The position numbers and the translations under genes were made by a program. Below are positions 1 to 59,870 of a stretch of DNA of 59,870 bases, piece by piece. The stretch comes from Lachnospiraceae bacterium (GTDB lineage Bacteria > Bacillota > Clostridia > Lachnospirales > Lachnospiraceae), in the NCBI GenBank assembly GCA_021770245.1, contig JAETRI010000016.1:1-59870 (forward strand), written 5' to 3'. The notes under the pieces were generated by a model that did no database searches, was not told the DNA's origin, and worked only from the letters and a program-made list of their open reading frames with translations. Position 1 is the stretch's first letter; each line of letters begins with the position of its first letter.

Positions 1-320
1 TTATAATCGTCAACACTCGGCGTTCCGTCTGTGTAAAGGTTAAAGGCGAGCCTTACCACACGGACACTGCCGCTTGTCTGCCAGCCTTGATGCAGGCACT
101 CCGGCTTGATGAATCCGGACTTCATATCGTAGATCTGGCTGAAATGATACCTTGTATCCTCTGAAATACCGAGAATGTAGATCAAAGCCTTGTGATAGCA
201 GTCCTGATACCTTGCCTGTTCCAATTTCTCATAATAAAACTTCTCATGTTCCTCGTTTGCAAAAACCATGTGTGTGTTGTTGGCGCTCTGCGCCTCTGCT
301 CTTAACGCTGTGTTGTTCAT
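1..320 (-). CDS. DUF6075-family protein, 3' end cut by window edge
   Basis: About 106 codons are visible and the frame is still open at base 1, so the C-terminus lies outside the window. The start at 320 follows an AAGGAGG-type site 7 bases upstream. The product begins MNNTALRAEAQSANN, followed by stretches such as FANEEHEKFYYEKL, ISEDTRYHF and ECLHQGWQTSGSVRVVRLAF. From memory, this matches DUF6075-type proteins often found on integrative elements of Lachnospiraceae; their function is unknown. It lies just downstream of two hairpin terminators that close a preceding gene remnant, in the same orientation as ppdK. The gene looks intact as far as seen. Family assignment is from recall, not a search. 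Confidence 0.6.
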   Translation of the reverse strand, partial: MNNTALRAEAQSANNTHMVFANEEHEKFYYEKLEQARYQDCYHKALIYILGISEDTRYHFSQIYDMKSGFIKPECLHQGWQTSGSVRVVRLAFNLYTDGTPSVDDY

Positions 321-351
321 ACCTGAACCTCCTTCATTAAAGATATTGAAT

Positions 352-388
352 AAAAAAGGGAACAAACCCCGAAATAGGGTCTATTCCC
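352..388 (-). terminator. Rho-independent terminator of the remnant upstream of the DUF6075 gene
   Basis: On the minus strand GGGAA and ACCC arms pair with GGGT and TTCCC arms, and the stem is followed directly by six T. It separates the 432-566 remnant from the DUF6075 gene. Confidence 0.7.
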
Positions 389-398
389 AAACATAGAA

Positions 399-425
399 CA
401 AGGGAAAGCAATTTGCTTTCCCTTG
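399..425. terminator. Perfect 13-bp inverted repeat after the remnant
   Basis: Arms CAAGGGAAAGCAA and TTGCTTTCCCTTG are separated by a single T. There is no strong U tract on the minus strand, so it may act together with the hairpin at 352-388. Because it lies beyond the ppdK stop, ppdK transcripts probably end here too. Confidence 0.5.
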
Positions 426-431
426 CAGAAC

Positions 432-566
432 TTATATATAGACTTTTACCACAATATCCTTAAATCTGTTAGCCTTCGTGTACTCTGGACGTTCAGCCAT
501 AAATGCTCTCACATCCTCTCTTGACACCGTTAAGGTACAGAAGTAAATATAGGGTTGTCTAATTCC
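432..566 (-). pseudogene. C-terminal remnant of an unrecognised gene next to the ppdK stop
   Basis: About 44 codons ending in RFKDIVVKVYI and a stop at 432 are open in one frame and followed at once by terminators, as a real gene end would be. Going upstream, the frame runs into the ppdK coding region, where it is only an antiphase shadow. There is no plausible start and ribosome binding site in the unique part except a weak internal ATG. This fits a gene whose 5' part was lost when the element joined the ppdK 3' end. The family is not recognised. It could instead be a very small intact gene starting at the internal ATG (23 codons). Confidence 0.35.
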
Positions 567-567
567 T

Positions 568-3186
568 CTAGTTGTTAATAGCCGCCTGAGCCGCCGCCAG
601 CCGCGCAATCGGCACGCGGAACGGGGAACAGGACACATAATTCAGGCCGTTCTTATGGCAGAACTCGATGGAGGAAGGATCCCCTCCATGTTCGCCGCAG
701 ATTCCCAGCTTGATGTCCGGACGGGTTGCGCGGCCCTTCTGTGCCGCCATCTTGATGAGCAGGCCCACGCCGTTCTGATCCAGCCTTGCGAAAGGATCGG
801 ATTCGTAGATCTTGTTCTTGTAGTAGTCCACCAGGAATTTGCTGGCATCGTCCCGGGAGAAGCCGTACGTCATCTGCGTTAAGTCGTTCGTTCCAAAGGA
901 GAAGAATTCCGCTTCCTCGGCCACCTCGTCCGCCAGGAGCGCAGCACGCGGGATCTCGATCATGGTTCCCACATGGTACGTGATATCGGAGTTCTTTTCC
1001 TTCTTCACCTTCTCTGCAGTGGCAACCACCGCTTCCTTCACAAACTTCAGTTCCTTCCGGTCGCCCACCAGAGGAATCATAATCTCGGGAACGATATCAT
1101 ATCCCTTCTCTTCCTTCACCTCAATGGCGGCCTCTATTACGGCACGCGTCTGCATCTTCGCAATCTCCGGATAGGTAACGGAAAGACGGCAGCCCCTGTG
1201 CCCCATCATCGGGTTGAACTCATGGAGGTTATCGCAGGTCGCTTTCACTTCTTCCACGGTCAGTCCCATTTCCTCGGCCAGGGCTTCGATGTCCTTTTCC
1301 TCCGTAGGCACGAACTCATGGAGCGGGGGATCCAGGAAACGGATCGTAACCGGATAACCTTTCATCACTTCATAAATTGCCTTGAAATCGCCCTTCTGGA
1401 ACGGGATCAGCTCGTTTAAAGCCTTCTCTCTCGCTTCACTGGTGGTGGACAGGATCATCTTACGGATCTTCGGAATTCTCTCCGGGTCAAAGAACATATG
1501 CTCGGTGCGGCACAGTCCGATCCCTTCCGCTCCCAGACGCAGGGCATTGGCCGCATCGGCAGGAGTATCCGCGTTCGTACGGATCTTCAGGGTACGGAAG
1601 GAATCCGCCCAATTCATGATCGTTTCAAAGTTTCCGCTGATAGTGGCCTCCACCGTCGCAATATCCCCGTCGTAAATCTTTCCGGTGGAACCGTCCAGGG
1701 AAATATAATCCCCTTCGTGATAGGTTTTTCCGCCCAGGGAGAATTCCTTTGCTTCCTCGTCTATGGCAATATCCCCGCAGCCGGAAATGCAGGCGGTTCC
1801 CATCCCCCTCGCCACCACGGCCGCGTGAGAGGTCATGCCGCCGCGCACGGTGAGGATTCCTTCCGCCGCATGCATCCCTTCGATATCCTCAGGGGAGGTC
1901 TCCAGCCGAACCAGGATGACCCTTTCTCCCTTTTCATGGGCGGCCTTCGCCTCTTCTGCGGTAAAATATACTTTCCCTGCCGCCGCACCCGGGGATGCAG
2001 GAAGGGCCTGTCCGATCACTACGCCCTCTTTCAAGGCATCAGCGTCAAAGGTGGGATGCAGGAGCTGGTCCAGCGATTTGGCCTCGATACGCATCACCGC
2101 TTCCTGCGGCGTAATCATCTTCTCTTCCACCAGATCGCAGGCGATCTGAAGTGCAGCGGGCGCGGTCCGCTTTCCGTTTCTGGTCTGCAGGAAATAGAGC
2201 TTTCCGTTCTCTATGGTGAATTCCATGTCCTGCATATCCCGGTAATGATCCTCCAGCTTTGCTGCGATACGCATAAACTCTTCATAACACTCGGGAAGGT
2301 CCTCCTGCAGCCTGGTAATGGGCTGAGGCGTACGGATACCGGCCACCACGTCCTCACCCTGGGCATTGATCAGGTACTCTCCATAAATGCCCTTTGCTCC
2401 GGTGGAAGGATTCCTGGTAAATGCCACGCCCGTTCCGGAAGTATTGCCCATGTTTCCGAATACCATGGACTGCACGTTCACCGCCGTGCCCCAGTCCCCG
2501 GGGATGTCGTTCATCCGGCGGTATACAATGGCCCTGTCATTATCCCAGGAACGGAAAACCGCCTTGACCGCTTCCATCAGCTGGACCTTGGGATCCTGGG
2601 GAAAATCTTCCTTCATTTTATTTCTGTAGATCTCCTTGAAACGGACGATGACCTCCTTCATGTCGTCCGCCGTCAGATCCGTATCGAAACGGGCCCCTTT
2701 CGCTTCCTTGATCTCATCCAACACTCTCTCAAATAAGGATTTGGGAACTTCCATAACCACATCCGAAAACATTTGAATGAACCTGCGGTAAGAATCATAC
2801 GCAAATCGGGGATTCCCTGTCTTTTTTGCAAATCCTTCCACGGAGACATCCGTCAGACCCAGATTCAGGATGGTATCCATCATACCGGGCATGGACGCCC
2901 TCGCACCCGAACGCACAGAGACCAGCAGCGGGTTTTCCGTATCCCCGAATGCCTTCCCCAGCTTCTTTTCCAGATCGGCGAGTGCCGTGAAAATCTGTGT
3001 ACGGATTTCATCTGAAATCTGTCTTCCATTGTTATAATAATCCGTACAGGCTTCCGTCGTTACCGTGAACCCGGGCGGGATAGGAAGACCAAGATTCGTC
3101 ATCTCCGCCAGATTAGCGCCCTTGCCGCCCAGCAGATTGCGCATCTCCGCATTGCCTTCTTCAAATGCATAAACCCATTTTGCCAT
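568..3186 (-). CDS. ppdK: Pyruvate, phosphate dikinase
   Basis: An 872-residue cytosolic enzyme interconverting pyruvate, ATP and phosphate with PEP, AMP and pyrophosphate; in clostridia it links pyruvate and PEP pools in glycolysis or gluconeogenesis. The length is normal for the family. The N-terminal ATP-grasp part starts KWVYAFEEGNAEMRNLLGGK. The swivelling phosphohistidine domain carries GGMTSHAAVVARGMG (catalytic His). The C-terminal PEP/pyruvate barrel shows SFGTNDLTQ and GICGEHGGDP. The start at 3186 has AAAGGGGG upstream. A TATAAT -10 box lies at 3228-3233, so the gene is probably monocistronic. The protein ends ARLAAAQAAINN, a normal end for the family, although foreign-looking sequence begins immediately after the stop. 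Confidence 0.97.
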   Translation of the reverse strand: MAKWVYAFEEGNAEMRNLLGGKGANLAEMTNLGLPIPPGFTVTTEACTDYYNNGRQISDEIRTQIFTALADLEKKLGKAFGDTENPLLVSVRSGARASMPGMMDTILNLGLTDVSVEGFAKKTGNPRFAYDSYRRFIQMFSDVVMEVPKSLFERVLDEIKEAKGARFDTDLTADDMKEVIVRFKEIYRNKMKEDFPQDPKVQLMEAVKAVFRSWDNDRAIVYRRMNDIPGDWGTAVNVQSMVFGNMGNTSGTGVAFTRNPSTGAKGIYGEYLINAQGEDVVAGIRTPQPITRLQEDLPECYEEFMRIAAKLEDHYRDMQDMEFTIENGKLYFLQTRNGKRTAPAALQIACDLVEEKMITPQEAVMRIEAKSLDQLLHPTFDADALKEGVVIGQALPASPGAAAGKVYFTAEEAKAAHEKGERVILVRLETSPEDIEGMHAAEGILTVRGGMTSHAAVVARGMGTACISGCGDIAIDEEAKEFSLGGKTYHEGDYISLDGSTGKIYDGDIATVEATISGNFETIMNWADSFRTLKIRTNADTPADAANALRLGAEGIGLCRTEHMFFDPERIPKIRKMILSTTSEAREKALNELIPFQKGDFKAIYEVMKGYPVTIRFLDPPLHEFVPTEEKDIEALAEEMGLTVEEVKATCDNLHEFNPMMGHRGCRLSVTYPEIAKMQTRAVIEAAIEVKEEKGYDIVPEIMIPLVGDRKELKFVKEAVVATAEKVKKEKNSDITYHVGTMIEIPRAALLADEVAEEAEFFSFGTNDLTQMTYGFSRDDASKFLVDYYKNKIYESDPFARLDQNGVGLLIKMAAQKGRATRPDIKLGICGEHGGDPSSIEFCHKNGLNYVSCSPFRVPIARLAAAQAAINN

Positions 3187-3227
3187 CTGAATAGTTCCCC
3201 CTTTGAAAGAAATATTTGGTATAGGCC

Positions 3228-3233
3228 ATTATA
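3228..3233 (-). promoter_or_regulatory. -10 box for ppdK
   Basis: TATAAT on the minus strand about 40 bases before the ppdK ATG. No good -35 is visible 16-18 bases upstream, where the sequence is AT-rich and low in complexity. Confidence 0.45.
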
Positions 3234-3410
3234 ACACATTTTTTTCCAAAGCGCACTTTATTTTTGGTATTTTTTTGTGCATTTTATGAAAATATTTATT
3301 TTTGCTGTATTTTTTTGACCTTTTCTCACAACAAACCCCTTTTTTAGACGTTTTTTGTGGGAAAAATGTCGATTCTCTCTAAGAAGGAGCTTATTTGTAC
3401 AGCAAAATAA

Positions 3411-3522
3411 AAGAAGCCGCTACGGTATATGGCAGGACAAAAGAGTTTTCAGCCGCCGCATCGTTTATAAATACAGCGATGATTGTCTCTTGTACGAGCC
3501 TGCCATTGCGTAACGGCCTCTT
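3411..3522 (-). terminator. Long rod-like hairpin terminator after glyS
   Basis: The 3187-3546 gap holds this 112-base imperfect hairpin. Outer arms (AAGAGGCCGTTACG with AATGGCAGG, and their near complements) enclose an ACAAGAG/CTCTTTTGT pair and an inner CATCG/CGATG pair. On the minus strand the outer stem is followed by TTTTATTTTG, 25-30 bases after the glyS stop, so termination is the simplest role. It is unusually long for an intrinsic terminator and could be a processed RNA. The rest of the gap is AT-rich ppdK upstream sequence. Confidence 0.55.
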
Positions 3523-3546
3523 CGTCTTTCTTATTGGTTTTTGGCA

Positions 3547-4935
3547 TTAAAAATCGAATTTATCCGCGAAATAGGCTTCCAATTCCCCTATCGCCACCCT
3601 TTCCTGTTCCATGGAATCGCGGAAACGCACGGTGACGCAGTGATCCGTCTCCGAATCAAAATCATAGGTAACGCAGAAAGGCGTCCCGATTTCGTCCTGA
3701 CGGCGGTAACGCTTCCCGATATTCCCCCTGTCGTCAAACTCGCAGTTGTATCTACGGCAGAGGGTTTCGTATATTTTCTCCGCCCCCTCGTTCAGCTTCT
3801 TGGACAAGGGAAGAATGCCGATTTTCACCGGTGCAAGGGCCGGATGAAAATGAAGCACGGTCCTCACATCTCCCTCCCCGATCTCTTCCTCATCATAAGC
3901 AGCGCAGAGGAATGCCAGCACCACCCGGTCGGCGCCCAGGGAAGGCTCGATCACGTAAGGAATATATTTGGTATTCTTCTGATCATCAAAATAGGACAGA
4001 TCCTGTCCGGATACGTTGGCATGCTGGGTTAAGTCATAGTCCGTCCGGTCGGCAATCCCCCAGAGCTCACCCCAGCCGAAGGGGAAAAGGAACTCGATAT
4101 CCGTAGTCGCTTTGGAATAGAAGGAAAGCTCCTCTTTTTCGTGATCGCGTACACGCATCTCTTCGTCCTTCATACCCAGCTTCTTCAGCCAGTCAATGCA
4201 GAACTGCTTCCAATATGCAAACCACTCCAGATCCGTATCCGGCTCGCAGAAAAATTCCAGCTCCATCTGTTCGAATTCCCGGGTACGGAACGTAAAATTC
4301 CCGGGAGTAATCTCGTTACGGAAGGATTTCCCGATCTGCCCGATACCGAAGGGAACCTTCTTCCGGGAGGTTCTCTGCACGTTTTTGAAATTCACGAAAA
4401 TTCCCTGTGCCGTCTCTGGGCGGAGGTATACCGTATTTTTTGCATCCTCGGTCACTCCCTGGAAGGTCTTGAACATCAGGTTAAACTGGCGGATCTCCGT
4501 GAAATTGTGTTTTCCGCAGGTGGGGCAGGGGACCTGATGTTCTTCGATAAATTCCACCATCTTTTCCTGATTCCAGCCGTCCACAGAGCCGTCCAGGGTA
4601 ATGCCCTTCTCCTGGGCAAAATCTTCGATGATCTTATCCGCACGGAACCTTTCGTGGCATTCCTTACAGTCCATCAGGGGATCGGAAAAACCGCCGAGAT
4701 GGCCGCTGGCCACCCAGGTCTGGGGATTCATCAGAATCGCGCAGTCCACGCCCACGTTATAGGGATTCTCCATAATGAATTTCTGCCACCAGGCTTTTTT
4801 CACATTATTCTTCAGTTCCACCCCCAGGTTCCCATAGTCCCAGGTATTGGCGAGCCCTCCGTATATCTCAGAGCCAGGGTACACGAACCCCCTCGCTTTT
4901 GCCAGCGCAACGATCTTCTCCATGGTCTTTTCCAT
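3547..4935 (-). CDS. glyS: Glycyl-tRNA synthetase, homodimeric class II
   Basis: Charges tRNA-Gly with glycine for translation. The 462-residue product is the single-chain (alpha2) type. Visible features include the N-terminal [20 protein letters not shown], class II motif 2 region [20 protein letters not shown], the glycine-site segment [13 protein letters not shown], motif 3 [14 protein letters not shown], and a C-terminal anticodon-binding domain from about residue 360. CKECHE and CPTCGKH pairs suggest a zinc-binding insertion. The start at 4935 was chosen because AGAGG lies five bases upstream; an in-frame extension to 4989 has no ribosome binding site. It lies 83 bases downstream of the lipoprotein gene with no promoter between, so the two are probably cotranscribed. 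Confidence 0.96.
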
Positions 4936-5018
4936 CATTTCCTCTCTTTCTGCCTCAAACGGCCCGCTGATTCCGCCACGGCGCCGCACAGACTTTTTCT
5001 GCGTGACGTGCCGGGCTT

Positions 5019-5615
5019 TTATTCAAAAATAATATAGGAAAGATTTTCCTTATCCGTGACGTTTACTTCCCTTCCGTTCCCGAGAGGCTCCACTCCCGAA
5101 CTGACATAAAGAATATTTCCGAAGGTTTTAATCTGAATCGCTTCCCTTACCACCACAATATGTTTTCCGCCCATTTCCAGGATCTCCTGCCTTCCGACCA
5201 CCGTGTTGTCTTCCCCGATGCCGTGAAGCTGGACATCCAGATCATATCCTGCGTTAAAGGCATCCTTCACGGTACCGCAGAAAAGCGCCTGGCGATAGAA
5301 ACCGGAATAATTCTCCGCGGAACGGAATGTCATAACCAGACGGATAATCCCTTCTTCCACCTCGGCGGAATCCAGGGTGATCCTGTCATTCCCGGCCGTG
5401 GTATTATATTCCGCGATCTGTGCCTCCACATTCCCTTTCAGTTCTTCCAGATTATAATAATCCCGGGAAAAATCTTCCACGATCGTATGGACGATCTGCC
5501 CGTCCTTTTTTAACTCGAGCCTGGTGGCATCTCCCGCGCTCTCTTCCTTCCCGCAGCCCGATAGCAGCGCAGCCGTCCCTGCTACGGTCAAAAGAAGCAA
5601 AAGGATTTTTCTCAT
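5019..5615 (-). CDS. Predicted lipoprotein of unknown function
   Basis: A 198-residue protein with a signal sequence ([20 protein letters not shown]) ending in an LSGC lipobox, so probably membrane-anchored outside the cell. The mature part is acidic, of mixed alpha/beta character, and has no motif I recognise. The start at 5615 has GGGAG at the right distance, preceded by a GC-rich hairpin. The longer in-frame start at 5729 is excluded because it lies only about 10 bases downstream of the -10 box at 5739-5744. It is the first gene of a likely operon with glyS, although the two have no obvious functional link. Confidence 0.8.
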
Positions 5616-5620
5616 AATTT

Positions 5621-5660
5621 GGCTCCCATCTGCGCGCTTTAGCGCGCGTATAAATTCAGA
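5621..5660 (-). promoter_or_regulatory. Leader cassette: hairpin plus AGATGGGAGC ribosome binding site
   Basis: On the minus strand CTGAATTTATA is followed by GCGCGC-TAAA-GCGCGC and then AGATGGGAGCC, seven bases before the lipoprotein ATG. It is one of at least nine similar leaders in this window. Confidence 0.6.
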
Positions 5661-5738
5661 GGGAAGCGAAAGATCCGAAAATCCTTCCCTCTTTCTCTTC
5701 CCATTACCATATCCTGTCAATACGTACATGCCTTTCCT

Positions 5739-5767
5739 ATTATAGCCAACATCCCGCCCGTTTTCAA
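5739..5767 (-). promoter_or_regulatory. Sigma-A promoter for lipoprotein-glyS
   Basis: TTGAAA (5762-5767), a 17-bp spacer and TATAAT (5739-5744) on the minus strand. Transcription would begin near 5732, upstream of the leader cassette. Confidence 0.8.
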
Positions 5768-5816
5768 CAGCAAGTTTTCACGGAAGGCCGGTTTTGTGTA
5801 ACCGTTCCATTCCGCA

Positions 5817-5866
5817 GTTCCCGGACGTCAAGGAACAGGGAAGGATCCTGCCGGAAGCACAGCGTT
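5817..5866 (+). repeat. Partial copy of dispersed module A
   Basis: The run from TTCCCGGACG through CAGGGAAGGATCCTGCCGG to AAGC matches the modules at 20311-20412 and 36870-37147. It sits directly against the recO stop codon, so recO transcripts run into it. Confidence 0.5.
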
Positions 5867-6514
5867 TCAAAACATTTCCAAGATCTCCAGGCTTTTAAAG
5901 GCCGTATCCAGAGAATATTTCCGATACTTCTCGGCCAGCCCGCCCAGTTCCTCCAGCACCCGGCCGCTCACCGTAAAAGTATAGAGCTTCTCCAGGGGAG
6001 CGGAAACGATGCGGGAGACGGCATAACAGGTTGATTCCTGATACCTGGAAGCATCCGGCAGCCCCGGAAATTCGCCGTTAATCACGACGGTTCTGATTTC
6101 GAATATGTAGCGTACCAGCTTTCGGGGCAGGCTGGAAACGCCGAGCGCCCGCAGGGACTGGTACAGGAGCTTCAGAAGCTCCCTTTCGTCATTGTTCTCC
6201 CTGGTGCAATAGTCGCATATTTCCAGGAAATACATCCCGTAATAGGCCCCCTCGTAATCCGATCGGAGATTTTCAAAATAATTGGATATGGACGCCTCCG
6301 CCAGCGTATAGGAACTGCGCCCCACATACAATCCAAATTCCCCGAAGGAAAAAGGGGTGGTGGCGGCCAGGAGCCTGCTGCCCTGCTTCCTGGCCCCTCT
6401 CGCAAATGCGAAGATTTTTCCCCGTTCCCTGGTTAAAAGCACCACTCTCCTGTCATATTCCCCGATGGGTTCCGCTTTCAGTATGAGCCCTGTCACTGTA
6501 AGCAAATCCTGCAT
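5867..6514 (-). CDS. recO: DNA repair protein RecO
   Basis: Recombination mediator that works with RecR to load RecA on SSB-coated DNA and anneal strands. The 215-residue product has the N-terminal OB-fold segment (LTVTGLILKAEPIGEYDRRV, then TRERGKIFAFARGARK) followed by the helical C-terminal domain. It is somewhat short for the family (usually about 240-250), and only a CDYC pair remains where some RecO proteins have a four-Cys zinc site. The start at 6514 is the first ATG; the 10-codon extension begins at TTG without a ribosome binding site. The start lies inside the 3' end of yqzL, so translation is probably coupled. Gene order era-yqzL-recO is as in Bacillus. Confidence 0.9.
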   Translation of the reverse strand: MQDLLTVTGLILKAEPIGEYDRRVVLLTRERGKIFAFARGARKQGSRLLAATTPFSFGEFGLYVGRSSYTLAEASISNYFENLRSDYEGAYYGMYFLEICDYCTRENNDERELLKLLYQSLRALGVSSLPRKLVRYIFEIRTVVINGEFPGLPDASRYQESTCYAVSRIVSAPLEKLYTFTVSGRVLEELGGLAEKYRKYSLDTAFKSLEILEMF

Positions 6515-6635
6515 GGCCCTGTGTTTTCTTTCCCTCCGTTTCAAAATCCGCAGGTTTTGCCGCGGAATACCTCAAATAATCTTCCACTTTCCCGGAAAGC
6601 GCAAACCGCTCCCATTCGTCTTGTCCCTTTCTCAT
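6453..6635 (-). CDS. yqzL: YqzL-like small protein
   Basis: A 60-residue ORF between era and recO, the position yqzL holds in Bacillus. The segment DEWERFALSGKVEDYLRYSA follows the YqzL pattern of W-x-x-F-x-x-x-G-x-(I/V)-x-x-YL. GAGG lies eight bases before the ATG. Beyond about residue 30 the sequence is low in information, and it overlaps the recO start by 62 bases, so the C-terminal half may be poorly constrained. Function is unknown in the family as far as I recall. Confidence 0.65.
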   Translation of the reverse strand: MRKGQDEWERFALSGKVEDYLRYSAAKPADFETEGKKTQGHAGFAYSDRAHTESGTHRGI

Positions 6636-6701
6636 ACACCTGTCCTCTTTTGCTATGGAAATTTGTGTGCATGATACTAGGTTCTGTCGTTTTGCGCGCT
6701 T

Positions 6702-7649
6702 CTATTCCGTATCTTTGGAATTATAACCGAAATTTTTCAGAAGGAAATCGCTGTCCCTCCAGTCCTTTTTCACCTTCACCCAGAGCTGAAGGTTCACCTT
6801 GTTTCCCAACATGTCTTCGATTTCCGGACGCGCCTTGCTGCCGATGGTCTTGAGCATCGCCCCGCCCTTTCCGATAATAATGCCTTTGTGGGAATCCTTC
6901 TCACAGATAATGGTGGCATGGATATCCACCATATTCTTGCGGTATTTCATGCTCTCTATGGCCACCGCGATCCCATGGGGAATCTCATCGTCCAGGCTCC
7001 GAAGCGCTTTTTCACGGATCAGCTCCGCCACAATCTGACGTTCCGGCTGGTCGGTAACGGTATCTTCGTCATAAAAGGGCACACCGTAGGGAAGATACTT
7101 CATGATACAGTCCAAAAGCGTCCGCGTATTGTCCCCGGTCCTGGCGGAAAGGGGAACCACCTCCGCAAAATCCAATTCCTTCCGATAGGCATCGATGGCG
7201 GGAAGGACTTCCTCCCTTTTCACCGTATCGGTCTTGTTGATCACCAGGATCACCGGTTTGTCCGTTTTCTTTAATTGTTCCAAAATATGGCGCTCGCCCG
7301 GCCCGATAAAGGCGGCGGGTTCCACCAGCCACAGAATCACATCCACGCTTCCCAAGGTTCCCTCCGCCGCGCGAAGCATATAATCTCCCAAGCGGTTTTT
7401 TGCCCGGTTGATGCCGGGGGTGTCCAGAAATACGATCTGGCCCTCCCCGGAAGTATAAACCGCCTGTATCCGGTTCCGGGTGGTCTGCGGCCTGTGGGAA
7501 GTGATGGAAACCTTCTGTCCCACAAGCCGGTTCATAAGCGTGGATTTTCCCACGTTGGGGCGGCCGATCAGCGTGACAAAGCCGGATTTATAGTTTTCCG
7601 GTATCCCCTTTTCCTCCCTCTGCGCCGCAAAATATGCATCCAAATCCAT
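6702..7649 (-). CDS. era: GTPase Era
   Basis: Essential GTPase that binds the 3' end of 16S rRNA during small-subunit assembly. The 315-residue product has G1 GRPNVGKS, G3 DTPGI and G4 NKTD in the N-terminal G domain, and a C-terminal KH domain with the KGIIIGKGG signature. The start at 7649 is set by GGAGG six bases upstream and gives the normal length; the frame stays open 58 codons further upstream into non-homologous leader sequence. It follows the DUF4349 gene by 55 bases and precedes yqzL by 66, with no promoter visible, so it is probably part of the operon starting at the M16C gene. Confidence 0.96.
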   Translation of the reverse strand: MDLDAYFAAQREEKGIPENYKSGFVTLIGRPNVGKSTLMNRLVGQKVSITSHRPQTTRNRIQAVYTSGEGQIVFLDTPGINRAKNRLGDYMLRAAEGTLGSVDVILWLVEPAAFIGPGERHILEQLKKTDKPVILVINKTDTVKREEVLPAIDAYRKELDFAEVVPLSARTGDNTRTLLDCIMKYLPYGVPFYDEDTVTDQPERQIVAELIREKALRSLDDEIPHGIAVAIESMKYRKNMVDIHATIICEKDSHKGIIIGKGGAMLKTIGSKARPEIEDMLGNKVNLQLWVKVKKDWRDSDFLLKNFGYNSKDTE

Positions 7650-7704
7650 TTTAATCCTCCATGCCGCGTCCTTTACGGCAACATGATGAGAAATATCGAA
7701 ACTC

Positions 7705-9015
7705 TTAATCTTGCTTCCCCTGCGTTTGATTCGGGCCGTCGTCCGTGCCAAAGGCCCCCGAAGGTTCGGCCGGCGTGGCATCCGGACCCTGCGTCTGCTC
7801 TTTTGCAGAAGCTTCCCCTTCACCAGGCATCTGCGCCGTCGCGGATGCTCCTTCCCCGCCAGGCATCTGCGCCGCCGCGGGTGTTCCTTCCCCGTTGGGA
7901 GGCGTATTCATCCCGGACGGAGCATAATTCGTTCCGAATCCGGAACCGGGTACATGGTTTCCGTACATACCTCCTCCCGGAACCATCATGGGCGGAATAT
8001 TTCTTCCCGCGGCCCCATACATGGGATGCGCTGCCACAGGCGTTCCCCTGTTCTGCCGCCTCTTTTCATTCCCTTTCTCCGCAGCCCGGATGATCAGGCG
8101 TATAATAAGAGCTGCTATGGCGATAAAGACTGCCCAGGTCAATAAGACCGGCAGGGATATTACAAAGCCGATGAAGAATTCTTTCAGGCCGTCCCCCACC
8201 CGGTATACGTTCTCGGCAAATCCGATGCGGATCCGCTCCCATGTACCCTTTTCCACAGGAGGGGTATACCGCTGGACTTCACTGATACTCAGATACACGG
8301 TACTGTAATCCACCTGGTTGTCTATGGTCCTAAGCTGAGCCTCCAGGCTTTCCAGCTGATATCTCACATCTGTCAGGCGGCTTTCGATGGCGATGATATC
8401 TTCCATGCTTTCCGCGTTTTCCAGAAGCTCCAAAAGCCGGCTTTGTTCCTCCCTCAGCATCCTCTTATGACTGTCCATATCCACATACTGCAGCGTCACA
8501 TCCTCCACGGATTCACTGCGGGAAAGGACGTTGGAGATTTCCCCGATCTGATTCACGAAGGAATCCAGCTTCCCGGACGGGATCCGGACGGTCATGCTGC
8601 AGCCCCGGTTCCCGATATTATTCTCGTTATAGGCATCGTACTGCTCCATATACCCGCCCAGTTCCTTCACCCGGCTCGTAACCGTGGAAACCAGGGTGGA
8701 GTAGTCCTCCGTCTCCACGTCCATATGTACATTCCGGATCAGTTTCCGGCCGGAGGAAGCCTCTTCGTCCACCTCGGCCTCGGGAGCTTCCGAGGGGGAG
8801 GCGCCCTCTTCCGCAATCGCTTCCTCGACTCCGCCCGCATAGATATCGCCTGTATCATAATTGGACATGGAAGCATAGGGCTCCATTGCGGCTTCCGTCA
8901 TGCTGTTTTTAGAGCTGTCGCCGCTGTTTCCGCAGCCGGCCAGCGTCGCCGCCAACAGACATGCCGCAAGAGACAGTACGGCGTCATGTAACAAATTTTT
9001 CTTTTTTCCATTCAT
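7705..9015 (-). CDS. DUF4349 membrane-anchored lipoprotein
   Basis: A 436-residue envelope protein of unknown function. A signal sequence ends in a LAGC lipobox. A Ser/Glu-rich linker leads into the DUF4349 domain (about residues 90-270), starting RKLIRNVHMDVETEDYST and containing a long coiled-coil stretch around SRLLELLENAESMEDI. A transmembrane helix follows (about 290-315), then a Gly/Pro/Glu-rich low-complexity tail with imperfect GEGxxAxAQMPG repeats. The lipid anchor plus a later TM helix would put the tail in the cytoplasm. The start at 9015 follows GGGAG. It sits between the M16C and era genes in one transcription unit. Confidence 0.85.
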   Translation of the reverse strand: MNGKKKNLLHDAVLSLAACLLAATLAGCGNSGDSSKNSMTEAAMEPYASMSNYDTGDIYAGGVEEAIAEEGASPSEAPEAEVDEEASSGRKLIRNVHMDVETEDYSTLVSTVTSRVKELGGYMEQYDAYNENNIGNRGCSMTVRIPSGKLDSFVNQIGEISNVLSRSESVEDVTLQYVDMDSHKRMLREEQSRLLELLENAESMEDIIAIESRLTDVRYQLESLEAQLRTIDNQVDYSTVYLSISEVQRYTPPVEKGTWERIRIGFAENVYRVGDGLKEFFIGFVISLPVLLTWAVFIAIAALIIRLIIRAAEKGNEKRRQNRGTPVAAHPMYGAAGRNIPPMMVPGGGMYGNHVPGSGFGTNYAPSGMNTPPNGEGTPAAAQMPGGEGASATAQMPGEGEASAKEQTQGPDATPAEPSGAFGTDDGPNQTQGKQD

Positions 9016-9018
9016 AGT

Positions 9019-9058
9019 CGCTCCCATCTGCGCGCCCGCGCGCACATATAAATCAGTG
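9019..9058 (-). promoter_or_regulatory. Leader cassette before the DUF4349 gene
   Basis: Minus-strand CTGATTTATATG is followed by GCGCGC-GG-GCGCGC and AGATGGGAGC, six bases before the ATG at 9015. It has the same layout as the cassette at 5621-5660. Confidence 0.6.
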
Positions 9059-9119
9059 GGCAGAATACTCACCAAATCTCCGGCTTTCATCCCCTCTTGC
9101 ACGCAAGGCCCACTTCTCA

Positions 9120-12038
9120 TCAATATAGGTTTTCCAGATGGAAAAACAGCTTCTCTTCTTCTCTGATCTTTCCCGCACTTCCCACCACACACAGACAGTC
9201 GTCCTCCAGGAAAGCACGGATATAAGCGTCCGCCGCGCGCACATCCTCTTCCTGCGCCGCAAGCAGCTCGTCCCGTTCCCTCTGAAAATCCTCCAGGGTT
9301 TGATTGGTGAGATAGGCGCTCATGGAACGCAGGCCCTTCGCAGACGGGGTGAGAGGCGTATCCAGCTCGCTCACGGCCCCGATGATATACTGGGTCATGG
9401 TCCTTTCATCTCCGTCAAAGTGCTCCACGAAATCCGCAGCCTTCTCATAGGCATCGATCGTTCCCTTCAGATTCGGGTCACGGTAGGATACAAAATAACT
9501 GTCTCCGCTCTTCCCGAAGGAGCACATGCATCCATATGCCCCGCCCTTGACCCGGATCTCCTGCCATAGATATTCATAGCTCATCAGTACCTTCAGCACC
9601 CGCAGCACCCCTGTATAGGGCAGCCCTTTACGGATGAAATTCCCCGCCCTGCATACATACTGCACCTGGGAAGCGGAAAGGAAGCCCTCGTTCTTTTTTT
9701 CCGGCAGGATGGTGAAAGGCCTGTTTTCCACGGGAACGGTAAAAAGAGACTCTCTCATCCGCCCGGCCAGATTTTTAAATTTATCACAGCATTCCCGCGA
9801 TCCGATATAATCCAGCATCAGGTTTTCCGGCCGGAACACATAACGCGCCAATGCTTCCAGCTTTTCCTTCAGCTGCTCCCTGCGGCTGTCATAGTTCTTC
9901 TCCAGGTCGTCCACCAGACGGTAAAAGGGCATGCCGTTGACCTGCTCCTGAATCGCCGCAGGCCTGGAAAAATAGGACATCGCCCTGGCAGCGGCCACGG
10001 AATGTCCGGAGGAGATCAGGTTGGACTGCAGGTGGGATTTCAGCTCCGCCAGGATTTCATACAGCCGCCGGCTGTCGTCGAACCGGGAACGCAGCATGAT
10101 TTCCTCCGCCAGCTCCATGGCCCGGGGAAGGTTGTCCTCCAGCGTTTTCACCTTGATTTCAAAGGTCACCCTGCACCGGGACAGATCCTTTGCGTCGGTG
10201 AAGAAATTGGTGACGGCCATGATGCCGCCCGTCTCCGTATTCACCTCATGGAACAACTCTCCATAGGTGTGCGTGTCCGTATCCACATAGCCCAGCACAG
10301 CCTTCAGAATGCCCAAATAGGGGAAAAGCTCCTCCGGAACCTGCCCCACATCGAACAGAAAACGGAAATATCCGATATGGTTGGTATGGATATCGTGGAA
10401 AAGGACGACGGTATCACCCATCCTTTGAACCTCGTTGAACAGGGGTTCCGTCTCCTTTTTAATATCCTCCCTCTTAAGAAGGGGGATGGAAGCCAGCGCC
10501 TCTTTCGTGTCCGGCGTTTCCTGGTACTCCCGAAGCGCCCTGGTCTGCTCCACCACAGCCATCCGCTCCTCATCGGAAAGGCCGGCCCGATAAGCCGCCA
10601 GTTTTTGGCGCAGCGCCTCTTCCCTTTCCTCCGCCAGCCCCCGTTTCGGCGCCAGGGTGAGCACGCTTTTATGGGAATTATCGATCATACATTCCCTGAT
10701 CAAATTTTCAAAATAGTCCGTATCCGTCTTTTCCCGCAGATTTTTATAGGTTGCGCCCGCCTCGATGTGGATGAACGGGAGAAGGTCATTGTAAAGCCAG
10801 CTGTCCAGCACCTGCAGACCATACATCAGTCCCGCGGGATAAGAGCCGAAATCCGCCTCTCTGTAACGGAATTCGTAATAATTCAGCCCTGCCTTTAATG
10901 CCTTTTTATCGATCCCCTCCCGCACCAGCCGTTCCAGTTCCCCGTTGACGGCATCCAGAAATTCTTCCCGCTGGGAAACGTTGGCGTTCTTTGCCACCAG
11001 GCTGAAATACGACTGACGGATCCCGCTTTCATAAAAGCTGTAGATATCCTTTCCGATCCCCTTATCCAGCAGCACCTGCTTCAGCGGGGCTCCCGGCGCG
11101 CTGCAAAGCGCATAGTCGAGCACCTGGAATGCGATATACCGTTCCCGGTCCAGACTGTCTCCCACCACCATACTGTAGGCCAAATAACTGTTATCCTCTT
11201 CCGGCTCGCTGTCCGTGATCGGGTAAAACCGATCCGCCCGGGCGCAGGCCTCAAAGGGCTTCTGGATCTCCACCTGGGAATCCACTATGAGACGGTCAAA
11301 GGCGGACAGATACTCCCGATCCAGGTATTCCAGCTTTTCCGCCATGTCCATGTTTCCGTACAGATAGATATAGCTGTTGGAGGGGTGATAGTATTTTCGG
11401 TGAAAATCCAAAAACCCTTCGTATGTCAGCTGTGGTATCACATCCGGATCCCCGCCGGACTCCATGGAATAGGCGGTATCCGGAAACAGGGTATTCGTGA
11501 TCTCCCTTTCCAGCACATCGTCGGGGGAAGAAAACGCCCCCTTCATTTCGTTATAGACCACTCCGTTGATCGTAAGCTCGTCCTCCAGGTTTTTCATTTC
11601 ATAATGCCAGCCCTCCTGGAGGAAGATCTTTTGCTCCTTATAAATATTGGGATAAAATACCGCATCCAGATAGACATGCATCAGATTCTGGAAATCCGTA
11701 TCATTGCAGCTCGCCACCGGATACACGGTCTTGTCCGGATAGGTCATGGCATTTAAAAAGGTATTCAGGCTTCCCTTTGCCAGTTCGATGAAAGGGTCTT
11801 TCACCGGGAAGTCCCTGCTGCCTTCCAGCACGGAATGCTCGATAATATGCGCCACGCCGGTGCTGTTTTCCGGAGGCGTTCTGAAGCCGATATAGAAAAC
11901 CTTATTTTCATCCTCATTGGACAGAAGGGCCACCCTCGCCCCGCTTTTCTTGTGTTCCAGCAGATAACTGAGCGAATTCAGGTCGTCTATCTTTCTTTTT
12001 TCTATAAGCCGGTATGCGGCCACATCTTCTACTCTCAT
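9120..12038 (-). CDS. M16C-family zinc metallopeptidase (presequence protease type)
   Basis: A 972-residue insulinase-superfamily peptidase, the length of the fused two-half M16C group, which degrades peptides inside a closed chamber. The inverted zinc motif HIIEH lies near residue 66 in GVAHIIEHSVLEGSRDFPV; downstream NEMKGAFSSPDD probably carries the third ligand Glu. No signal peptide is seen, so it is probably cytosolic. The start at 12038 follows GGGAG; an extension to 12134 would overlap the -10 box at 12125-12130 and is rejected. It is the first gene of the likely M16C-DUF4349-era-yqzL-recO operon. Confidence 0.92.
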   Translation of the reverse strand: MRVEDVAAYRLIEKRKIDDLNSLSYLLEHKKSGARVALLSNEDENKVFYIGFRTPPENSTGVAHIIEHSVLEGSRDFPVKDPFIELAKGSLNTFLNAMTYPDKTVYPVASCNDTDFQNLMHVYLDAVFYPNIYKEQKIFLQEGWHYEMKNLEDELTINGVVYNEMKGAFSSPDDVLEREITNTLFPDTAYSMESGGDPDVIPQLTYEGFLDFHRKYYHPSNSYIYLYGNMDMAEKLEYLDREYLSAFDRLIVDSQVEIQKPFEACARADRFYPITDSEPEEDNSYLAYSMVVGDSLDRERYIAFQVLDYALCSAPGAPLKQVLLDKGIGKDIYSFYESGIRQSYFSLVAKNANVSQREEFLDAVNGELERLVREGIDKKALKAGLNYYEFRYREADFGSYPAGLMYGLQVLDSWLYNDLLPFIHIEAGATYKNLREKTDTDYFENLIRECMIDNSHKSVLTLAPKRGLAEEREEALRQKLAAYRAGLSDEERMAVVEQTRALREYQETPDTKEALASIPLLKREDIKKETEPLFNEVQRMGDTVVLFHDIHTNHIGYFRFLFDVGQVPEELFPYLGILKAVLGYVDTDTHTYGELFHEVNTETGGIMAVTNFFTDAKDLSRCRVTFEIKVKTLEDNLPRAMELAEEIMLRSRFDDSRRLYEILAELKSHLQSNLISSGHSVAAARAMSYFSRPAAIQEQVNGMPFYRLVDDLEKNYDSRREQLKEKLEALARYVFRPENLMLDYIGSRECCDKFKNLAGRMRESLFTVPVENRPFTILPEKKNEGFLSASQVQYVCRAGNFIRKGLPYTGVLRVLKVLMSYEYLWQEIRVKGGAYGCMCSFGKSGDSYFVSYRDPNLKGTIDAYEKAADFVEHFDGDERTMTQYIIGAVSELDTPLTPSAKGLRSMSAYLTNQTLEDFQRERDELLAAQEEDVRAADAYIRAFLEDDCLCVVGSAGKIREEEKLFFHLENLY

Positions 12039-12042
12039 TTCT

Positions 12043-12070
12043 GGCTCCCATCTGCGCCCCGGGCGCGTAT
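12043..12070 (-). promoter_or_regulatory. Leader cassette before the M16C gene
   Basis: A minus-strand hairpin made of GCGCCC and GGGGCGC arms is followed by AGATGGGAGCC, six bases before the ATG. Confidence 0.5.
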
Positions 12071-12124
12071 CCGTCGTAGTGATTCCGTCTGCCTGCTTTG
12101 TGTGGATGCAGGCTCTGATGTCTA

Positions 12125-12133
12125 AGTATATCA
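12125..12133 (-). promoter_or_regulatory. Extended -10 promoter for the M16C-era-recO operon
   Basis: TGATATACT on the minus strand (TGn plus TATACT). There is no clear -35. Apart from this promoter, the 12039-12434 gap holds a leader cassette, the palindrome at 12187-12275 and the bioY terminator. Confidence 0.5.
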
Positions 12134-12186
12134 TCTTTTGCGCAAATTATAAACAGGAAGTTTTGCAGCGGCCAGACAATGCGGCC

Positions 12187-12275
12187 AGACAAACGCATGA
12201 ATGGGCCTGCGGCTCTGCGCCGCAGGCCAGGCAGGGGTGGCGCAGAGCCGCAGGCCCATTCATGCGTTTGTCCTG
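12187..12275. repeat. Palindromic element B, copy 1
   Basis: Arms running from GACAAACGCATGAATGGGCC through TGCGGC match their reverse complement for about 35 bp around a short GC-rich centre. The outer 15 bp recur at 13242, 20421 and 26742 while the interiors differ. There is no U tract, so an intrinsic terminator is not obvious. Confidence 0.85.
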
Positions 12276-12318
12276 TTGCGGCGGCAGGGCCATTCCGACG
12301 TTTTCCTTCATAACAAAA

Positions 12319-12421
12319 AAGGAGCTGCCGCAAAACTCAGATAAGGGACAAGATATGGACGTTCCTATTCGTTCATACACGCCATATCTTGTATCGGATC
12401 CTTGTTCTGCGGCAGCTCCTT
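12319..12421 (-). terminator. Long rod-like terminator of bioY
   Basis: Outer arms AAGGAGCTGCCGCA and TGCGGCAGCTCCTT, with an inner ACAAGATATGG/CCATATCTTGT pair, span 103 bases. On the minus strand the stem runs into CCTTTTTTGTT. It begins 13 bases after the bioY stop. The length is similar to the structure after glyS. Confidence 0.7.
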
Positions 12422-12434
12422 CATTGCCATCGCT

Positions 12435-13001
12435 TTAAATTTTCCGGGCTTCCTTCTTCGCGGCCGGCGCTTCCAAAAAAGCGGCCCGGTACAGCTGTTT
12501 TCTTACCTGAAGCCCCAGCACATAGGCCAACGCTACGGAACAGATATCTTTGATCAGATAAGGAAGGGATACCATCCACGCGCTTTCCCCCAATCCCATA
12601 CCGGTGAGAACGGAAAACTGTACCGTTCCGAGGAAATGGCAGATGGCCAGGCCCAGCAGGCCGGGCAGGCATCCTGCCGCTTTCCGCGTCATGGATGAAC
12701 CGATCCCGCAGAGCAGGGCCAGGAACAAAAAGCCCCATATAAATCCTCCTGTTTTTCCTGCAATGACGCCCAGGCCGCCTTTAAATCCGGCAAATACAGG
12801 CACTCCCACGGTTCCCAGCAGGATATAGATAAAGGTCGCCATGGTTCCCAGTTTCCTTCCCAATACCACTCCGGTAAGGGCTACCGCAAAGGTCTGAAGG
12901 GTAACCGGGACGCCGGAGGGAAGGGGAAACGAAATCTGCGCCAGAACGGCGATTACGGCGGCAAACATTCCGATAACAATCGTTTTCTTCGTAGAGTTCA
13001 T
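12435..13001 (-). CDS. bioY: Biotin ECF transporter substrate-binding subunit BioY
   Basis: An integral membrane S component that binds biotin and works with an ECF energy-coupling module encoded elsewhere. The 188-residue product has six hydrophobic segments, the early GVPVTLQTFAVALTG signature, and the FKGGLGVIAGKTGGFIWGF motif typical of BioY. The C-terminus ends in a short basic tail. The start at 13001 has AAAGGA upstream; the 8-codon extension is not needed. No EcfA/T or biotin synthesis genes are adjacent, so it is probably a stand-alone importer gene. Promoter and operator upstream indicate repression by a BirA-type regulator when biotin is plentiful. Confidence 0.94.
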   Translation of the reverse strand: MNSTKKTIVIGMFAAVIAVLAQISFPLPSGVPVTLQTFAVALTGVVLGRKLGTMATFIYILLGTVGVPVFAGFKGGLGVIAGKTGGFIWGFLFLALLCGIGSSMTRKAAGCLPGLLGLAICHFLGTVQFSVLTGMGLGESAWMVSLPYLIKDICSVALAYVLGLQVRKQLYRAAFLEAPAAKKEARKI

Positions 13002-13011
13002 TGTAATAATC

Positions 13012-13110
13012 CTTTCATGCCGCATCCTCTGCGGCAGCGCGATGTGGAATCGCGAATGCGGTTTCTTATCTGTGACTCAATTTGGGCTGTCTGCAGGCAA
13101 AGCCACATAC
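13012..13110. repeat. Diverged single copy of the triple-hairpin unit upstream of bioY
   Basis: CATGCCGCATCCTCTGCGGC, a following GCGATG...AATCGC stretch and TTTCTTATCTGTGA resemble the units at 21823-22226. It forms part of the bioY leader. Confidence 0.4.
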
Positions 13111-13141
13111 AGGTCAGGGAGTTTTTTCCTGTGACGGTATC

Positions 13142-13170
13142 AGAATAACATAGGGAGGATTTATTGTCAA
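13142..13170 (-). promoter_or_regulatory. Sigma-A promoter for bioY
   Basis: TTGACA (13165-13170), a 17-bp spacer and TATTCT (13142-13147) on the minus strand. The leader to the bioY ATG is about 135 bases and contains a hairpin. Confidence 0.85.
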
Positions 13171-13193
13171 CCGTTTTATTTTATTGGTTTACA
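13165..13193. promoter_or_regulatory. BirA-type biotin operator
   Basis: TGTCAAC - 15 bases - GTTTACA matches the published BirA consensus of TGTnAAC-N14/15-GTTnACA in Firmicutes. One half overlaps the bioY -35 box, so binding would block the promoter. Confidence 0.8.
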
Positions 13194-13241
13194 TTTTAGG
13201 TATAAGAACAAACCGGCACCCGGACGACTCTGCCTGGCTCC

Positions 13242-13308
13242 CAGGACAAGCGCATGAATGGCCCTGGGGTGGCGCAGGGGCCTCAGGGCCATTCATGCGT
13301 TTGTCCTG
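13242..13308. repeat. Palindromic element B, copy 2
   Basis: CAGGACAAGCGCATGAATGG and a CCCTG interior pair with CAGGG and CCATTCATGCGTTTGTCCTG. The ends match copy 1, but the interior differs and remains self-complementary. It lies between the bioY promoter and the hypothetical gene. Confidence 0.85.
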
Positions 13309-13381
13309 CCCGGTTCCAGAAAAAGCCGGCAGGGTCGTCCGGGCGCAACAGACCGCAGAGTCGTTCTTCCCCCGGCGCATC

Positions 13382-13819
13382 TCACACCAGGATCGTTCCC
13401 AGGCCCAGCTTGCTGATCTTCACCTCTTCCACCACAATCGTGTTCATTTTCTGCGCCAGCTCCCGGTTTCCCACCACATCCTCCAGGGCGTACTCCCGGT
13501 TTATGTATCCGGCCTTCTTTCTCCCCTTCCCGGCAGGATACCACACGCTCATCCGAAACCGCGCCTTCATCTTTTTATAGGCTCTGTAGGAAGCGCTGTC
13601 TTTATCCAGATAGAATACATGGTTTTCCGGGGTTGTGTCCTCCGCCACCTCCTTTAGGAAGATGCAAAAGATCACTTCCTTCAGTTTATGGGGCACATCC
13701 TCGTTTTCGATCAGCTCTCCGTAGGTATACCGCGCCCCCAGGTAGATGCTGGACATATCCTGCACAATATATTTAAAATCATTTTCTCCGGAAAGGGGCT
13801 GTGTTTCCTTGTTATCCAC
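13382..13819 (-). CDS. Unrecognised protein translationally coupled to the sigma-like gene
   Basis: A 145-residue soluble protein, mixed charge, with no signal peptide or membrane segment. I do not recognise a family. Stretches such as SIYLGARYTYGELI and GYINREYALEDVVGNRELAQ suggest an alpha/beta fold. The start is taken as GTG at 13819, where the stop of the upstream sigma-like gene overlaps it (GTGGATAA) and GGGAG lies about nine bases upstream. An alternative TTG start at 13849 has no ribosome binding site. The tight overlap suggests the product acts with the sigma-like protein. Confidence 0.7.
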   Translation of the reverse strand: MDNKETQPLSGENDFKYIVQDMSSIYLGARYTYGELIENEDVPHKLKEVIFCIFLKEVAEDTTPENHVFYLDKDSASYRAYKKMKARFRMSVWYPAGKGRKKAGYINREYALEDVVGNRELAQKMNTIVVEEVKISKLGLGTILV

Positions 13820-14564
13820 GTCTGTTCTCTCCCGTATCGATATCCTCAATTGCGTCCCCGGAAAATTTCACCGCCTCCATGATTTCCAGAAGCGTCATCT
13901 CCGCCTCGTCCGCCAGTTCCTGCATGCTCACCTTACGTCCCAGGCTTTCCGCCAGCTCCCGGGCCGCATCGGCCACCCGGTTCACCTTCCGGGCCATCCG
14001 CTCCCCGGCTTCCCTCTCCCGCGCATTCTCGGCGATATGCTTCTCCATGGCTTCCATGATCATGCTGCCCAAAAGCCCCTCGGCCTCTGCCGCATCCTGT
14101 GCCGCCCCCAGCATTTCGGCCCCCATGGCCAATGCCACATTTCCTTCCCCGATCAGATCCTCTAAAAGCGCGCCCTGGCCCGCATACAGCCTGGCCATGT
14201 CCGCCACATGGGGAAGGAAGAGGCGGATCAGGCGTTCCTTTGCCTGCGCGTCCCCTGCCATGGCGGAGAGGATCAATGCCTCCTTTTCTCCTGCCGACAG
14301 CCTTTCCGATGTGCGGATGCTCTCCAGCCAAACGGCCAGGTAACTGCGCTCCTCCTCCGACAGCCAGACATCCGGATCTGCCGGTTCCCCGATCCCGATT
14401 TTCTGCGCCCTCAGATAGTCCAGCACCATCCGCAGCTGCTTTTCATCGAATTCCATATCCGAAAAGGCGTCCCTTACCTGTTCTTCGCCGATCCGGTTTC
14501 CCTGTTTGGCCGCCAGCTTCTTCACTTCCGCCAGTGTAGCTGCAAACCGCTGCTCCTGATCCAT
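13812..14564 (-). CDS. Sigma-70-like protein lacking region 4
   Basis: A 250-residue protein resembling the front of a primary sigma factor. Residues about 25-60 (GEEQVRDAFSDMEFDEKQL) look like region 1.1. DPDVWLSEEERSYLAVWLES resembles region 1.2. AKERLIRLFLPHVADMARLY followed by LLEDLIGEGNVAL matches regions 2.1-2.2. RVADAARELAESLGRKVSMQ matches region 3. The aromatic promoter-melting and -10 recognition positions of 2.3-2.4 are not conserved (MIMEAMEKHIAENA in their place) and region 4 is absent. It may bind RNA polymerase core without recognising promoters, or act as an anti-sigma decoy; this is inference. The start at 14564 follows GGGAG and a perfect GCCGCATGCGGC hairpin. Confidence 0.75.
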   Translation of the reverse strand: MDQEQRFAATLAEVKKLAAKQGNRIGEEQVRDAFSDMEFDEKQLRMVLDYLRAQKIGIGEPADPDVWLSEEERSYLAVWLESIRTSERLSAGEKEALILSAMAGDAQAKERLIRLFLPHVADMARLYAGQGALLEDLIGEGNVALAMGAEMLGAAQDAAEAEGLLGSMIMEAMEKHIAENAREREAGERMARKVNRVADAARELAESLGRKVSMQELADEAEMTLLEIMEAVKFSGDAIEDIDTGENRRG

Positions 14565-14755
14565 CACTTCTCCCATTCTGCCGCCGCATGCGGCCGTCAG
14601 TCATGCCACGGGTTCAAAGTTTCCGTTTTCTCTCCCGTCTGTCCATTTTAGTGCGCACTCCAATCAAACAGATTGAAACTTTCAATGATCAGTCTTTCTC
14701 CTGTCTGCCCGCTTGAATGGGCACTTGAACCGGGCATAGAAAACTTGCCGCTCCC

Positions 14756-15628
14756 TCACTGCTTTATTTCATAGGGTGCCTTCACATGGGCATGGGTATA
14801 CAGGTGGTGCTGACAGTATTCGTAATTTCCGTAACATTTGGAACAGAACCGGAATTCCAGCGACGGGTCATCCTCCTCGGTCCTGCCGCAGATGGCGCAT
14901 TTATGCTTGGTCACACCCTGCGGGGTACGCACTTGTTTTCGGAAGTCATGACGACGCTTTACCTGTCTGGGCGACATATGGATGTGGTTTCTGCTGGTTA
15001 AGAAGAACACCACAAAATTAAGCAGAGAGGAACCGATGACGAACCAGGTCACCATTCCGCCCGAGATACACTCATATACCAGCATCACCCCGTAGATGAT
15101 GCCCAGCCACTTCACCTTCACGGGAATAATGAACATCAGAAGCACCTGCATCTCCGGGAAGGTAGCCGCATAAGCCAAAAAGATGGACATATTGATATAG
15201 TAGGTGGAAAACATGCCGAAATCGTAAACCGTTTCCGTTCCCAGTCTGACCGCCTCCGGAGAGCCCAGCAGGCAGTAGACGAAAAGCAGGATGCTCCCCA
15301 GTATGGTGAACAGCATTCCCAAAAAAAGATACAGATTATACCGGTATGTCCCCCAGATCCGCTCCAGCTGGGTGCCGATGGAATAATAGAACATCAGCAT
15401 GATCAGGGTAAAAAACAGATTGGAGCTAGGCGGCGGGATCAAAATCCAGGACACCAGCCTCCAGACCTGGCCGTGGAAAAATATCTGAAAGGGATCCAGT
15501 GTGAGATACCCCAGGAACGCCGGATAGATCAGCGTGATCAGATATCCCGCCGCATAACACGCGATCAGATACATGGAAATATTCCGAATCGCATACTTCC
15601 CGAATTTCTTTTCAAATTTGCTTCCCAT
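14756..15628 (-). CDS. Rhomboid-like membrane protein with C-terminal zinc ribbon
   Basis: A 290-residue protein with six predicted membrane helices (about residues 15-205). The HGQVWRLVSWILIPP and YYSIGTQLERIWG segments resemble the rhomboid/derlin fold. The GxSG catalytic serine and partner histidine of rhomboid proteases are not seen, so it is probably a pseudoprotease. The cytosolic C-terminus has CAICG and CSKCYGNYEYC pairs forming a likely zinc ribbon, then a His-rich HHLYTHAH tail. The start at 15628 has GGGG six bases upstream. A sigma-A promoter lies at 15806-15834. The 190-base gap to the sigma-like gene shows hairpins but no promoter, so the three minus-strand genes here may be cotranscribed. 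Confidence 0.75.
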   Translation of the reverse strand: MGSKFEKKFGKYAIRNISMYLIACYAAGYLITLIYPAFLGYLTLDPFQIFFHGQVWRLVSWILIPPPSSNLFFTLIMLMFYYSIGTQLERIWGTYRYNLYLFLGMLFTILGSILLFVYCLLGSPEAVRLGTETVYDFGMFSTYYINMSIFLAYAATFPEMQVLLMFIIPVKVKWLGIIYGVMLVYECISGGMVTWFVIGSSLLNFVVFFLTSRNHIHMSPRQVKRRHDFRKQVRTPQGVTKHKCAICGRTEEDDPSLEFRFCSKCYGNYEYCQHHLYTHAHVKAPYEIKQ

Positions 15629-15644
15629 AATAATCCCCATTCCG

Positions 15645-15775
15645 GAGCGTTTACGCGACGGGCTAATCTGCCATCAAAGCTATCTGCGACGCTCCGGCGC
15701 AAATAACCAGGCGAATCCGGTTCGCCTGTGAAACAATAAGCCGTCGGGCTTATTGTTCATTCTAATCCTCCATGC
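15645..15775. repeat. Single triple-hairpin unit in the leader of the rhomboid-like gene
   Basis: Three hairpins follow one another: CCGGAGCGT/ACGCTCCGG, CAGGCGAA/TTCGCCTG, and AACAATAAGCC/GGGCTTATTGTT, ending in CTAATCCTCCATGCCGC. The third hairpin and the end match the tandem units at 21823-22226. The remainder of the 15629-15988 gap holds two divergent promoters. Confidence 0.65.
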
Positions 15776-15805
15776 CGCCTCCGATCGATCCGAAACGGCA
15801 TCCTT

Positions 15806-15834
15806 ATTCTATCATTCCATACAAAAAAAGGCAA
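15806..15834 (-). promoter_or_regulatory. Sigma-A promoter for the rhomboid-like gene
   Basis: TTGCCT (15829-15834), 17 bp, TAGAAT (15806-15811) with an extended TGA on the minus strand. Confidence 0.75.
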
Positions 15835-15908
15835 TGAAGCAGCCGGATAAATTCATAAAACTTATAAAAAGTTTAGAATTTCACATTCTTTTTTAACAGG
15901 TTCTTTAG

Positions 15909-15937
15909 TTGCTTTTAGAGAAGTGCTGTCGTATAAT
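15909..15937 (+). promoter_or_regulatory. Sigma-A promoter for the dehydratase activase gene
   Basis: TTGCTT (15909-15914), 17 bp, TATAAT (15932-15937), about 50 bases before the ATG. Confidence 0.8.
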
Positions 15938-15988
15938 GTAACAGTTGATCGAAGGACATATAAATAAGAAGAAAGGAAAAATTTACAT

Positions 15989-18900
15989 ATGAACAATATC
16001 AAGTCTCCTCTCTATGGCCTGGGAATCGATATCGGTTCCACCACGGTAAAGATCGCCATTCTGGACGAGGGGCATCAAATCCTTTTTTCCGATTATAGAA
16101 GGCACTATGCCAACATACAGGAAACCCTGGCCGGGCTCCTTTCCGATGCCGGGAAGGAACTGGGGAACCTGACTCTGCATCCCATGATCACCGGTTCCGG
16201 AGGTCTGACTCTGGCCAATCATCTGGAAATCCCCTTCATCCAGGAAGTAATTGCGGTATCCTCTTCCCTGCAGGAGCTGGCCCCGCAGACCGACGTGGCC
16301 ATTGAGCTGGGCGGCGAGGATGCGAAAATCATCTATTTTGAAAACGGGAATATCGAACAGCGTATGAACGGTATCTGTGCCGGAGGGACGGGATCCTTCA
16401 TCGATCAGATGGCCTCCCTTCTCCAGACCGATGCCGCAGGGCTGAACGAATACGCCAAGGACTATCAGTCCCTTTACACCATTGCCGCCCGATGCGGTGT
16501 CTTTGCCAAAACCGATATCCAGCCCCTGATTAACGAAGGGGCGACGAAGGAAGATCTGGCGGCTTCCATTTTTCAGGCCGTGGTGAATCAGACCATCAGC
16601 GGCCTGGCCTGCGGGAAACCCATCCGGGGCCATGTGGCCTTTCTGGGCGGCCCGCTCCACTTCCTCTCCGAGTTGAAGGCTGCTTTTATTCGTACCCTGA
16701 AACTGGATCAGGAGCATACCGTCGAAACAAAACACTCCCATCTCTTCGCAGCATTCGGCTCCGCTTTAAACTGCCGGGAGGATGTGGCCTTTTCCATAGA
16801 CGACCTGCTGCACCGGCTCTCCGGCGGTATCCGCATGGAATTTGAAGTGGCCCGCATGGAGCCCCTCTTTTCCTCCGAAGAGGAGTATGAGGAGTTCCGT
16901 TCCCGCCACGAGAGCCACTGCGTCCGGACTTTCCCCCTGGAGGACTACGCGGGGAACTGCTACCTGGGCATCGACGCGGGCAGTACCACCACCAAGGTGG
17001 CCCTGGTCGGGGAGGACGGCTCCCTGCTCTATTCCTTTTACAGCAACAACAACGGAAGTCCCCTGAAAACCGCCATCGGCGCCGTCCAGGAGATCTATTC
17101 CCTGCTGCCCCGGGGCGTGAAAATCGTCCGTTCCTGTTCCACCGGCTATGGAGAAGCCTTGATGAAGGCCGCTTTCCTGCTGGACGACGGCGAGGTGGAA
17201 ACCGTGGCCCATTACCACGCCGCGGCCTTTTTTGATCCCGAGGTGGACTGCATCCTGGATATCGGCGGCCAGGACATGAAATGTATAAAAATCAAAAACG
17301 GCACCGTGGACAGTGTGCTGCTCAACGAGGCCTGTTCCTCCGGCTGCGGCTCTTTCATCGAAACCTTCGCCAGATCGTTGAATTACAGCGTGCAGGATTT
17401 CGCCCGGGCCGCCCTTTTCGCGGCCCATCCCATCGACCTGGGCACCAGATGTACCGTATTCATGAATTCCAAGGTAAAGCAGGCCCAGAAGGAGGGGGCC
17501 GATGTGGCGGATATTTCCGCCGGGCTGGCCTATTCCGTCATCAAAAACGCCCTGTTCAAGGTGATCAAGGTATCCGACGCCTCCGAGCTGGGCAGACAGA
17601 TCGTGGTACAGGGCGGTACCTTCTATAACGACGCGGTACTGCGCAGCTTCGAGATGATTGCAGGCTGCCAGGCCATCCGCCCCGACATCGCCGGTATCAT
17701 GGGAGCTTTCGGCGCTGCCCTGATCGCCCGGGAGAACTACACCGCCGGCTACCGGACTTCCATGCTTTCCATCGACCAGATCAATGCCCTGGAATTCGAG
17801 ACCAGCATGGCGAAATGCAAGGGCTGCACCAATCACTGCCGGCTTACCATCAACCGTTTTTCCGGCGGCAGACAGTATATTTCCGGAAACCGCTGCGAAC
17901 GGGGCCTGGGAAAACCGAAGAACCCCAGCCAGGTGCCCAACCTGTTTGAATATAAGCTGAAACGGCTTTTTTCCTATGAACCCCTTTCCGCCGACCGGGC
18001 AAAGCGGGGCCGCGTGGGCATTCCCCGGGTGCTGAACATGTATGAAAACTATCCCTTCTGGTTCACCTTTTTTACAGAACTCGGTTACCAGGTGGTTCTT
18101 TCTCCCGTTTCCACCCATAATATCTACGAACTGGGAATCGAGTCCATCCCCAGCGAATCGGAATGCTATCCCGCCAAGCTGGCCCACGGGCATGTGGCCT
18201 GGCTGATCCGGCAGGGTGTGGATTTCATCTTCTATCCCGCCCTTTTTTATGAAAGGAACGAGACGGAGGGAGCCGGCAACCACTATAACTGCCCCATCGT
18301 CACCTCCTATTCCGAGAACATTAAAAATAACGTGGAAGAGATCGGGCGGGGCGAGGCCATTCTGCGCAATCCCTTCCTGGCATTCACCAGCCTGGAGACG
18401 GCCTCGGACGCCCTGGTAGGGGAATTCTCCGAGCTTCCCGCCCAGGAGGTACGAAAAGCGGCCGCCCGGGGCTGGGAGGAGATGGCCGCATCCCGGGAGG
18501 ATATCAAGAAAAAGGGGGAGGAGGTACTCGCCTGGATGGAGGAAAACGACCGTCAGGGCATTGTTCTGGCCGGCAGACCCTACCATCTGGACCCGGAAAT
18601 CAACCACGGCATCCCCGAACTGATCACCTCCTATGGGCTGGCCGTACTCACCGAGGACTCCGTTTCCCACCTGGGCTGCCCGGAACGCCCTCTCCTGGTC
18701 TCCGACCAGTGGATGTACCATTCCCGGCTGTACGCGGCGGCCTCCTTCCTTCGCACCCGGGACGACCTGAACCTGATCCAGCTCAATTCCTTCGGCTGCG
18801 GCCTGGACGCCGTGACCACGGATCAGGTGAACGATATCCTCTCCGGTTCCGGCAAGATCTATACCTGCCTAAAAATCGACGAGGTGAACAACCTGGGCGC

Positions 18901-20236
18901 GGCCAGGATCCGGATCCGCTCCCTCCTGTCCGCCATCCGGGAAAAGGAAAAGAAAAAGGAAAAACGCAAGGTACATTCCACCGCAGTGAAAAAAGTGGCT
19001 TTTACGGAGGAAATGCGTAAGGAATATACCATCCTCTGCCCGCAGATGTCCCCTATCCACTTCGATCTGCTCGAAGCCGCCTTTAACGCCTGCGGCTACC
19101 ATGTGGAGGTTCTGCCCAACGACAACCGGCACGCCGTAGACATGGGATTGAAATACGTGAACAATGACGCCTGCTATCCCTCCCTGCTGGTGGTGGGGCA
19201 GATCATGGACGCCCTGCTTTCCGGCAGATACGACGTAAACCGGGTTGCGGTCATCATGTCCCAGACCGGAGGCGGATGCCGCGCCACCAACTACATGGGA
19301 TTCATACGGCGCGCCCTGGCCAAGGCGGGCATGGAACAGGTACCCGTTATCTCCGTCAATATGTCCGGACTGGAGAGCAACCCGGGCTTTCATCTGAGTC
19401 CCAATCTCCTGCTCCGGGCGGTTTACGGCGCCATATTCGGAGACATTTTCATGCGCTGTGTCTACCGGATGCGCCCCTACGAACGTACTCCCGGCAGCGT
19501 TAACGCATGCCACCGCAAATGGGCCGAGAAATGCAAAACCTTCCTGGCTTCCAAACATCCGGGCATTCATACCTTCTTCCGGATGTGCCGGGATATCATA
19601 GAAGAATTCGACGCTGTCCCCATCACCGACGAAGCGAAGCCCCGCGTGGGCATTGTGGGAGAAATCCTAGTGAAATTCGCCCCTGCCGCCAACAACCATC
19701 TGGTGGAACTTCTGGAAGCGGAAGGCGCGGAGGCGGTGGTGCCCGACCTGCTGGACTTCATGTTCTACTGCTTCTATAACCAGATTTATAAGGCACAACA
19801 CCTGGGCACCAGCAAAAAGACGGCCCGTTTCGCAAAACTGGGCATCACCGGAATGGAATGGATGCGTTCCGCCGCCGCAAAGGCCTTTGAACGCTCCGTC
19901 CACTTCCATCCTCCGGCCAGGATCAGGGATATCGCTTCCTATGCCTCCCCAATCGTTTCCATCGGAAATCAGACCGGGGAGGGATGGTTCCTCACCGGGG
20001 AAATGGTGGAACTGATCAAGTCCGGCACCAGCAACATCGTCTGCACCCAGCCCTTCGGCTGCCTGCCTAACCATGTGGTGGGCAAGGGAGTCATCAAGGA
20101 GCTGCGCAGACGCTATCCCGGCGCCAACGTGGTGGCCATCGACTACGATCCCGGGGCCAGCGAAGTGAACCAGCTCAACCGGATTAAACTCATGCTCTCT
20201 ACGGCTCAGAAAAACCTGAAGAAGGGGAACGCATAG
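15989..20236 (+). CDS. Fused acyl-CoA dehydratase activase / dehydratase-related protein
   Basis: A 1415-residue cytosolic protein. Two BadF/HgdC-type ASKHA ATPase domains lie in tandem: residues about 8-265 ([33 protein letters not shown]) and 320-590 ([30 protein letters not shown]). Each keeps the two Cys positions that hold the bridging [4Fe-4S] cluster in HgdC. A four-Cys segment CKGCTNHC...C near residue 610 begins the DUF2229-type region, and the C-terminal 400 residues resemble HgdB-like dehydratase subunits. Family members use ATP to inject an electron into 2-hydroxyacyl-CoA dehydratases. In this stand-alone fused form the substrate is unknown. AAGGA lies 11 bases before the start. 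Confidence 0.88.
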
Positions 20237-20310
20237 AAGGAGGGCGCAGACGGATACCAGGAGCACAGGAATCAGGAAATCCGACGCCTTCCTTGCGCCA
20301 AATGCAAGGA

Positions 20311-20412
20311 CGGTCCCGCAGGCTCCCGGACGCTGGGCTGCACAGGGAAGGATCCGGCCGGAAGCCATCTGCCGCTTTGGTGCTGCTTCTTAAGCCGATG
20401 GGAGCGGCTTCC
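20311..20412 (+). repeat. Dispersed module A, copy 1
   Basis: Runs from CCCGCAGGCTCCCGGACGC through CAGGGAAGGATCC to AAGCCGATGGGAGCGGCTTC, roughly 85-90% identical by eye to the left arm at 36870-36981. It is followed 8 bases later by palindrome B copy 3. Together these fill most of the 20237-20600 gap. Confidence 0.8.
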
Positions 20413-20420
20413 TCCTTTCC

Positions 20421-20503
20421 GACAGGACAAACGCATGAAGGGCCCTGCCTTGCAGCACGTGGTGGCGCAGGGGCCGCAGGGCCCTTCATGCGTTTGTCCT
20501 GTC
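20421..20503. repeat. Palindromic element B, copy 3
   Basis: GACAGGACAAACGCATGAAG with a GGCCCTGC interior pairs perfectly with the right arm ending at 20503, around a GC-rich centre. It lies 17 bases before the -35 of the VanW-family gene. Confidence 0.85.
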
Positions 20504-20519
20504 TTTCCGAAAAATAGGA

Positions 20520-20548
20520 TTGGAAAATCGATGTGGATATGCTATGCT
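20520..20548 (+). promoter_or_regulatory. Sigma-A promoter for the VanW-family gene
   Basis: TTGGAA (20520-20525), 17 bp, TATGCT (20543-20548), about 53 bases before the ATG. Confidence 0.7.
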
Positions 20549-20600
20549 AGGGTGGTATGATTCCCGCATCCGCAGGAAGAAAGGAAGGTATGATTTTGAT

Positions 20601-21764
20601 ATGAAGAGATTACATAAGAGACTTCTCGTACTCTGCCTCTTCGTGATCCTCGGATTGTGTCCGCTGCAGGCGGACGCCGCCGAAAGGATCCCGGCAGGAG
20701 GAATTACCACCCTCGCAGGGGACAGCCGTTATATCGACGCAGGCTGGTTTTCGCAGCCCCTCATTTTCACGTTCAACGGACAGACCTGGGCCATGGGGCT
20801 GGATGCCATCAGGGATTATCCCGTTTTCCTCTCCGAAAACGGAGGCATCCGGCAATGTACGCTGGGCGACGCCGCCGCTTTTACGGATTTCATCAATGCG
20901 GTGAACGGCCAGCTCAAGGCGCAGACCTTTGACGGAGAAGCTTCCCTGTTCGACACGGGTACCGGCAGCTATGTCCGCAGTTTTGGGAAAGCCTATTACC
21001 AGCTGTCGGCCAATGTGACGGTGTGGGTGATCAATACCGTACAGCAGCAGCTGGCCGCCGGAACTCCGCAGCCCCTGGTACTCGACTTAACGGAGGAATA
21101 TTTAACCTGTGTAGTGGAAAACGGCAAGTTAAGCTGCAGCCCGGATTTTGTACTTGCCTCCAGCTACAGCACCAGCTTCTCCGGAAGCTCCTCTAACCGG
21201 ATCACCAACATTCAGGTGGCCGCCGGTCATCTGAACAATATGGTGATCATGCCGGGACAGGAAGTTTCCATCAGCGAGGCCATCCGTCCCCGTACGGCCG
21301 CTAACGGATATAAGCCCGCCGGCACCTATGTAAACGGACGGACCGTCCAGTCCACGGGCGGCGGTATCTGTCAGGTATCCTCCACCGTCTACGTAGCCGT
21401 CAAAAACGCAGGGCTGCAGATCCTGGAACGCCATCCCCACAGTATGCCCGTACATTATCTTCCCCTTGGCATGGATGCCGCCATCACGGCCGGCTCCAAA
21501 GATATGAGATTTAAAAATAACTATTCCGCTCCCGTCATTCTTCAGGCCTATACCAAGGGAAACCAGCTGATTATCAACTGCCTGGTTTGGGAACAGGACC
21601 TGGGCGGCCGGAGCTATAAGCTCTGGTCAAAGGAAACCGGAAGCCTTTCCGCCAAAACCTATTTCACCACCTATCAGGACGGGCAGGAGGTGAGCACGGA
21701 TTTCATCGGCACATCCCGATACTCCGCCCCCAAACCGCAGAACTCCGGTGCGGAGGATGAATAA
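20601..21764 (+). CDS. VanW-family secreted protein
   Basis: A 387-residue protein with a basic N-terminus and a hydrophobic signal segment (LLVLCLFVILGLCPLQADA), so exported. The C-terminal half is a typical VanW domain: NRITNIQVAAGHLNNMVIMP, the GTYVNGRTVQSTGGGICQVS core and HPHSMPVHYLPLGMDAAIT. VanW is named from vancomycin-resistance clusters, but its biochemical role is unknown and no van genes are nearby, so resistance should not be inferred. The N-terminal half resembles the PG-binding-like region that often precedes VanW. The start at 20601 was chosen because the in-frame start at 20520 is inside the promoter. GGAAGG lies 12 bases upstream, a rather long spacing. Confidence 0.85.
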   Translation: MKRLHKRLLVLCLFVILGLCPLQADAAERIPAGGITTLAGDSRYIDAGWFSQPLIFTFNGQTWAMGLDAIRDYPVFLSENGGIRQCTLGDAAAFTDFINAVNGQLKAQTFDGEASLFDTGTGSYVRSFGKAYYQLSANVTVWVINTVQQQLAAGTPQPLVLDLTEEYLTCVVENGKLSCSPDFVLASSYSTSFSGSSSNRITNIQVAAGHLNNMVIMPGQEVSISEAIRPRTAANGYKPAGTYVNGRTVQSTGGGICQVSSTVYVAVKNAGLQILERHPHSMPVHYLPLGMDAAITAGSKDMRFKNNYSAPVILQAYTKGNQLIINCLVWEQDLGGRSYKLWSKETGSLSAKTYFTTYQDGQEVSTDFIGTSRYSAPKPQNSGAEDE

Positions 21765-21780
21765 ACCCTTTCATGAATGC

Positions 21781-21801
21781 AGGCAGGCCGGCGGCCTGCC
21801 T
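21781..21801 (+). terminator. Hairpin after the VanW-family gene
   Basis: AGGCAGGCCG and CGGCCTGCCT form a perfect 10-bp stem, 16 bases after the stop, followed by only a weak U-rich stretch. Confidence 0.55.
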
Positions 21802-21822
21802 GTTATGATATTGCAGTCTTTT

Positions 21823-22226
21823 CATGCCGTCCTGGGCGGCCACGCGATGAGAAATTGCGCATGCGATTTCTCATCTGCGATCCCATTTGAGCCGCCTGCG
21901 GCACAAATGGCGGTTGAAAAATAAGCCATCGGGCTTATTTTTCAACCTATTCCTCCATGCCGCGTCCTGGGCGGCCACGCGATGAGAAATTGCGCATGCG
22001 ATTTCTCATCTGCGATTTCATTTGAGCCGCCTGCGGCGCAAATGGCGGTTGAAAAATAAGCCATCGGGCTTATTTTTCAACCTATTCCTCCATGCCGCGT
22101 CCTGGGCGGCCACGCGATGAGAAATCGCGCATGCGATTTCTCATCTGCGATCCCATTTGGGCCGCCTGCGGCGCAAATGGCGGTTGAAAAATAAGCCATC
22201 GGGCTTATTTTTCAACCTATTCCTCC
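21823..22226. repeat. Three tandem 133-135-bp triple-hairpin units
   Basis: Units start at 21823, 21956 and 22091 and are nearly identical; the first lacks two bases. Each contains a GCGATGAGAAAT/ATTTCTCATCTGCG hairpin, a CATTTGAGCC/GCACAAATG hairpin and TTGAAAAATAAGCC/GGGCTTATTTTTCAA, then CCTATTCCTCC. The last unit runs into the final codons of the MATE gene. They occupy the 21765-22216 gap between convergent genes. Diverged single copies lie upstream of bioY, the rhomboid-like gene and, weakly, era. Confidence 0.9.
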
Positions 22227-23617
22227 AACGCCTTCTTTTTCCAGGCTCCCTTCCTATAGAAAAACCAGGTGATCAAGGCGCCCAGCACCCAAGATGCGAG
22301 GAGGGAAATAAAGATACATTCACTTCTGCCGTTAGGCAGCTGAGGGGATCTGGTCATCCAGGCAATCCCGTAGGCCAGCGGCACGCGGATCAACACTGTG
22401 GTGATCAGGGAAATCCACATAGGGGTCATGGTATCCCCCGCGCCTCTCATCACGCCCGACAGGCACTGGGTCACTGCCATGGCTATGTATCCCACCGCTA
22501 AAATACGCATCATCCGCATACTCAGATCCACGAGAGCGCTTGTCTCCGTGAAAATCTGCATCAGATATTTGCCAAAAATCAGGATCAACGCGGTGATTGC
22601 CGCGGAAATGGCCACCGAAATCAGCGTTCCTTCCTTCGCGCCCTGCTCCACCCTGTCGTACTTCCTGGCTCCCACATTCTGCCCCGCATAGGTGGTCATT
22701 GCCGTCCCGAAGGAAAAATTCGGCATCATGGCAAAACCGTCCACACGCATGATAATCACGTTGGCGGCAATGAACATTTCCCCGAAACTGTTCGTCAAAG
22801 ACTGGACAATGATCATGGCCATGGAAAAAATCGCCTGCGTGATACCGGAAGGAAGGCCCAGGCGGATCATATCAGCCGTATGCTTTCTCTTCGGCTTCAG
22901 ATAAGAAAACTTCAGATCGAAAATATCCCCCATCCGGGCCAGCTTCAAAACACACAACACCGAAGAAACCGCCTGGGCGATGGCCGTTGCCAGGGCTACT
23001 CCCGCAACGCCCATCTGGAACACCGCCACAAACAGAAGGTCCAGAATGATATTGAGCACCGTGGCCACCAGCAGATATAAAAGGGCGGATACGGAATCAC
23101 CCAGCCCGCGCAGAATACCGCTCAAAATATTGTAGTACGCCATACCCGCAATCCCCAAAAAGAGGATCATCAGATAGGAGGAACACCAATCCATGATACT
23201 GTCCGGCGTGTTCAGAAGATGGAGCAGCGGCCGGATCACAAAAGGCGCCAGGACCATAATGATGACCGAGGAAATGGCAGTTAAAGTAATGCTGCAGCCG
23301 ATGGAAAAGGACAGCTCTTCTCTCTGCTTTGCTCCGAAATATTGGGAAACCATGATGCTGGCCCCGACAGAGATACCCACAAACAGCACCAGCAGAAGGT
23401 TCAGTATGGGCCCCGCGCTGCCTACAGCCGCCAGCGCATTGTCTCCCACATATCTTCCCACCACAATGCTGTCAACCGTATTGTATAACTGCTGTGCGAT
23501 ATTGCCGATCAACATGGGGATCGCAAACGCTATGATTTTTTTCCCCGGCGACCCTTCCGTCATATCAGTGGGCGCGAATAAGGCTGCCAGGCTGAAAGCC
23601 TTCTTTTGTTTTTCCAT
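22217..23617 (-). CDS. MATE-family efflux transporter
   Basis: A 466-residue inner-membrane antiporter of the multidrug and toxic compound extrusion family, with about twelve membrane helices in two similar halves. Visible family features are the N-terminal KKIIAFAIPMLIGNIAQQLY, NTVDSIVVGRYVGDNALAAV and, in the second half, the repeated MRVDGFAMMPNFSFGTAMTT and AGDTMTPMW segments. The substrate cannot be read from sequence. The start at 23617 has GGGGG five bases upstream and its own consensus promoter. The last codons overlap the end of the third tandem repeat. The gene is single, convergent with the VanW-family gene. Confidence 0.93.
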   Translation of the reverse strand: MEKQKKAFSLAALFAPTDMTEGSPGKKIIAFAIPMLIGNIAQQLYNTVDSIVVGRYVGDNALAAVGSAGPILNLLLVLFVGISVGASIMVSQYFGAKQREELSFSIGCSITLTAISSVIIMVLAPFVIRPLLHLLNTPDSIMDWCSSYLMILFLGIAGMAYYNILSGILRGLGDSVSALLYLLVATVLNIILDLLFVAVFQMGVAGVALATAIAQAVSSVLCVLKLARMGDIFDLKFSYLKPKRKHTADMIRLGLPSGITQAIFSMAMIIVQSLTNSFGEMFIAANVIIMRVDGFAMMPNFSFGTAMTTYAGQNVGARKYDRVEQGAKEGTLISVAISAAITALILIFGKYLMQIFTETSALVDLSMRMMRILAVGYIAMAVTQCLSGVMRGAGDTMTPMWISLITTVLIRVPLAYGIAWMTRSPQLPNGRSECIFISLLASWVLGALITWFFYRKGAWKKKALEE

Positions 23618-23655
23618 AAAATCCCCCTTACTGTTTTTTTCGGACGTTCATTTCT

Positions 23656-23684
23656 ATTATAATGGGCTTTTTTTTATGTTGCAA
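23656..23684 (-). promoter_or_regulatory. Sigma-A promoter for the MATE gene
   Basis: TTGCAA (23679-23684), 17 bp, TATAAT (23656-23661) on the minus strand. Confidence 0.8.
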
Positions 23685-23739
23685 TCGAATATAAAATTAT
23701 TTCTATATTTTTAATAAATTGGAACTAACAGTTCATCCG

Positions 23740-23862
23740 CATTCGCAGGGCCGTTCATGCGTTTGTCGTGGGAACGGCGGCTTTAAAAGCATCCCAAAAG
23801 GGCAGAGGGCTTCCGACAGGATCCTTCGCCCCAGCGCCCTGGAACCTGTGAGGCGGCTTAAC
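23740..23862. repeat. Half of element B joined to an inverted module A
   Basis: CAGGGCCGTTCATGCGTTTG (right arm of B) is followed by a degenerate reverse-orientation module A containing GGCTTCCGACAGGATCCTTC. This is the same association as at 20311-20503 but reversed. The 23618-24058 gap otherwise holds the MATE promoter and the ackA terminator. Confidence 0.6.
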
Positions 23863-23905
23863 TGTTACGATTGGAAGAACCGGTGCATATCCCGATCCCT
23901 CGTAT

Positions 23906-23953
23906 GAAAAGGGGCCCGACATCGGTCAAACCGCTATCGGACTCCCCTCTTTC
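23906..23953 (-). terminator. Terminator downstream of ackA
   Basis: On the minus strand GAGGGGAGTCCGA pairs with TCGGGCCCCTTTT around a GGTTTGACC loop region. An earlier hairpin (GCCCTGC/GCAGGGC) lies close to the stop near 24030-24050. Confidence 0.6.
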
Positions 23954-24058
23954 AAGCCGTGTGATTCCTTTTTCCCGCAGTGCTGCCGTAGCTCCGTCAG
24001 CCCCATTGGAGATAAAATCCGCTCCGCCCTGCAGCTACGCCGCAGGGCGTCCATGGCT

Positions 24059-25264
24059 TCACTCCCCTTTTTGCACGATTGCATAGGTTTCCCTGGCAAT
24101 CGCCAGCTCTTCGTTGGTGGGAATTACAAGGGCTTTTGCCCCCTCTCCCTGTTTGGAAATCACGATTTCCTGTCCTCTAACGTGATTGGCGCCATCATCC
24201 AGGACGATCCCCAGCCAGGCCAGGCTGGAACAGATCATACTGCGCACAAGAGGGCTGTTCTCTCCCACGCCCGCGGTAAAGCAGACGGCATCCACGCCGC
24301 CCATCTGTGCCGCGTAGGCTCCGATATATTTCAAAACTCTGTGGCAGAAGGCCTTGAGGGTACGGACTGCCGCTTCTTCCCCTTTCCCGTAAGCCTCTTC
24401 CAGATCGCGGAAATCGGAGGAAAAGCCGTCGGAAAGCCCGTATACGCCGGACTCCCTGTTGAGAATGTCCATGATCTCGTCCACCCCTTTTCCCTCTTTA
24501 TGGGCAATAAACTCCATGACGGCAGGGTCGATATCGCCGCTTCTGGTCCCCATCACCAGCCCTTCCAGCGGGGTTAAGCCCATGGAGGTATCCACGCATT
24601 TTCCGTACTTTACGGCGGATACGGACGCACCGTTCCCAAGATGGCACACGATAAGCTTCAGTTCCTCTATCGGACGGCCCAGCAGGGCTGCGGCTCTTCC
24701 CGATACATAGGCATGACTGGTTCCGTGGAAACCGTATCTTCTGATTTTATAGTCCCTGTAGTAATGATAGGGGATGCCGTAGAGATAGGCTTCCTCCGGC
24801 ATGGTCTGGTGGAAAGCCGTATCGAACACGCCCACCATGGGAACGCCGGGCATCAGCGCTTCGCAGGCTTCGATTCCGATCAGGTTGGCCGGATTATGCA
24901 GCGGAGCGAGTTCACAACATTCCCGGATCGCCCGCTTCACTTCCTCCGTAATCAGGGTGGAACCGGCAAAATGTTCTCCTCCGTGTACAATGCGGTGCCC
25001 CACCGCATCGATACCGGACAGACTGTCTATCACCCCGGTCTCCGGGTCGGTTAAGGCCTCCAAAACGAGCCGGATAGCCTCCCTGTGGTCTCCCATCTCC
25101 TTTTCCGTAATTTTCTTTTCTCCCGATGCGCTCGTATAGACCATGCGGCCTCCCGGAATGGCTATCCGCTCGCACAGGCCTTTTGCAATCAGTTTTTCGC
25201 TTTCCGCATCGATCAGCTGAAATTTCAGGGAAGAACTCCCGCAGTTAATCACTAAAACGTTCAT
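24059..25264 (-). CDS. ackA: Acetate kinase
   Basis: Transfers phosphate from acetyl phosphate to ADP, giving acetate and ATP, the last step of the fermentative acetate pathway. The 401-residue length is normal. Visible family signatures are the N-terminal VINCGSSSLKFQLI, VGHRIVHGGEHF and YGFHGTSHAYVSGRAA, with the adenosine-binding FTAGVGENSP near the C-terminus. The start at 25264 has GGGGG seven bases upstream. It follows pta by 170 bases with a terminator-like hairpin between them, so some transcripts probably stop after pta. Confidence 0.97.
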   Translation of the reverse strand: MNVLVINCGSSSLKFQLIDAESEKLIAKGLCERIAIPGGRMVYTSASGEKKITEKEMGDHREAIRLVLEALTDPETGVIDSLSGIDAVGHRIVHGGEHFAGSTLITEEVKRAIRECCELAPLHNPANLIGIEACEALMPGVPMVGVFDTAFHQTMPEEAYLYGIPYHYYRDYKIRRYGFHGTSHAYVSGRAAALLGRPIEELKLIVCHLGNGASVSAVKYGKCVDTSMGLTPLEGLVMGTRSGDIDPAVMEFIAHKEGKGVDEIMDILNRESGVYGLSDGFSSDFRDLEEAYGKGEEAAVRTLKAFCHRVLKYIGAYAAQMGGVDAVCFTAGVGENSPLVRSMICSSLAWLGIVLDDGANHVRGQEIVISKQGEGAKALVIPTNEELAIARETYAIVQKGE

Positions 25265-25298
25265 AACAATACCCCCTTCTATTCCTCTTATAAAAACG

Positions 25299-25328
25299 CC
25301 GGACAGATCCGTTTCGATCCGTCCGGCA
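25299..25328 (-). terminator. Hairpin between pta and ackA
   Basis: GCCGGACGGATC pairs with GATCTGTCCGGC and is followed by GTTTTTAT on the minus strand. It may reduce ackA expression relative to pta; no separate ackA promoter was found. Confidence 0.7.
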
Positions 25329-25434
25329 TGTCTTCTCTTACAAACCGCGCTGCGGCCTTCCGGTACACAGACCTAAACGGCTCCCTAACGGTGAAGCCTC
25401 CCTGCACCAGAACATCTCCGGATTATCTGCCCTC

Positions 25435-26436
25435 TCAAGCCAGCTGTGCCTGCACTGCCGTAAGGGCCACCACACCCACAATGTCTTCCCAGGAACAGCC
25501 TCTGGACAGGTCGTTCACCGGCTTGGCAATTCCCTGAAGCATAGGGCCGTAAGCCTCCGCCTTTCCGAGACGCTGTACCAGCTTGTAGCCTATGTTTCCC
25601 GCATCCAGATTGGGGAAAATCAACACGTTTGCCTTGCCGGCCACTTCGCTGCCCGGCGCTTTGGATTTTGCGATCTTGGGAACCAGGGCGGCATCCGTCT
25701 GCAGCTCGCCGTCCAGCGTCAGATGCGGGTATTCCTCATGGGCGATCTCCACCGCCCGCACCACCTTGTCCACCAGCGGATGGCTGGCGCTTCCCTTGGA
25801 GGAATGGGAGAGCATGGCGATCAGGGGCTTGGCATCCACCAGCTGTTTAAAGCTCTTGGCGCTGCTGTCCGCGATGGCCGCCAGCTCCTCCGCCGTGGGA
25901 TCCTGGTTCAGCCCGCAGTCGGCAAACAGGAAGGTCCCGTTTTCCCCATACTGGCAGTCCGGAACATCCAGGATGAAAAATGCGGATACCAGCTTCACGC
26001 CGGGCGCCGTGCGCAGAATCTGCAGGGAAGGCCTGAGCACATCCGCCGTGGCATGACATGCTCCCGCTACCATCCCGTCCGCATCATTGGCCTTGACCAT
26101 GAGTACACCGAAAGTTAAATAGTCGTTGAGCAGCTTTTCCCGCGCATCTTCTATCGTCATACCCTTCGCTTTTCTCAGTTCATATAATAGCTGGGCATAC
26201 TCCTCGAATTTCTCCGTCCTGGTGGGGTCGATCACCTTTACTCCCGTCAAATCGACTTCCAGCCAGCCGGCACCGTCCATAATCTTCTCTTCATTGCCCA
26301 CCATGATGATATTGGCGAGATCTTCTTCGATCACATGGGAAGCCGCGATCAGCGTCCTTTTGTCCGTAGTCTCGGGCAGAACGATCGTCTTCTTATCCGC
26401 TCTCGCCTTTTTCTTGATCAGATCAATATAAGACAT
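25435..26436 (-). CDS. pta: Phosphate acetyltransferase
   Basis: Converts acetyl-CoA and phosphate to acetyl phosphate and CoA, supplying AckA. The 333-residue product is the short single-domain form found in Firmicutes. Motifs include [18 protein letters not shown] near the N-terminus, [20 protein letters not shown] in the middle, and [20 protein letters not shown] near the C-terminus. The start at 26436 is preceded by AAAGGAG; the in-frame extension to 26499 has no family similarity. A consensus promoter lies at 26638-26666. It is head-to-head with tmcAL. Confidence 0.97.
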
Positions 26437-26637
26437 ATCCCCGTAACTCCTTTCCGCAACGTCTACTGTTCCCGGATTGCGGTTTCCGCAACGCGGCACT
26501 GTCCGAACCCGGCCGGCGAAACGGAACCTGTATCATCCTGAGGACTTATTTATACCACTGCGTATCGCAGGCGGGGCTTGCGATAACGCTACCAATCGTA
26601 AAGCCGGAAATTTCTTTCCAAACTTACATTCTTATAA

Positions 26638-26666
26638 ATTATACAGAATTCCCGAATGGTATACAA
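26638..26666 (-). promoter_or_regulatory. Sigma-A promoter for pta
   Basis: TTGTAT (26661-26666), 17 bp, TATAAT (26638-26643) on the minus strand. This leaves a leader of about 195 bases before the pta ATG. The 26437-26967 gap also holds palindrome B copy 4 and the tmcAL promoter. Confidence 0.75.
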
Positions 26667-26741
26667 GGTACATTTTTAGGATTTCTTGTACAAATTCATG
26701 CACATTTTTGTTTTCCCGCCCGGCTGTCGGGCTTATTTTCC

Positions 26742-26804
26742 CAGGACAAACGCATGAACGTCCCGGCGGCAGACGGACGCCGGGACGTTCATGCGTTTGT
26801 CCTG
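26742..26804. repeat. Palindromic element B, copy 4
   Basis: CAGGACAAACGCATGAACGT with a CCCGGCG interior pairs perfectly with CGCCGGG and ACGTTCATGCGTTTGTCCTG. It has the same ends as copies 1-3 and a completely different paired interior. It lies between the divergent pta and tmcAL promoters. Confidence 0.88.
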
Positions 26805-26823
26805 CTTATCTTTCAATCTGTTC

Positions 26824-26852
26824 TTCGAGATTTTCTTAAAATGTGATATGAT
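26824..26852 (+). promoter_or_regulatory. Candidate promoter for tmcAL
   Basis: TTCGAG (26824-26829), 17 bp, TATGAT (26847-26852). The -35 is weak. Confidence 0.45.
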
Positions 26853-26967
26853 AATAAAGATCCGTCTTACCTGCCGGGGACAGAAGCCGCTTTCCGGAAA
26901 CAGGTTTTATCCGCATTTTTCCCGTATGCGGCGGAATTCCAAGACGACGGAGTGAGGAGCCAGGACC

Positions 26968-28284
26968 ATGAAAGTGACCGGAATTGCAGCCGAATATAAC
27001 CCTTTTCACGAAGGGCATGCCTACCACATCCGCAAGGCCCGGGAGGATACGGGGGCGGATTATATCGTCGTCGTTCTCGGCGGGAACTTCACTCAGCGGG
27101 GCGCGCCCGCCCTGCTGGACAAATATACCCGGGCCGAGATGGCTCTCGCCTGCGGCGCCGATCTGGTTCTGGAGCTTCCGGTGCGTTATGCCTGCGCCAG
27201 CGCGGAGGCTTTCGCTTCCGGAGCGGTTTCCGTCCTCAACGCCCTGGGCTGCGTGGACACCCTGAGCTTTGGCAGCGAAAGCGGCAATACGGCTTCACTC
27301 CTGGAAACCGCCTCCCTTCTGGATGCGGCGGAAAAGGATCCCCTGTATCGGGCCGCCCTCCGGGCCGCTCTGAAGGCCGGCCTCTCCTTTCCGGCCGCGC
27401 GTTCACAGGCCCTTCATGCCCTGGGAAATGCGCGGGCCGTGCCTTCATCGGTCGAAATGCCCGGGCAGGCCGGCTCCCCGCTCCGCCTGCCCGAGGGGCC
27501 CAACGATATCCTGGGGATCGAGTACTGCCGCGCCCTGTCCCGTTCCCGCAGCCGCATCCGGCCTGCCGCCGTCCAAAGGCAGGGGGCCGGTTATCACGAT
27601 CCTTCTCTGGGGAAGGGTTATGCCTCCGCCTCCGCCCTGCGCAAACGGCTCCTTTGCGGAACGCTTCCTGCGCAGCTTTCAGACGCCCTTCCCCCGCAGA
27701 CTCTGGGAATCTGGGATGCCTTTCTTTCCGATTCGGGCATCATAGAGGAGACGGATTTCTCCGCCATGCTCCACTATCGTCTGCTCCTTCTTACGCAGGA
27801 AGCTTTCACGCCCCGGGGGCGCGACGGCTCCCCTCTGTGGAGTTATGCCGACATGACTCCCGATCTGGCGGACCGGATCATAAATGCTTTGGACTCCTTC
27901 ACGGACTGGGAGGGTTTCTGCCTGAAGCTGAAATCCCGCAATTATACCTATACGCGGATCAGCCGGTGTCTGGCCCATATCCTTCTTAACATCCGCCAGG
28001 ATGAGACGGAGAGAAGCCGGGCCCAGGGTTTTCCCGTCTATCTGCGTATGCTGGGCTTTTCCGCAAACGCGGCCCCGCTCTTGGGCCACATTAAGCGCAA
28101 TGCCCTGCTTCCCCTCCTGTCCGGCCCGGCCGGCGCCGAAAAAAAACTGCCGCCCGCTCTTCTGCCTCTGCTTTCGGAGGAAATAAGGGCTTCCCATATC
28201 TACCAAGCCGTTGTCAGCCGGAAATACGGAAAGCCCTTTCTAAACGAATACCGCAGGCAGATTATAATGCCTGTCAGTTTTTAA
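26968..28284 (+). CDS. tmcAL: tRNA(Met) cytidine acetate ligase
   Basis: Makes N4-acetylcytidine at the wobble position of elongator tRNA-Met from acetate and ATP (TmcAL, formerly YlbM). The 438-residue product has the nucleotidyltransferase-like N-terminus [19 protein letters not shown] type (here [19 protein letters not shown]) with its HxGH motif, then [19 protein letters not shown] and LSFGSESG. The middle carries [14 protein letters not shown], and [19 protein letters not shown] is near the C-terminus. GAGGAG lies upstream of the start. It is divergent from pta; its substrate acetate is the product of the pta-ackA pathway. The stop overlaps that of the convergent UPF0210 gene by 11 bases. 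Confidence 0.93.
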
Positions 28285-29638
28285 AGCTGTGGATTGGGGC
28301 GGGGATCCTCCCTCCCCGGTTCACGAATCTCTCACATCCGAAACGGTTCACGCTCATGATCGGCGCATGGCCCAAAAGTCCGCCGAACTGTGCATGATCG
28401 CCCACATCTTTGCCGATCACGGGAATCAGACGTACCGCCGTAGTCTTCTGATTCACCATACCGATGGCCATTTCGTCTGCGATGATGCCGGAAAGGGTGG
28501 ATGCCTTCGTATCCCCGGGAACGGCGATCATATCCAGTCCCACGGAACAGACACAGGTCATGGCCTCCAGCTTTTCCAGGGTGAGCGCGCCTGCGGAAAC
28601 CGCGTCGATCATCCCCTGATCCTCGCTCACCGGGATAAAGGCTCCGCTCAGGCCGCCGACATAGGAGGAGGCCATCACGCCGCCCTTTTTCACCTGATCG
28701 TTCAAAAGCGCCAGCGCTGCGGTGGTGCCCGGCGCGCCCGCATGTTCCAATCCAATCTCGCACAGGATGTCCGCCACGCTGTCTCCGATGGCCGGCGTGG
28801 GAGCCAGGGAAAGGTCAACGATACCGAAAGGAACGCCCAGCCTGGACGATGCCTCCCTCGCCACAAGCTGCCCCACCCGGGTCACCTTGAACGCGGTCTT
28901 TTTAATGGTCTCACAGAGCACCTCAAAACTTTCTCCCCGTACCTTTTCCAGGGCGGTTTTCACCACTCCCGGCCCGCTGACTCCCACGTTGATGATCCGG
29001 TCCGCCTCCGTCACCCCATGGAAGGCGCCGGCCATGAACGGATTGTCGTCCGGCGCATTGCAGAATACCACCAGTTTGGTACAGGCCGACGAATCCGTGT
29101 CCTTCGTACGATGGGCTGCCTCCAGGATGATTTCTCCCATCAGCCGCACCGCGTCCATATTGATTCCCGTTCTGGTAGAGCCCAGGTTCACGGAGCTGCA
29201 TACCCGTTCCGTCTCCGCCAGAGCCATGGGAATGGAACGGATGAAAATCTCGTCCGCCCGGGTCGCTCCCTTGGATACCAATGCCGAATAACCGCCGATA
29301 AAATTCACGCCCACCTCATGGGCCGCGTCGTCCAGGGTCTTTGCGATCCCGGCAAATTCCTCCGCCGTCCGGCAGGCCGCACCGCCCACCAGGGCGATCG
29401 GTGTCACTGAAATTCGTTTATTCACAATCGGAATTCCGAATTCTCTGGATATGTCTTCCCCGGTGCGCACCAGATCTTTCGCGGAGGCGGTGATCTTCTC
29501 ATAGATCTTTTCCCGAAGCCTGCCCGGGTCGGAATCTATGCAGTCCAAAAGGCTGATTCCCATGGTGATGGTCCGCACATCCAGGTTTTCCTTCTCGATC
29601 ATCTTATTGGTCTCGTTTACTTCGAATATGTTTATCAT
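28274..29638 (-). CDS. UPF0210 (DUF711) PFL-like protein
   Basis: A 454-residue cytosolic protein of unknown biochemical function, from the family whose fold resembles pyruvate formate-lyase. Recognisable segments are [17 protein letters not shown] near the N-terminus, [20 protein letters not shown], and [20 protein letters not shown] near the C-terminus. The length is normal. The start at 29638 has GGAGG five bases upstream. It follows the ACT-domain gene by 13 bases; this pairing is widely conserved in Firmicutes, which suggests the ACT protein senses a ligand for it. It is last in a long minus-strand run. Confidence 0.92.
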
Positions 29639-29651
29639 TCCGGCCTCCGTT

Positions 29652-29924
29652 TCAGATCCTGTGCATCTGGCTGAAGATCTCTTCGCTCTGGCACTTGATG
29701 ATCACACCGATCCCCTCGCCCAGCTTCGAGAGTTCATCCGCAATATCCCCGAAACGCTTTTCTGTCCGGTCCATATCCACAATCATCATCATGTTGAAGT
29801 ACTCCTGCACGATCGTCTGGCTGATATCCAGGATGTTGATGTTATTGTCCGCCAAATAGGTGCATACCTTGGCAATGATTCCCACCGTATCGTGGCCCAC
29901 CACCGTTATAATTGCTCTCTTCAT
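29652..29924 (-). CDS. ACT-domain protein, UPF0237 family
   Basis: A 90-residue protein consisting almost entirely of one ACT domain: [20 protein letters not shown], then [20 protein letters not shown] and a C-terminal [20 protein letters not shown] domains bind amino acids or other small ligands; the ligand here is unknown. GGGAG lies seven bases before the ATG, within a hairpin leader cassette. It is cotranscribed with the UPF0210 gene and is probably its regulatory partner. Confidence 0.9.
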
Positions 29925-29930
29925 TCTTTA

Positions 29931-29966
29931 TCTCCCATCTGCGCAGGTCGGCGCGTATCAATCAGG
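29931..29966 (-). promoter_or_regulatory. Leader cassette before the ACT-domain gene
   Basis: Minus-strand CCTGATTGATA, a GCGCCGACCTGCGC hairpin, then AGATGGGAG. This is the same order as at 5621, 9019 and 36605. Confidence 0.6.
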
Positions 29967-29982
29967 GTGATCCCGTCCGTGC

Positions 29983-30059
29983 GTCCCGGCGCACACAAAT
30001 TTACCGTTTCGTCCCGGCAGCGTTCGGCGTACATAAATTTACCGCCTCATCCCGGCAGC
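29983..30059. repeat. Short tandem duplication at the end of the YycJ-type gene
   Basis: Two copies of about 38 bases share AAATTTACCG and TCCCGGCAG. The second includes the last four codons and stop of the hydrolase gene, so the 3' end was probably duplicated. Confidence 0.45.
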
Positions 30060-30850
30060 TCTACCACATCCGAAGGTTCGCTGCGTTTCGCGACCTGGAT
30101 GGGCAGATTTCCCGCCGCGTGTTTTCCCCCTGCCCTGGCCAGCTCCAGCTTCACCGTTTCATAGGCTAGCTCCGGCAAGTTGTTTTCCTGGCTCAGGTGC
30201 CCCAGGATGATATACTGCAGCCCGTCGTGCAGAAGCCTGCATAAAAGCCGCCCGGAATTTTCGTTGGAAAGATGTCCCCGGTTCCCCAGGATACGCTGCT
30301 TTAACGGATAGGGGTAGGGCCCCACCTGAAGCATGTTTACATCATGGTTTGCCTCCAGCAGAAGGACGTCCATGCCCCGCAGGGCTTCCACCGTATAGTC
30401 GTTGTAGGTTCCCAGATCCGTCACCACGCCGATCCGCTGTCTTCCGTAGGAAAACCGGTAGGCCACCGGATCCGCCGCATCATGGGAAACGGTCATGGGA
30501 TTGACGGTCATATCCTTAATCCTAAAGCTTTCGTCCGCCCGCAGCGTCTCAAACAGCTCCCGGTCGATCTCCCCCAGGCTGCGGCTGCGCCGTATGGCGG
30601 TTATCGTTCCCTGAGTGGCATAGATGGGGATCCGATATTTTCGGGAAAATACTCCCAGTCCGCCGATATGGTCGCTATGCTCATGGGTGATGAAAATCGC
30701 ATCCAGCTCTCTGGGATCCACCCCCAGCCTATGTAAACCCTCTTCCGTCCTCTTCCTGCTGATCCCCACATCCACCAGCACATGGGTGGTATCCGTACCC
30801 ACATAAATGCAGTTTCCGCTGCTTCCGCTTGCAATACTGCACAGTCTCAT
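30047..30850 (-). CDS. MBL-fold metallohydrolase, YycJ/WalJ type
   Basis: A 267-residue cytosolic metallo-beta-lactamase-fold protein. It starts MRLCSIASGSSGNCIYVGT, typical of YycJ, and has the metal-binding ITHEHSDHIGG motif, a later VSHDAADP and the ILGHLSQENN segment. YycJ has been linked to DNA repair exonuclease activity and, in Bacillus, sits with the walRK two-component genes, which are absent here. The start at 30850 is close to AGG in GGGAGCTAGG. It is 29 bases downstream of coaE and probably in the same operon. Confidence 0.9.
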   Translation of the reverse strand: MRLCSIASGSSGNCIYVGTDTTHVLVDVGISRKRTEEGLHRLGVDPRELDAIFITHEHSDHIGGLGVFSRKYRIPIYATQGTITAIRRSRSLGEIDRELFETLRADESFRIKDMTVNPMTVSHDAADPVAYRFSYGRQRIGVVTDLGTYNDYTVEALRGMDVLLLEANHDVNMLQVGPYPYPLKQRILGNRGHLSNENSGRLLCRLLHDGLQYIILGHLSQENNLPELAYETVKLELARAGGKHAAGNLPIQVAKRSEPSDVVELPG

Positions 30851-30879
30851 CTCATCCTAGCTCCCACTTATTTTTCAAT

Positions 30880-31476
30880 CTAACCGGTCTGCCGCAGCGC
30901 CTCTTCTATCTGCCGGTATGTCTCCTGCACGTCCCCGTTATTGACGATCACCCGGCAGCAATGCCTATAGAACGTCTCCTCGGGAAGCTGGCTGGCAAAA
31001 ATACGGTCGATTTTTTCATCGGAATATCCCCTGTACTCCTTCAGCCGTGCCCTGCGTACCTCCCGGTCGGCATGCACATACCACAGTTCGTCCAGGATTG
31101 CTTCATAACCGCATTCGATCAGAAGCGCCGCCTCCAGAAAAAAGAAGTCCGACGCCCCGCGCGCGCGTTCCCGTTCCACTTCCGTAAGGATCCGGCGCCG
31201 CACCTCCGGGTGGATAATGCCGTTCACCTCCTGTCTAAGCCCGGGATCCGAAAAAACGGCCGCCGCCATCCGTCCCCGGTCGATCGAACCGTCCGGCAAA
31301 AGGATCCCCTCTCCCAGCAGTTCCACCAGCCTTTTGTAACAGGCCTCTCCCGGCCGTTTCACTTCGTTTCCCACCTCGTCCGCCAGCAGGATCCGGCAGC
31401 GGCAGCGTTCCGAAAGCCGGGCCAGCACCAGGGATTTCCCGGCTCCCACTCCGCCTGTAATTCCGATCAGCTTCAT
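30880..31476 (-). CDS. coaE: Dephospho-CoA kinase
   Basis: Phosphorylates dephospho-CoA at the 3' hydroxyl, the last step of CoA synthesis. The 198-residue product has the P-loop GITGGVGAGKS at its N-terminus, then ILLADEVGNEV and the IHPEVRRRI segment of the CoA-binding region. The start at 31476 is the ATG of MKLIGITGG; an 11-codon extension to 31509 would overlap the polA stop region without a better site. It is 19 bases downstream of polA, in the common Firmicute order polA-coaE. Confidence 0.95.
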   Translation of the reverse strand: MKLIGITGGVGAGKSLVLARLSERCRCRILLADEVGNEVKRPGEACYKRLVELLGEGILLPDGSIDRGRMAAAVFSDPGLRQEVNGIIHPEVRRRILTEVERERARGASDFFFLEAALLIECGYEAILDELWYVHADREVRRARLKEYRGYSDEKIDRIFASQLPEETFYRHCCRVIVNNGDVQETYRQIEEALRQTG

Positions 31477-31495
31477 CTTCCCAGCCCTCTGTCCG

Positions 31496-34189
31496 CTATT
31501 TCGCCTCATACCAGTTTCTGCCCGTATGCAGGTCGATTTCCAGCGCCACGGCCAAATCGGCCGATGCGCTCATCTCCTCCTCCAGGATCCGGGCCACCGC
31601 ATCCTCTTCTCCCTGCGCCGTCTCCACCAGCAGCTCGTCGTGGATCTGCAGGATGAGCCTGGAACGCAGGCCTTCCTTTTTCAGCCGTCCCCACACACGG
31701 ATCATGGCAATCTTGATGATATCCGCTGCGCTTCCCTGGATGGGCGCATTCATGGCCACCCGCTCCCCGAAGGAGCGCTGCATGAAATTGCCGGACTGCA
31801 GCTCCGGCACCGGCCGCCTTCTCCCGAACATGGTGACCGAATATCCCTTTTCCTTCGCCTCCTCCACCATCCGGTCCAGGAAGCGCTTCACGTCCGGGTA
31901 GGTCTTGAAGTATTCTTCGATATAGGCGGAGGCCTCCTTTCGGGAAATGCTCAGATCCTGACTCAGCCCAAAGGAGCTGATCCCGTATACGATCCCGAAA
32001 TTCACCGCTTTGGCATTCCTCCGCTGCAGATCCGTCACCTGGTCAAAGGGCGTGTGGAACACCTTGGACGCAGTAATGCGGTGGATGTCGGCATCCATCC
32101 GATAGGCTTCGATCAGCTGTTCGTCCCCGGACATATGGGCCAGCACCCGCAGCTCGATCTGGGAATAGTCCGCATCCGTGAACACGTATCCTTCCCTGGG
32201 AATGAATACCTTCCGGATGAGACGCCCCAGCTCCATGCGCATGGGGATATTCTGCAGGTTTGGTTCCGTGGAACTGATCCTGCCCGTAGCCGTGATCGTC
32301 TGATTCAGGGTGGTGTGGATCCGGTCCTCCTCCCCGATGAAGGCGGCCAGACCATCCGCATAGGTGGATTTCAGCTTGGCAAGCCCTCGGTATTCCAGGA
32401 TTTCCGATACGATCGGGTGCTCCGGCGCGAGCTTTTCCAGCACATCCGCAGCGGTGGAATAGCCGGTCTTCGTCTTTTTACCGCCGGGAAGCTTCATCTT
32501 CCCGAACAGGATCTCCCCCAGCTGTTTTGGGGAATTGATGTTAAAATCCTCTCCCGCTTTCTCATGGATGGACGTTTCCAGCTCTCCGATCCGCTCCATC
32601 AGAGCGTCTCCATAAGCTTTCAGTTCCTCCGGCCTCACCTTCACCCCTTCCGTTTCCATATCGTACAAAACCCTGGTGAGGGGCATCTCGATCTGCGAAA
32701 ACAGTGCCTCCATCCGCTGTTCCCGCAGCTTCTCTTCCAGCACCGGGGCACCCATAAAGATCGTATGGACCCCGTATCCCGCATATTCGCAGAGGGCTTC
32801 CCGCTGCCCCGCCGCCGCATCGGCCAAAGGAAGTTTGGCCAACAGCTGGCTTCGGCTGCGGATGGTTTTGCCCAGGTGTTCATTGGCGATATCCTCCAGG
32901 GCATAGTCGCTTTTCAGGGGATTGAGCAGATAAGCCGCAATCAGCACGTCGAACAGGCCGTCCGTCTCCTCCCGCTTCAGATAGGCATACTGGGGTTTAA
33001 TCTGAAAGGTGGCAAGCCTCCCCTTCCCGGCCGCCAGCCGTTCCAGCTTCTCCGCCAGAAGGGAGCGGGTGAGAGCCCCCTCCGGAAAGAAGACCCAGGC
33101 CTTCTCCTTTTCGTAGGAGAGCGCAAGTGCCGCGAAATCTCCCATCCGCTCGCCCGCCCCGCCGGAAGCGGTCCCCATAAACCGGGAGGCCACGTTTCCG
33201 TCCTCCAGCACCCAAAATGCGGCCCGCTGTGCTGCCAAAGCTTCCCGGAAAACCTCTTCCGCCTCCTCCGGATCGCTGCTGCTGCATATTTCCAGGCTCT
33301 GTCCGCCCGCGGACGTGACCCTATCGTCGAATCTGCCCATCAGATTCTTGAATTCCAGACGGACGAACAGGGCGTAGGCCTCCGGCGTGAAAAGATCCCC
33401 CTTTCTCATCTCCTCCCAGGTGACGGACAGCGGCGCTTTTGTATCGATTTTGGCAAGCACCTTACTCAAATCCGCCAGCTCCCGGTTAGCCGCCAGGGAC
33501 TCCCGGATGCTCTTTTTCCCGATTTCGTCCAGATGGGCATAGATATTTTCCAGGGAACCGTACCGCACCATCAGCTCTTCCGCGGTCTTCGGCCCCACCT
33601 TGGGCACCCCGGGAATATTGTCCGAGGTGTCCCCCATCAAAGCCTTTAACTCCACAAACTGCTCCGGTGTAACGTGATAGGATGCCTCTACGTCCGCCGC
33701 ATAATAGTCCTCAATCTGGGTTTTTCCTCCTCTGGTCTTGGGAATCCGTATCTTGATATGCTCTCCGGCGATCTGCAGAAGGTCCCGGTCCCCCGAAACG
33801 AGGGCCACCTCCATGCCGTCTCGTTCCCCTCTCTTCGCCAGGGTTCCCAGGATATCGTCCGCCTCCAGCCCGGCCTTTTCCACGGTACAGATCCCCATGG
33901 CCGCCAGGACCTCCTTCAGCACCGGCACCTGCTCCCGCAGCTCCTCCGGCATGGGCTTTCTCGTTCCCTTATATTCCTTATAGATCTCATGGCGGAAGGT
34001 GGGCGCATGCACGTCAAAGGCCACCGCCAGATATTCCGGCTCCTCTTCCTCCAGGATCTTGAACAGAATATTCAGGAATCCGTATACCGCATTGGTATGC
34101 AAACCCTGCGCATTGGAGAGATCGGGCACGCCGTAAAACGCTCTGTTTAATATGCTGTGCCCGTCAATCAAGACCAGCTTTCCGTCCAT
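31496..34189 (-). CDS. polA: DNA polymerase I
   Basis: Repair and Okazaki-fragment-processing polymerase, 897 residues. Residues 1-290 form the 5'-3' exonuclease (LVLIDGHSILNRAFYG, GDRDLLQIA, GDTSDNIPGVPKVG). Residues about 300-480 occupy the place of the 3'-5' exonuclease, but the DxE metal motif is missing (FWVLEDGNVAS instead), so proofreading is probably lost, as in many Gram-positive enzymes. The polymerase domain has motif A DADYSQIELRVLAHMSGD, motif B RRNAKAVNFGIVYGISSFG and motif C QIHDELLVE. The start at 34189 has GAGG eight bases upstream. It is 20 bases after the zinc-finger gene and is followed closely by coaE. Confidence 0.97.
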   Translation of the reverse strand: MDGKLVLIDGHSILNRAFYGVPDLSNAQGLHTNAVYGFLNILFKILEEEEPEYLAVAFDVHAPTFRHEIYKEYKGTRKPMPEELREQVPVLKEVLAAMGICTVEKAGLEADDILGTLAKRGERDGMEVALVSGDRDLLQIAGEHIKIRIPKTRGGKTQIEDYYAADVEASYHVTPEQFVELKALMGDTSDNIPGVPKVGPKTAEELMVRYGSLENIYAHLDEIGKKSIRESLAANRELADLSKVLAKIDTKAPLSVTWEEMRKGDLFTPEAYALFVRLEFKNLMGRFDDRVTSAGGQSLEICSSSDPEEAEEVFREALAAQRAAFWVLEDGNVASRFMGTASGGAGERMGDFAALALSYEKEKAWVFFPEGALTRSLLAEKLERLAAGKGRLATFQIKPQYAYLKREETDGLFDVLIAAYLLNPLKSDYALEDIANEHLGKTIRSRSQLLAKLPLADAAAGQREALCEYAGYGVHTIFMGAPVLEEKLREQRMEALFSQIEMPLTRVLYDMETEGVKVRPEELKAYGDALMERIGELETSIHEKAGEDFNINSPKQLGEILFGKMKLPGGKKTKTGYSTAADVLEKLAPEHPIVSEILEYRGLAKLKSTYADGLAAFIGEEDRIHTTLNQTITATGRISSTEPNLQNIPMRMELGRLIRKVFIPREGYVFTDADYSQIELRVLAHMSGDEQLIEAYRMDADIHRITASKVFHTPFDQVTDLQRRNAKAVNFGIVYGISSFGLSQDLSISRKEASAYIEEYFKTYPDVKRFLDRMVEEAKEKGYSVTMFGRRRPVPELQSGNFMQRSFGERVAMNAPIQGSAADIIKIAMIRVWGRLKKEGLRSRLILQIHDELLVETAQGEEDAVARILEEEMSASADLAVALEIDLHTGRNWYEAK

Positions 34190-34209
34190 AATCAAAACCT
34201 CTTTCCCAC

Positions 34210-34530
34210 TTAAAATACCACGCCTGTCAATACCCAGGCCGTCGTCAGAATGGCTGCAATTTCAAACAGATACAGCCCCCCTTGCAGTCTTTTACGGATT
34301 TTCACATGCCTTGCCGCCTGTTCCAGCCGGGCGGTCAGCTCCCGGTTGAGATGAAAAGCCTCCCCCTCTTCCAGCCGGGACAGGCCCACTGCCACCAGGA
34401 ACTGGATGCTCAGCTCTTCCTTACAGGAGGGACAGCTTCCCACATGCGCGAGAAACTGCTCCGCCGGCCGGGTATCCATCTCTCCCCGGATGAAATCTGG
34501 GATCTGCTTTTCAGCACTCTTGCAATCCAT
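34210..34530 (-). CDS. Small zinc-finger (zf-HC2-like) membrane protein
   Basis: A 106-residue protein. The N-terminal MDCKSAEKQIPDFIRGEMD and FLAHVGSCPSCKEEL hold the Cys-His-Cys-Cys pattern of anti-sigma-type zf-HC2 domains. One transmembrane helix lies near the C-terminus (LYLFEIAAILTTAWVLTG), with almost nothing outside. No ECF sigma factor gene is adjacent, so an anti-sigma role is not established. The start at 34530 has GGGGAGG upstream. It lies between nagA and polA with short gaps (23 and 20 bases), so it is part of the same operon. Confidence 0.75.
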   Translation of the reverse strand: MDCKSAEKQIPDFIRGEMDTRPAEQFLAHVGSCPSCKEELSIQFLVAVGLSRLEEGEAFHLNRELTARLEQAARHVKIRKRLQGGLYLFEIAAILTTAWVLTGVVF

Positions 34531-34553
34531 CCGCCATCCCTCCCCTCTCTGTC

Positions 34554-35723
34554 TTATCCTTCCCAGGCAGCATGTTCTGCCGAATCGTAGCATTTTATTC
34601 CGCGGCAGTAAGTGGCGTTTACCCGGTAGTCGTCCTCCAGTACCACCAGATCCGCATCGTATCCGGCCGCCAGCCTGCCCTTCCGGCCATCCACACCCAG
34701 ACAGCGCGCCGGGTTGAGGGTACAGGAATTCACCGCGGCGTCAAAAGGAACCAACGCCTCCTCCACCAGGATGCGGAGCCCTTCGTTCATACGCAGCGTG
34801 CTCCCCGCGATCGTATCCGTTCCCTTTAAACGGGCCAATCCGTCCACACCGATCTCGATTTCGTGGCCTCCCAGCCAAAAGACGCCGCCGGGCGGGCAAT
34901 GCTTGGCGCATAGGGAATCCGTAACCATGACCGCCCGTTCCCTTCCCTTCGCCTGGAAAAAATTATTCAGGGCAGCCAAATGGGAATGGCAGCCGTCACA
35001 GATCACCTCTCCGAAAATGTCCCGGATCCGGAATGCCGCCCCCACCAGGCCCGGATTTCTGTGATGATAGGGGCTCATCCCGTTATATACATGGGTCATG
35101 CTGACCGCCCCGTTCGCGACGGCCAAAAGAGCCTGTTCATAGCTCGCGCCGGAATGCCCCATACTGACCACAACCCCCGTCCGGCTGCAGTATTTTGTCA
35201 AAGCAAATCCGGCATCGTGCTCGGGCGCCAGGGTAATATAACGGATCCGCCCTCCGGCGGCTTCCTGATAACGGCAAAACTGTTCCACGGAAGGGACGGC
35301 GATGGCCTCCGGCGGCTGCGCTCCCTTATGGTCCATATCCAGATAGGGACCCTCAAAATGCACGCCCAGGATCTCGGCCCCCTCATATCCCGCTTCCGAT
35401 ACCGCCGCCACATTGCGAAGGGCCCGTGTTAACACTTCCGGCATCTGCGTCACCGTCGTCGGAAGGATACCGGTCACTCCTTCCTCCGGAATACGCTTCA
35501 TCCAGTTCCGCAGGCCCTGCGGATCTGCATCGTTGGTATCGAACCCGTATGCGCCGTGGGTGTGTACGTCCAGAAATCCCGGCAGGATCCTCCGGTTCCC
35601 ATAGTCCTCATCCACAGGATCGTCCGCATAAGGCCAAATCCCGGCAATCTTCCCTTCTTCCATTACGAGCCGGGCGGCCAGAAACTGCCCTGCCACCCAT
35701 ACTCTCCGGCTTTGTATTACCAT
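34554..35723 (-). CDS. nagA: N-acetylglucosamine-6-phosphate deacetylase
   Basis: Removes acetate from GlcNAc-6-phosphate to give glucosamine-6-phosphate, the substrate of NagB. The 389-residue amidohydrolase shows the metal-site PGFLDVHTHGAYGFDTND, FEGPYLDMDHKGAQ with the ligand Glu, His residues in VVSMGHSGASYEQ and VSMTHVYNGMSP, and the catalytic Asp in VMVTDSLCAKH. The start at 35723 has GGGAG six bases upstream in a hairpin leader. It follows nagB by 150 bases with a weak terminator between, and probably shares the nagB promoter. Confidence 0.95.
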   Translation of the reverse strand: MVIQSRRVWVAGQFLAARLVMEEGKIAGIWPYADDPVDEDYGNRRILPGFLDVHTHGAYGFDTNDADPQGLRNWMKRIPEEGVTGILPTTVTQMPEVLTRALRNVAAVSEAGYEGAEILGVHFEGPYLDMDHKGAQPPEAIAVPSVEQFCRYQEAAGGRIRYITLAPEHDAGFALTKYCSRTGVVVSMGHSGASYEQALLAVANGAVSMTHVYNGMSPYHHRNPGLVGAAFRIRDIFGEVICDGCHSHLAALNNFFQAKGRERAVMVTDSLCAKHCPPGGVFWLGGHEIEIGVDGLARLKGTDTIAGSTLRMNEGLRILVEEALVPFDAAVNSCTLNPARCLGVDGRKGRLAAGYDADLVVLEDDYRVNATYCRGIKCYDSAEHAAWEG

Positions 35724-35813
35724 AGTCGGCTCCCGTCCGCGCTTTGATGCGCATTTTCGTTTCTATACCCCTGCATATCGTAAGCGGAGCTTGCGATACT
35801 GCCTCCAATAAAG

Positions 35814-35836
35814 AGTTTGAAACGAGGTTTCAAACT
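35814..35836 (-). terminator. Hairpin between nagB and nagA
   Basis: AGTTTGAAAC and GTTTCAAACT around a 3-base loop, followed by CTTTATT on the minus strand. Probably a leaky terminator. Confidence 0.5.
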
Positions 35837-35873
35837 TTTGTCACCATTTTCCGTCATACTGCAGACGGCATCC

Positions 35874-36599
35874 CTAAATCCCGGAAAGAGCCGCCTCGTC
35901 CGCTACCACGCACACATCCGGATGCAGCTGCAGGACGGATGCGGGCACCTTGGGCGTCACCGGTCCGAAAAAAGCCTCCTTTACGGCAGCCGCCTTATCC
36001 TCGCCGCTCACCACCACCAGGATTTTTCTCGCCTTCATGATGTTTCCGATTCCCATAGTGTATGCCTGTCTCGGAACCGCCTCATAGGAATCGAAAAACC
36101 GTCTGTTCGCCCGAATGGTGGATTCGGTCAAATCCACGCAGTGGGTCCCCAATTCAAAGTGAACACAGGGTTCATTGAAACCGATATGACCGTTGTGGCC
36201 CAGTCCGAGAAGCTGTAAGTCTATCCCGCCCACCGCATCTATGATCCCGTTATAATCCGCGCACGCCTTCCCGCTGTCCGGCTCCATACCGTCAGGCAGA
36301 TGGGTCTTTTCCCTATCGATATTCACATGCCGGAACAAATTGTCATTCATGAAATAATAATAGCTCTGTTCATTCTCCCGGCTCAATCCCTTATACTCGT
36401 CCAGGTTTACCGTCGTAACCCGGGAAAAATCCAGATCCCCTTTCCGATACCCTTCCACCAGCTGCCGGTACAGTCCCACCGGCGTGGAGCCCGTGGCCAG
36501 ACCCAGGACACATTCCGGTTTCATTATGATCTGTGCGGATATAAGGCCGGCCGCCCTGCGGCTCATTTCCTGATAATCTTTGGTTCTGATGATCCTCAT
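35874..36599 (-). CDS. nagB: Glucosamine-6-phosphate deaminase
   Basis: Converts glucosamine-6-phosphate to fructose-6-phosphate and ammonia. The 241-residue length is normal. Visible segments are CVLGLATGSTPVGLYRQLVE near the N-terminus, VTTVNLDEYKGL, the active-site DLQLLGLGHNGHIGFNEP, and KARKILVVVSGEDKAAAVKE. The start at 36599 has GGGGAG six bases upstream within a leader cassette. A promoter at 36797-36824 gives a leader of roughly 190 bases with several hairpins. Order nagB-nagA. Confidence 0.96.
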   Translation of the reverse strand: MRIIRTKDYQEMSRRAAGLISAQIIMKPECVLGLATGSTPVGLYRQLVEGYRKGDLDFSRVTTVNLDEYKGLSRENEQSYYYFMNDNLFRHVNIDREKTHLPDGMEPDSGKACADYNGIIDAVGGIDLQLLGLGHNGHIGFNEPCVHFELGTHCVDLTESTIRANRRFFDSYEAVPRQAYTMGIGNIMKARKILVVVSGEDKAAAVKEAFFGPVTPKVPASVLQLHPDVCVVADEAALSGI

Positions 36600-36604
36600 T
36601 CTTT

Positions 36605-36643
36605 GCTCCCCTCTGCCCGCCTTAGCGGGCGCTCCAATCAGGG
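36605..36643 (-). promoter_or_regulatory. Leader cassette before nagB
   Basis: Minus-strand CCTGATTGGAG, hairpin GCCCGC-TAAG-GCGGGC, then AGAGGGGAGC six bases before the ATG. A second hairpin plus AAAGGGGAGC lies at 36669-36698 with no start codon after it. Confidence 0.6.
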
Positions 36644-36796
36644 AGGTTGAAAGCGTCCTTCTTTCAACCTTGCTCCCCTTTGCCGCTCACAGGCGGCTGC
36701 ACAATCTTAAAATGCGGCGTAAACCGTAATACAGGGCGAGATTCCCGTAACGATTCAGGCCTGCCTAAACCGTTACGGATTTTTCGCATTTATACC

Positions 36797-36824
36797 AGAA
36801 TACCATAAACCACGGGAAATGCAA
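36797..36824 (-). promoter_or_regulatory. Promoter for nagB-nagA
   Basis: TTGCAT (36819-36824), 16 bp, TATTCT (36797-36802) on the minus strand. TGGTAT occurs twice in tandem across the -10 and might be a regulator site. Downstream a CCGTAACG/CGTTACGG stem lies in the leader. Confidence 0.6.
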
Positions 36825-36869
36825 CCGTATGGAGCAATCTTTTTCGAGACAAACGAATGAACGGCGTAT

Positions 36870-37147
36870 CGGCTCAGCCACCCCGCAGGCTCCCGGACGC
36901 CGGGGCGCACAGGGAAGGATCCTGCCGGAAGCCATCTGTCCCTTTGGCGCTGCTTCTTAAGCCGATGGGAGCGGCTTCCTTGCGAATGCGGCGTTGTCCG
37001 ACGAACGCAGTGAGGAGTTTAGCCGCATTCGCAAGGTCCGAAGCCGGGAACAGCGGCTTTAGAAGCAGCCCAAAGGGGCAGCGGGCTTCCGGCAGGATCC
37101 TTCCCTGTGCGCCCCGGCGTCCGGGAGCCTGCGGGGTGGCTGAACCG
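36870..37147. repeat. 278-bp palindrome built from two facing copies of module A
   Basis: The left arm from CGGCTCAGCCACCCCGCAGG onwards matches its reverse complement ending near 37147 almost perfectly for 60 bp or more, with further pairing of CCTTGCGAATGCGGC and GCCGCATTCGCAAGG nearer the centre. A fragment of element B (GACAAACGAATGAACGG) lies just to the left at 36848. This fills most of the 36600-37261 gap with the nagB leader. Confidence 0.9.
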
Positions 37148-37210
37148 AACGGCCCTGCGCCCGTATTCTTTCCTAAAAGGAATTCTTTTTCTTCCCGTTC
37201 CCACGAATTA

Positions 37211-37219
37211 TGATATAAT
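37211..37219 (+). promoter_or_regulatory. Extended -10 promoter for the first SGNH gene
   Basis: TGA-TATAAT (37211-37219), about 43 bases before the ATG; the -35 is weak. Confidence 0.55.
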
Positions 37220-37261
37220 ACGAATCATAGACTATAACAATCAAGTTCAACAGGAGCCGCT

Positions 37262-38173
37262 ATGAAAAAGAAAAAATTATTATTCCTTCCCGCATACGTT
37301 CTGTCCTTTTCCCTGGTGTTTTCCGCCTGCTCTTTTTCCTCGAAAACGCCTCCGGCCGAAGAGGAAGCGAGCGACACCCAGGAGGGTGAAAACGCATCGG
37401 AAACGCAGGAGACGCCTTCCTCCCAAGCCCCGGAGGGGCAGACCGCAAAGAATCTGGAGGGAATGAAGCTGTCCATTCTGGGCGACAGCATCTCGACCTT
37501 CGACGGATATATTCCCACCGACTACAATATTTTCTATCCCGGAAGCGGAGATATCAGCTCCGTGGAAAAGACCTGGTGGTTCCAGGTGCTCTCCGATACG
37601 AAAATGGAGCTGAACGCCAACGCCTCTTCCTCCAATACCAATGTGACCGGCGACTCCTCCGATACCACGGGAAGCGCGCCCGGATGCAGCACCAAGCGCA
37701 TGCTCGACCTCACTCCCGGGGATAACGGCGCTCAACCCGATATCCTTATCGTCTTCATGGGAACCAACGATTTTCTTCGCAGCGTGGAGCTGGGCAGCTT
37801 TTCCGCTCCTTCCAAACAGGAAGAGGGAGTTGTGGAAAACTTCTGCGACGCCTACGAACTGATGCTCCAGAAGCTGAACGCCCTCTATCCCAACACGACC
37901 ATCTATTTCTGTACACTGTTGGAAACGAATGCCGGGGACGTGGACGAAAACCCCGAATCCTATCCGGCCACCAATCGGAAGGGAAACACCATCGGGGATT
38001 TCAATGCGGAAATCGCCACCATCGCTTCTGCTTATAATTACCCCGTAATCGACGTCCATAACTGCGGCATCACCTACGATACCCTCGGACAATACACCAG
38101 CGACGGCGTTCACCCCAATGCCGAAGGCGCGCACCTGATCGCCGAATACATCACCAACGCCCTCTTATACTGA
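37262..38173 (+). CDS. SGNH-hydrolase-type lipoprotein, paralogue 1
   Basis: A 303-residue exported lipoprotein: signal sequence ending LVFSAC, then an acidic Glu/Ser/Thr linker (residues about 24-60), then an SGNH/GDSL esterase domain. Block I is KLSILGDSISTFDGY (catalytic Ser), block III is FMGTNDF, and block V is TSDGVHPNAEG (Asp-His). Such enzymes often deacylate polysaccharides or lipids; the substrate is unknown. A WW motif (KTWWFQVL) and NASSSNTNVTG are shared with the second copy. AGGAG lies five bases before the start. It is followed by a 230-bp palindrome and then its paralogue. Confidence 0.88.
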   Translation: MKKKKLLFLPAYVLSFSLVFSACSFSSKTPPAEEEASDTQEGENASETQETPSSQAPEGQTAKNLEGMKLSILGDSISTFDGYIPTDYNIFYPGSGDISSVEKTWWFQVLSDTKMELNANASSSNTNVTGDSSDTTGSAPGCSTKRMLDLTPGDNGAQPDILIVFMGTNDFLRSVELGSFSAPSKQEEGVVENFCDAYELMLQKLNALYPNTTIYFCTLLETNAGDVDENPESYPATNRKGNTIGDFNAEIATIASAYNYPVIDVHNCGITYDTLGQYTSDGVHPNAEGAHLIAEYITNALLY

Positions 38174-38193
38174 ATTTAACACAAAATTATACA

Positions 38194-38423
38194 GGAGCGG
38201 TTTAGCGGCCCTCTGCGACCGTGTTCCGCCCCTGCCCGGCCTCGCAGAACATGGTGATCACAGAGGGGACCATCCAAAAACGCCGGCACTTAGCGAGCCC
38301 GTCCTTGGCGAGCTTAGTACCGTTGCGTTTTTGGCTGAGCGAAAGCGGGTCCCCGATGGATCACCATGTTCTGCGAGGCCGGGCGGGGCGGAACACGGCC
38401 GTAGAGGGCCGCTAAACCGTTCC
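38194..38423. repeat. 230-bp palindrome between the SGNH paralogues
   Basis: Arms beginning GGAGCGGTTTAGCGGCCCTC and including CGCAGAACATGGTGATC pair with the right arm for about 65 bp each with few mismatches. The central part has AAAAACGC/GCGTTTTT and a further weak stem. It occupies most of the 38174-38517 gap, 20 bases after the first SGNH stop, and could serve as its terminator. Its sequence is unrelated to elements A and B. Confidence 0.9.
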
Positions 38424-38455
38424 CGATTTTGTCCTGCCGGGAAAGGCTTTCCTTC

Positions 38456-38485
38456 TTGACAGGCCTCTTTTGTCTGTGATATCGT
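38456..38485 (+). promoter_or_regulatory. Promoter for the second SGNH gene
   Basis: TTGACA (38456-38461), 18 bp, TATCGT (38480-38485), about 33 bases before the ATG. Confidence 0.65.
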
Positions 38486-38517
38486 TTTATCATCAAAAGA
38501 TAAAGGAGTTTTCTGAC

Positions 38518-39393
38518 ATGAATGGATTGTATGAACACGCTTTTCCTCGGCAGACAGCAGTCTCTATCCTCCACTTTCGCCCGGTCAAAAAGCGCAGCGC
38601 TCTTCTGGGCTTCTGCCTAATGGCCGTTCTGGCACTTTTCTGGAACGCGCCAAAGGCCCAGGCGGCGGAACCCTCTTCCCTTGCAGGAAAGAAGCTTTCC
38701 GTCATGGGGGACAGCATTTCCACCTTCACCGGGCAGCAGCCCTCAGATTACAACATTTTTTATCCGGAAAGCGGAGAAATCACCCTGGTGGAACAGACCT
38801 GGTGGCATCAGGTACTGACTAAGACGGGCATGACCCTGTGTACCAACGCTTCCTCCTCCAACACCAATATGACGGGGAATTCCCTCGCCATGGACGGTTC
38901 CGCCCCCGGCTGCAGTACCCGCAGGGTGATGGATCTGCGGGGAGCGGACGGCTCCGCTCCCGACGTGATCATCATCTATATGGGAATCAACGATTTCTCC
39001 CGCAGCCGCACCCCGGGAACGTTCCAGGCGCCCGGCATACGGACCGAAGGGGAGATCTCCGTTTTTTCGGAAGCCTATGAGATCATGATTCAGAAAATCA
39101 AAGTGCTTTATCCCAATGCCGCCGTTTACTGCTGTACGCTCCCGCCCAGATGCTGTTTTGTGGAAGGGGACTCCGGTCTGGCGGTCAATGAGATCGGCGT
39201 ACAGGTGACCGCCTACAACGACCAGATCAGGGCCATCGCACAGGCCTATGGCGTACACGTGATCGATCTGTTCCATCTCAGCGGGATCAACTGGGCAAAT
39301 CTGGATCTGTTCCTCTCAGACGGTATCCATCCCAATGTGGCCGGAGCCACTCTCATCGCCAACTGTGTGACAAATGCTTTGTATCAAAACTGA
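38518..39393 (+). CDS. Secreted SGNH-hydrolase-type protein, paralogue 2
   Basis: A 291-residue protein with an N-terminal hydrophobic segment (LLGFCLMAVLALFWNAPKAQA) and a likely signal peptidase I site after AQA, so secreted rather than lipid-anchored. The SGNH domain has KLSVMGDSISTFTGQQPSDY, YMGINDFSR and LSDGIHPNVAG. Over the catalytic domain it closely parallels the upstream copy (shared NIFYP, TWW and NASSSNTN motifs) but lacks the acidic linker. The start at 38518 has AAGGAG nine bases upstream; an in-frame start at 38470 overlaps the promoter. It has its own promoter and is convergent with the ABC permease gene, only 6 bases apart at the stops. Confidence 0.88.
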   Translation: MNGLYEHAFPRQTAVSILHFRPVKKRSALLGFCLMAVLALFWNAPKAQAAEPSSLAGKKLSVMGDSISTFTGQQPSDYNIFYPESGEITLVEQTWWHQVLTKTGMTLCTNASSSNTNMTGNSLAMDGSAPGCSTRRVMDLRGADGSAPDVIIIYMGINDFSRSRTPGTFQAPGIRTEGEISVFSEAYEIMIQKIKVLYPNAAVYCCTLPPRCCFVEGDSGLAVNEIGVQVTAYNDQIRAIAQAYGVHVIDLFHLSGINWANLDLFLSDGIHPNVAGATLIANCVTNALYQN

Positions 39394-39399
39394 GGAATT

Positions 39400-40788
39400 T
39401 CAGTCGTTTCTGATTGCGGCCAGAGGACTGAGCCGCATGGCCCGCAGGGAAGGGAAGAACCCGGCTATCATACCGACCAGAATGGCAAAGACCAGCGATA
39501 AGCCGGCCAGCCAGGGCGGGATGTAGGACAGGGTGATTGCGTTCCCTGTGGACTGCACCACCCGGTTGATGACCGATGATATCCCATAGCTGAAAGCAAG
39601 CCCCACCAAGCCTCCGATCAGGCCGATATATCCGGCCTCCAGCAGAAACATCATCTGGATATTGCGCAGGTCGCATCCCAATACTTTCATAATGCCGATT
39701 TCCTTGGTCCTTTCATAGATCGACATCATCATGGTATTGGTGATTCCGATGGCTGCCACCAGCAAAGATACCGCGCCGATTCCCCCCAGGACCATCTGGA
39801 TATAGCCGTACTGTGTCTGGGAGTACTCCACCCATTCCGCGTTGCTCGATGCCTGATACCCCATGGAGTTGATCAGGCTCTGTACCTCCGCCACATTTTC
39901 CATGTCGTCCACGTCCACGTAGAGCTGATCATAAAAAATCTCTTTATAGGGCTTTCCTCCCGCAGTGGTGGGCTGGCCCGGAATCGCTTTGGACTTGAAA
40001 ATCCGTTTCAGCTCCGCCACCAGGGCATCGATATCACAATAGACATTATAGCTGTACCGGCTCCAGTCCTCCGGTCCGCCGTCCACCATACCGCAGGTAT
40101 CCAGCATGTATTTCTTGGGCGGGGCCACCGTAGAGGCCGCCGAACCGTTCGAACCGTTTTGGCTCTGATAATAGGCATCCGTATCAAAAATATAGAAAAT
40201 AGGGTCTTCCATGGGGTCTATATCGGGCAGTTCATTCTTCTCATAATAGGGATAGGTCCCGGTTTTGGAATTGTAGAAATCCTGGAGAACCATGTTCCCG
40301 TAAAAGAGTTCCAGTTTCCCGTCCTTTCCGTCCGGATACCGGCCCGCTCCCAGCGGAATCTTCATCTCTTCAAAAGCCTCTGCACTCATTCCCTGGATCC
40401 GCATGCTGTTCTCATACACACCGCATTTCGCGATCACATTGATACTAAGTACGGGGGATACCAGTTCCACATGGGGCAGATTTCTCAAGGTTTCCACCAA
40501 CTCGTCATCCAGACGTTTCTCTTCCTCCTGCTCTTCCCCGGTTCCGTCCACGGCCACCGCATACCCGCCGTAGGAATACCCGCCTCCCGATTCATACACG
40601 TTGATCGCCGTCAGGCTTCCGTAGGATTCCATCTCTTCCATGGACGATTTATTCAGGCCCAGCCCCAGAGACATCATAACCACGATGGATGCGACTCCGA
40701 TGGTTACCCCCAGAACGGTCAGGATCGTCCGTATTTTTCTTTTCAGGAGGCTTGTACTGCTCAGCCTCAACAGATCTAAAAAGTTCAT
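39400..40788 (-). CDS. MacB/FtsX-type ABC transporter permease
   Basis: A 462-residue membrane protein: an N-terminal helix (KRKIRTILTVLGVTIGVASI), a large extracellular domain of about 270 residues, then three C-terminal helices of the FtsX fold including IGAVSLLVAAIGITNTMMMS, ERTKEIGIMKVLGCDLRNIQ and a Pro-containing last helix. Such permeases use ATP-driven movement across the membrane without carrying substrate through it, or export lipophilic compounds and lipoproteins. It is the last gene of a three-gene operon, starting 13 bases after the extracellular-subunit gene. The ribosome binding site is weak, so translation may be coupled. Confidence 0.88.
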   Translation of the reverse strand: MNFLDLLRLSSTSLLKRKIRTILTVLGVTIGVASIVVMMSLGLGLNKSSMEEMESYGSLTAINVYESGGGYSYGGYAVAVDGTGEEQEEEKRLDDELVETLRNLPHVELVSPVLSINVIAKCGVYENSMRIQGMSAEAFEEMKIPLGAGRYPDGKDGKLELFYGNMVLQDFYNSKTGTYPYYEKNELPDIDPMEDPIFYIFDTDAYYQSQNGSNGSAASTVAPPKKYMLDTCGMVDGGPEDWSRYSYNVYCDIDALVAELKRIFKSKAIPGQPTTAGGKPYKEIFYDQLYVDVDDMENVAEVQSLINSMGYQASSNAEWVEYSQTQYGYIQMVLGGIGAVSLLVAAIGITNTMMMSIYERTKEIGIMKVLGCDLRNIQMMFLLEAGYIGLIGGLVGLAFSYGISSVINRVVQSTGNAITLSYIPPWLAGLSLVFAILVGMIAGFFPSLRAMRLSPLAAIRND

Positions 40789-40801
40789 GCGTATCGCCCG
40801 C

Positions 40802-42523
40802 TCAATCCTTTCCGTCCTCTCTCTGATCCAGGGACAGGAAATCTTCCTCCAGCTTTCGCGCCGCCGCCTTTTTCCTCTTCCTGCGGATGACGAAGAAGAC
40901 GATCAATCCCACAACCGCCACCGCCGCGGCAGCAATCCCTACGATCGGCCCGACGCGCTTTGTCTCCTCCACTTCCACAGGTTCTTCGATGAATTCCGGT
41001 TCGTCGTAGATTTCCTCATATACCTCCAACTCGAATTCCCGGTCAAAGGCGACCTCATTCCCCGATTCGTCCTCAAAGGTAATCTTGGCCTTCACCGTAT
41101 TGTTTCCTTCGGAAGGAGCTATGGCGTTCAACATGGAATCCACATTTGCGGTCTCCCCCGGCTTCAGGGTGCCCAGGAAGGTGGCGCCGCCCTCCACGGC
41201 AGCTCCCTCGTATTTTACCTGCAGGTTATAGAAGGTGGTTTTTCCCGTATTATAGATGCTGAACATGATATTGGACTGGTTTCCCACGGATACGCTTCCC
41301 GGCATCACTTCTATGGAGCTGGTATCATATCGGGCCTCCTGCAGTACGGGAATGGAGACCTTGGCCTCATCCGTCAGGTCGATATCTTTTCCTGCGTCGT
41401 ATTTCATGTTCACCGTGATGACATAAGGTTTCTGGGACAGATCCGTCTTCGCCGTCATCTCGATTTTGATATCATATTCGCTGCCCGGTCCGATGCTGTC
41501 CGTGTAGACCGAACTGGAACCGGAGGTGGGCAGGAATACCGCATAGGTGGTATTGGCCTCCGTCCCGCTTTCCACAGCCTGCATATCGAACAGGACATTG
41601 CTTACCGCCCTGTCCTTGGAAGTATTTTTCACATGGATCGTCACCAGGAAGGTGTCTCCCGCATAGACTTCGCCGGGATCGGTTTCGAATCCGGTCACGA
41701 TGATCCTGGGCTTGGATTCCACCACGCTTTCGTCCCCGCCGATGTGAGCCGCTCCAGGTTTCCCCTGGGTATATACATATAAGGTCAGCTCCACCGGTTC
41801 CTCGCATCGCACGCCGGCCTTGGTATACCACACCTGAAAGGTGATCGGATAATATCCGGTAAGCACGTCCTCCCGCACGGTAAACTGGTATGTCAGCTCC
41901 CTCCTGGCAAACATCCCCGCCTCGTAGTTTCCTCCGAAGGGGTTGCCCGGAATCTCCGCAAAGGACTGGGTGTAGCTGGTGGCATCCGGTTCAAAGGGCC
42001 AGGTCTTCACGTCGTTGGATACCACCGGGCTGACCACCAGATCCGTCAGTTCCTCGCTGCCCAGGTTGATGAGCGGCACCACGATGGATACCTGTTTCCC
42101 GTAACCGACCGTGGGCGTCTCCCAGTTATCCCCCAGCGCCAGGAACTCCGTGGTGGGCTTGGTCACCGATACATCCGGTATCACCGCATCCAGCTTTCCC
42201 TTCATTTCCGCCACATAAGACCACAGCTCGCTCACCGACATCTCCGTATTTGCGATATAATAAACCGCGCTGTAGAAGGTGTCGTTCAGCTTCTGCAGGG
42301 TATATTCGTCCGGGTTCGTCCGTTTCAGGATGCTGTCCATATGGAATTTCAGCTGTGCGTCCGCATCCGCCCTGTCGTCGTCAGTGATCAGATAAGGGGA
42401 AGAGCGGTCAATAATGGTGTTTTCACTGGTGGAGGTGGCGTGGGCCGTCATTCCGGCCGGAGCGGTCAATAATACCGCCGCCATGGCCAATCCCGCCGCT
42501 AGTATCTTTTTTCTTTTGTTCAT
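40802..42523 (-). CDS. CARDB/COG1361-like surface protein of an ABC operon
   Basis: A 573-residue protein with a signal peptide (KKILAAGLAMAAVLLTAPAG), an extracellular region with repeated beta-sandwich domains of CARDB or S-layer-associated type (for example PRIIVTGFETDPGEVYAGDT and SVSVGNQSNIMFSIYNTGKT), a single C-terminal membrane helix (IVGIAAAAVAVVGLIVFFVI) and a short basic tail. It sits between ATPase and permease genes and probably works with the permease in the envelope, perhaps as a binding or coupling subunit; the ligand is unknown. The start at 42523 follows GGGAG in a hairpin leader; an upstream 62-codon extension overlaps the ATPase gene and is rejected. Confidence 0.82.
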   Translation of the reverse strand: MNKRKKILAAGLAMAAVLLTAPAGMTAHATSTSENTIIDRSSPYLITDDDRADADAQLKFHMDSILKRTNPDEYTLQKLNDTFYSAVYYIANTEMSVSELWSYVAEMKGKLDAVIPDVSVTKPTTEFLALGDNWETPTVGYGKQVSIVVPLINLGSEELTDLVVSPVVSNDVKTWPFEPDATSYTQSFAEIPGNPFGGNYEAGMFARRELTYQFTVREDVLTGYYPITFQVWYTKAGVRCEEPVELTLYVYTQGKPGAAHIGGDESVVESKPRIIVTGFETDPGEVYAGDTFLVTIHVKNTSKDRAVSNVLFDMQAVESGTEANTTYAVFLPTSGSSSVYTDSIGPGSEYDIKIEMTAKTDLSQKPYVITVNMKYDAGKDIDLTDEAKVSIPVLQEARYDTSSIEVMPGSVSVGNQSNIMFSIYNTGKTTFYNLQVKYEGAAVEGGATFLGTLKPGETANVDSMLNAIAPSEGNNTVKAKITFEDESGNEVAFDREFELEVYEEIYDEPEFIEEPVEVEETKRVGPIVGIAAAAVAVVGLIVFFVIRRKRKKAAARKLEEDFLSLDQREDGKD

Positions 42524-42596
42524 GTCTGGCTCCCATCCGGCCGAAAATCCCTTAAACCGTTTTCGGCCTATAAAACCGAAAGGAAATGCGCTCCTC

Positions 42597-43328
42597 TCAT
42601 TCCGCCTCCGCGGGCTGTTCCTTCTTCTGCCTGTTATCTTCAATTTGTACGATTTGTCCGTCAATGATGTGGAAGATCCGATCCGCAAATCCCGCCAGAT
42701 AGTTGTCATGGGTGACCATCACCAGCGTCTGCTTCTGCTCCCTGACCACCCTGCGCATCAGCTCCATCACTTCCCTGGAGGTATTGGAATCCAGGTTTCC
42801 CGTCGGTTCGTCCGCAAAAATGATTTCCGGGTTTACCACCAACGCCCTGGCTACGCCCACCCGCTGCTGCTGCCCCCCGGACATCTGCGTGGGCTTATGC
42901 TTCTTATGCTCCTTAAGCCCTACCATATCCAATACCCTGGAAGCCCTGCGCATCCGAATCTCCTTATCCACTCCCTGGAACGTAAGCGGCAGGGCCACAT
43001 TCTCCACCGCGTTCATGGTTCCCATCAGGTTAAAGGACTGGAAAATAAAACCGATGTGTTCCCGGCGGAAACGGACGAGCTGATTTTCCGTTTTATTCTC
43101 CATATGCTCCCCGGCAATAATGATTTCTCCCTTGGTGGGTTTTTCCAGCCCTGCCAGCATGTTTAAAAGCGTGGACTTTCCGGAACCGGAAGTTCCGACG
43201 ATGGAACAGAATTCCCCTTTATATATTTCCAGATTTACGCCGTTTAATGCTTTCACATGGCTTTCGCCCACACGGTATACTTTATACAGATCTCTTACCC
43301 GGATCACGGGCTTGCCCGCATCTCCCAT
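42597..43328 (-). CDS. MacB/LolD-type ABC transporter ATPase
   Basis: A 243-residue ATPase with Walker A GTSGSGKST, Q-loop FIFQSFNLM, signature MSGGQQQRVGVARAL, Walker B IIFADEPTGNLD and switch His in VTHDN. The FIFQSFNLMGTMNAVENV run and the compact length are typical of MacB/LolD-type exporters and of BceA-like relatives. It powers the permease encoded two genes downstream. GGTGG lies four bases before the start at 43328. It is the first gene of the operon; the promoter at 43661 gives a leader of over 300 bases that contains both tandem repeats. Confidence 0.94.
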   Translation of the reverse strand: MGDAGKPVIRVRDLYKVYRVGESHVKALNGVNLEIYKGEFCSIVGTSGSGKSTLLNMLAGLEKPTKGEIIIAGEHMENKTENQLVRFRREHIGFIFQSFNLMGTMNAVENVALPLTFQGVDKEIRMRRASRVLDMVGLKEHKKHKPTQMSGGQQQRVGVARALVVNPEIIFADEPTGNLDSNTSREVMELMRRVVREQKQTLVMVTHDNYLAGFADRIFHIIDGQIVQIEDNRQKKEQPAEAE

Positions 43329-43365
43329 TTAACCACCATTCTGCGCCGCTCGTCGAACATGCGGG

Positions 43366-43611
43366 CATGCTCTCCTCGCTGGCGCTCATTCTATCATGCT
43401 GCCTCTAATTACGGGCAGAGCCCCGAAAAGCCTGCGGCTTTCCGGGGTCGCTTCGCTCGTCAAATGGGCAAAGAAGCATCTGCCCGAGCATGCTCTCCTC
43501 GCTGGCGCTCATTCTATCATGCTGCCGCTAGTTACGGGCAGAGCCCCGAAAAGCCTGCGGCTTTCCGGGGTCGCTTCGCTCGTCAAATGGGCAAAGAAGC
43601 ATCTGCCCGAG
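43366..43611. repeat. Two 123-bp tandem repeats in the ABC operon leader
   Basis: Units start at 43366 and 43489 with CATGCTCTCCTCGCTGGCGC and differ at about three positions. Each holds CCCCGAAAAGCC/GGCTTTCCGGGG. The second runs into an inverted partner (GAGCAAGCTCGGCATC...TTCTTTGCCC to 43638), giving a strong hairpin. They occupy most of the 43329-43833 gap. Confidence 0.9.
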
Positions 43612-43660
43612 CAAGCTCGGCATCTGCTTCTTTGCCCACTTGACTCTGCCCTTTGCGAAC

Positions 43661-43669
43661 ATTATATCA
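43661..43669 (-). promoter_or_regulatory. Extended -10 promoter for the ABC operon
   Basis: TGA-TATAAT on the minus strand (43661-43669). The -35 is unclear. Transcription from here would place both 123-bp repeats in the 5' leader. Confidence 0.5.
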
Positions 43670-43744
43670 TACTATTTGTCGTAATCCTATTAAGAATTCT
43701 TAAATTTTTCCGTCACCGGCATGCATTTGGCATGCCTAAATTTT

Positions 43745-43778
43745 ACGGGCCCATTCCCTTATGAGGGGATGGGCCCGT
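43745..43778. terminator. GC-rich hairpin after the flavodiiron gene
   Basis: ACGGGCCCAT and ATGGGCCCGT arms with CCCT/AGGG inside, 56 bases after the stop. On the minus strand it is followed by AAAATTT rather than a T run, so termination is uncertain. Confidence 0.5.
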
Positions 43779-43833
43779 CTGTTTCGGCTCTCTGATAGGG
43801 TTCCTTTTCCGGCATACATTTCCGTCCGGCCTG

Positions 43834-44982
43834 TCAGCCTAACAGCGCGTCCGCCAGGGCGTTCAGTGCCGGGATATCGTTTTCTTTCAATACGCCGCGC
43901 AGCGTCACCACAGGTTCCACCAGGGCGATTTCTTTCATCTTTTCCAGCAGTTCCTTCATTCCCTTTGCAGCCATGGGCGCCCAGGAACCGTTCTCTATCA
44001 GGGCCACAGTGCGTTTCTGATAGTTCTTGGCGGCCAGGTGGTGGAGGAAATCCTCCATGAAGGGCATAATACCCGCATTGTAGGTGGAAGCTGCCAGCAC
44101 CACCTTACCGTAACGGAACGCATCCTCCAACGCCTCCGCCATATCCCCCCGGGCCAGATCCGCCACTACCACCTTCGGACAGCCCTTTTTTCGCAGGATC
44201 TCGGCCAGCTTTTCCGCGGCAGCGGCCGTATTGCCGTGCAGGGATGCATACGCGATGAAAACGCCTTCCGATTCCACGCCGTAGGTCGTCCAGATCTGAT
44301 ATTTCTCCAGCACATGGCCGATGGTTTCCTTCAGGACGGGGCCGTGCAGAGGGCAGATTACCTGGATATCCAGTCCCGCGGCCTTCTTTAAAACGGCCTG
44401 GGCCTGAGCGCCGTATTTTCCCACAATATTGAAATAGTACCTTCTGGCTTCGCAGTCCCAGTCCTCATCCGCATCCAGGGCCCCGAATTTTCCGAAAGCG
44501 TCCGCGCTGAACAGTACCTTCGCATAACTGTCATAGGTCATCATGACCTCCGGCCAATGTACCATGGGCGCCATCACAAAGGTCAGCTCATGCTTTCCCA
44601 GCTTCAGGGTATCCCCTTCCTTCACGGTAACTGCATTGCCATAATCCAGATCGAAATAATTGGGAAGCATCTGGAAGGTCTTGGCGTTTCCCACCAGAGT
44701 GATATCGGGATAAGTATCCACCAATGCCTTGATGCTGGATGCATGATCCGGCTCCACATGATCCACCACCAGATAATCCGGCGTACGCTCTCCCAGCACT
44801 TCTTTCAGATTGGCCAGAAATTCCTCGCTCCTGCGCTTGTCCACGGTATCCATGACGGCAATCTTCTCATCCAGGATCACATAAGAATTATAGGCAATCC
44901 CGTTGGGAACCACATATTGTCCTTCGAACAGATCGATATCCCTGTCGTCTGCGCCGATGTAATAAATGTCTTTGGCTATCAT
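43834..44982 (-). CDS. fprA: A-type flavodiiron protein
   Basis: Reduces oxygen (and in some members nitric oxide) to water using electrons usually passed through rubredoxin, protecting anaerobes. The 382-residue product has an N-terminal metallo-beta-lactamase-like diiron domain with ligands in DHVEPDHASS, MVHWPEVM, FSADAFG and CPLHGP. The C-terminal flavodoxin domain begins near VFIAYASLHGNTAAAAEKLA (FMN loop). No rubredoxin or NADH-reductase extension is fused. The start at 44982 has GTGGAGG upstream; the extension to 44997 begins inside that site. The promoter overlaps the end of the GH13 gene. The gene symbol is by family similarity. Confidence 0.93.
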   Translation of the reverse strand: MIAKDIYYIGADDRDIDLFEGQYVVPNGIAYNSYVILDEKIAVMDTVDKRRSEEFLANLKEVLGERTPDYLVVDHVEPDHASSIKALVDTYPDITLVGNAKTFQMLPNYFDLDYGNAVTVKEGDTLKLGKHELTFVMAPMVHWPEVMMTYDSYAKVLFSADAFGKFGALDADEDWDCEARRYYFNIVGKYGAQAQAVLKKAAGLDIQVICPLHGPVLKETIGHVLEKYQIWTTYGVESEGVFIAYASLHGNTAAAAEKLAEILRKKGCPKVVVADLARGDMAEALEDAFRYGKVVLAASTYNAGIMPFMEDFLHHLAAKNYQKRTVALIENGSWAPMAAKGMKELLEKMKEIALVEPVVTLRGVLKENDIPALNALADALLG

Positions 44983-45029
44983 GCGAAAATCCTCCACATA
45001 TTTTTTACATTTCTTTACGCAACGACATG

Positions 45030-45058
45030 ATTATACACCAGTTTGCGGAAGTTGTCAT
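45030..45058 (-). promoter_or_regulatory. Sigma-A promoter for the flavodiiron gene
   Basis: ATGACA (45053-45058), 17 bp, TATAAT (45030-45035) on the minus strand. The -35 overlaps the stop codon of the GH13 gene. Confidence 0.75.
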
Positions 45059-46614
45059 CCTTTTTCCCGAACGAATATAGCCGTGGCAGGGGCGACCTGC
45101 AGACTGCCTCCTTCCAGCTTGAACCCGCCTCCGTTTTGGTAGAGCACATCGCCCAGTTTTCCGTCATAGGCAAAACCGGCTTCCTTCCCCGAGGGATTGA
45201 TCAACACCAGAACGGAATCCTTTCCGTCAGTCCGGCGATAGGCCAGGGGATATGCGTTTTCCTCGCAGTAGAGGAACTCGATCTTCGCTTCGCTCTGCAA
45301 AACGCTTTCGGACTGTCGGATGGCGATCAGCTTTTTCACCTCATGGTAAACCGACGCGGGATCCGCCATCTGCCGCTCCACGGTGGGACGGTTCTCATCC
45401 GGGTCGATGGGTACATACAATTCCTCCGGCGTTGCGGCGGAGAATCCGGCGTTCTGGCTGTCGTCCCACTGCATGGGAGAACGGGATCCTGTCCTGTTAT
45501 AACCGCCTTCCACGGACACCACGTCGCCCAGATAACGCATCCCCAGCTCATCGCCGTAATAGATGAAGGGTGCTCCCGGCAGGGAAAGCAGGAACGCAAA
45601 GACGATCTTGATTTCCTCGTCGTCCAGCCAGTTGGATAGACGCTCCATGTCATGATTGCCGGAAGGTACGCAGATCATTCCCTTCCCGTTGGTGGGCTCA
45701 TAGCATTTTTTATAATAATCGATGAAGGCTTTGGCGTTTCCCTTTCCCTCCCTGGAGAAATAGGGATCATCCGCATGGTACAGATCCGGATAATGGCTGG
45801 GGCCGAAGTGGAGCATGAAATCCATATGGAATCCGCCGCGAAGGCTGCGGTCCGGCTGCCCCCATTCGGAGATCATGGCAGCGTCGGGGAATTCCTTTTC
45901 CAAAAACTCGCGGAAATCCTGCCAAAGGGCGATCGTCCCCTCCTGGTCGGGATCGTTTTTAACGAGGGAGCCTGCCATGTCTACCCGGAATCCGTCACAG
46001 CCCAGCTTCAGCCAGAAGCGCATTACGTCCTTCATGGCTTCCCTGGTGGCAAGCGCATCCTCCGAGTCCATGGGCTGCTGCCAGGAGGGCTCGTTGATCT
46101 CGTAAAAACCGTAGTTCAGGCTGGGCTGATGGGAATAGAAGTTCACGGCCACACATCCGTTTCTCTGGCTCAGGCCGCGGATAAAGCCCATGATGCTGCC
46201 CACGCCTTTAAAGGTATTCCAGGCATCGTCGGACCAGACAAAACGGCCGGAGTAGGGATTTTTCTCCGGTTTAAGGGATTCCAAAAACCAGGGATGCTCC
46301 CAGGAGGTATGTCCGGGCACCAGGTCCAGCATGATGTGCATGCCGCGCTTATGTACCTCCTCGAACAGGCGCCTTAAATCCTCGTTCGTTCCGTATCTGG
46401 GAGCCACCTTCCGATAATCGGACACATCGTACCCCGCATCCAGGAACGGGGACTCAAAGCAGGGATTCAGCCAGATCGCATTGCATCCCAGTTCTTTGAC
46501 GTAATCCAGATGGGCAATGATCCCTTCTATGTCCCCGATGCCGTCCGCGTTGGTATCCGCAAACGTCTGTGGATAGATCTCATAGAATACCGCATTTTTT
46601 AACCATTCAACCAT
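45055..46614 (-). CDS. GH13 alpha-glucosidase-type glycosidase
   Basis: A 519-residue cytosolic enzyme of the alpha-amylase superfamily acting on alpha-glucosidic bonds. The barrel starts AVFYEIYPQTFADTNADGIG. The catalytic nucleophile Asp is in CDGFRVDMAGS, the acid/base Glu in MISEWGQPD and the transition-state Asp in PSGNHDMERL. No signal peptide is present, so it probably acts on imported oligosaccharides. Exact specificity (oligo-1,6-glucosidase, trehalose- or sucrose-type) cannot be read off. The start at 46614 has GAGAGG upstream after a CCGCC/GGCGG hairpin. It has its own promoter region with a palindromic operator-like site. Confidence 0.9.
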   Translation of the reverse strand: MVEWLKNAVFYEIYPQTFADTNADGIGDIEGIIAHLDYVKELGCNAIWLNPCFESPFLDAGYDVSDYRKVAPRYGTNEDLRRLFEEVHKRGMHIMLDLVPGHTSWEHPWFLESLKPEKNPYSGRFVWSDDAWNTFKGVGSIMGFIRGLSQRNGCVAVNFYSHQPSLNYGFYEINEPSWQQPMDSEDALATREAMKDVMRFWLKLGCDGFRVDMAGSLVKNDPDQEGTIALWQDFREFLEKEFPDAAMISEWGQPDRSLRGGFHMDFMLHFGPSHYPDLYHADDPYFSREGKGNAKAFIDYYKKCYEPTNGKGMICVPSGNHDMERLSNWLDDEEIKIVFAFLLSLPGAPFIYYGDELGMRYLGDVVSVEGGYNRTGSRSPMQWDDSQNAGFSAATPEELYVPIDPDENRPTVERQMADPASVYHEVKKLIAIRQSESVLQSEAKIEFLYCEENAYPLAYRRTDGKDSVLVLINPSGKEAGFAYDGKLGDVLYQNGGGFKLEGGSLQVAPATAIFVREKG

Positions 46615-46675
46615 TTCTTCCTCTCTTTCTGCCGCCAAAGGGCGGTGTACGTTTCAGAGCCTCTGTTTTTCTATT

Positions 46676-46704
46676 ATTATAAATGGTTTTAATACCAAAA
46701 ACTT
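46676..46704 (-). promoter_or_regulatory. Candidate promoter with palindromic operator for the GH13 gene
   Basis: TATAAT (46676-46681) on the minus strand with a poor -35 (AAGTTT) 17 bases upstream. Between them lies TGGTATTAAAACCA (46684-46697), a TGGT/ACCA inverted repeat of the kind bound by LacI or GntR sugar regulators. The weak -35 and internal operator suggest a regulated promoter. Confidence 0.5.
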
Positions 46705-46764
46705 GTACTTTTCAACGATTTTCTAACACGATTCTTGGATGATCCTCCTGCGTCCTTTTGCCCT

Positions 46765-48993
46765 TTAAATCGGTTCCGCCTCCAGCACATAGATTCTGGA
46801 CTCAAAATCGGTATAAGGCTCCACATCGGCAGGTACCTGCCCCGCCGTTTCGTCGCTGGTGATCAGGCCCGCATACATTAGTTCGTCCCCGAAGCAGCAC
46901 CTGCCGCTCCGGCTCTCCCGGTAGCACAGGGACGGATCCAGTCCCTCCAGCCTCAGACGCGTATATCTGCCGTTGACGCAGTTCAGCACCCGATACCAAC
47001 CCACCAGCGCGGTTCTGCGATCCCCGCTCACCGCCATCCAGGCGGCTTCATTTCCTTCGAAGGGGCTCTCCAGCCGGTAAAACGTGCCGAACTGCAGCAC
47101 CTGCCGGTACTTCTTCATAAAGGCGATCTGACCTTTTACCTCTTCGGCCTCTTCCTCCGTCAGGCTGTTTAAATCCAGCTCATAGCCGAACGTGCCGAAG
47201 TATGCCACATTTGCCCGGGTGTGCAGGGGCGTGTTCCGGAAAACCTGGTGGTTCGGCACGACGGAGACATGGCTACCCATGCTGCTTATCGGGTAACACA
47301 GGGATGTACCGTACTGGATTTTCAGCCGTTCGACGGCATCGCTGTTATCGCTCGTCCATCCCTGAGGAGCATAATACAGCATGCCCGGGTCAAAACGGCC
47401 GCCTCCGCTGGCGCAGGATTCAAAGAGCACCTTGGGAAATTCAGAGGTCAGACGCTCATAGAGACGATAGACGCCCAGGATATATCTATGGTAGATTTCT
47501 CCCTGCCGGTCTGCCGGCCATGCCGGGGAATAACATTCCGTGATGCTGCGGTTCATATCCCATTTAATGTAAGATACTTTTGCTTCCCGGAGAATCGCCG
47601 CCATCTGTTCATAGATGGCATCCACCACCTCTTTTCTGGAAAAGTCCAGCACATACTGGAATCTTCCGTGGGACTGGCGGCGCTGCGGCGTTGACAGGAT
47701 CCAATCCGGATGCTGTCTGTATAGATCCGAATCCTTATTGACCATCTCCGGCTCAAACCAAAGCCCGAACTGCATTCCCAGGCCTTCCACCCGCTCCGCC
47801 AGGCCCTTGATCCCGTCGGGAAGGCGTTTGGGATTGGGCTTCCAGTCTCCCAGGCCGGCCTTTTCCCCGTTACGGCTGCCAAACCAGCCGTCGTCCAGCA
47901 CAAAGAGCTCCACGCCGCATTCCTTTGCCCTGGAGGCGATTTCGATCAGGCGGTCTTGTGTAAAATCGAAATAAGTGGCTTCCCAATTGTTGTTCAGAAT
48001 CGGGCGGACCCGGTCTCTCCAATACCCTCTTGCCAGCCGTTTCCGATAGAGCCCATGGAAGGTCTGACTCATATGGTTTATCCCCTGATCCGTATATACC
48101 GTAACGGCCTCCGGCGTCTGGAAGAACTCTCCGCAGTCCAGTCTCCATTCAAAGGTATCCGGCTCGATTCCGGCCAGGATCCGCAGGGTATCATGAGCGT
48201 CCACCTCCGCCTGAATCCTGAAATTGCCGCTGTAAATCAGAGAAATCCCGATCACCTCTCCCTGCCTTTCGTCCGCAGAAGGCCTTTTGAGCACCAGAAA
48301 AGGATTCTGCTCATGGGAGGAATTGCCCCGCATGCTTCCGATGGATGTGATTCCCGGCTCCAGGATTCGGCTGTAGATATGGCGTTCCCTGGCCCAGCAC
48401 CCGGACAGCTGCTGCCAGATATAATTCCGGTCGGGCAGATCCAGGCACAGGCTCATGGCTCGGCCAAGACGCACCGCCTGCGTCCCTTCATTGCAAAAAC
48501 GTACGCTGCGCGCCAAGATCCCTCCCCCGGCAAAAATCGCATACAACAGTTCCGCCTTCACCCCCGTAACCGCATCTGTCAGGGTGACGATCAATGTCTG
48601 CGCTTCCTCATCCTTTTCCGTATAGGTGGCCGGAAGAGCTTCCAGGGAAGGTTTTCCCGCCTCTATCCGATATCCCTGATAGACCAATTCCGAAATTCTG
48701 CTCCCGTTCTCCTGGCGTATCTCCACCGCGCCCTGGCGATAATCCGTCGTTCCGAATGCCGGATACTCCTGCCTGATGTGTTCCAGAGAAAACGACTTAC
48801 CGTCGTCATATACACAGGAAGACATAGGTCTTTCGCATGTCTCCAGGAAGTGGGAAAAATCCTCTCTGTCCCGGATCCGTTTTCCAAAGTATAACTGCCC
48901 AAGCTGGCCGTTTCTCATTACGGTCATGATGTAGCTGATCCTGTCGTTATACAGGTGAAACGTTTTGCTGTTCTCATGAAATAAGATACCCAT
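46765..48993 (-). CDS. Alpha-galactosidase, GH36
   Basis: A 742-residue enzyme releasing terminal alpha-galactose from raffinose-type sugars or galactomannan fragments. The order of domains is an N-terminal beta-sandwich, a central barrel and a C-terminal beta-domain. Signatures are FVLDDGWFGSR, the nucleophile Asp in YIKWDMNRSITE, SCASGGGRFDPGMLYYAPQG, and the acid/base Asp in WTSDNSDAVERL. There is no signal peptide, so it acts inside the cell. The start is 48993: the upstream in-frame ATG at 49005 belongs to the GGATGGGAGC ribosome binding site. It lies between uxuB and the GH13 gene. Confidence 0.95.
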   Translation of the reverse strand: MGILFHENSKTFHLYNDRISYIMTVMRNGQLGQLYFGKRIRDREDFSHFLETCERPMSSCVYDDGKSFSLEHIRQEYPAFGTTDYRQGAVEIRQENGSRISELVYQGYRIEAGKPSLEALPATYTEKDEEAQTLIVTLTDAVTGVKAELLYAIFAGGGILARSVRFCNEGTQAVRLGRAMSLCLDLPDRNYIWQQLSGCWARERHIYSRILEPGITSIGSMRGNSSHEQNPFLVLKRPSADERQGEVIGISLIYSGNFRIQAEVDAHDTLRILAGIEPDTFEWRLDCGEFFQTPEAVTVYTDQGINHMSQTFHGLYRKRLARGYWRDRVRPILNNNWEATYFDFTQDRLIEIASRAKECGVELFVLDDGWFGSRNGEKAGLGDWKPNPKRLPDGIKGLAERVEGLGMQFGLWFEPEMVNKDSDLYRQHPDWILSTPQRRQSHGRFQYVLDFSRKEVVDAIYEQMAAILREAKVSYIKWDMNRSITECYSPAWPADRQGEIYHRYILGVYRLYERLTSEFPKVLFESCASGGGRFDPGMLYYAPQGWTSDNSDAVERLKIQYGTSLCYPISSMGSHVSVVPNHQVFRNTPLHTRANVAYFGTFGYELDLNSLTEEEAEEVKGQIAFMKKYRQVLQFGTFYRLESPFEGNEAAWMAVSGDRRTALVGWYRVLNCVNGRYTRLRLEGLDPSLCYRESRSGRCCFGDELMYAGLITSDETAGQVPADVEPYTDFESRIYVLEAEPI

Positions 48994-48997
48994 CCCT

Positions 48998-49030
48998 GCT
49001 CCCATCCGCCCGCTTTAGCGGGCTCTTATA
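48998..49030 (-). promoter_or_regulatory. Leader cassette before the alpha-galactosidase gene
   Basis: Minus-strand GCCCGC-TAAA-GCGGGC hairpin followed by GGATGGGAGC. The ATG within the ribosome binding site is in frame and would mislead start prediction. Confidence 0.6.
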
Positions 49031-49066
49031 TTCATACGTCTATCCATACAGGCATACCGCAGGCGC

Positions 49067-49116
49067 ACAAAGGCTCCGGCCTCCTTGGAATCACCCAAGG
49101 CGGCCGGGGCCTTTGT
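49067..49116 (-). terminator. Strong hairpin after uxuB
   Basis: ACAAAGGC, CCGGCC and CCTTGG pair with their complements around a GTGATT loop, 17 bases after the stop. There is no U tract. It may end or stabilise the uxuB transcript. Confidence 0.55.
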
Positions 49117-49132
49117 TATCGCCTATCGGCTC

Positions 49133-50743
49133 TTATACATACTTTTTGAGCGTTGCGCGTACGGCGCCGGATCCTGCAGTCAGCTCCTGCAGATAACCGC
49201 ACACCTTCTCTGCCAGGCCGGCTTCGTAGAGATCCACGCCGAAGATGGACTTCATCTTCAGTACAGGCCCCACTTTGCTCTCCACATCCTGGCCCTCCTT
49301 CAGCTCAAGGTCCGCCACATAGGGACGGATGGTATCCACCAGAGGATCCGGGCTCAGTTCAAAGGCTTTCCCGGTATCGTCCACACCCATCAGATAACGC
49401 AGCCATCCCGCAAATACCAGCGGAATCAGCTTCAGGTCGTCCACGTCCAGATTCAGAGAAGCCTGATAGGCCTTGATGGTCTCCCCGAAACGGATGGCCA
49501 GCTTCTGGGAAGTATCAGTGGCGATTCTCTGGGGCGTATCCGGCATGAACGGGTTGGGCACGCGCACCTTCAGTACCGTGTCGATGAATTCCTTCGGGTT
49601 CAGGATGCCGGGATCGGTCACCACAGGAAGTCCTTCCACGTAGCCGATGGTTTCCACCAGCCCCACCAGCTCCGTATCCTTCATCTCGTCGGAAATCTTG
49701 GTATAACCCAGCAGGCAGCCGTATATGGCCAGAGCCGTGTGCAGGGGATTCAGGCAGGTGCACACTTTCATCCTCTCCACCTTATCCACGGTTTCCCTGG
49801 TAGTGAACATCAGGCCGCCCTTTTCCAATTCGGGCCTGCCGTTGGGGAATTCATCCTCTATCACCAGATACTCGCATTCCTCCGCATTCACGAAGGGCGC
49901 CACGTAGGTGTTCTTGGAGGTGATCACGGGCTCTAATCCCTCCACGCCGTCCTCCTTCAGGATCTTTTCCACGGAAGCATCCGGCCTAGGGGTGATCTTA
50001 TCGATCATGGTCCAGGGGAAGGACACCTTGCTCTTGTCATTAATATAGTTCACAAAGCCGGGAGCCGCTTTCCCGTTCTCTTTCCACTTTTCCGCAAAAG
50101 CGTTCATGGCATTGTACAGCTTATCTCCGTTATGGGAGCAGTTGTCATTGCTCACCATGGCGATGGGCTTCTCCCCCGCTTCGTATCTGGTATACAGCAG
50201 GGAGGCCACCTTGCCGATATAGCTGGAAGGCTTATCCGGACCCGCCTCAAAGTCCGCAGCCACCGCGGGAAGAAGCTCTCCTTTGCCGTTCACCAGGCTG
50301 TAACCCTTTTCGGTAATGGTAAAGGTACACATCTGCAGGGAATCCTTACGGAAAATCTCGCGCAGGCGGCCGAACTGCATATTATCCTCGGAATCCAGTA
50401 CCAGGGATTCCACAATGCTGCCGATCACCGTTTTATCCACCGTCCCGTCCGCTTTCAGGGTGACGAGGATGTTGTAATCATCGTGAGGGCGGTTCATTTT
50501 TTCCACGATCTCGTAGTCGAACCCTTCCGCCACCACCAGGCCGCGGTCAAGCACACCCTCATTCAGAAGTTTCTGAACCACGTTGGCCTGGAACGCTTTG
50601 AAAATATTCCCCGCGCCGAAATGAATCCAAAAAGGGTTTTCTTTGGTGGCCGCCGTTACCGCTTCTCTGTTAAAGGCAGGAAGGCAATAGCCGGCAGCTT
50701 CCCAACTCTGCTTATCCTTTAAGCCCTGTGCATCTAATTTCAT
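49133..50743 (-). CDS. uxuB: Fructuronate reductase (mannitol dehydrogenase family)
   Basis: Reduces D-fructuronate to D-mannonate with NADH in glucuronate breakdown; the product is the substrate of UxuA next door. The 536-residue product has a Rossmann-type N-terminus (PFWIHFGAGNIFKAFQANVV), VSNDNCSHNG, the family KVCTCLNPLHTALAIYGCLL segment, and a helical C-terminal domain. Other members of this family use mannitol or altronate; assignment rests mainly on adjacency to uxuA. The start at 50743 has GGAGAGG upstream after a GCCGCC/GGCGGC hairpin. No uxaC is in the window. Confidence 0.9.
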   Translation of the reverse strand: MKLDAQGLKDKQSWEAAGYCLPAFNREAVTAATKENPFWIHFGAGNIFKAFQANVVQKLLNEGVLDRGLVVAEGFDYEIVEKMNRPHDDYNILVTLKADGTVDKTVIGSIVESLVLDSEDNMQFGRLREIFRKDSLQMCTFTITEKGYSLVNGKGELLPAVAADFEAGPDKPSSYIGKVASLLYTRYEAGEKPIAMVSNDNCSHNGDKLYNAMNAFAEKWKENGKAAPGFVNYINDKSKVSFPWTMIDKITPRPDASVEKILKEDGVEGLEPVITSKNTYVAPFVNAEECEYLVIEDEFPNGRPELEKGGLMFTTRETVDKVERMKVCTCLNPLHTALAIYGCLLGYTKISDEMKDTELVGLVETIGYVEGLPVVTDPGILNPKEFIDTVLKVRVPNPFMPDTPQRIATDTSQKLAIRFGETIKAYQASLNLDVDDLKLIPLVFAGWLRYLMGVDDTGKAFELSPDPLVDTIRPYVADLELKEGQDVESKVGPVLKMKSIFGVDLYEAGLAEKVCGYLQELTAGSGAVRATLKKYV

Positions 50744-50792
50744 CGCAATCTACCTCTCCTTCTGCCGCCGGGGCGGCTTCTTCCTAAACAAT

Positions 50793-50827
50793 CCTGCCGC
50801 AGACAGGACACCGAAATCTGCGGCAGG
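50793..50827. terminator. Intercistronic hairpin between uxuA and uxuB
   Basis: CCTGCCGCAGA and TCTGCGGCAGG form an 11-bp stem with a 13-base loop, then ATTGTTT on the minus strand. It may attenuate uxuB or stabilise the uxuA message. Confidence 0.5.
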
Positions 50828-50848
50828 ATACCGTCTGCTGCAGGTTAC

Positions 50849-51925
50849 TTATTTCTTCGCCTTTGCCGCCTTATCGATGGCCTCCCACAGGCCGTTTAAA
50901 TAGGTCGCTCCCAGGGCACGGTCATAGAGCCCATAGCCGGGCATGGCGACCTCGTCCCAGATCATACGTCCATGGTCGGGACGGATGGGGCCGGTAAAGC
51001 CGGTTTCATACAGCGCCCTCATGATTTCATACATATCAAAGGTACCGTCCGAAGACAGATGGGCCGATTCCTCGAAGTTGGTGGGCGTGTGGAATTTCAG
51101 GTTACGTACGTGGGCAAAATGGATTCTGCCTTTCAGGGAACGGATCATGTCCGGCAGGTCGTTTTCCAGATTGGTGCCATAGGAACCGGAACAGAAGGTC
51201 ACGCCGTTGTGCGGATTATCCACCATCTTCATCATACGCAGGATATTCGCCTTGTTAATGATGATCCTGGGCAGTCCGAATACACTCCAGGCCGGATCGT
51301 CGGGATGGATGGCCATGTTGATATCGTACTCATCGCAGACAGGCATGATCTTTTCCAGGAAATATTTCAGGTTCTCAAACAGCCGTTCATCATCGATGTC
51401 CTTATACATCTCGAACAGCTCTTTCACGTGCTCCATGCGCTCCGGCTCCCATCCGGGCATGATCGTCCCGTTCATGTCCCCGGCGATGGATTCGAACATC
51501 TTCTCGGGATCCAGGGCGTCCACGGCCTCCTGGGTGTAGGCCAGCACCGTGGAGCCGTCCGGGCGCATCCTGGCCAGCTCCGTCCTGGTCCAGTCAAATA
51601 CGGGCATGAAGTTGTAGCATACCAGATGCAGATCTTCCTCACCCAGGTTTTTCAGCGTTTCGATATAATTTGCAATATACTGATCCCGCTCCGGCGCCCC
51701 CGTCTTGATGGCGTCATGGATGTTCACGCTCTCGATTCCGGCGATGTGCAGGCCCGCTGCCTCTACCTCATCCTTCAGGGCACGGATCCGCTCTCTGCTC
51801 CATACCTCGCCGGGCTGGGTATCATACAGGGTGGTAATCACGCCCGTCACTCCGGGGATCTGGCGGATCTGTTTTAGGGTTACGGTGTCAAATTTTGATC
51901 CGTACCATCTGAGTGTCATTTCCAT
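50849..51925 (-). CDS. uxuA: Mannonate dehydratase
   Basis: Dehydrates D-mannonate to 2-keto-3-deoxy-D-gluconate. The 358-residue metal-dependent barrel enzyme shows GVTGVITTLYD near the N-terminus, LVCYNFMPVFDWTRTEL, MAIHPDDPAWSVFGLPRI, TFCSGSYGTN, and the C-terminal GPIRPDHGRMIWDE signature. The length suits the Gram-positive type. The start at 51925 has AAGGA upstream. It is followed after 105 bases by uxuB and preceded after 83 bases by the GH3 gene, so these are probably one transcription unit. Confidence 0.95.
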   Translation of the reverse strand: MEMTLRWYGSKFDTVTLKQIRQIPGVTGVITTLYDTQPGEVWSRERIRALKDEVEAAGLHIAGIESVNIHDAIKTGAPERDQYIANYIETLKNLGEEDLHLVCYNFMPVFDWTRTELARMRPDGSTVLAYTQEAVDALDPEKMFESIAGDMNGTIMPGWEPERMEHVKELFEMYKDIDDERLFENLKYFLEKIMPVCDEYDINMAIHPDDPAWSVFGLPRIIINKANILRMMKMVDNPHNGVTFCSGSYGTNLENDLPDMIRSLKGRIHFAHVRNLKFHTPTNFEESAHLSSDGTFDMYEIMRALYETGFTGPIRPDHGRMIWDEVAMPGYGLYDRALGATYLNGLWEAIDKAAKAKK

Positions 51926-52008
51926 AGTTCATTCCTTCCTTTCTGTTAACGGCTTTCTATCCTGCCCATACCGGACGGCAGTGCCGCCCGATATGGATGA
52001 AGACCTGT

Positions 52009-53784
52009 CTACAACCTGGTATCCCACACGCCGCAGTAGGAATCTACAGGGTCATGGCCCACAAAGGCCTCTTTTCCCTTCATCAGTTTCTCTACCAGGG
52101 CATCCAGGGTGGTGTCCAGGGAATCATAAGTATTGATATAGGTACGAGCCTGCGGGATATCCGCCAGCACAAAGGGCTGCTTCGTGCCGATGACGATCAC
52201 CGGAAGTTCATGCACGTACCAGGGGATTTCTCCGCCGCCCTTGGTCATCCCGAAAGCAGGGCGCGCCACGGGCTGGAATCCGCCGGCAATGTCCACCAGA
52301 GTGATGATCAGATCCTGTTTTCCCACGAAATCGCTGATGGTATCCTTTCCCGCAAAGTACAGGTTGATATCCGGCTTGCCGCCTTCCTGCACCTGCTTCA
52401 TCATCTTCTGGATCGGGCTTTCAAAAATAAAGGCATCAAACCCCTTCTCTTCCAGCTTTTCCTTCAGCTTCTGCGCGGGAGACACCTTGTTCGCGCTCAT
52501 CAGGCTGGCAAGGCCAGGCGCTTCCAGGCCTTTTACATAGACGATCATGATGCGTTTATACCGATCCGGTATGAGGGGAAGCACATCCTCGTCCTTATAT
52601 TTTACCAGAGTGATGGCCGCTTCCGCAATCTCTTTCTGCATCGCTTTGTGTTCCGCACAGCCTATCACATCATGAACCGCTTCCCTCTTGGGCATAATCT
52701 CTTTGGCAGCTTTCCGGTGCAGGCCCATATGCGCCTTGAGAGCCAGGATACGGTGCAGAGCGTCGTCCAGGCGTTCTTCGCTGATCCGTCCGTCCAGATA
52801 CCCCTGCTTCATGCTGGCGAAATCCTCGTCCATATCATTGAAGAAGAGGAACATGTCAACCCCTGCCGCAATCGCCGCAGGAAGGATATCACACCGCTTC
52901 ATACGGCAGGTCATCCCCACCATATGGGAGGCGTCCGTAAGGACCATACCGTTGAATCCCAGCTTCTTTCTCAGAAGCCCGTCGATCAGCTCCGGGGAAA
53001 GGGTGGCGGGCATAATGTCGTCGTCTTTGATATCCGGATTAAAATATCTGGTATAGGCAGGCTGCATGATGTGCCCTGCCATGATGGCTTCCAGGCCGTT
53101 ATCAATCAGATTCTGATAGACCTTCCCAAAGGTGGCGTCCCATTCCTCGCAGCTGAAGGTATTGACGCTGTTGGCCACATGCTGGTCGCGGAAGTCGATC
53201 CCGTCCCCCGGGAAATGCTTTGCCGCACAGCAGAAGCCCGGATTGGCATGGGCGCCGTCCAGATAAGCCTTGGTCATCCGCACCACCCGGTCCACATCGT
53301 TCCCATAGGTACGAAGCCCTATCACCGGGTTTTCCCAATTATAAAGAATATCGCTCACCGGCGCGAAGGACAGGTTGCAGCCGATGGCCGCCGCTTCCTT
53401 GTTGGACATATACCCCAGGTTATAGGCATATTCCACGTTTCCGGTGGCTCCGATCTTGGTCTGGCAGCCTATTGTGGTGCCGTCCACGCAGGCGCCGTCC
53501 CCGCCGTTTTCCGTGTTGCAGGCGATGATAAGCGGGATCTTGCTGTTCTCCTGCAGGATGCGGTTCTGCTCATATACATCATCCGCCGTGGCCGGATTAT
53601 AACGGATCCCGCCGATATGGTACTTTTCCACCGTCATCTTCAGATAATCTTCCTCACGGCTGGAACCCATGTTGAAAAACAGCTGGCCGATTTTCTCGTC
53701 CACCGACATACCCGCAATGGTATCCTCCACCCATTTACAGTCCTCGTCGGACAGATAAAAGGGCTTTTCCTTCATATTTACCAT
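52009..53784 (-). CDS. GH3 glycosidase (beta-N-acetylhexosaminidase-like)
   Basis: A 591-residue cytosolic GH3 enzyme. The nucleophile Asp is in GMVLTDASHMVGM. The AKHFPGDGIDFRDQH segment parallels the NagZ motif in which the Asp-His of the second loop assists catalysis, pointing to a beta-N-acetylhexosaminidase or a related phosphorolytic enzyme rather than a two-domain beta-glucosidase. A C-terminal domain of about 190 residues contains EKGFDAFIFESP. The start at 53784 has GGAGG nine bases upstream. It lies between the GPH transporter gene and uxuA. Confidence 0.85.
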   Translation of the reverse strand: MVNMKEKPFYLSDEDCKWVEDTIAGMSVDEKIGQLFFNMGSSREEDYLKMTVEKYHIGGIRYNPATADDVYEQNRILQENSKIPLIIACNTENGGDGACVDGTTIGCQTKIGATGNVEYAYNLGYMSNKEAAAIGCNLSFAPVSDILYNWENPVIGLRTYGNDVDRVVRMTKAYLDGAHANPGFCCAAKHFPGDGIDFRDQHVANSVNTFSCEEWDATFGKVYQNLIDNGLEAIMAGHIMQPAYTRYFNPDIKDDDIMPATLSPELIDGLLRKKLGFNGMVLTDASHMVGMTCRMKRCDILPAAIAAGVDMFLFFNDMDEDFASMKQGYLDGRISEERLDDALHRILALKAHMGLHRKAAKEIMPKREAVHDVIGCAEHKAMQKEIAEAAITLVKYKDEDVLPLIPDRYKRIMIVYVKGLEAPGLASLMSANKVSPAQKLKEKLEEKGFDAFIFESPIQKMMKQVQEGGKPDINLYFAGKDTISDFVGKQDLIITLVDIAGGFQPVARPAFGMTKGGGEIPWYVHELPVIVIGTKQPFVLADIPQARTYINTYDSLDTTLDALVEKLMKGKEAFVGHDPVDSYCGVWDTRL

Positions 53785-53920
53785 TTACGCCATCCTCCTT
53801 CCATCTTTAAATTCTTGTATGCGCACAGAGCACGCACATAATCAGAGAGATCGAAAATTTCATTTTTCAATCCTGTTCCCGTACGCGTGCAGAACACACA
53901 TACAAACCAGGGCGGTCCCG

Positions 53921-55336
53921 TCAGCCGATTTTGCGGAACATCCCCTCTTCTCTTCTTTTTTCCAAAATGGCAGTATTTTCCTCTACTCTGCCTTGATCCA
54001 GGGGATATACGAAAGCCAACACCAGCGCCACCGCAAAAAGCCCCACCGCCGGAACGATACAGGAAATCCGGAAAATCCACAGCGTTACGTCAGGATCAAA
54101 AGCCGTCTCCTGGCTGTAACCGATCAGGCTCAGAAGCGCCCCCACCATACCCGATGAGAAAGCCTGGCCCACCTTACGGGCAAAAGAATAAACGGAATAG
54201 ATCGTCCCGTCTTCCCGGACGCCGTTTCGTACCTGGGCATCGTCGATCACGTCCGTGATCATCGCCCAGATGATCGTATTAAAAAAACCGATCCCGATGT
54301 TGGCCAGAACGAAGAACCCCACATATACATATGGATTCTGCGGTCTCACAAACAGGCACAGGACATAAACGGCCGCGCCCGCGCCGCAGGAGACTACCGA
54401 GAGTTCCTTTTTCCCGCAGCGCGCGGACAGCCGGGCGGCAAGAGGCGCACACACCGCCAATACCGCTATGCTTCCCAAAAAGGATGACAGGGACTGGGCC
54501 CCGGCCGATCCGTAATAATTGGGGAATACATATCCTGCCATCCCCTGCATACCCAACATCGCCAGAAGCAGAAGGACTGCCGCCGCAATAATCCCCAAAA
54601 GCGCCCGGTTTCCCAGCAGCCCTGCCAACAGCTTCCCCGGCTCTATTTTCTGACCGGATGCCGGAACCGGGACACGCTCCCGCACCAGGGCAAAGCACAG
54701 CAGATAGCAGAGAATGGCACATACCGAAAATATCCCGGCAATGGCCGTCATCCGTCCGCCGTCCAACACGGTGTTTCCGTCCACCACCACATATGCCACC
54801 ATCGGTGTGCCGGTACCGATAATCAGCCCGGCCAGCGTGGCCCCGATGGTACGCCAGGTGGACAGGGCGGCCCGCTCCTCCGGATCGGCGCTGATCGCAG
54901 ACACCATGGAACCGTAGGGGATATTGATGGAGGTATAAAAAACGGAACCCCAAAGGATATATGTGACCACCATCCAGAACAGCCGGAAGCCATAGGGCAT
55001 ATCCGCAAACCCCGACTGGTAAATCAGAAAAGAACTGACCGCCACCGGCCCGCACATACGCCGTATCCAGGGCCGGAATTTCCCTTCACGGGTAGGTTTT
55101 GAGCGGTCCACGATCTGTCCCATGGTCACGTCCGTCACCGCATCCACGAAACGGGCCGCCATCATCAGTATTCCCACAATGCCGCCCGGGATCCCCATCA
55201 CATCCGTATAAAACTTCAACATAAAACCCGATGATAACAGGAATGTGAAATCATTCCCGAAATCACCGAACATATACCCCAGCTTATCCCTCACGCCAAA
55301 GGGCGGCAGATCGGAACCTGCTGTCTCTTTTTCCAT
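53921..55336 (-). CDS. GPH-family (MFS) glycoside transporter
   Basis: A 471-residue cation symporter of the glycoside-pentoside-hexuronide family with about twelve membrane helices. Typical features are an N-terminal KLGYMFGDFGNDFTFLLSS, the conserved ARFVDAVTDVTMGQIVDRSK loop between helices 2 and 3, and GSMVSAISADPEERAALSTW in the central loop. The family includes melibiose, lactose and glucuronide carriers. AAGGG lies close to the start. Neighbours (GH2 upstream, GH3 and uxuAB downstream) suggest a beta-glycoside or glucuronide as substrate; this is inference. Confidence 0.9.
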   Translation of the reverse strand: MEKETAGSDLPPFGVRDKLGYMFGDFGNDFTFLLSSGFMLKFYTDVMGIPGGIVGILMMAARFVDAVTDVTMGQIVDRSKPTREGKFRPWIRRMCGPVAVSSFLIYQSGFADMPYGFRLFWMVVTYILWGSVFYTSINIPYGSMVSAISADPEERAALSTWRTIGATLAGLIIGTGTPMVAYVVVDGNTVLDGGRMTAIAGIFSVCAILCYLLCFALVRERVPVPASGQKIEPGKLLAGLLGNRALLGIIAAAVLLLLAMLGMQGMAGYVFPNYYGSAGAQSLSSFLGSIAVLAVCAPLAARLSARCGKKELSVVSCGAGAAVYVLCLFVRPQNPYVYVGFFVLANIGIGFFNTIIWAMITDVIDDAQVRNGVREDGTIYSVYSFARKVGQAFSSGMVGALLSLIGYSQETAFDPDVTLWIFRISCIVPAVGLFAVALVLAFVYPLDQGRVEENTAILEKRREEGMFRKIG

Positions 55337-55468
55337 ATTTCCCTTCTACTCCTTTCCGCTTCCCGGCCGCAGCCTTCCCGGGACTGCCCTCCGGTAGATT
55401 CCCGATCCCGGATACGAATCGCGCAAACCGACCTTCGGACAGCCCCTTTTTGCGGAAGGAGGGCAGGG

Positions 55469-57736
55469 TTATTTCTTTTTAATCTTGATCAGCTTCGCAT
55501 TCACGCTCTCCGCGAAGCCCTCCGGAGCCATGGAGCCGGCCATTTCAATGGCAGCCTTTAGGTTCATTTTCTTCATCATATCCCACATGCCTTCGCCCGG
55601 CTTCACGTTCATGTTCATCGTGAGCTTGATGGCCGTAGCCACGATCTCCATCGCCTCCGGGTCATGGGAAATTTCTTCCATGGAATCATTGATGGAGTAC
55701 ATCCCCTCCGGGAATTCCATGGGCGCTTTCAGATCCATATCCCCTATCGTCTTGAACCAGTTGGCCACGCCTTCCGCACGCTCGTTCACTTCAGGCAGCA
55801 CATAGATCGCAGGTTCCTTTTCTACCCTTTCGATCGTCATGGAATCTTTCACTTCTCCCGCCTTGGCCAGGATCGTGTTGAAGCCGTCCGCCAAAGCTAC
55901 CGTGAACACGAACACCTTATCCCCTTCCTGGGTGCCTGCTTCTTTTCCGTTCAGATACAGGGTTACGGAAGGCTGATTGGAATACACGCGGATCTGCGTG
56001 GTCTCCCCGGCCCTCTGGGCATAACGCTTTCCGCACAAATGAACCATGGGCTCCTTATTCCAGTATGCCTTATAAATGAAATAACTATCCTTCTTTGTTT
56101 TACGATCGATGGTCATGAGGCCTTTATTGTTGCGTCCCCGCACGCCGCCCTCATCCCGGGCCCCGCAGCCGAAGTCGAACATGTTCCACACATGGCTGGA
56201 CCACATCCAGGGTCTCTCATCCAGCACCTTTGCCAGATGCTCATGGTACAGGGCCTGATATTCCTCGCTGTAATCTTTACAGGCCGGGTTCGGGCCATGA
56301 TAGGTGATGATGCCTTCACAGCCATATTCGGACAGTCCCAGGCAGATATCGGGATGCACCTCATGGAAATGATCAAACCAGGGGCCGTTGTCCTCCATCT
56401 TTCCGCCATACCAGCCGAAATAATGGTTATAGCTTTCCACATCCGTGATCTTGTGCATAGGCCCTTCAATGGGCGTCATGCTCACATGGGCAATGGTGGT
56501 GAGCCTGGTGGGATCCATCTCCTTTACCAGGGCGTTCAGTTCCTTATGATTTTCCACCAGTTTCTCGGAAATACCTCCAATCAGGATTTCATTGGAGATC
56601 CCCCAGAAGCAGATGGAGGGATGGTTGTAATTCTGGATAATCAGCTCCTTCATCTGGCTGATGCAGTTCTGATGGGCCTCGGGATCCTTATTCATCACGC
56701 TGATGAAAGGAATCTCCGCCCAGATCACAAATCCCAGTTCGTCACAGGCATCATAGAAATGCTGATTATGCTGATAATGGGCCAGACGGATGGTATTGGC
56801 GCCCAGTTCCTTGATGAGCCTGGCATCCTCATAATGATCTTCTTTGGACAACGCATTGCCTTTGTAAAGCTTATCCTGGTGACGGCTCACGCCTCGAAGA
56901 GGCGTCTTTACCCCGTTGATGATAAAGCCTTCCTGGGGATCGCAGGAAAAGCTGCGCACGCCCACCCGGGCGCTCACTTCGTCATAAGCTTCATTGCGGC
57001 GCTGCAAAGTGGCGGTAACCGTATAGAGATAGGGATCATCGATTTCCCATTTTCTGGCGTCCGGAATGGACAAGGTCACATCCGGACAGTCAGCCGGACG
57101 GCAGGCCGATGCCACCTCGTTCCCCTGCGCGTCACGGATAGAATAAAGCACGGTAAAGTTTTCGTCCGGATTGGTCACCCAGCTTTTGATTTCAAAGGAA
57201 GCGCCGCCGCAGTCCCAGGGCTTAGGCGTCACCTGCAGACCGGGGCCGCCGTAGTAATCCAGGTCAAAATGGGTTTCCGGTACGCTGATCAGGTTCACGC
57301 CCCGGTACAGGCCGCCATAGAAGGTAAAATCGGCCGCCTGGGGATAGACACTGTCCTTATGCTCATTGCTGCACGCCACCGCCAGCAGGTTCTCTTCCCC
57401 CTCTTTGCACAGGTCCGTCACGTCCGCACGGAATGTGGAATAGCCGCCCTCATGGTAAACCGCCTGTGTACCGTTCACATATACCGCAGCCTGCTGGCCC
57501 GCCGCCAGGATCTCCACATAGACCCTGCCTCCCGGAAGGGGCTGTTTGGGCGTTTCGAAGGTCGTGGCATACCAGTATTTCCCCCTGTCAAACTGGACGG
57601 CTCCGCCCTGTCCGTCCACTGCATTCCAGGTGTGGGGCAGATCAATTCTCTGCCAATCCTGCGGAAGCGTTTCCGGAAGCCCGGCATCCTCCTGGATAAA
57701 CCGCCAGCCTTGATTTAATTCGATTACATTACGCAT
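55469..57736 (-). CDS. GH2 glycosidase (beta-galactosidase or beta-glucuronidase)
   Basis: A 755-residue retaining glycosidase with the sugar-binding jelly roll (LNQGWRFIQEDAG; YVNGTQAVYHEGGYSTFRAD), an immunoglobulin-like domain and a TIM barrel. The acid/base Glu is in FWGISNEILIGG and the nucleophile Glu in GLSEYGCEGI. NNKGLMTIDRKTKKD follows, with an N-x-K pattern that contacts the carboxylate in beta-glucuronidases but also appears in some beta-galactosidases. After about residue 650 there is an unusual Met-rich helical extension of about 100 residues ending LIKIKKK. There is no signal peptide. It lies between two GPH transporters with uxuAB downstream. Confidence 0.9.
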   Translation of the reverse strand: MRNVIELNQGWRFIQEDAGLPETLPQDWQRIDLPHTWNAVDGQGGAVQFDRGKYWYATTFETPKQPLPGGRVYVEILAAGQQAAVYVNGTQAVYHEGGYSTFRADVTDLCKEGEENLLAVACSNEHKDSVYPQAADFTFYGGLYRGVNLISVPETHFDLDYYGGPGLQVTPKPWDCGGASFEIKSWVTNPDENFTVLYSIRDAQGNEVASACRPADCPDVTLSIPDARKWEIDDPYLYTVTATLQRRNEAYDEVSARVGVRSFSCDPQEGFIINGVKTPLRGVSRHQDKLYKGNALSKEDHYEDARLIKELGANTIRLAHYQHNQHFYDACDELGFVIWAEIPFISVMNKDPEAHQNCISQMKELIIQNYNHPSICFWGISNEILIGGISEKLVENHKELNALVKEMDPTRLTTIAHVSMTPIEGPMHKITDVESYNHYFGWYGGKMEDNGPWFDHFHEVHPDICLGLSEYGCEGIITYHGPNPACKDYSEEYQALYHEHLAKVLDERPWMWSSHVWNMFDFGCGARDEGGVRGRNNKGLMTIDRKTKKDSYFIYKAYWNKEPMVHLCGKRYAQRAGETTQIRVYSNQPSVTLYLNGKEAGTQEGDKVFVFTVALADGFNTILAKAGEVKDSMTIERVEKEPAIYVLPEVNERAEGVANWFKTIGDMDLKAPMEFPEGMYSINDSMEEISHDPEAMEIVATAIKLTMNMNVKPGEGMWDMMKKMNLKAAIEMAGSMAPEGFAESVNAKLIKIKKK

Positions 57737-57800
57737 CTCTTTTCCGTCCTTTCTTAAAAAAAATCCGACAAATATTCCCCTGCCTACCGCATTCGGGCTT

Positions 57801-58169
57801 TTATATCAGAATCATACCCTCCTCGTCCTCTTTCATGGGGATCGCTATAAGCAGGTCGATGATGGTCATAGCCAATGGGAAACCGCTCCAAAACAGTACC
57901 AGATACAGAACGGCCGTGGGGTAATGCTTCGCATAGAAACGGTGTCCGCCAAACCATCCGGTCAGCGCTGCCAGCCATAGGTACTTCTTTCGCGACACCC
58001 GTATTTTCTTCCTGTCTTCCTGCTTTTCAAAAAAAGAAGAGATCAGCCTGGAAAGCCTGCCTTCCTTCTCCTCAATTCCGTATTCCTTCTTTACTTCACT
58101 CAGTTCCTGCTGGAGGGCGATATATTCGCTGATATCCGCATCTCCCTTTTTTTTGTCAGGTCTTCCCAT
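57801..58169 (-). CDS. TM2-domain protein
   Basis: A 122-residue protein with a basic, coiled-coil-like cytosolic N-terminus (ALQQELSEVKKEYGIEEKEG) followed by a TM2 domain: two helices with the conserved GWFGGHRFYAKHYPTAVLYL turn and a FPLAMTIIDLLIAI second helix. Function is unknown; TM2 proteins are small membrane proteins often near unrelated genes. GAGAAG lies just upstream of the start. It is placed between the second GPH transporter gene and GH2, after a terminator, so it may be expressed separately or by read-through. Confidence 0.85.
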   Translation of the reverse strand: MGRPDKKKGDADISEYIALQQELSEVKKEYGIEEKEGRLSRLISSFFEKQEDRKKIRVSRKKYLWLAALTGWFGGHRFYAKHYPTAVLYLVLFWSGFPLAMTIIDLLIAIPMKEDEEGMILI

Positions 58170-58200
58170 GTCACTTCTCTTTTCCGAAAGAATTCCTTTG

Positions 58201-58234
58201 AAAAACGGGCGTCGAATCGCTCCGCGCCCGTTTT
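58201..58234. terminator. Bidirectional terminator after the second GPH gene
   Basis: AAAACGGGCG and CGCCCGTTTT arms around a GC-rich loop. On the minus strand the stem is followed by a T run (CGCCCGTTTTT). It lies 60 bases after the transporter stop and 32 bases before the TM2 start. Confidence 0.8.
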
Positions 58235-58293
58235 CTATTGTCCTGTTATGTACAGATCATGAATCAGTCAAAGCATTTCCATTCTCTGTCTTT

Positions 58294-59781
58294 TTATTCC
58301 TGCATTGCCTTCGCCTTGATAGCGGCGATTTCCACACGGATCTCTTCCATCTTTTCCTTCGTTAACGGATAGAACTTCATGGCAACCAGGTTGCACAGCT
58401 GACCCAGGATGATCATACCGTACATCAGGAAAAGCCCTGTATAAAGGAGCGATGTGCTGTAAGGCGTATTCACGTCCGGAAGCGCTTCCTTGAAGCCGAT
58501 GGCCGCAAACATCAAGCCCGCGATCAAAGGCGCCAGGGAGGAGATAATCTTATCGACGAAGCTGAACAGAGTCCCCATCATGCCCGGAACATATTTACCC
58601 GTACGGTAAACTTCGTAGTCGGCACAATCCGCGGTCATCGGGATAACGATATTGCCGGACAGGTTGTTAAATCCTCCGTTGATTACTGCCAGGATGATGT
58701 AGCCGATCGTAAAGAAGCCGAAATGCAGTCCGCCGTCCGCACCCGTAATACTGGTGGGATTGCCGAACAGCCACAGGAAAATCAGGAGTATGCTGGTTAA
58801 GATGCCGCCTACGGAACCGATAATCATTCCCTTTCTCTGCCCCAATGTGGTCGCCAGCGTGCTGATTACAACAACCGTCAATATTACGGTGGGAACAGTA
58901 ACAAAACCGTTAATCGCACCGTAAAGCCCATAGTTTCCTGCCACGATACCGAACATGACGATCGTCACCGCACTGGTCTTGGCAGAACTTGCCAGCTTAT
59001 CGGTGGAAGCCGCCACCACCAGCATCTGGATGGCACGGTTGTGCTTCAGCGTATCCCAGTAATCCTTCAGGGTCACCAGGACGGGTTTACCGGTACCGAA
59101 GAACTCCACACGGTCCTTGGGGGCGATGGAGAATACGGCACATGCCGTAAAAATCGCGCCGAAGATCGCGGTGATCACCCACAGCTCGTGGAATAATCCG
59201 GCATCATACATCGTTCCGTACTTCACCGTCAGCTTGGAGGTAACGATACCCATGATCGTGAAAAGCAGCGTATTGTACGTGGCATCGAACACTGCGAACA
59301 AGGGCCTCTGTTTGGGATCGTTGGTCAGACAGCTCTGGGCCGATTTGGTCACCACGCACTGGAAGGTATAACCCACATAATAGAGCATCGATACAACGAT
59401 GAAAAACGCGAAACGCAGCGTCGTATTCTCCGGCAGCAGATGGGTTACATGGAACAGGATGAAGCTGGTCACGAACAGGATGATCTGGCCGATCACCATA
59501 AACGGCCGGTTCTTGCCGAACTTACCGTTGGTCTTATCGACCACGAAACCGATGAAGGGGTCGGTCACGCCATCCCAGATACGCATTATCATAGAAAAGC
59601 TGGACGCCATCACCACGGCAATCCCCACGAATCCGGTCAGATAATAGGCCACATAGCCCATAAACATCAAGTAGAAATTCGTCGCGGTATTATTCAGCGC
59701 AAATCCCCCGATCCTCCATAGGGGTACGTTATGGATACCGTTTCCTTTTTGGTACTTCAGCTCTGACGCTTAAATATACAT
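58294..59781 (-). CDS. GPH-family (MFS) transporter with an in-frame stop at codon 4
   Basis: A sugar symporter of the GPH family: AYYLTGFVGIAVVMASSF, IWDGVTDPFIGFVVDKTNGK and GGFNNLSGNIVIPMTADCAD. About twelve helices are present. Family-like sequence begins LKYQKGNGIHNVPLW, well upstream of the first in-frame standard start (TTG at 59670), which would delete the first helix. A good AGGAG site is five bases before an ATG at 59779-59781 in the same frame, but codon 4 is TAA (59770-59772). Either the gene is a fresh nonsense mutant, the base call is wrong, or translation starts at CTG (59758-59760), giving a 488-residue protein. No other frame damage is seen. Confidence 0.7.
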
Positions 59782-59819
59782 TTCTTCTCCTGTACACCCC
59801 GGGATTCCTGTTCTGCAGA

Positions 59820-59870
59820 ACTCTCCGCTCACGCCTGTGCCTTTTGGCACATAAAATCCCTGTGTCCTTT
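59820..59870. other. Upstream region of the second GPH gene, cut by the window end
   Basis: Contains a GTGCC/GGCAC hairpin near 59838-59851 but no recognisable promoter, which probably lies beyond the window. Confidence 0.3.

Follow-up and report, generated by a model that had tools for sequence, protein, structure and literature searches.

Family B, a set of dispersed palindromes in the genome of a Lachnospiraceae bacterium, is best read, with a probability of roughly two in three, as a set of mobile elements (MITEs) that are moved by an ISAs1-family transposase, have arms matched by template switching, and carry a selected structured RNA as cargo in their core. In this scheme, the transposase would move the elements in trans, and internal deletion of a full-length element would yield short palindromes like the four seen in the window (the whole stretch of 59,870 nucleotides that was analyzed). 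Template switching at the hairpin during DNA replication would copy a change in one arm to its partner; because the two arms of a copy are thereby kept matched, they would drift together while differing between copies. The core, by contrast, would be kept through selection on its own fold. It would most likely be a structured RNA, carried by mobile palindromes across a bacterial family, with terminal repeats that differ between genomes.

The window contains four near-perfect short palindromes, at almost the coordinates claimed by an earlier sequence-only reading. None was assigned a strand. The first (12185..12275, 91 bp) has arms of unequal length, and its flanks agree at 4/9 positions, giving no recognizable target duplication. 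The others are flanked by candidate duplications that match at 7/9 positions (13242..13308, 67 bp; CCTGGCTCC / CCCGGTTCC), 8/9 positions (20423..20501, 79 bp; CCTTTCCGA / TCTTTCCGA) and 8/10 positions (26742..26804, 63 bp; locus L166, arm subfamily CGTCCC). In the syntenic interval of the relative G011, no such end was found at the place of the palindrome at 20423..20501. The outer ends CAGGACAAACGCATGAA are common to all four, with a variant in 2/8 arms (CCAGACAAACG, CAGGACAAGCG). As that reading had also noted, the palindromes lie between large ORFs, being overlapped by small mechanical ORFs only, and no T-run follows in the sequence 3' of them. Permutation and shuffle tests bore out its central observation, that each interior pairs with its own other arm. 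The accompanying statement that the inner parts differ completely was too strong: once further copies are included, the interiors can be aligned to a single family arm (TGGCCCTGCGGCCCCTGCGCCACCCCTGCCC...), of which each is a divergent, homologous version. The two half copies it had listed were likewise found. At 23754..23770 (minus strand), a single end CACGACAAACGCATGAA is followed inward by an arm start CGGCCCTGCG. The second, at about 36845..36865 (plus strand; end at 36845-36861), looks by eye like a B element split by another palindromic element at 36869-37148, with GAACGGCCCTGCG resuming beyond. Across the window, the end motif GGACAAACGCATGAA had 13 matches with up to three mismatches, against a shuffled mean of 1.73 and a maximum of 5.

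Being palindromic, intergenic and repeated, these sequences might be taken for REP elements or intrinsic terminators, an identification that we regard as very improbable. As terminators they were set aside since a GC-rich hairpin followed by a T-run was not found at any of the four palindromes. RAYT-associated REP elements, in the part of PMC3733652 that defines them, are palindromes of 20–40 bp tagged at one end with GTAG or CGTC, whereas family B has ends CAGGACAAACG on both sides, most of its paired copies exceed 40 bp, and copies with a conserved core reach about 245 bp. REP/BIME sequences and family B are alike in being dispersed extragenic palindromes, but family B differs in its ends, its length, and its association with IS ends and 9–10 bp target duplications.

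Genome-wide, GGACAAACGCATGAA with at most one mismatch matched 237 sites in 4.28 Mb, and the reversed motif matched none, so the further copies anticipated by the sequence-only reading do exist. G011 has 29 such sites and the other 11 same-genus genomes at most three each; a close relative of the transposase described below was found in none of these 12 genomes. The source genome is a 237-contig assembly in which many sites are close to contig ends, and some palindromes may therefore be misassembled. Listing by place covered 100 of the 237 sites. Three candidate observations were set aside. Matches to CGACAAACGCATGAA in genome G097 are a 15-bp tandem repeat at the one locus fetched (L161). Loci L106 (source genome) and L144 (G011) share a homologous site but differ in arm subfamily, and the pair was left out of the argument, since two independent insertions at a common target could have produced it. 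L077 and L123 are separate insertions within one intergenic region rather than one insertion.

The sequence-only reading knew of no named family that matched; the mobility of family B points to one, ISAs1. Contig C6 of the source genome encodes an intact 369-aa ISAs1 transposase (NF033564, E 2.9e-98, 328.9 bits against a cut-off of 70; also PF13808 and PF01609), whose named relatives are mostly from Lachnospiraceae. The left end of this IS, CAGGACAAACGCATGAATGAATAA, is the same as that of the MITEs, and its right end reads TTCATGCGTT before the contig end cuts off the last 7 bp. Both ends were within two mismatches of the motif at 10/22 related IS loci examined, and at least three of the remainder (L045, L048, L052) had lost their left end to a contig end. 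Target duplications of 9–10 bp were seen by eye at IS copies L037, L046 and L049. Among 38 copies of the source genome, drawn from selected loci and stretches, 19 had a duplication of 9–10 bp with at least 70% match, compared to 12/1406 mismatched flank pairs, and nine had a perfect one (control, 0). On sequence grounds, family B is thus a group of non-autonomous elements (MITEs) of an ISAs1-family IS, presumably transposed in trans. They resemble ISAs1 elements and MITEs in their shared terminal inverted repeat, 9–10 bp target duplication, lack of a transposase, high copy number and mainly intergenic position, but differ in that the interior consists of long paired arms and a structured core, not a deleted IS. 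At the level of titles and listings, the literature yielded no ISAs1-derived MITE built in this way, and ISAs1 is not mentioned in the text available for the review PMC10969869.

The full-length element is ~240 bp long, with 17-bp ends, paired but variable arms of ~50–65 bp, and a conserved core of 106 nt. A member lies in the window on the plus strand at about 38186..38436, a feature absent from the earlier reading; its left end is decayed and placed only approximately, and its right end reads ...TTTTGTCCTG. Its core (38257..38362, plus strand) scored 131.3 bits with model R1. Short palindromes look like internal deletions of this element: by eye, L007, L027, L028 and L115 retain remnants of the block that flanks the core, indicating that the core was lost. 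For the four palindromes of the window, the same origin is inferred.

The covariation of interiors anticipated by the sequence-only reading is present across more copies. At positions 18–25, the observed arm match was reached in 0/20000 permutations. Long copies, the best matches among 40 of 323 candidates scored plus earlier loci, showed double changes in 47/86 pairs (22.0 when shuffled) and 181 double-change cells (40.1 when shuffled), with few one-sided intermediates. Alignments A1 and A2 were built without copies that carry a nested element; L126, having no right anchor, is in A1 but not in A2, which also omits L209 and L210. Left and right arms of the same copy differed at 39/972 sites in 19 long copies of the source genome, compared to 19.6% between copies. 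Across the seven 8-bp bins closest to the core, mismatch was 0.7–4.6%; the end region gave 12.7% and 25.8%. Pairing is not universal: L192, L209, L210, L126 and several short G011 copies have poorly matched arms, and in a wider set 17/75 copies were at or below the control threshold. In G101, moreover, the arms beside the core agree less well inside one copy (0.687) than from copy to copy (0.808), which counts against the main reading.

Ordinary MITE subfamilies alone, whose source arms happened to match and were not maintained afterwards, could also account for this pattern, and we consider such an origin improbable. Six of the nine copies with a perfect target duplication, from several subfamilies, were fully matched at positions 18–25, and the other three had two to three mismatches. 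In the 19 source-genome copies with a clear duplication, mismatches at these positions (10/152) were not clearly fewer than in the duplications themselves (15/176), and across all 38 copies single-arm changes (33 cells) were as frequent as co-changes (32). The case for maintenance of the arms in place therefore comes from the long copies, which retain about 50–60 bp of matched inner arm despite decayed ends. Moreover, matched sources would themselves require double changes.

If the whole long hairpin, arms included, were instead a functional RNA, arm pairing would be selected and compensated mutation by mutation. This is unlikely in our judgment, although somewhat less so than chance-matched subfamilies. 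The excess of double changes would fit, as would the RNA-like core with its covarying helices and GNRA-type loop and the very strong predicted folding of the element at L110 (–224.5 kcal/mol, z –27.7). However, G-U did not clearly outnumber A-C among the arm mismatches (15 versus 9; 9 versus 8 without L192), and few one-sided intermediates were seen. Furthermore, a multi-base block beside the core, ACAGAG/CATCGG, was asymmetric in 13 of 22 copies, CATCGG on both arms in five, ACAGAG on both in three, and unclassed in one; it had thus been homogenized, in either direction, in 8/21 classed copies. Orientation to neighboring genes is not fixed, and short derivatives and half copies persist.

The sequence-only reading had named two alternatives, structural selection and a copying process that regenerates palindromes. 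Because the block was homogenized either way and G-U showed no clear excess over A-C, copying is favored for the arms; structure selection is favored for the core, which that reading had missed. Reverse-complement copying between the arms of quasi-palindromes is described, in the portions of PMC8794818 and PMC8604942 that concern it, as homogenizing the arms and producing multi-base compensatory changes. The arm-to-arm copying is alike, but the cases in those portions concern RNA genes or coding DNA of yeast, whereas family B is mobile and present many times in a genome. A point against template switching everywhere is that it would be expected to remove the core's conserved mismatches too.

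The core was found in 149/397 sampled genomes of the family and 133/334 genera (source genome and G011 included); nine candidates were scored per genome, so that core copy numbers there are lower bounds. Loci in alignments A4 and A5 were the best-scoring ones, with L226 omitted from A5. When 31 sequences, drawn from 31 genomes, were aligned without fitting, 32/35 core pairs had double changes. A fitted alignment of 78 contained 668 double-change cells; shuffling gave 181 and sliding at most 95. The complementary-strand partial hits L208 and L209 were kept in the fitted alignment and dropped from the G-U, arm-identity and loop counts; the wider arm-identity comparison also omitted one hit with short flanks. 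The mini-hairpin has a GNRA-type loop with a purine at the third place in 70/70 parsed copies, the only place that constitutes a test, because the parse demanded G first and A fourth; by eye, five of the six unparsed copies are GNRA and L210 is not. Core pairs included 64 G-U and 34 A-C among 2561 cells, in an alignment that favors G-U, and a G-U share this small is low for an RNA.

A core that is a separate mobile unit, inserting at the center of pre-existing palindromes whose arms belong to the targets, would explain a near-invariant core within differing arms and terminal repeats. Substitutions between copies were 5.9% in the core versus 19.6% in the arms (32.9% with gaps), and five copies in genome G136 had cores 92.6% identical but arms 53.5%. 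The core has ISAs1-type ends here and lies inside other inverted repeats at 4/7 distinct G101 loci and 4/9 distinct G379 loci (L221 is the same place as L264, and L218 as L244, hence distinct loci were counted). We nevertheless hold such a unit to be doubtful, about as much so as a functional hairpin throughout: source-genome arms of different copies are recognizably homologous, the remnants in the four short copies named above show core loss, and the G101 arms are 80.8% identical between copies.

Rfam 15, at its gathering score, gave no hits for the window or for 14 loci of other genomes; the single match of the L110 element, at E 2.7, scored 12 bits where the gathering score is 100. Exact patterns of the core were absent from phages, plasmids and viral contigs, and model R1 found no core in the 35 named ISAs1 loci or in 10 loci from the same genus. 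A role as a fixed transcription leader was not supported, there being no consistent orientation to neighboring ORFs: among 30/35 hits scorable with a crude ORF caller, both neighbors were opposite in 10 and the same in nine, with nine same/opposite and two opposite/same. Adjacent cores were head to head in 13/15 pairs, five of the 13 from genome G420; the P value of 9e-7 overstates the case because L273, L275, L282 and L283 were fetched after the pairs had been noticed, and 9/11 remain without them. This arrangement is a hint that two hairpins may together form a functional or mobile unit. The human-microbiome catalog PMC8040213 is likewise computational and lists, in the section concerned, 3161 candidate structured RNAs, of which 250 are palindromic and 230 of those 250 predicted terminators. 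The family B core could be among the palindromic candidates; the strings 'mobile' and 'transpos' are absent from its main text as available.

Taken together, the core probably represents a new structured RNA, with a putative function. The fuller proposal we judge evenly balanced: that the 106-nt core represents a structured RNA family hitherto without a name, with a three-way junction, a GNRA mini-hairpin, and tandem G-A and U-U non-canonical pairs, present in those 133/334 genera of one family (probably Lachnospiraceae) as cargo of mobile palindromes with unrelated terminal repeats, its enclosing stem being rewritten yet kept paired by template switching.

Family B offers a natural experiment on the evolution of perfect hairpins, in which both arms change together in many copies per genome, and the ends, target duplications and core serve as internal controls. 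The core points to a widespread folded element without an Rfam 15 match; in its bacterial family, probably Lachnospiraceae, copies of this element could act as RNA regulators, mobility signals or selfish cargo.

The window carries four short copies of a dispersed palindrome family, here called family B (12185–12275, 13242–13308, 20423–20501 and 26742–26804), which an earlier sequence-only reading had placed correctly to within 2 bp. As that reading described, all four share the ends CAGGACAAACGCATGAA and its complement. Its claim that the interiors are unrelated did not hold, however, since the fetched loci, compared across, align to one arm. A genome-wide search, also proposed there, revealed further copies. 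At ≤3 mismatches, the 15-mer GGACAAACGCATGAA matched 13 times in the window versus 1.73 in shuffles; at ≤1 mismatch, it matched 237 times in the same genome (4.28 Mb, 237 contigs) versus 0 for the reversed pattern. In the rest of the genus, end-motif matches numbered 29 in the relative G011 and ≤3 in each other genome. At locus L161 of genome G097 (1031–1865), the matches fall in arrays of a 15-bp repeat resembling CGACAAACGCATGAA and were rejected as MITE ends.

On contig C6 of the same genome, a family-B end opens an element encoding a 369-aa ISAs1-family transposase (NCBIfam NF033564, E = 2.9e-98), with the Pfam domains DDE_Tnp_1_assoc and DDE_Tnp_1. Named genomes scanned with this transposase yielded 35 loci, for the most part in Lachnospiraceae. 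Both ends lay within 2 mismatches in 10 of the 22 ISAs1 loci examined (typical end CACGACAAACGCATGAA), the left end being lost to a contig end in at least three further loci; target duplications of 9–10 bp were evident by eye at L037, L046 and L049. Among 38 paired family-B copies of the genome, 19 were flanked by 9–10-bp direct repeats of ≥70% identity, nine of them perfect. By contrast, left flanks compared with the right flanks of other copies reached that level in 12 of 1406 cases, none perfect. Given the shared IS ends, the target duplications and the ISAs1 transposase in the genome, the family-B palindromes are, on sequence grounds, MITEs of an ISAs1-family element, whose transposase would move them in trans. 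Matches to the C6 transposase occurred in three of 12 same-genus genomes, none close: two adjacent pieces in G005 (40–41% identity), a fragment in G011 (38% identity) and a short fragment in G002. G011 is syntenic with the genome studied here (80–90% identity across much of the compared stretch), and a family-B end was absent from its interval corresponding to window position 20423. At one homologous site, the two genomes carry different MITE subfamilies (L106, 349–427; L144 of G011, 1460–1517). In addition, L151 of G011 aligns with two contigs of our genome (L028, L082) with the junction close to MITE copies, which may point to a rearrangement.

Copies of 209–245 bp, together with a search using the full-length copy L110, gave the full anatomy of the element: end, arm, core, arm, end. 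The window holds a full-length member at about 38186–38436, with a decayed left end and a core at 38257–38362 (131.3 bits against R1, a covariance model built from 23 cores). A 23-nt core stretch was found at 61 sites at ≤3 mismatches, 34 of them exact; 21 of the 22 three-mismatch sites carry the first letters of a nested palindromic element with ends CAATGTGGTCAACTTAAG, located at the identical core position and flanked on both sides, where readable, by GGCACTTAGCG (L008, L015, L203, L207). The second core of L110 also holds this nested element. Since the short copies L007, L027, L028 and L115 retain, by eye, remnants of the core-flanking block, internal deletion of the full-length element is the best reading of the short palindromes; for the window's four, we infer this from their unequal arms.

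Other repeats occur in the window. A second palindromic family (36869–37148; 79-nt arms, 95% complementary; also at 20315–20413, 23770–23827 and 5835–5858) appears to have inserted into the family-B copy at 36845, and a remnant of it adjoins the copy at 20423. A 135-bp unit lies three times in tandem at 21828–22232, with internal palindromes of 36 nt (AATAAGCC...GGCTTATT) and 30 nt (GATGAGAAAT...ATTTCTCATC), and a 123-bp tandem duplication (98% identity) at 43362–43607. The motif GCTCCCATCTGCGCGC...GCGCGC recurs at 5622–5655, 9020–9053, 36605–36638 and 48998–49031 with a small stem that differs from copy to copy.

The folded 106-nt core is conserved across many genera. At E ≤0.001, R1 found the core in 149 of the 397 genomes sampled from the family, in 133 of 334 genera (counts that take in our genome and G011), with a best E outside the genus of ~4e-20; at this threshold, 248 of the 397 had no match. 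When 31 top-scoring loci, one from each of 31 genomes, were aligned independently of the model, 32 of 35 predicted pairs showed double changes. With 78 matches fitted to the model, 96.0% of core cells were paired and 668 were doubly changed, versus 181 shuffled and ≤95 with slid partners. By eye, a U-U mismatch is kept in 31/31 sequences and a tandem G-A in all except L231, L232, L236 and L243. A mini-hairpin loop, G-any-any-A, was parsed in 70 of 76 copies, its third letter a purine in 70/70 (GAGA 38, GAAA 13, GGGA 9, GGAA 5, GCAA 3, GCGA 2); five of the six unparsed loops are GNRA by eye, L210 is not. Both the GNRA-type loop and the non-canonical pairs speak for an RNA core. A DNA hairpin is possible, because the G-U share is small: 64 G-U and 34 A-C among 2561 cells, a modest asymmetry in an alignment that leans towards G-U. 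Rfam, searched with the window and other-genome core loci, returned no family at gathering score; L110 had a single weak match (E = 2.7).

The arms vary and are paired in most copies, as the sequence-only reading had noticed. Across 20 long copies (19 from our genome, one from G011), 97.7% of arm cells pair versus 85.4% shuffled, 47 of 86 pairs show double changes versus 22.0 in shuffles, and doubly changed cells number 181 versus 40.1 shuffled and ≤31 with slid partners. Among the 19, the left and right arms of a copy disagree at 39 of 972 aligned positions, and copies differ from one another by 19.6% in arms (32.9% with gaps) and 5.9% in cores. Such pairing could reflect stepwise selection, or template switching between hairpin arms, a mechanism described in PMC8794818 and PMC8604942 that would homogenise both arms of a copy. 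Outward from the core, within-copy mismatch in 8-bp bins was 0.7, 3.9, 3.9, 3.3, 4.6, 2.6 and 4.6%, rising to 12.7 and 25.8% across the next two bins, which lie in the end region. Since both ends would have been alike at insertion, this gradient suggests that the inner arms stay paired in place. Beside the core, the two arms carry different blocks, ACAGAG and CATCGG, in 13 of 22 copies, five copies have CATCGG on both and three ACAGAG on both (one unclassed): a multi-base change copied between arms in either direction. Own-arm mismatches comprise 15 G-U, 9 A-C and 13 others (9, 8 and 7 without L192). Together, pairing, gradient, two-way block copying and mismatch types favour template switching over stepwise selection, although several observations run against it. 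At positions 18–25, arm mismatch (10/152) is not clearly below that of the duplications (15/176) in the 19 copies whose target duplication is clear, and single-arm changes about equal co-changes (33 versus 32, 38 copies). Arms are poorly matched in L192, L126, L209, L210 and several short G011 copies, and in genome G101 they match at 0.687 within a copy versus 0.808 between copies.

The core's 24-nt flanks were compared in 75 matches from 31 genomes: pairing is 0.767 inside a copy, 0.570 when the partner comes from a different copy in that genome and 0.463 when it comes from another genome, and 58 of the 75 lie above the 99th percentile of this last set. The terminal repeats vary by genome, the core lying inside other inverted repeats at 4/7 distinct loci in G101 and 4/9 in G379. 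Neighbouring cores, about 48–946 bp apart, stand head to head in 13 of 15 pairs (L220, L222, L224, L234, L237, L241, L252, L272, L273, L275, L276, L282, L283), a count that includes four loci chosen after pairs had been noticed (L273, L275, L282, L283), leaving 9 of 11 without them; five of the 13 are from the single genome G420. Orientation relative to genes is mixed.

MITEs and template switching are already known; the literature searches turned up no MITE enclosing a covarying structured core spread across a bacterial family. The core may be among the candidates of a microbiome catalogue (PMC8040213). The best explanation, to which we give roughly two chances in three, is that these are MITEs moved by ISAs1, with arms matched by template switching and a core that would be the RNA cargo of a mobile element.
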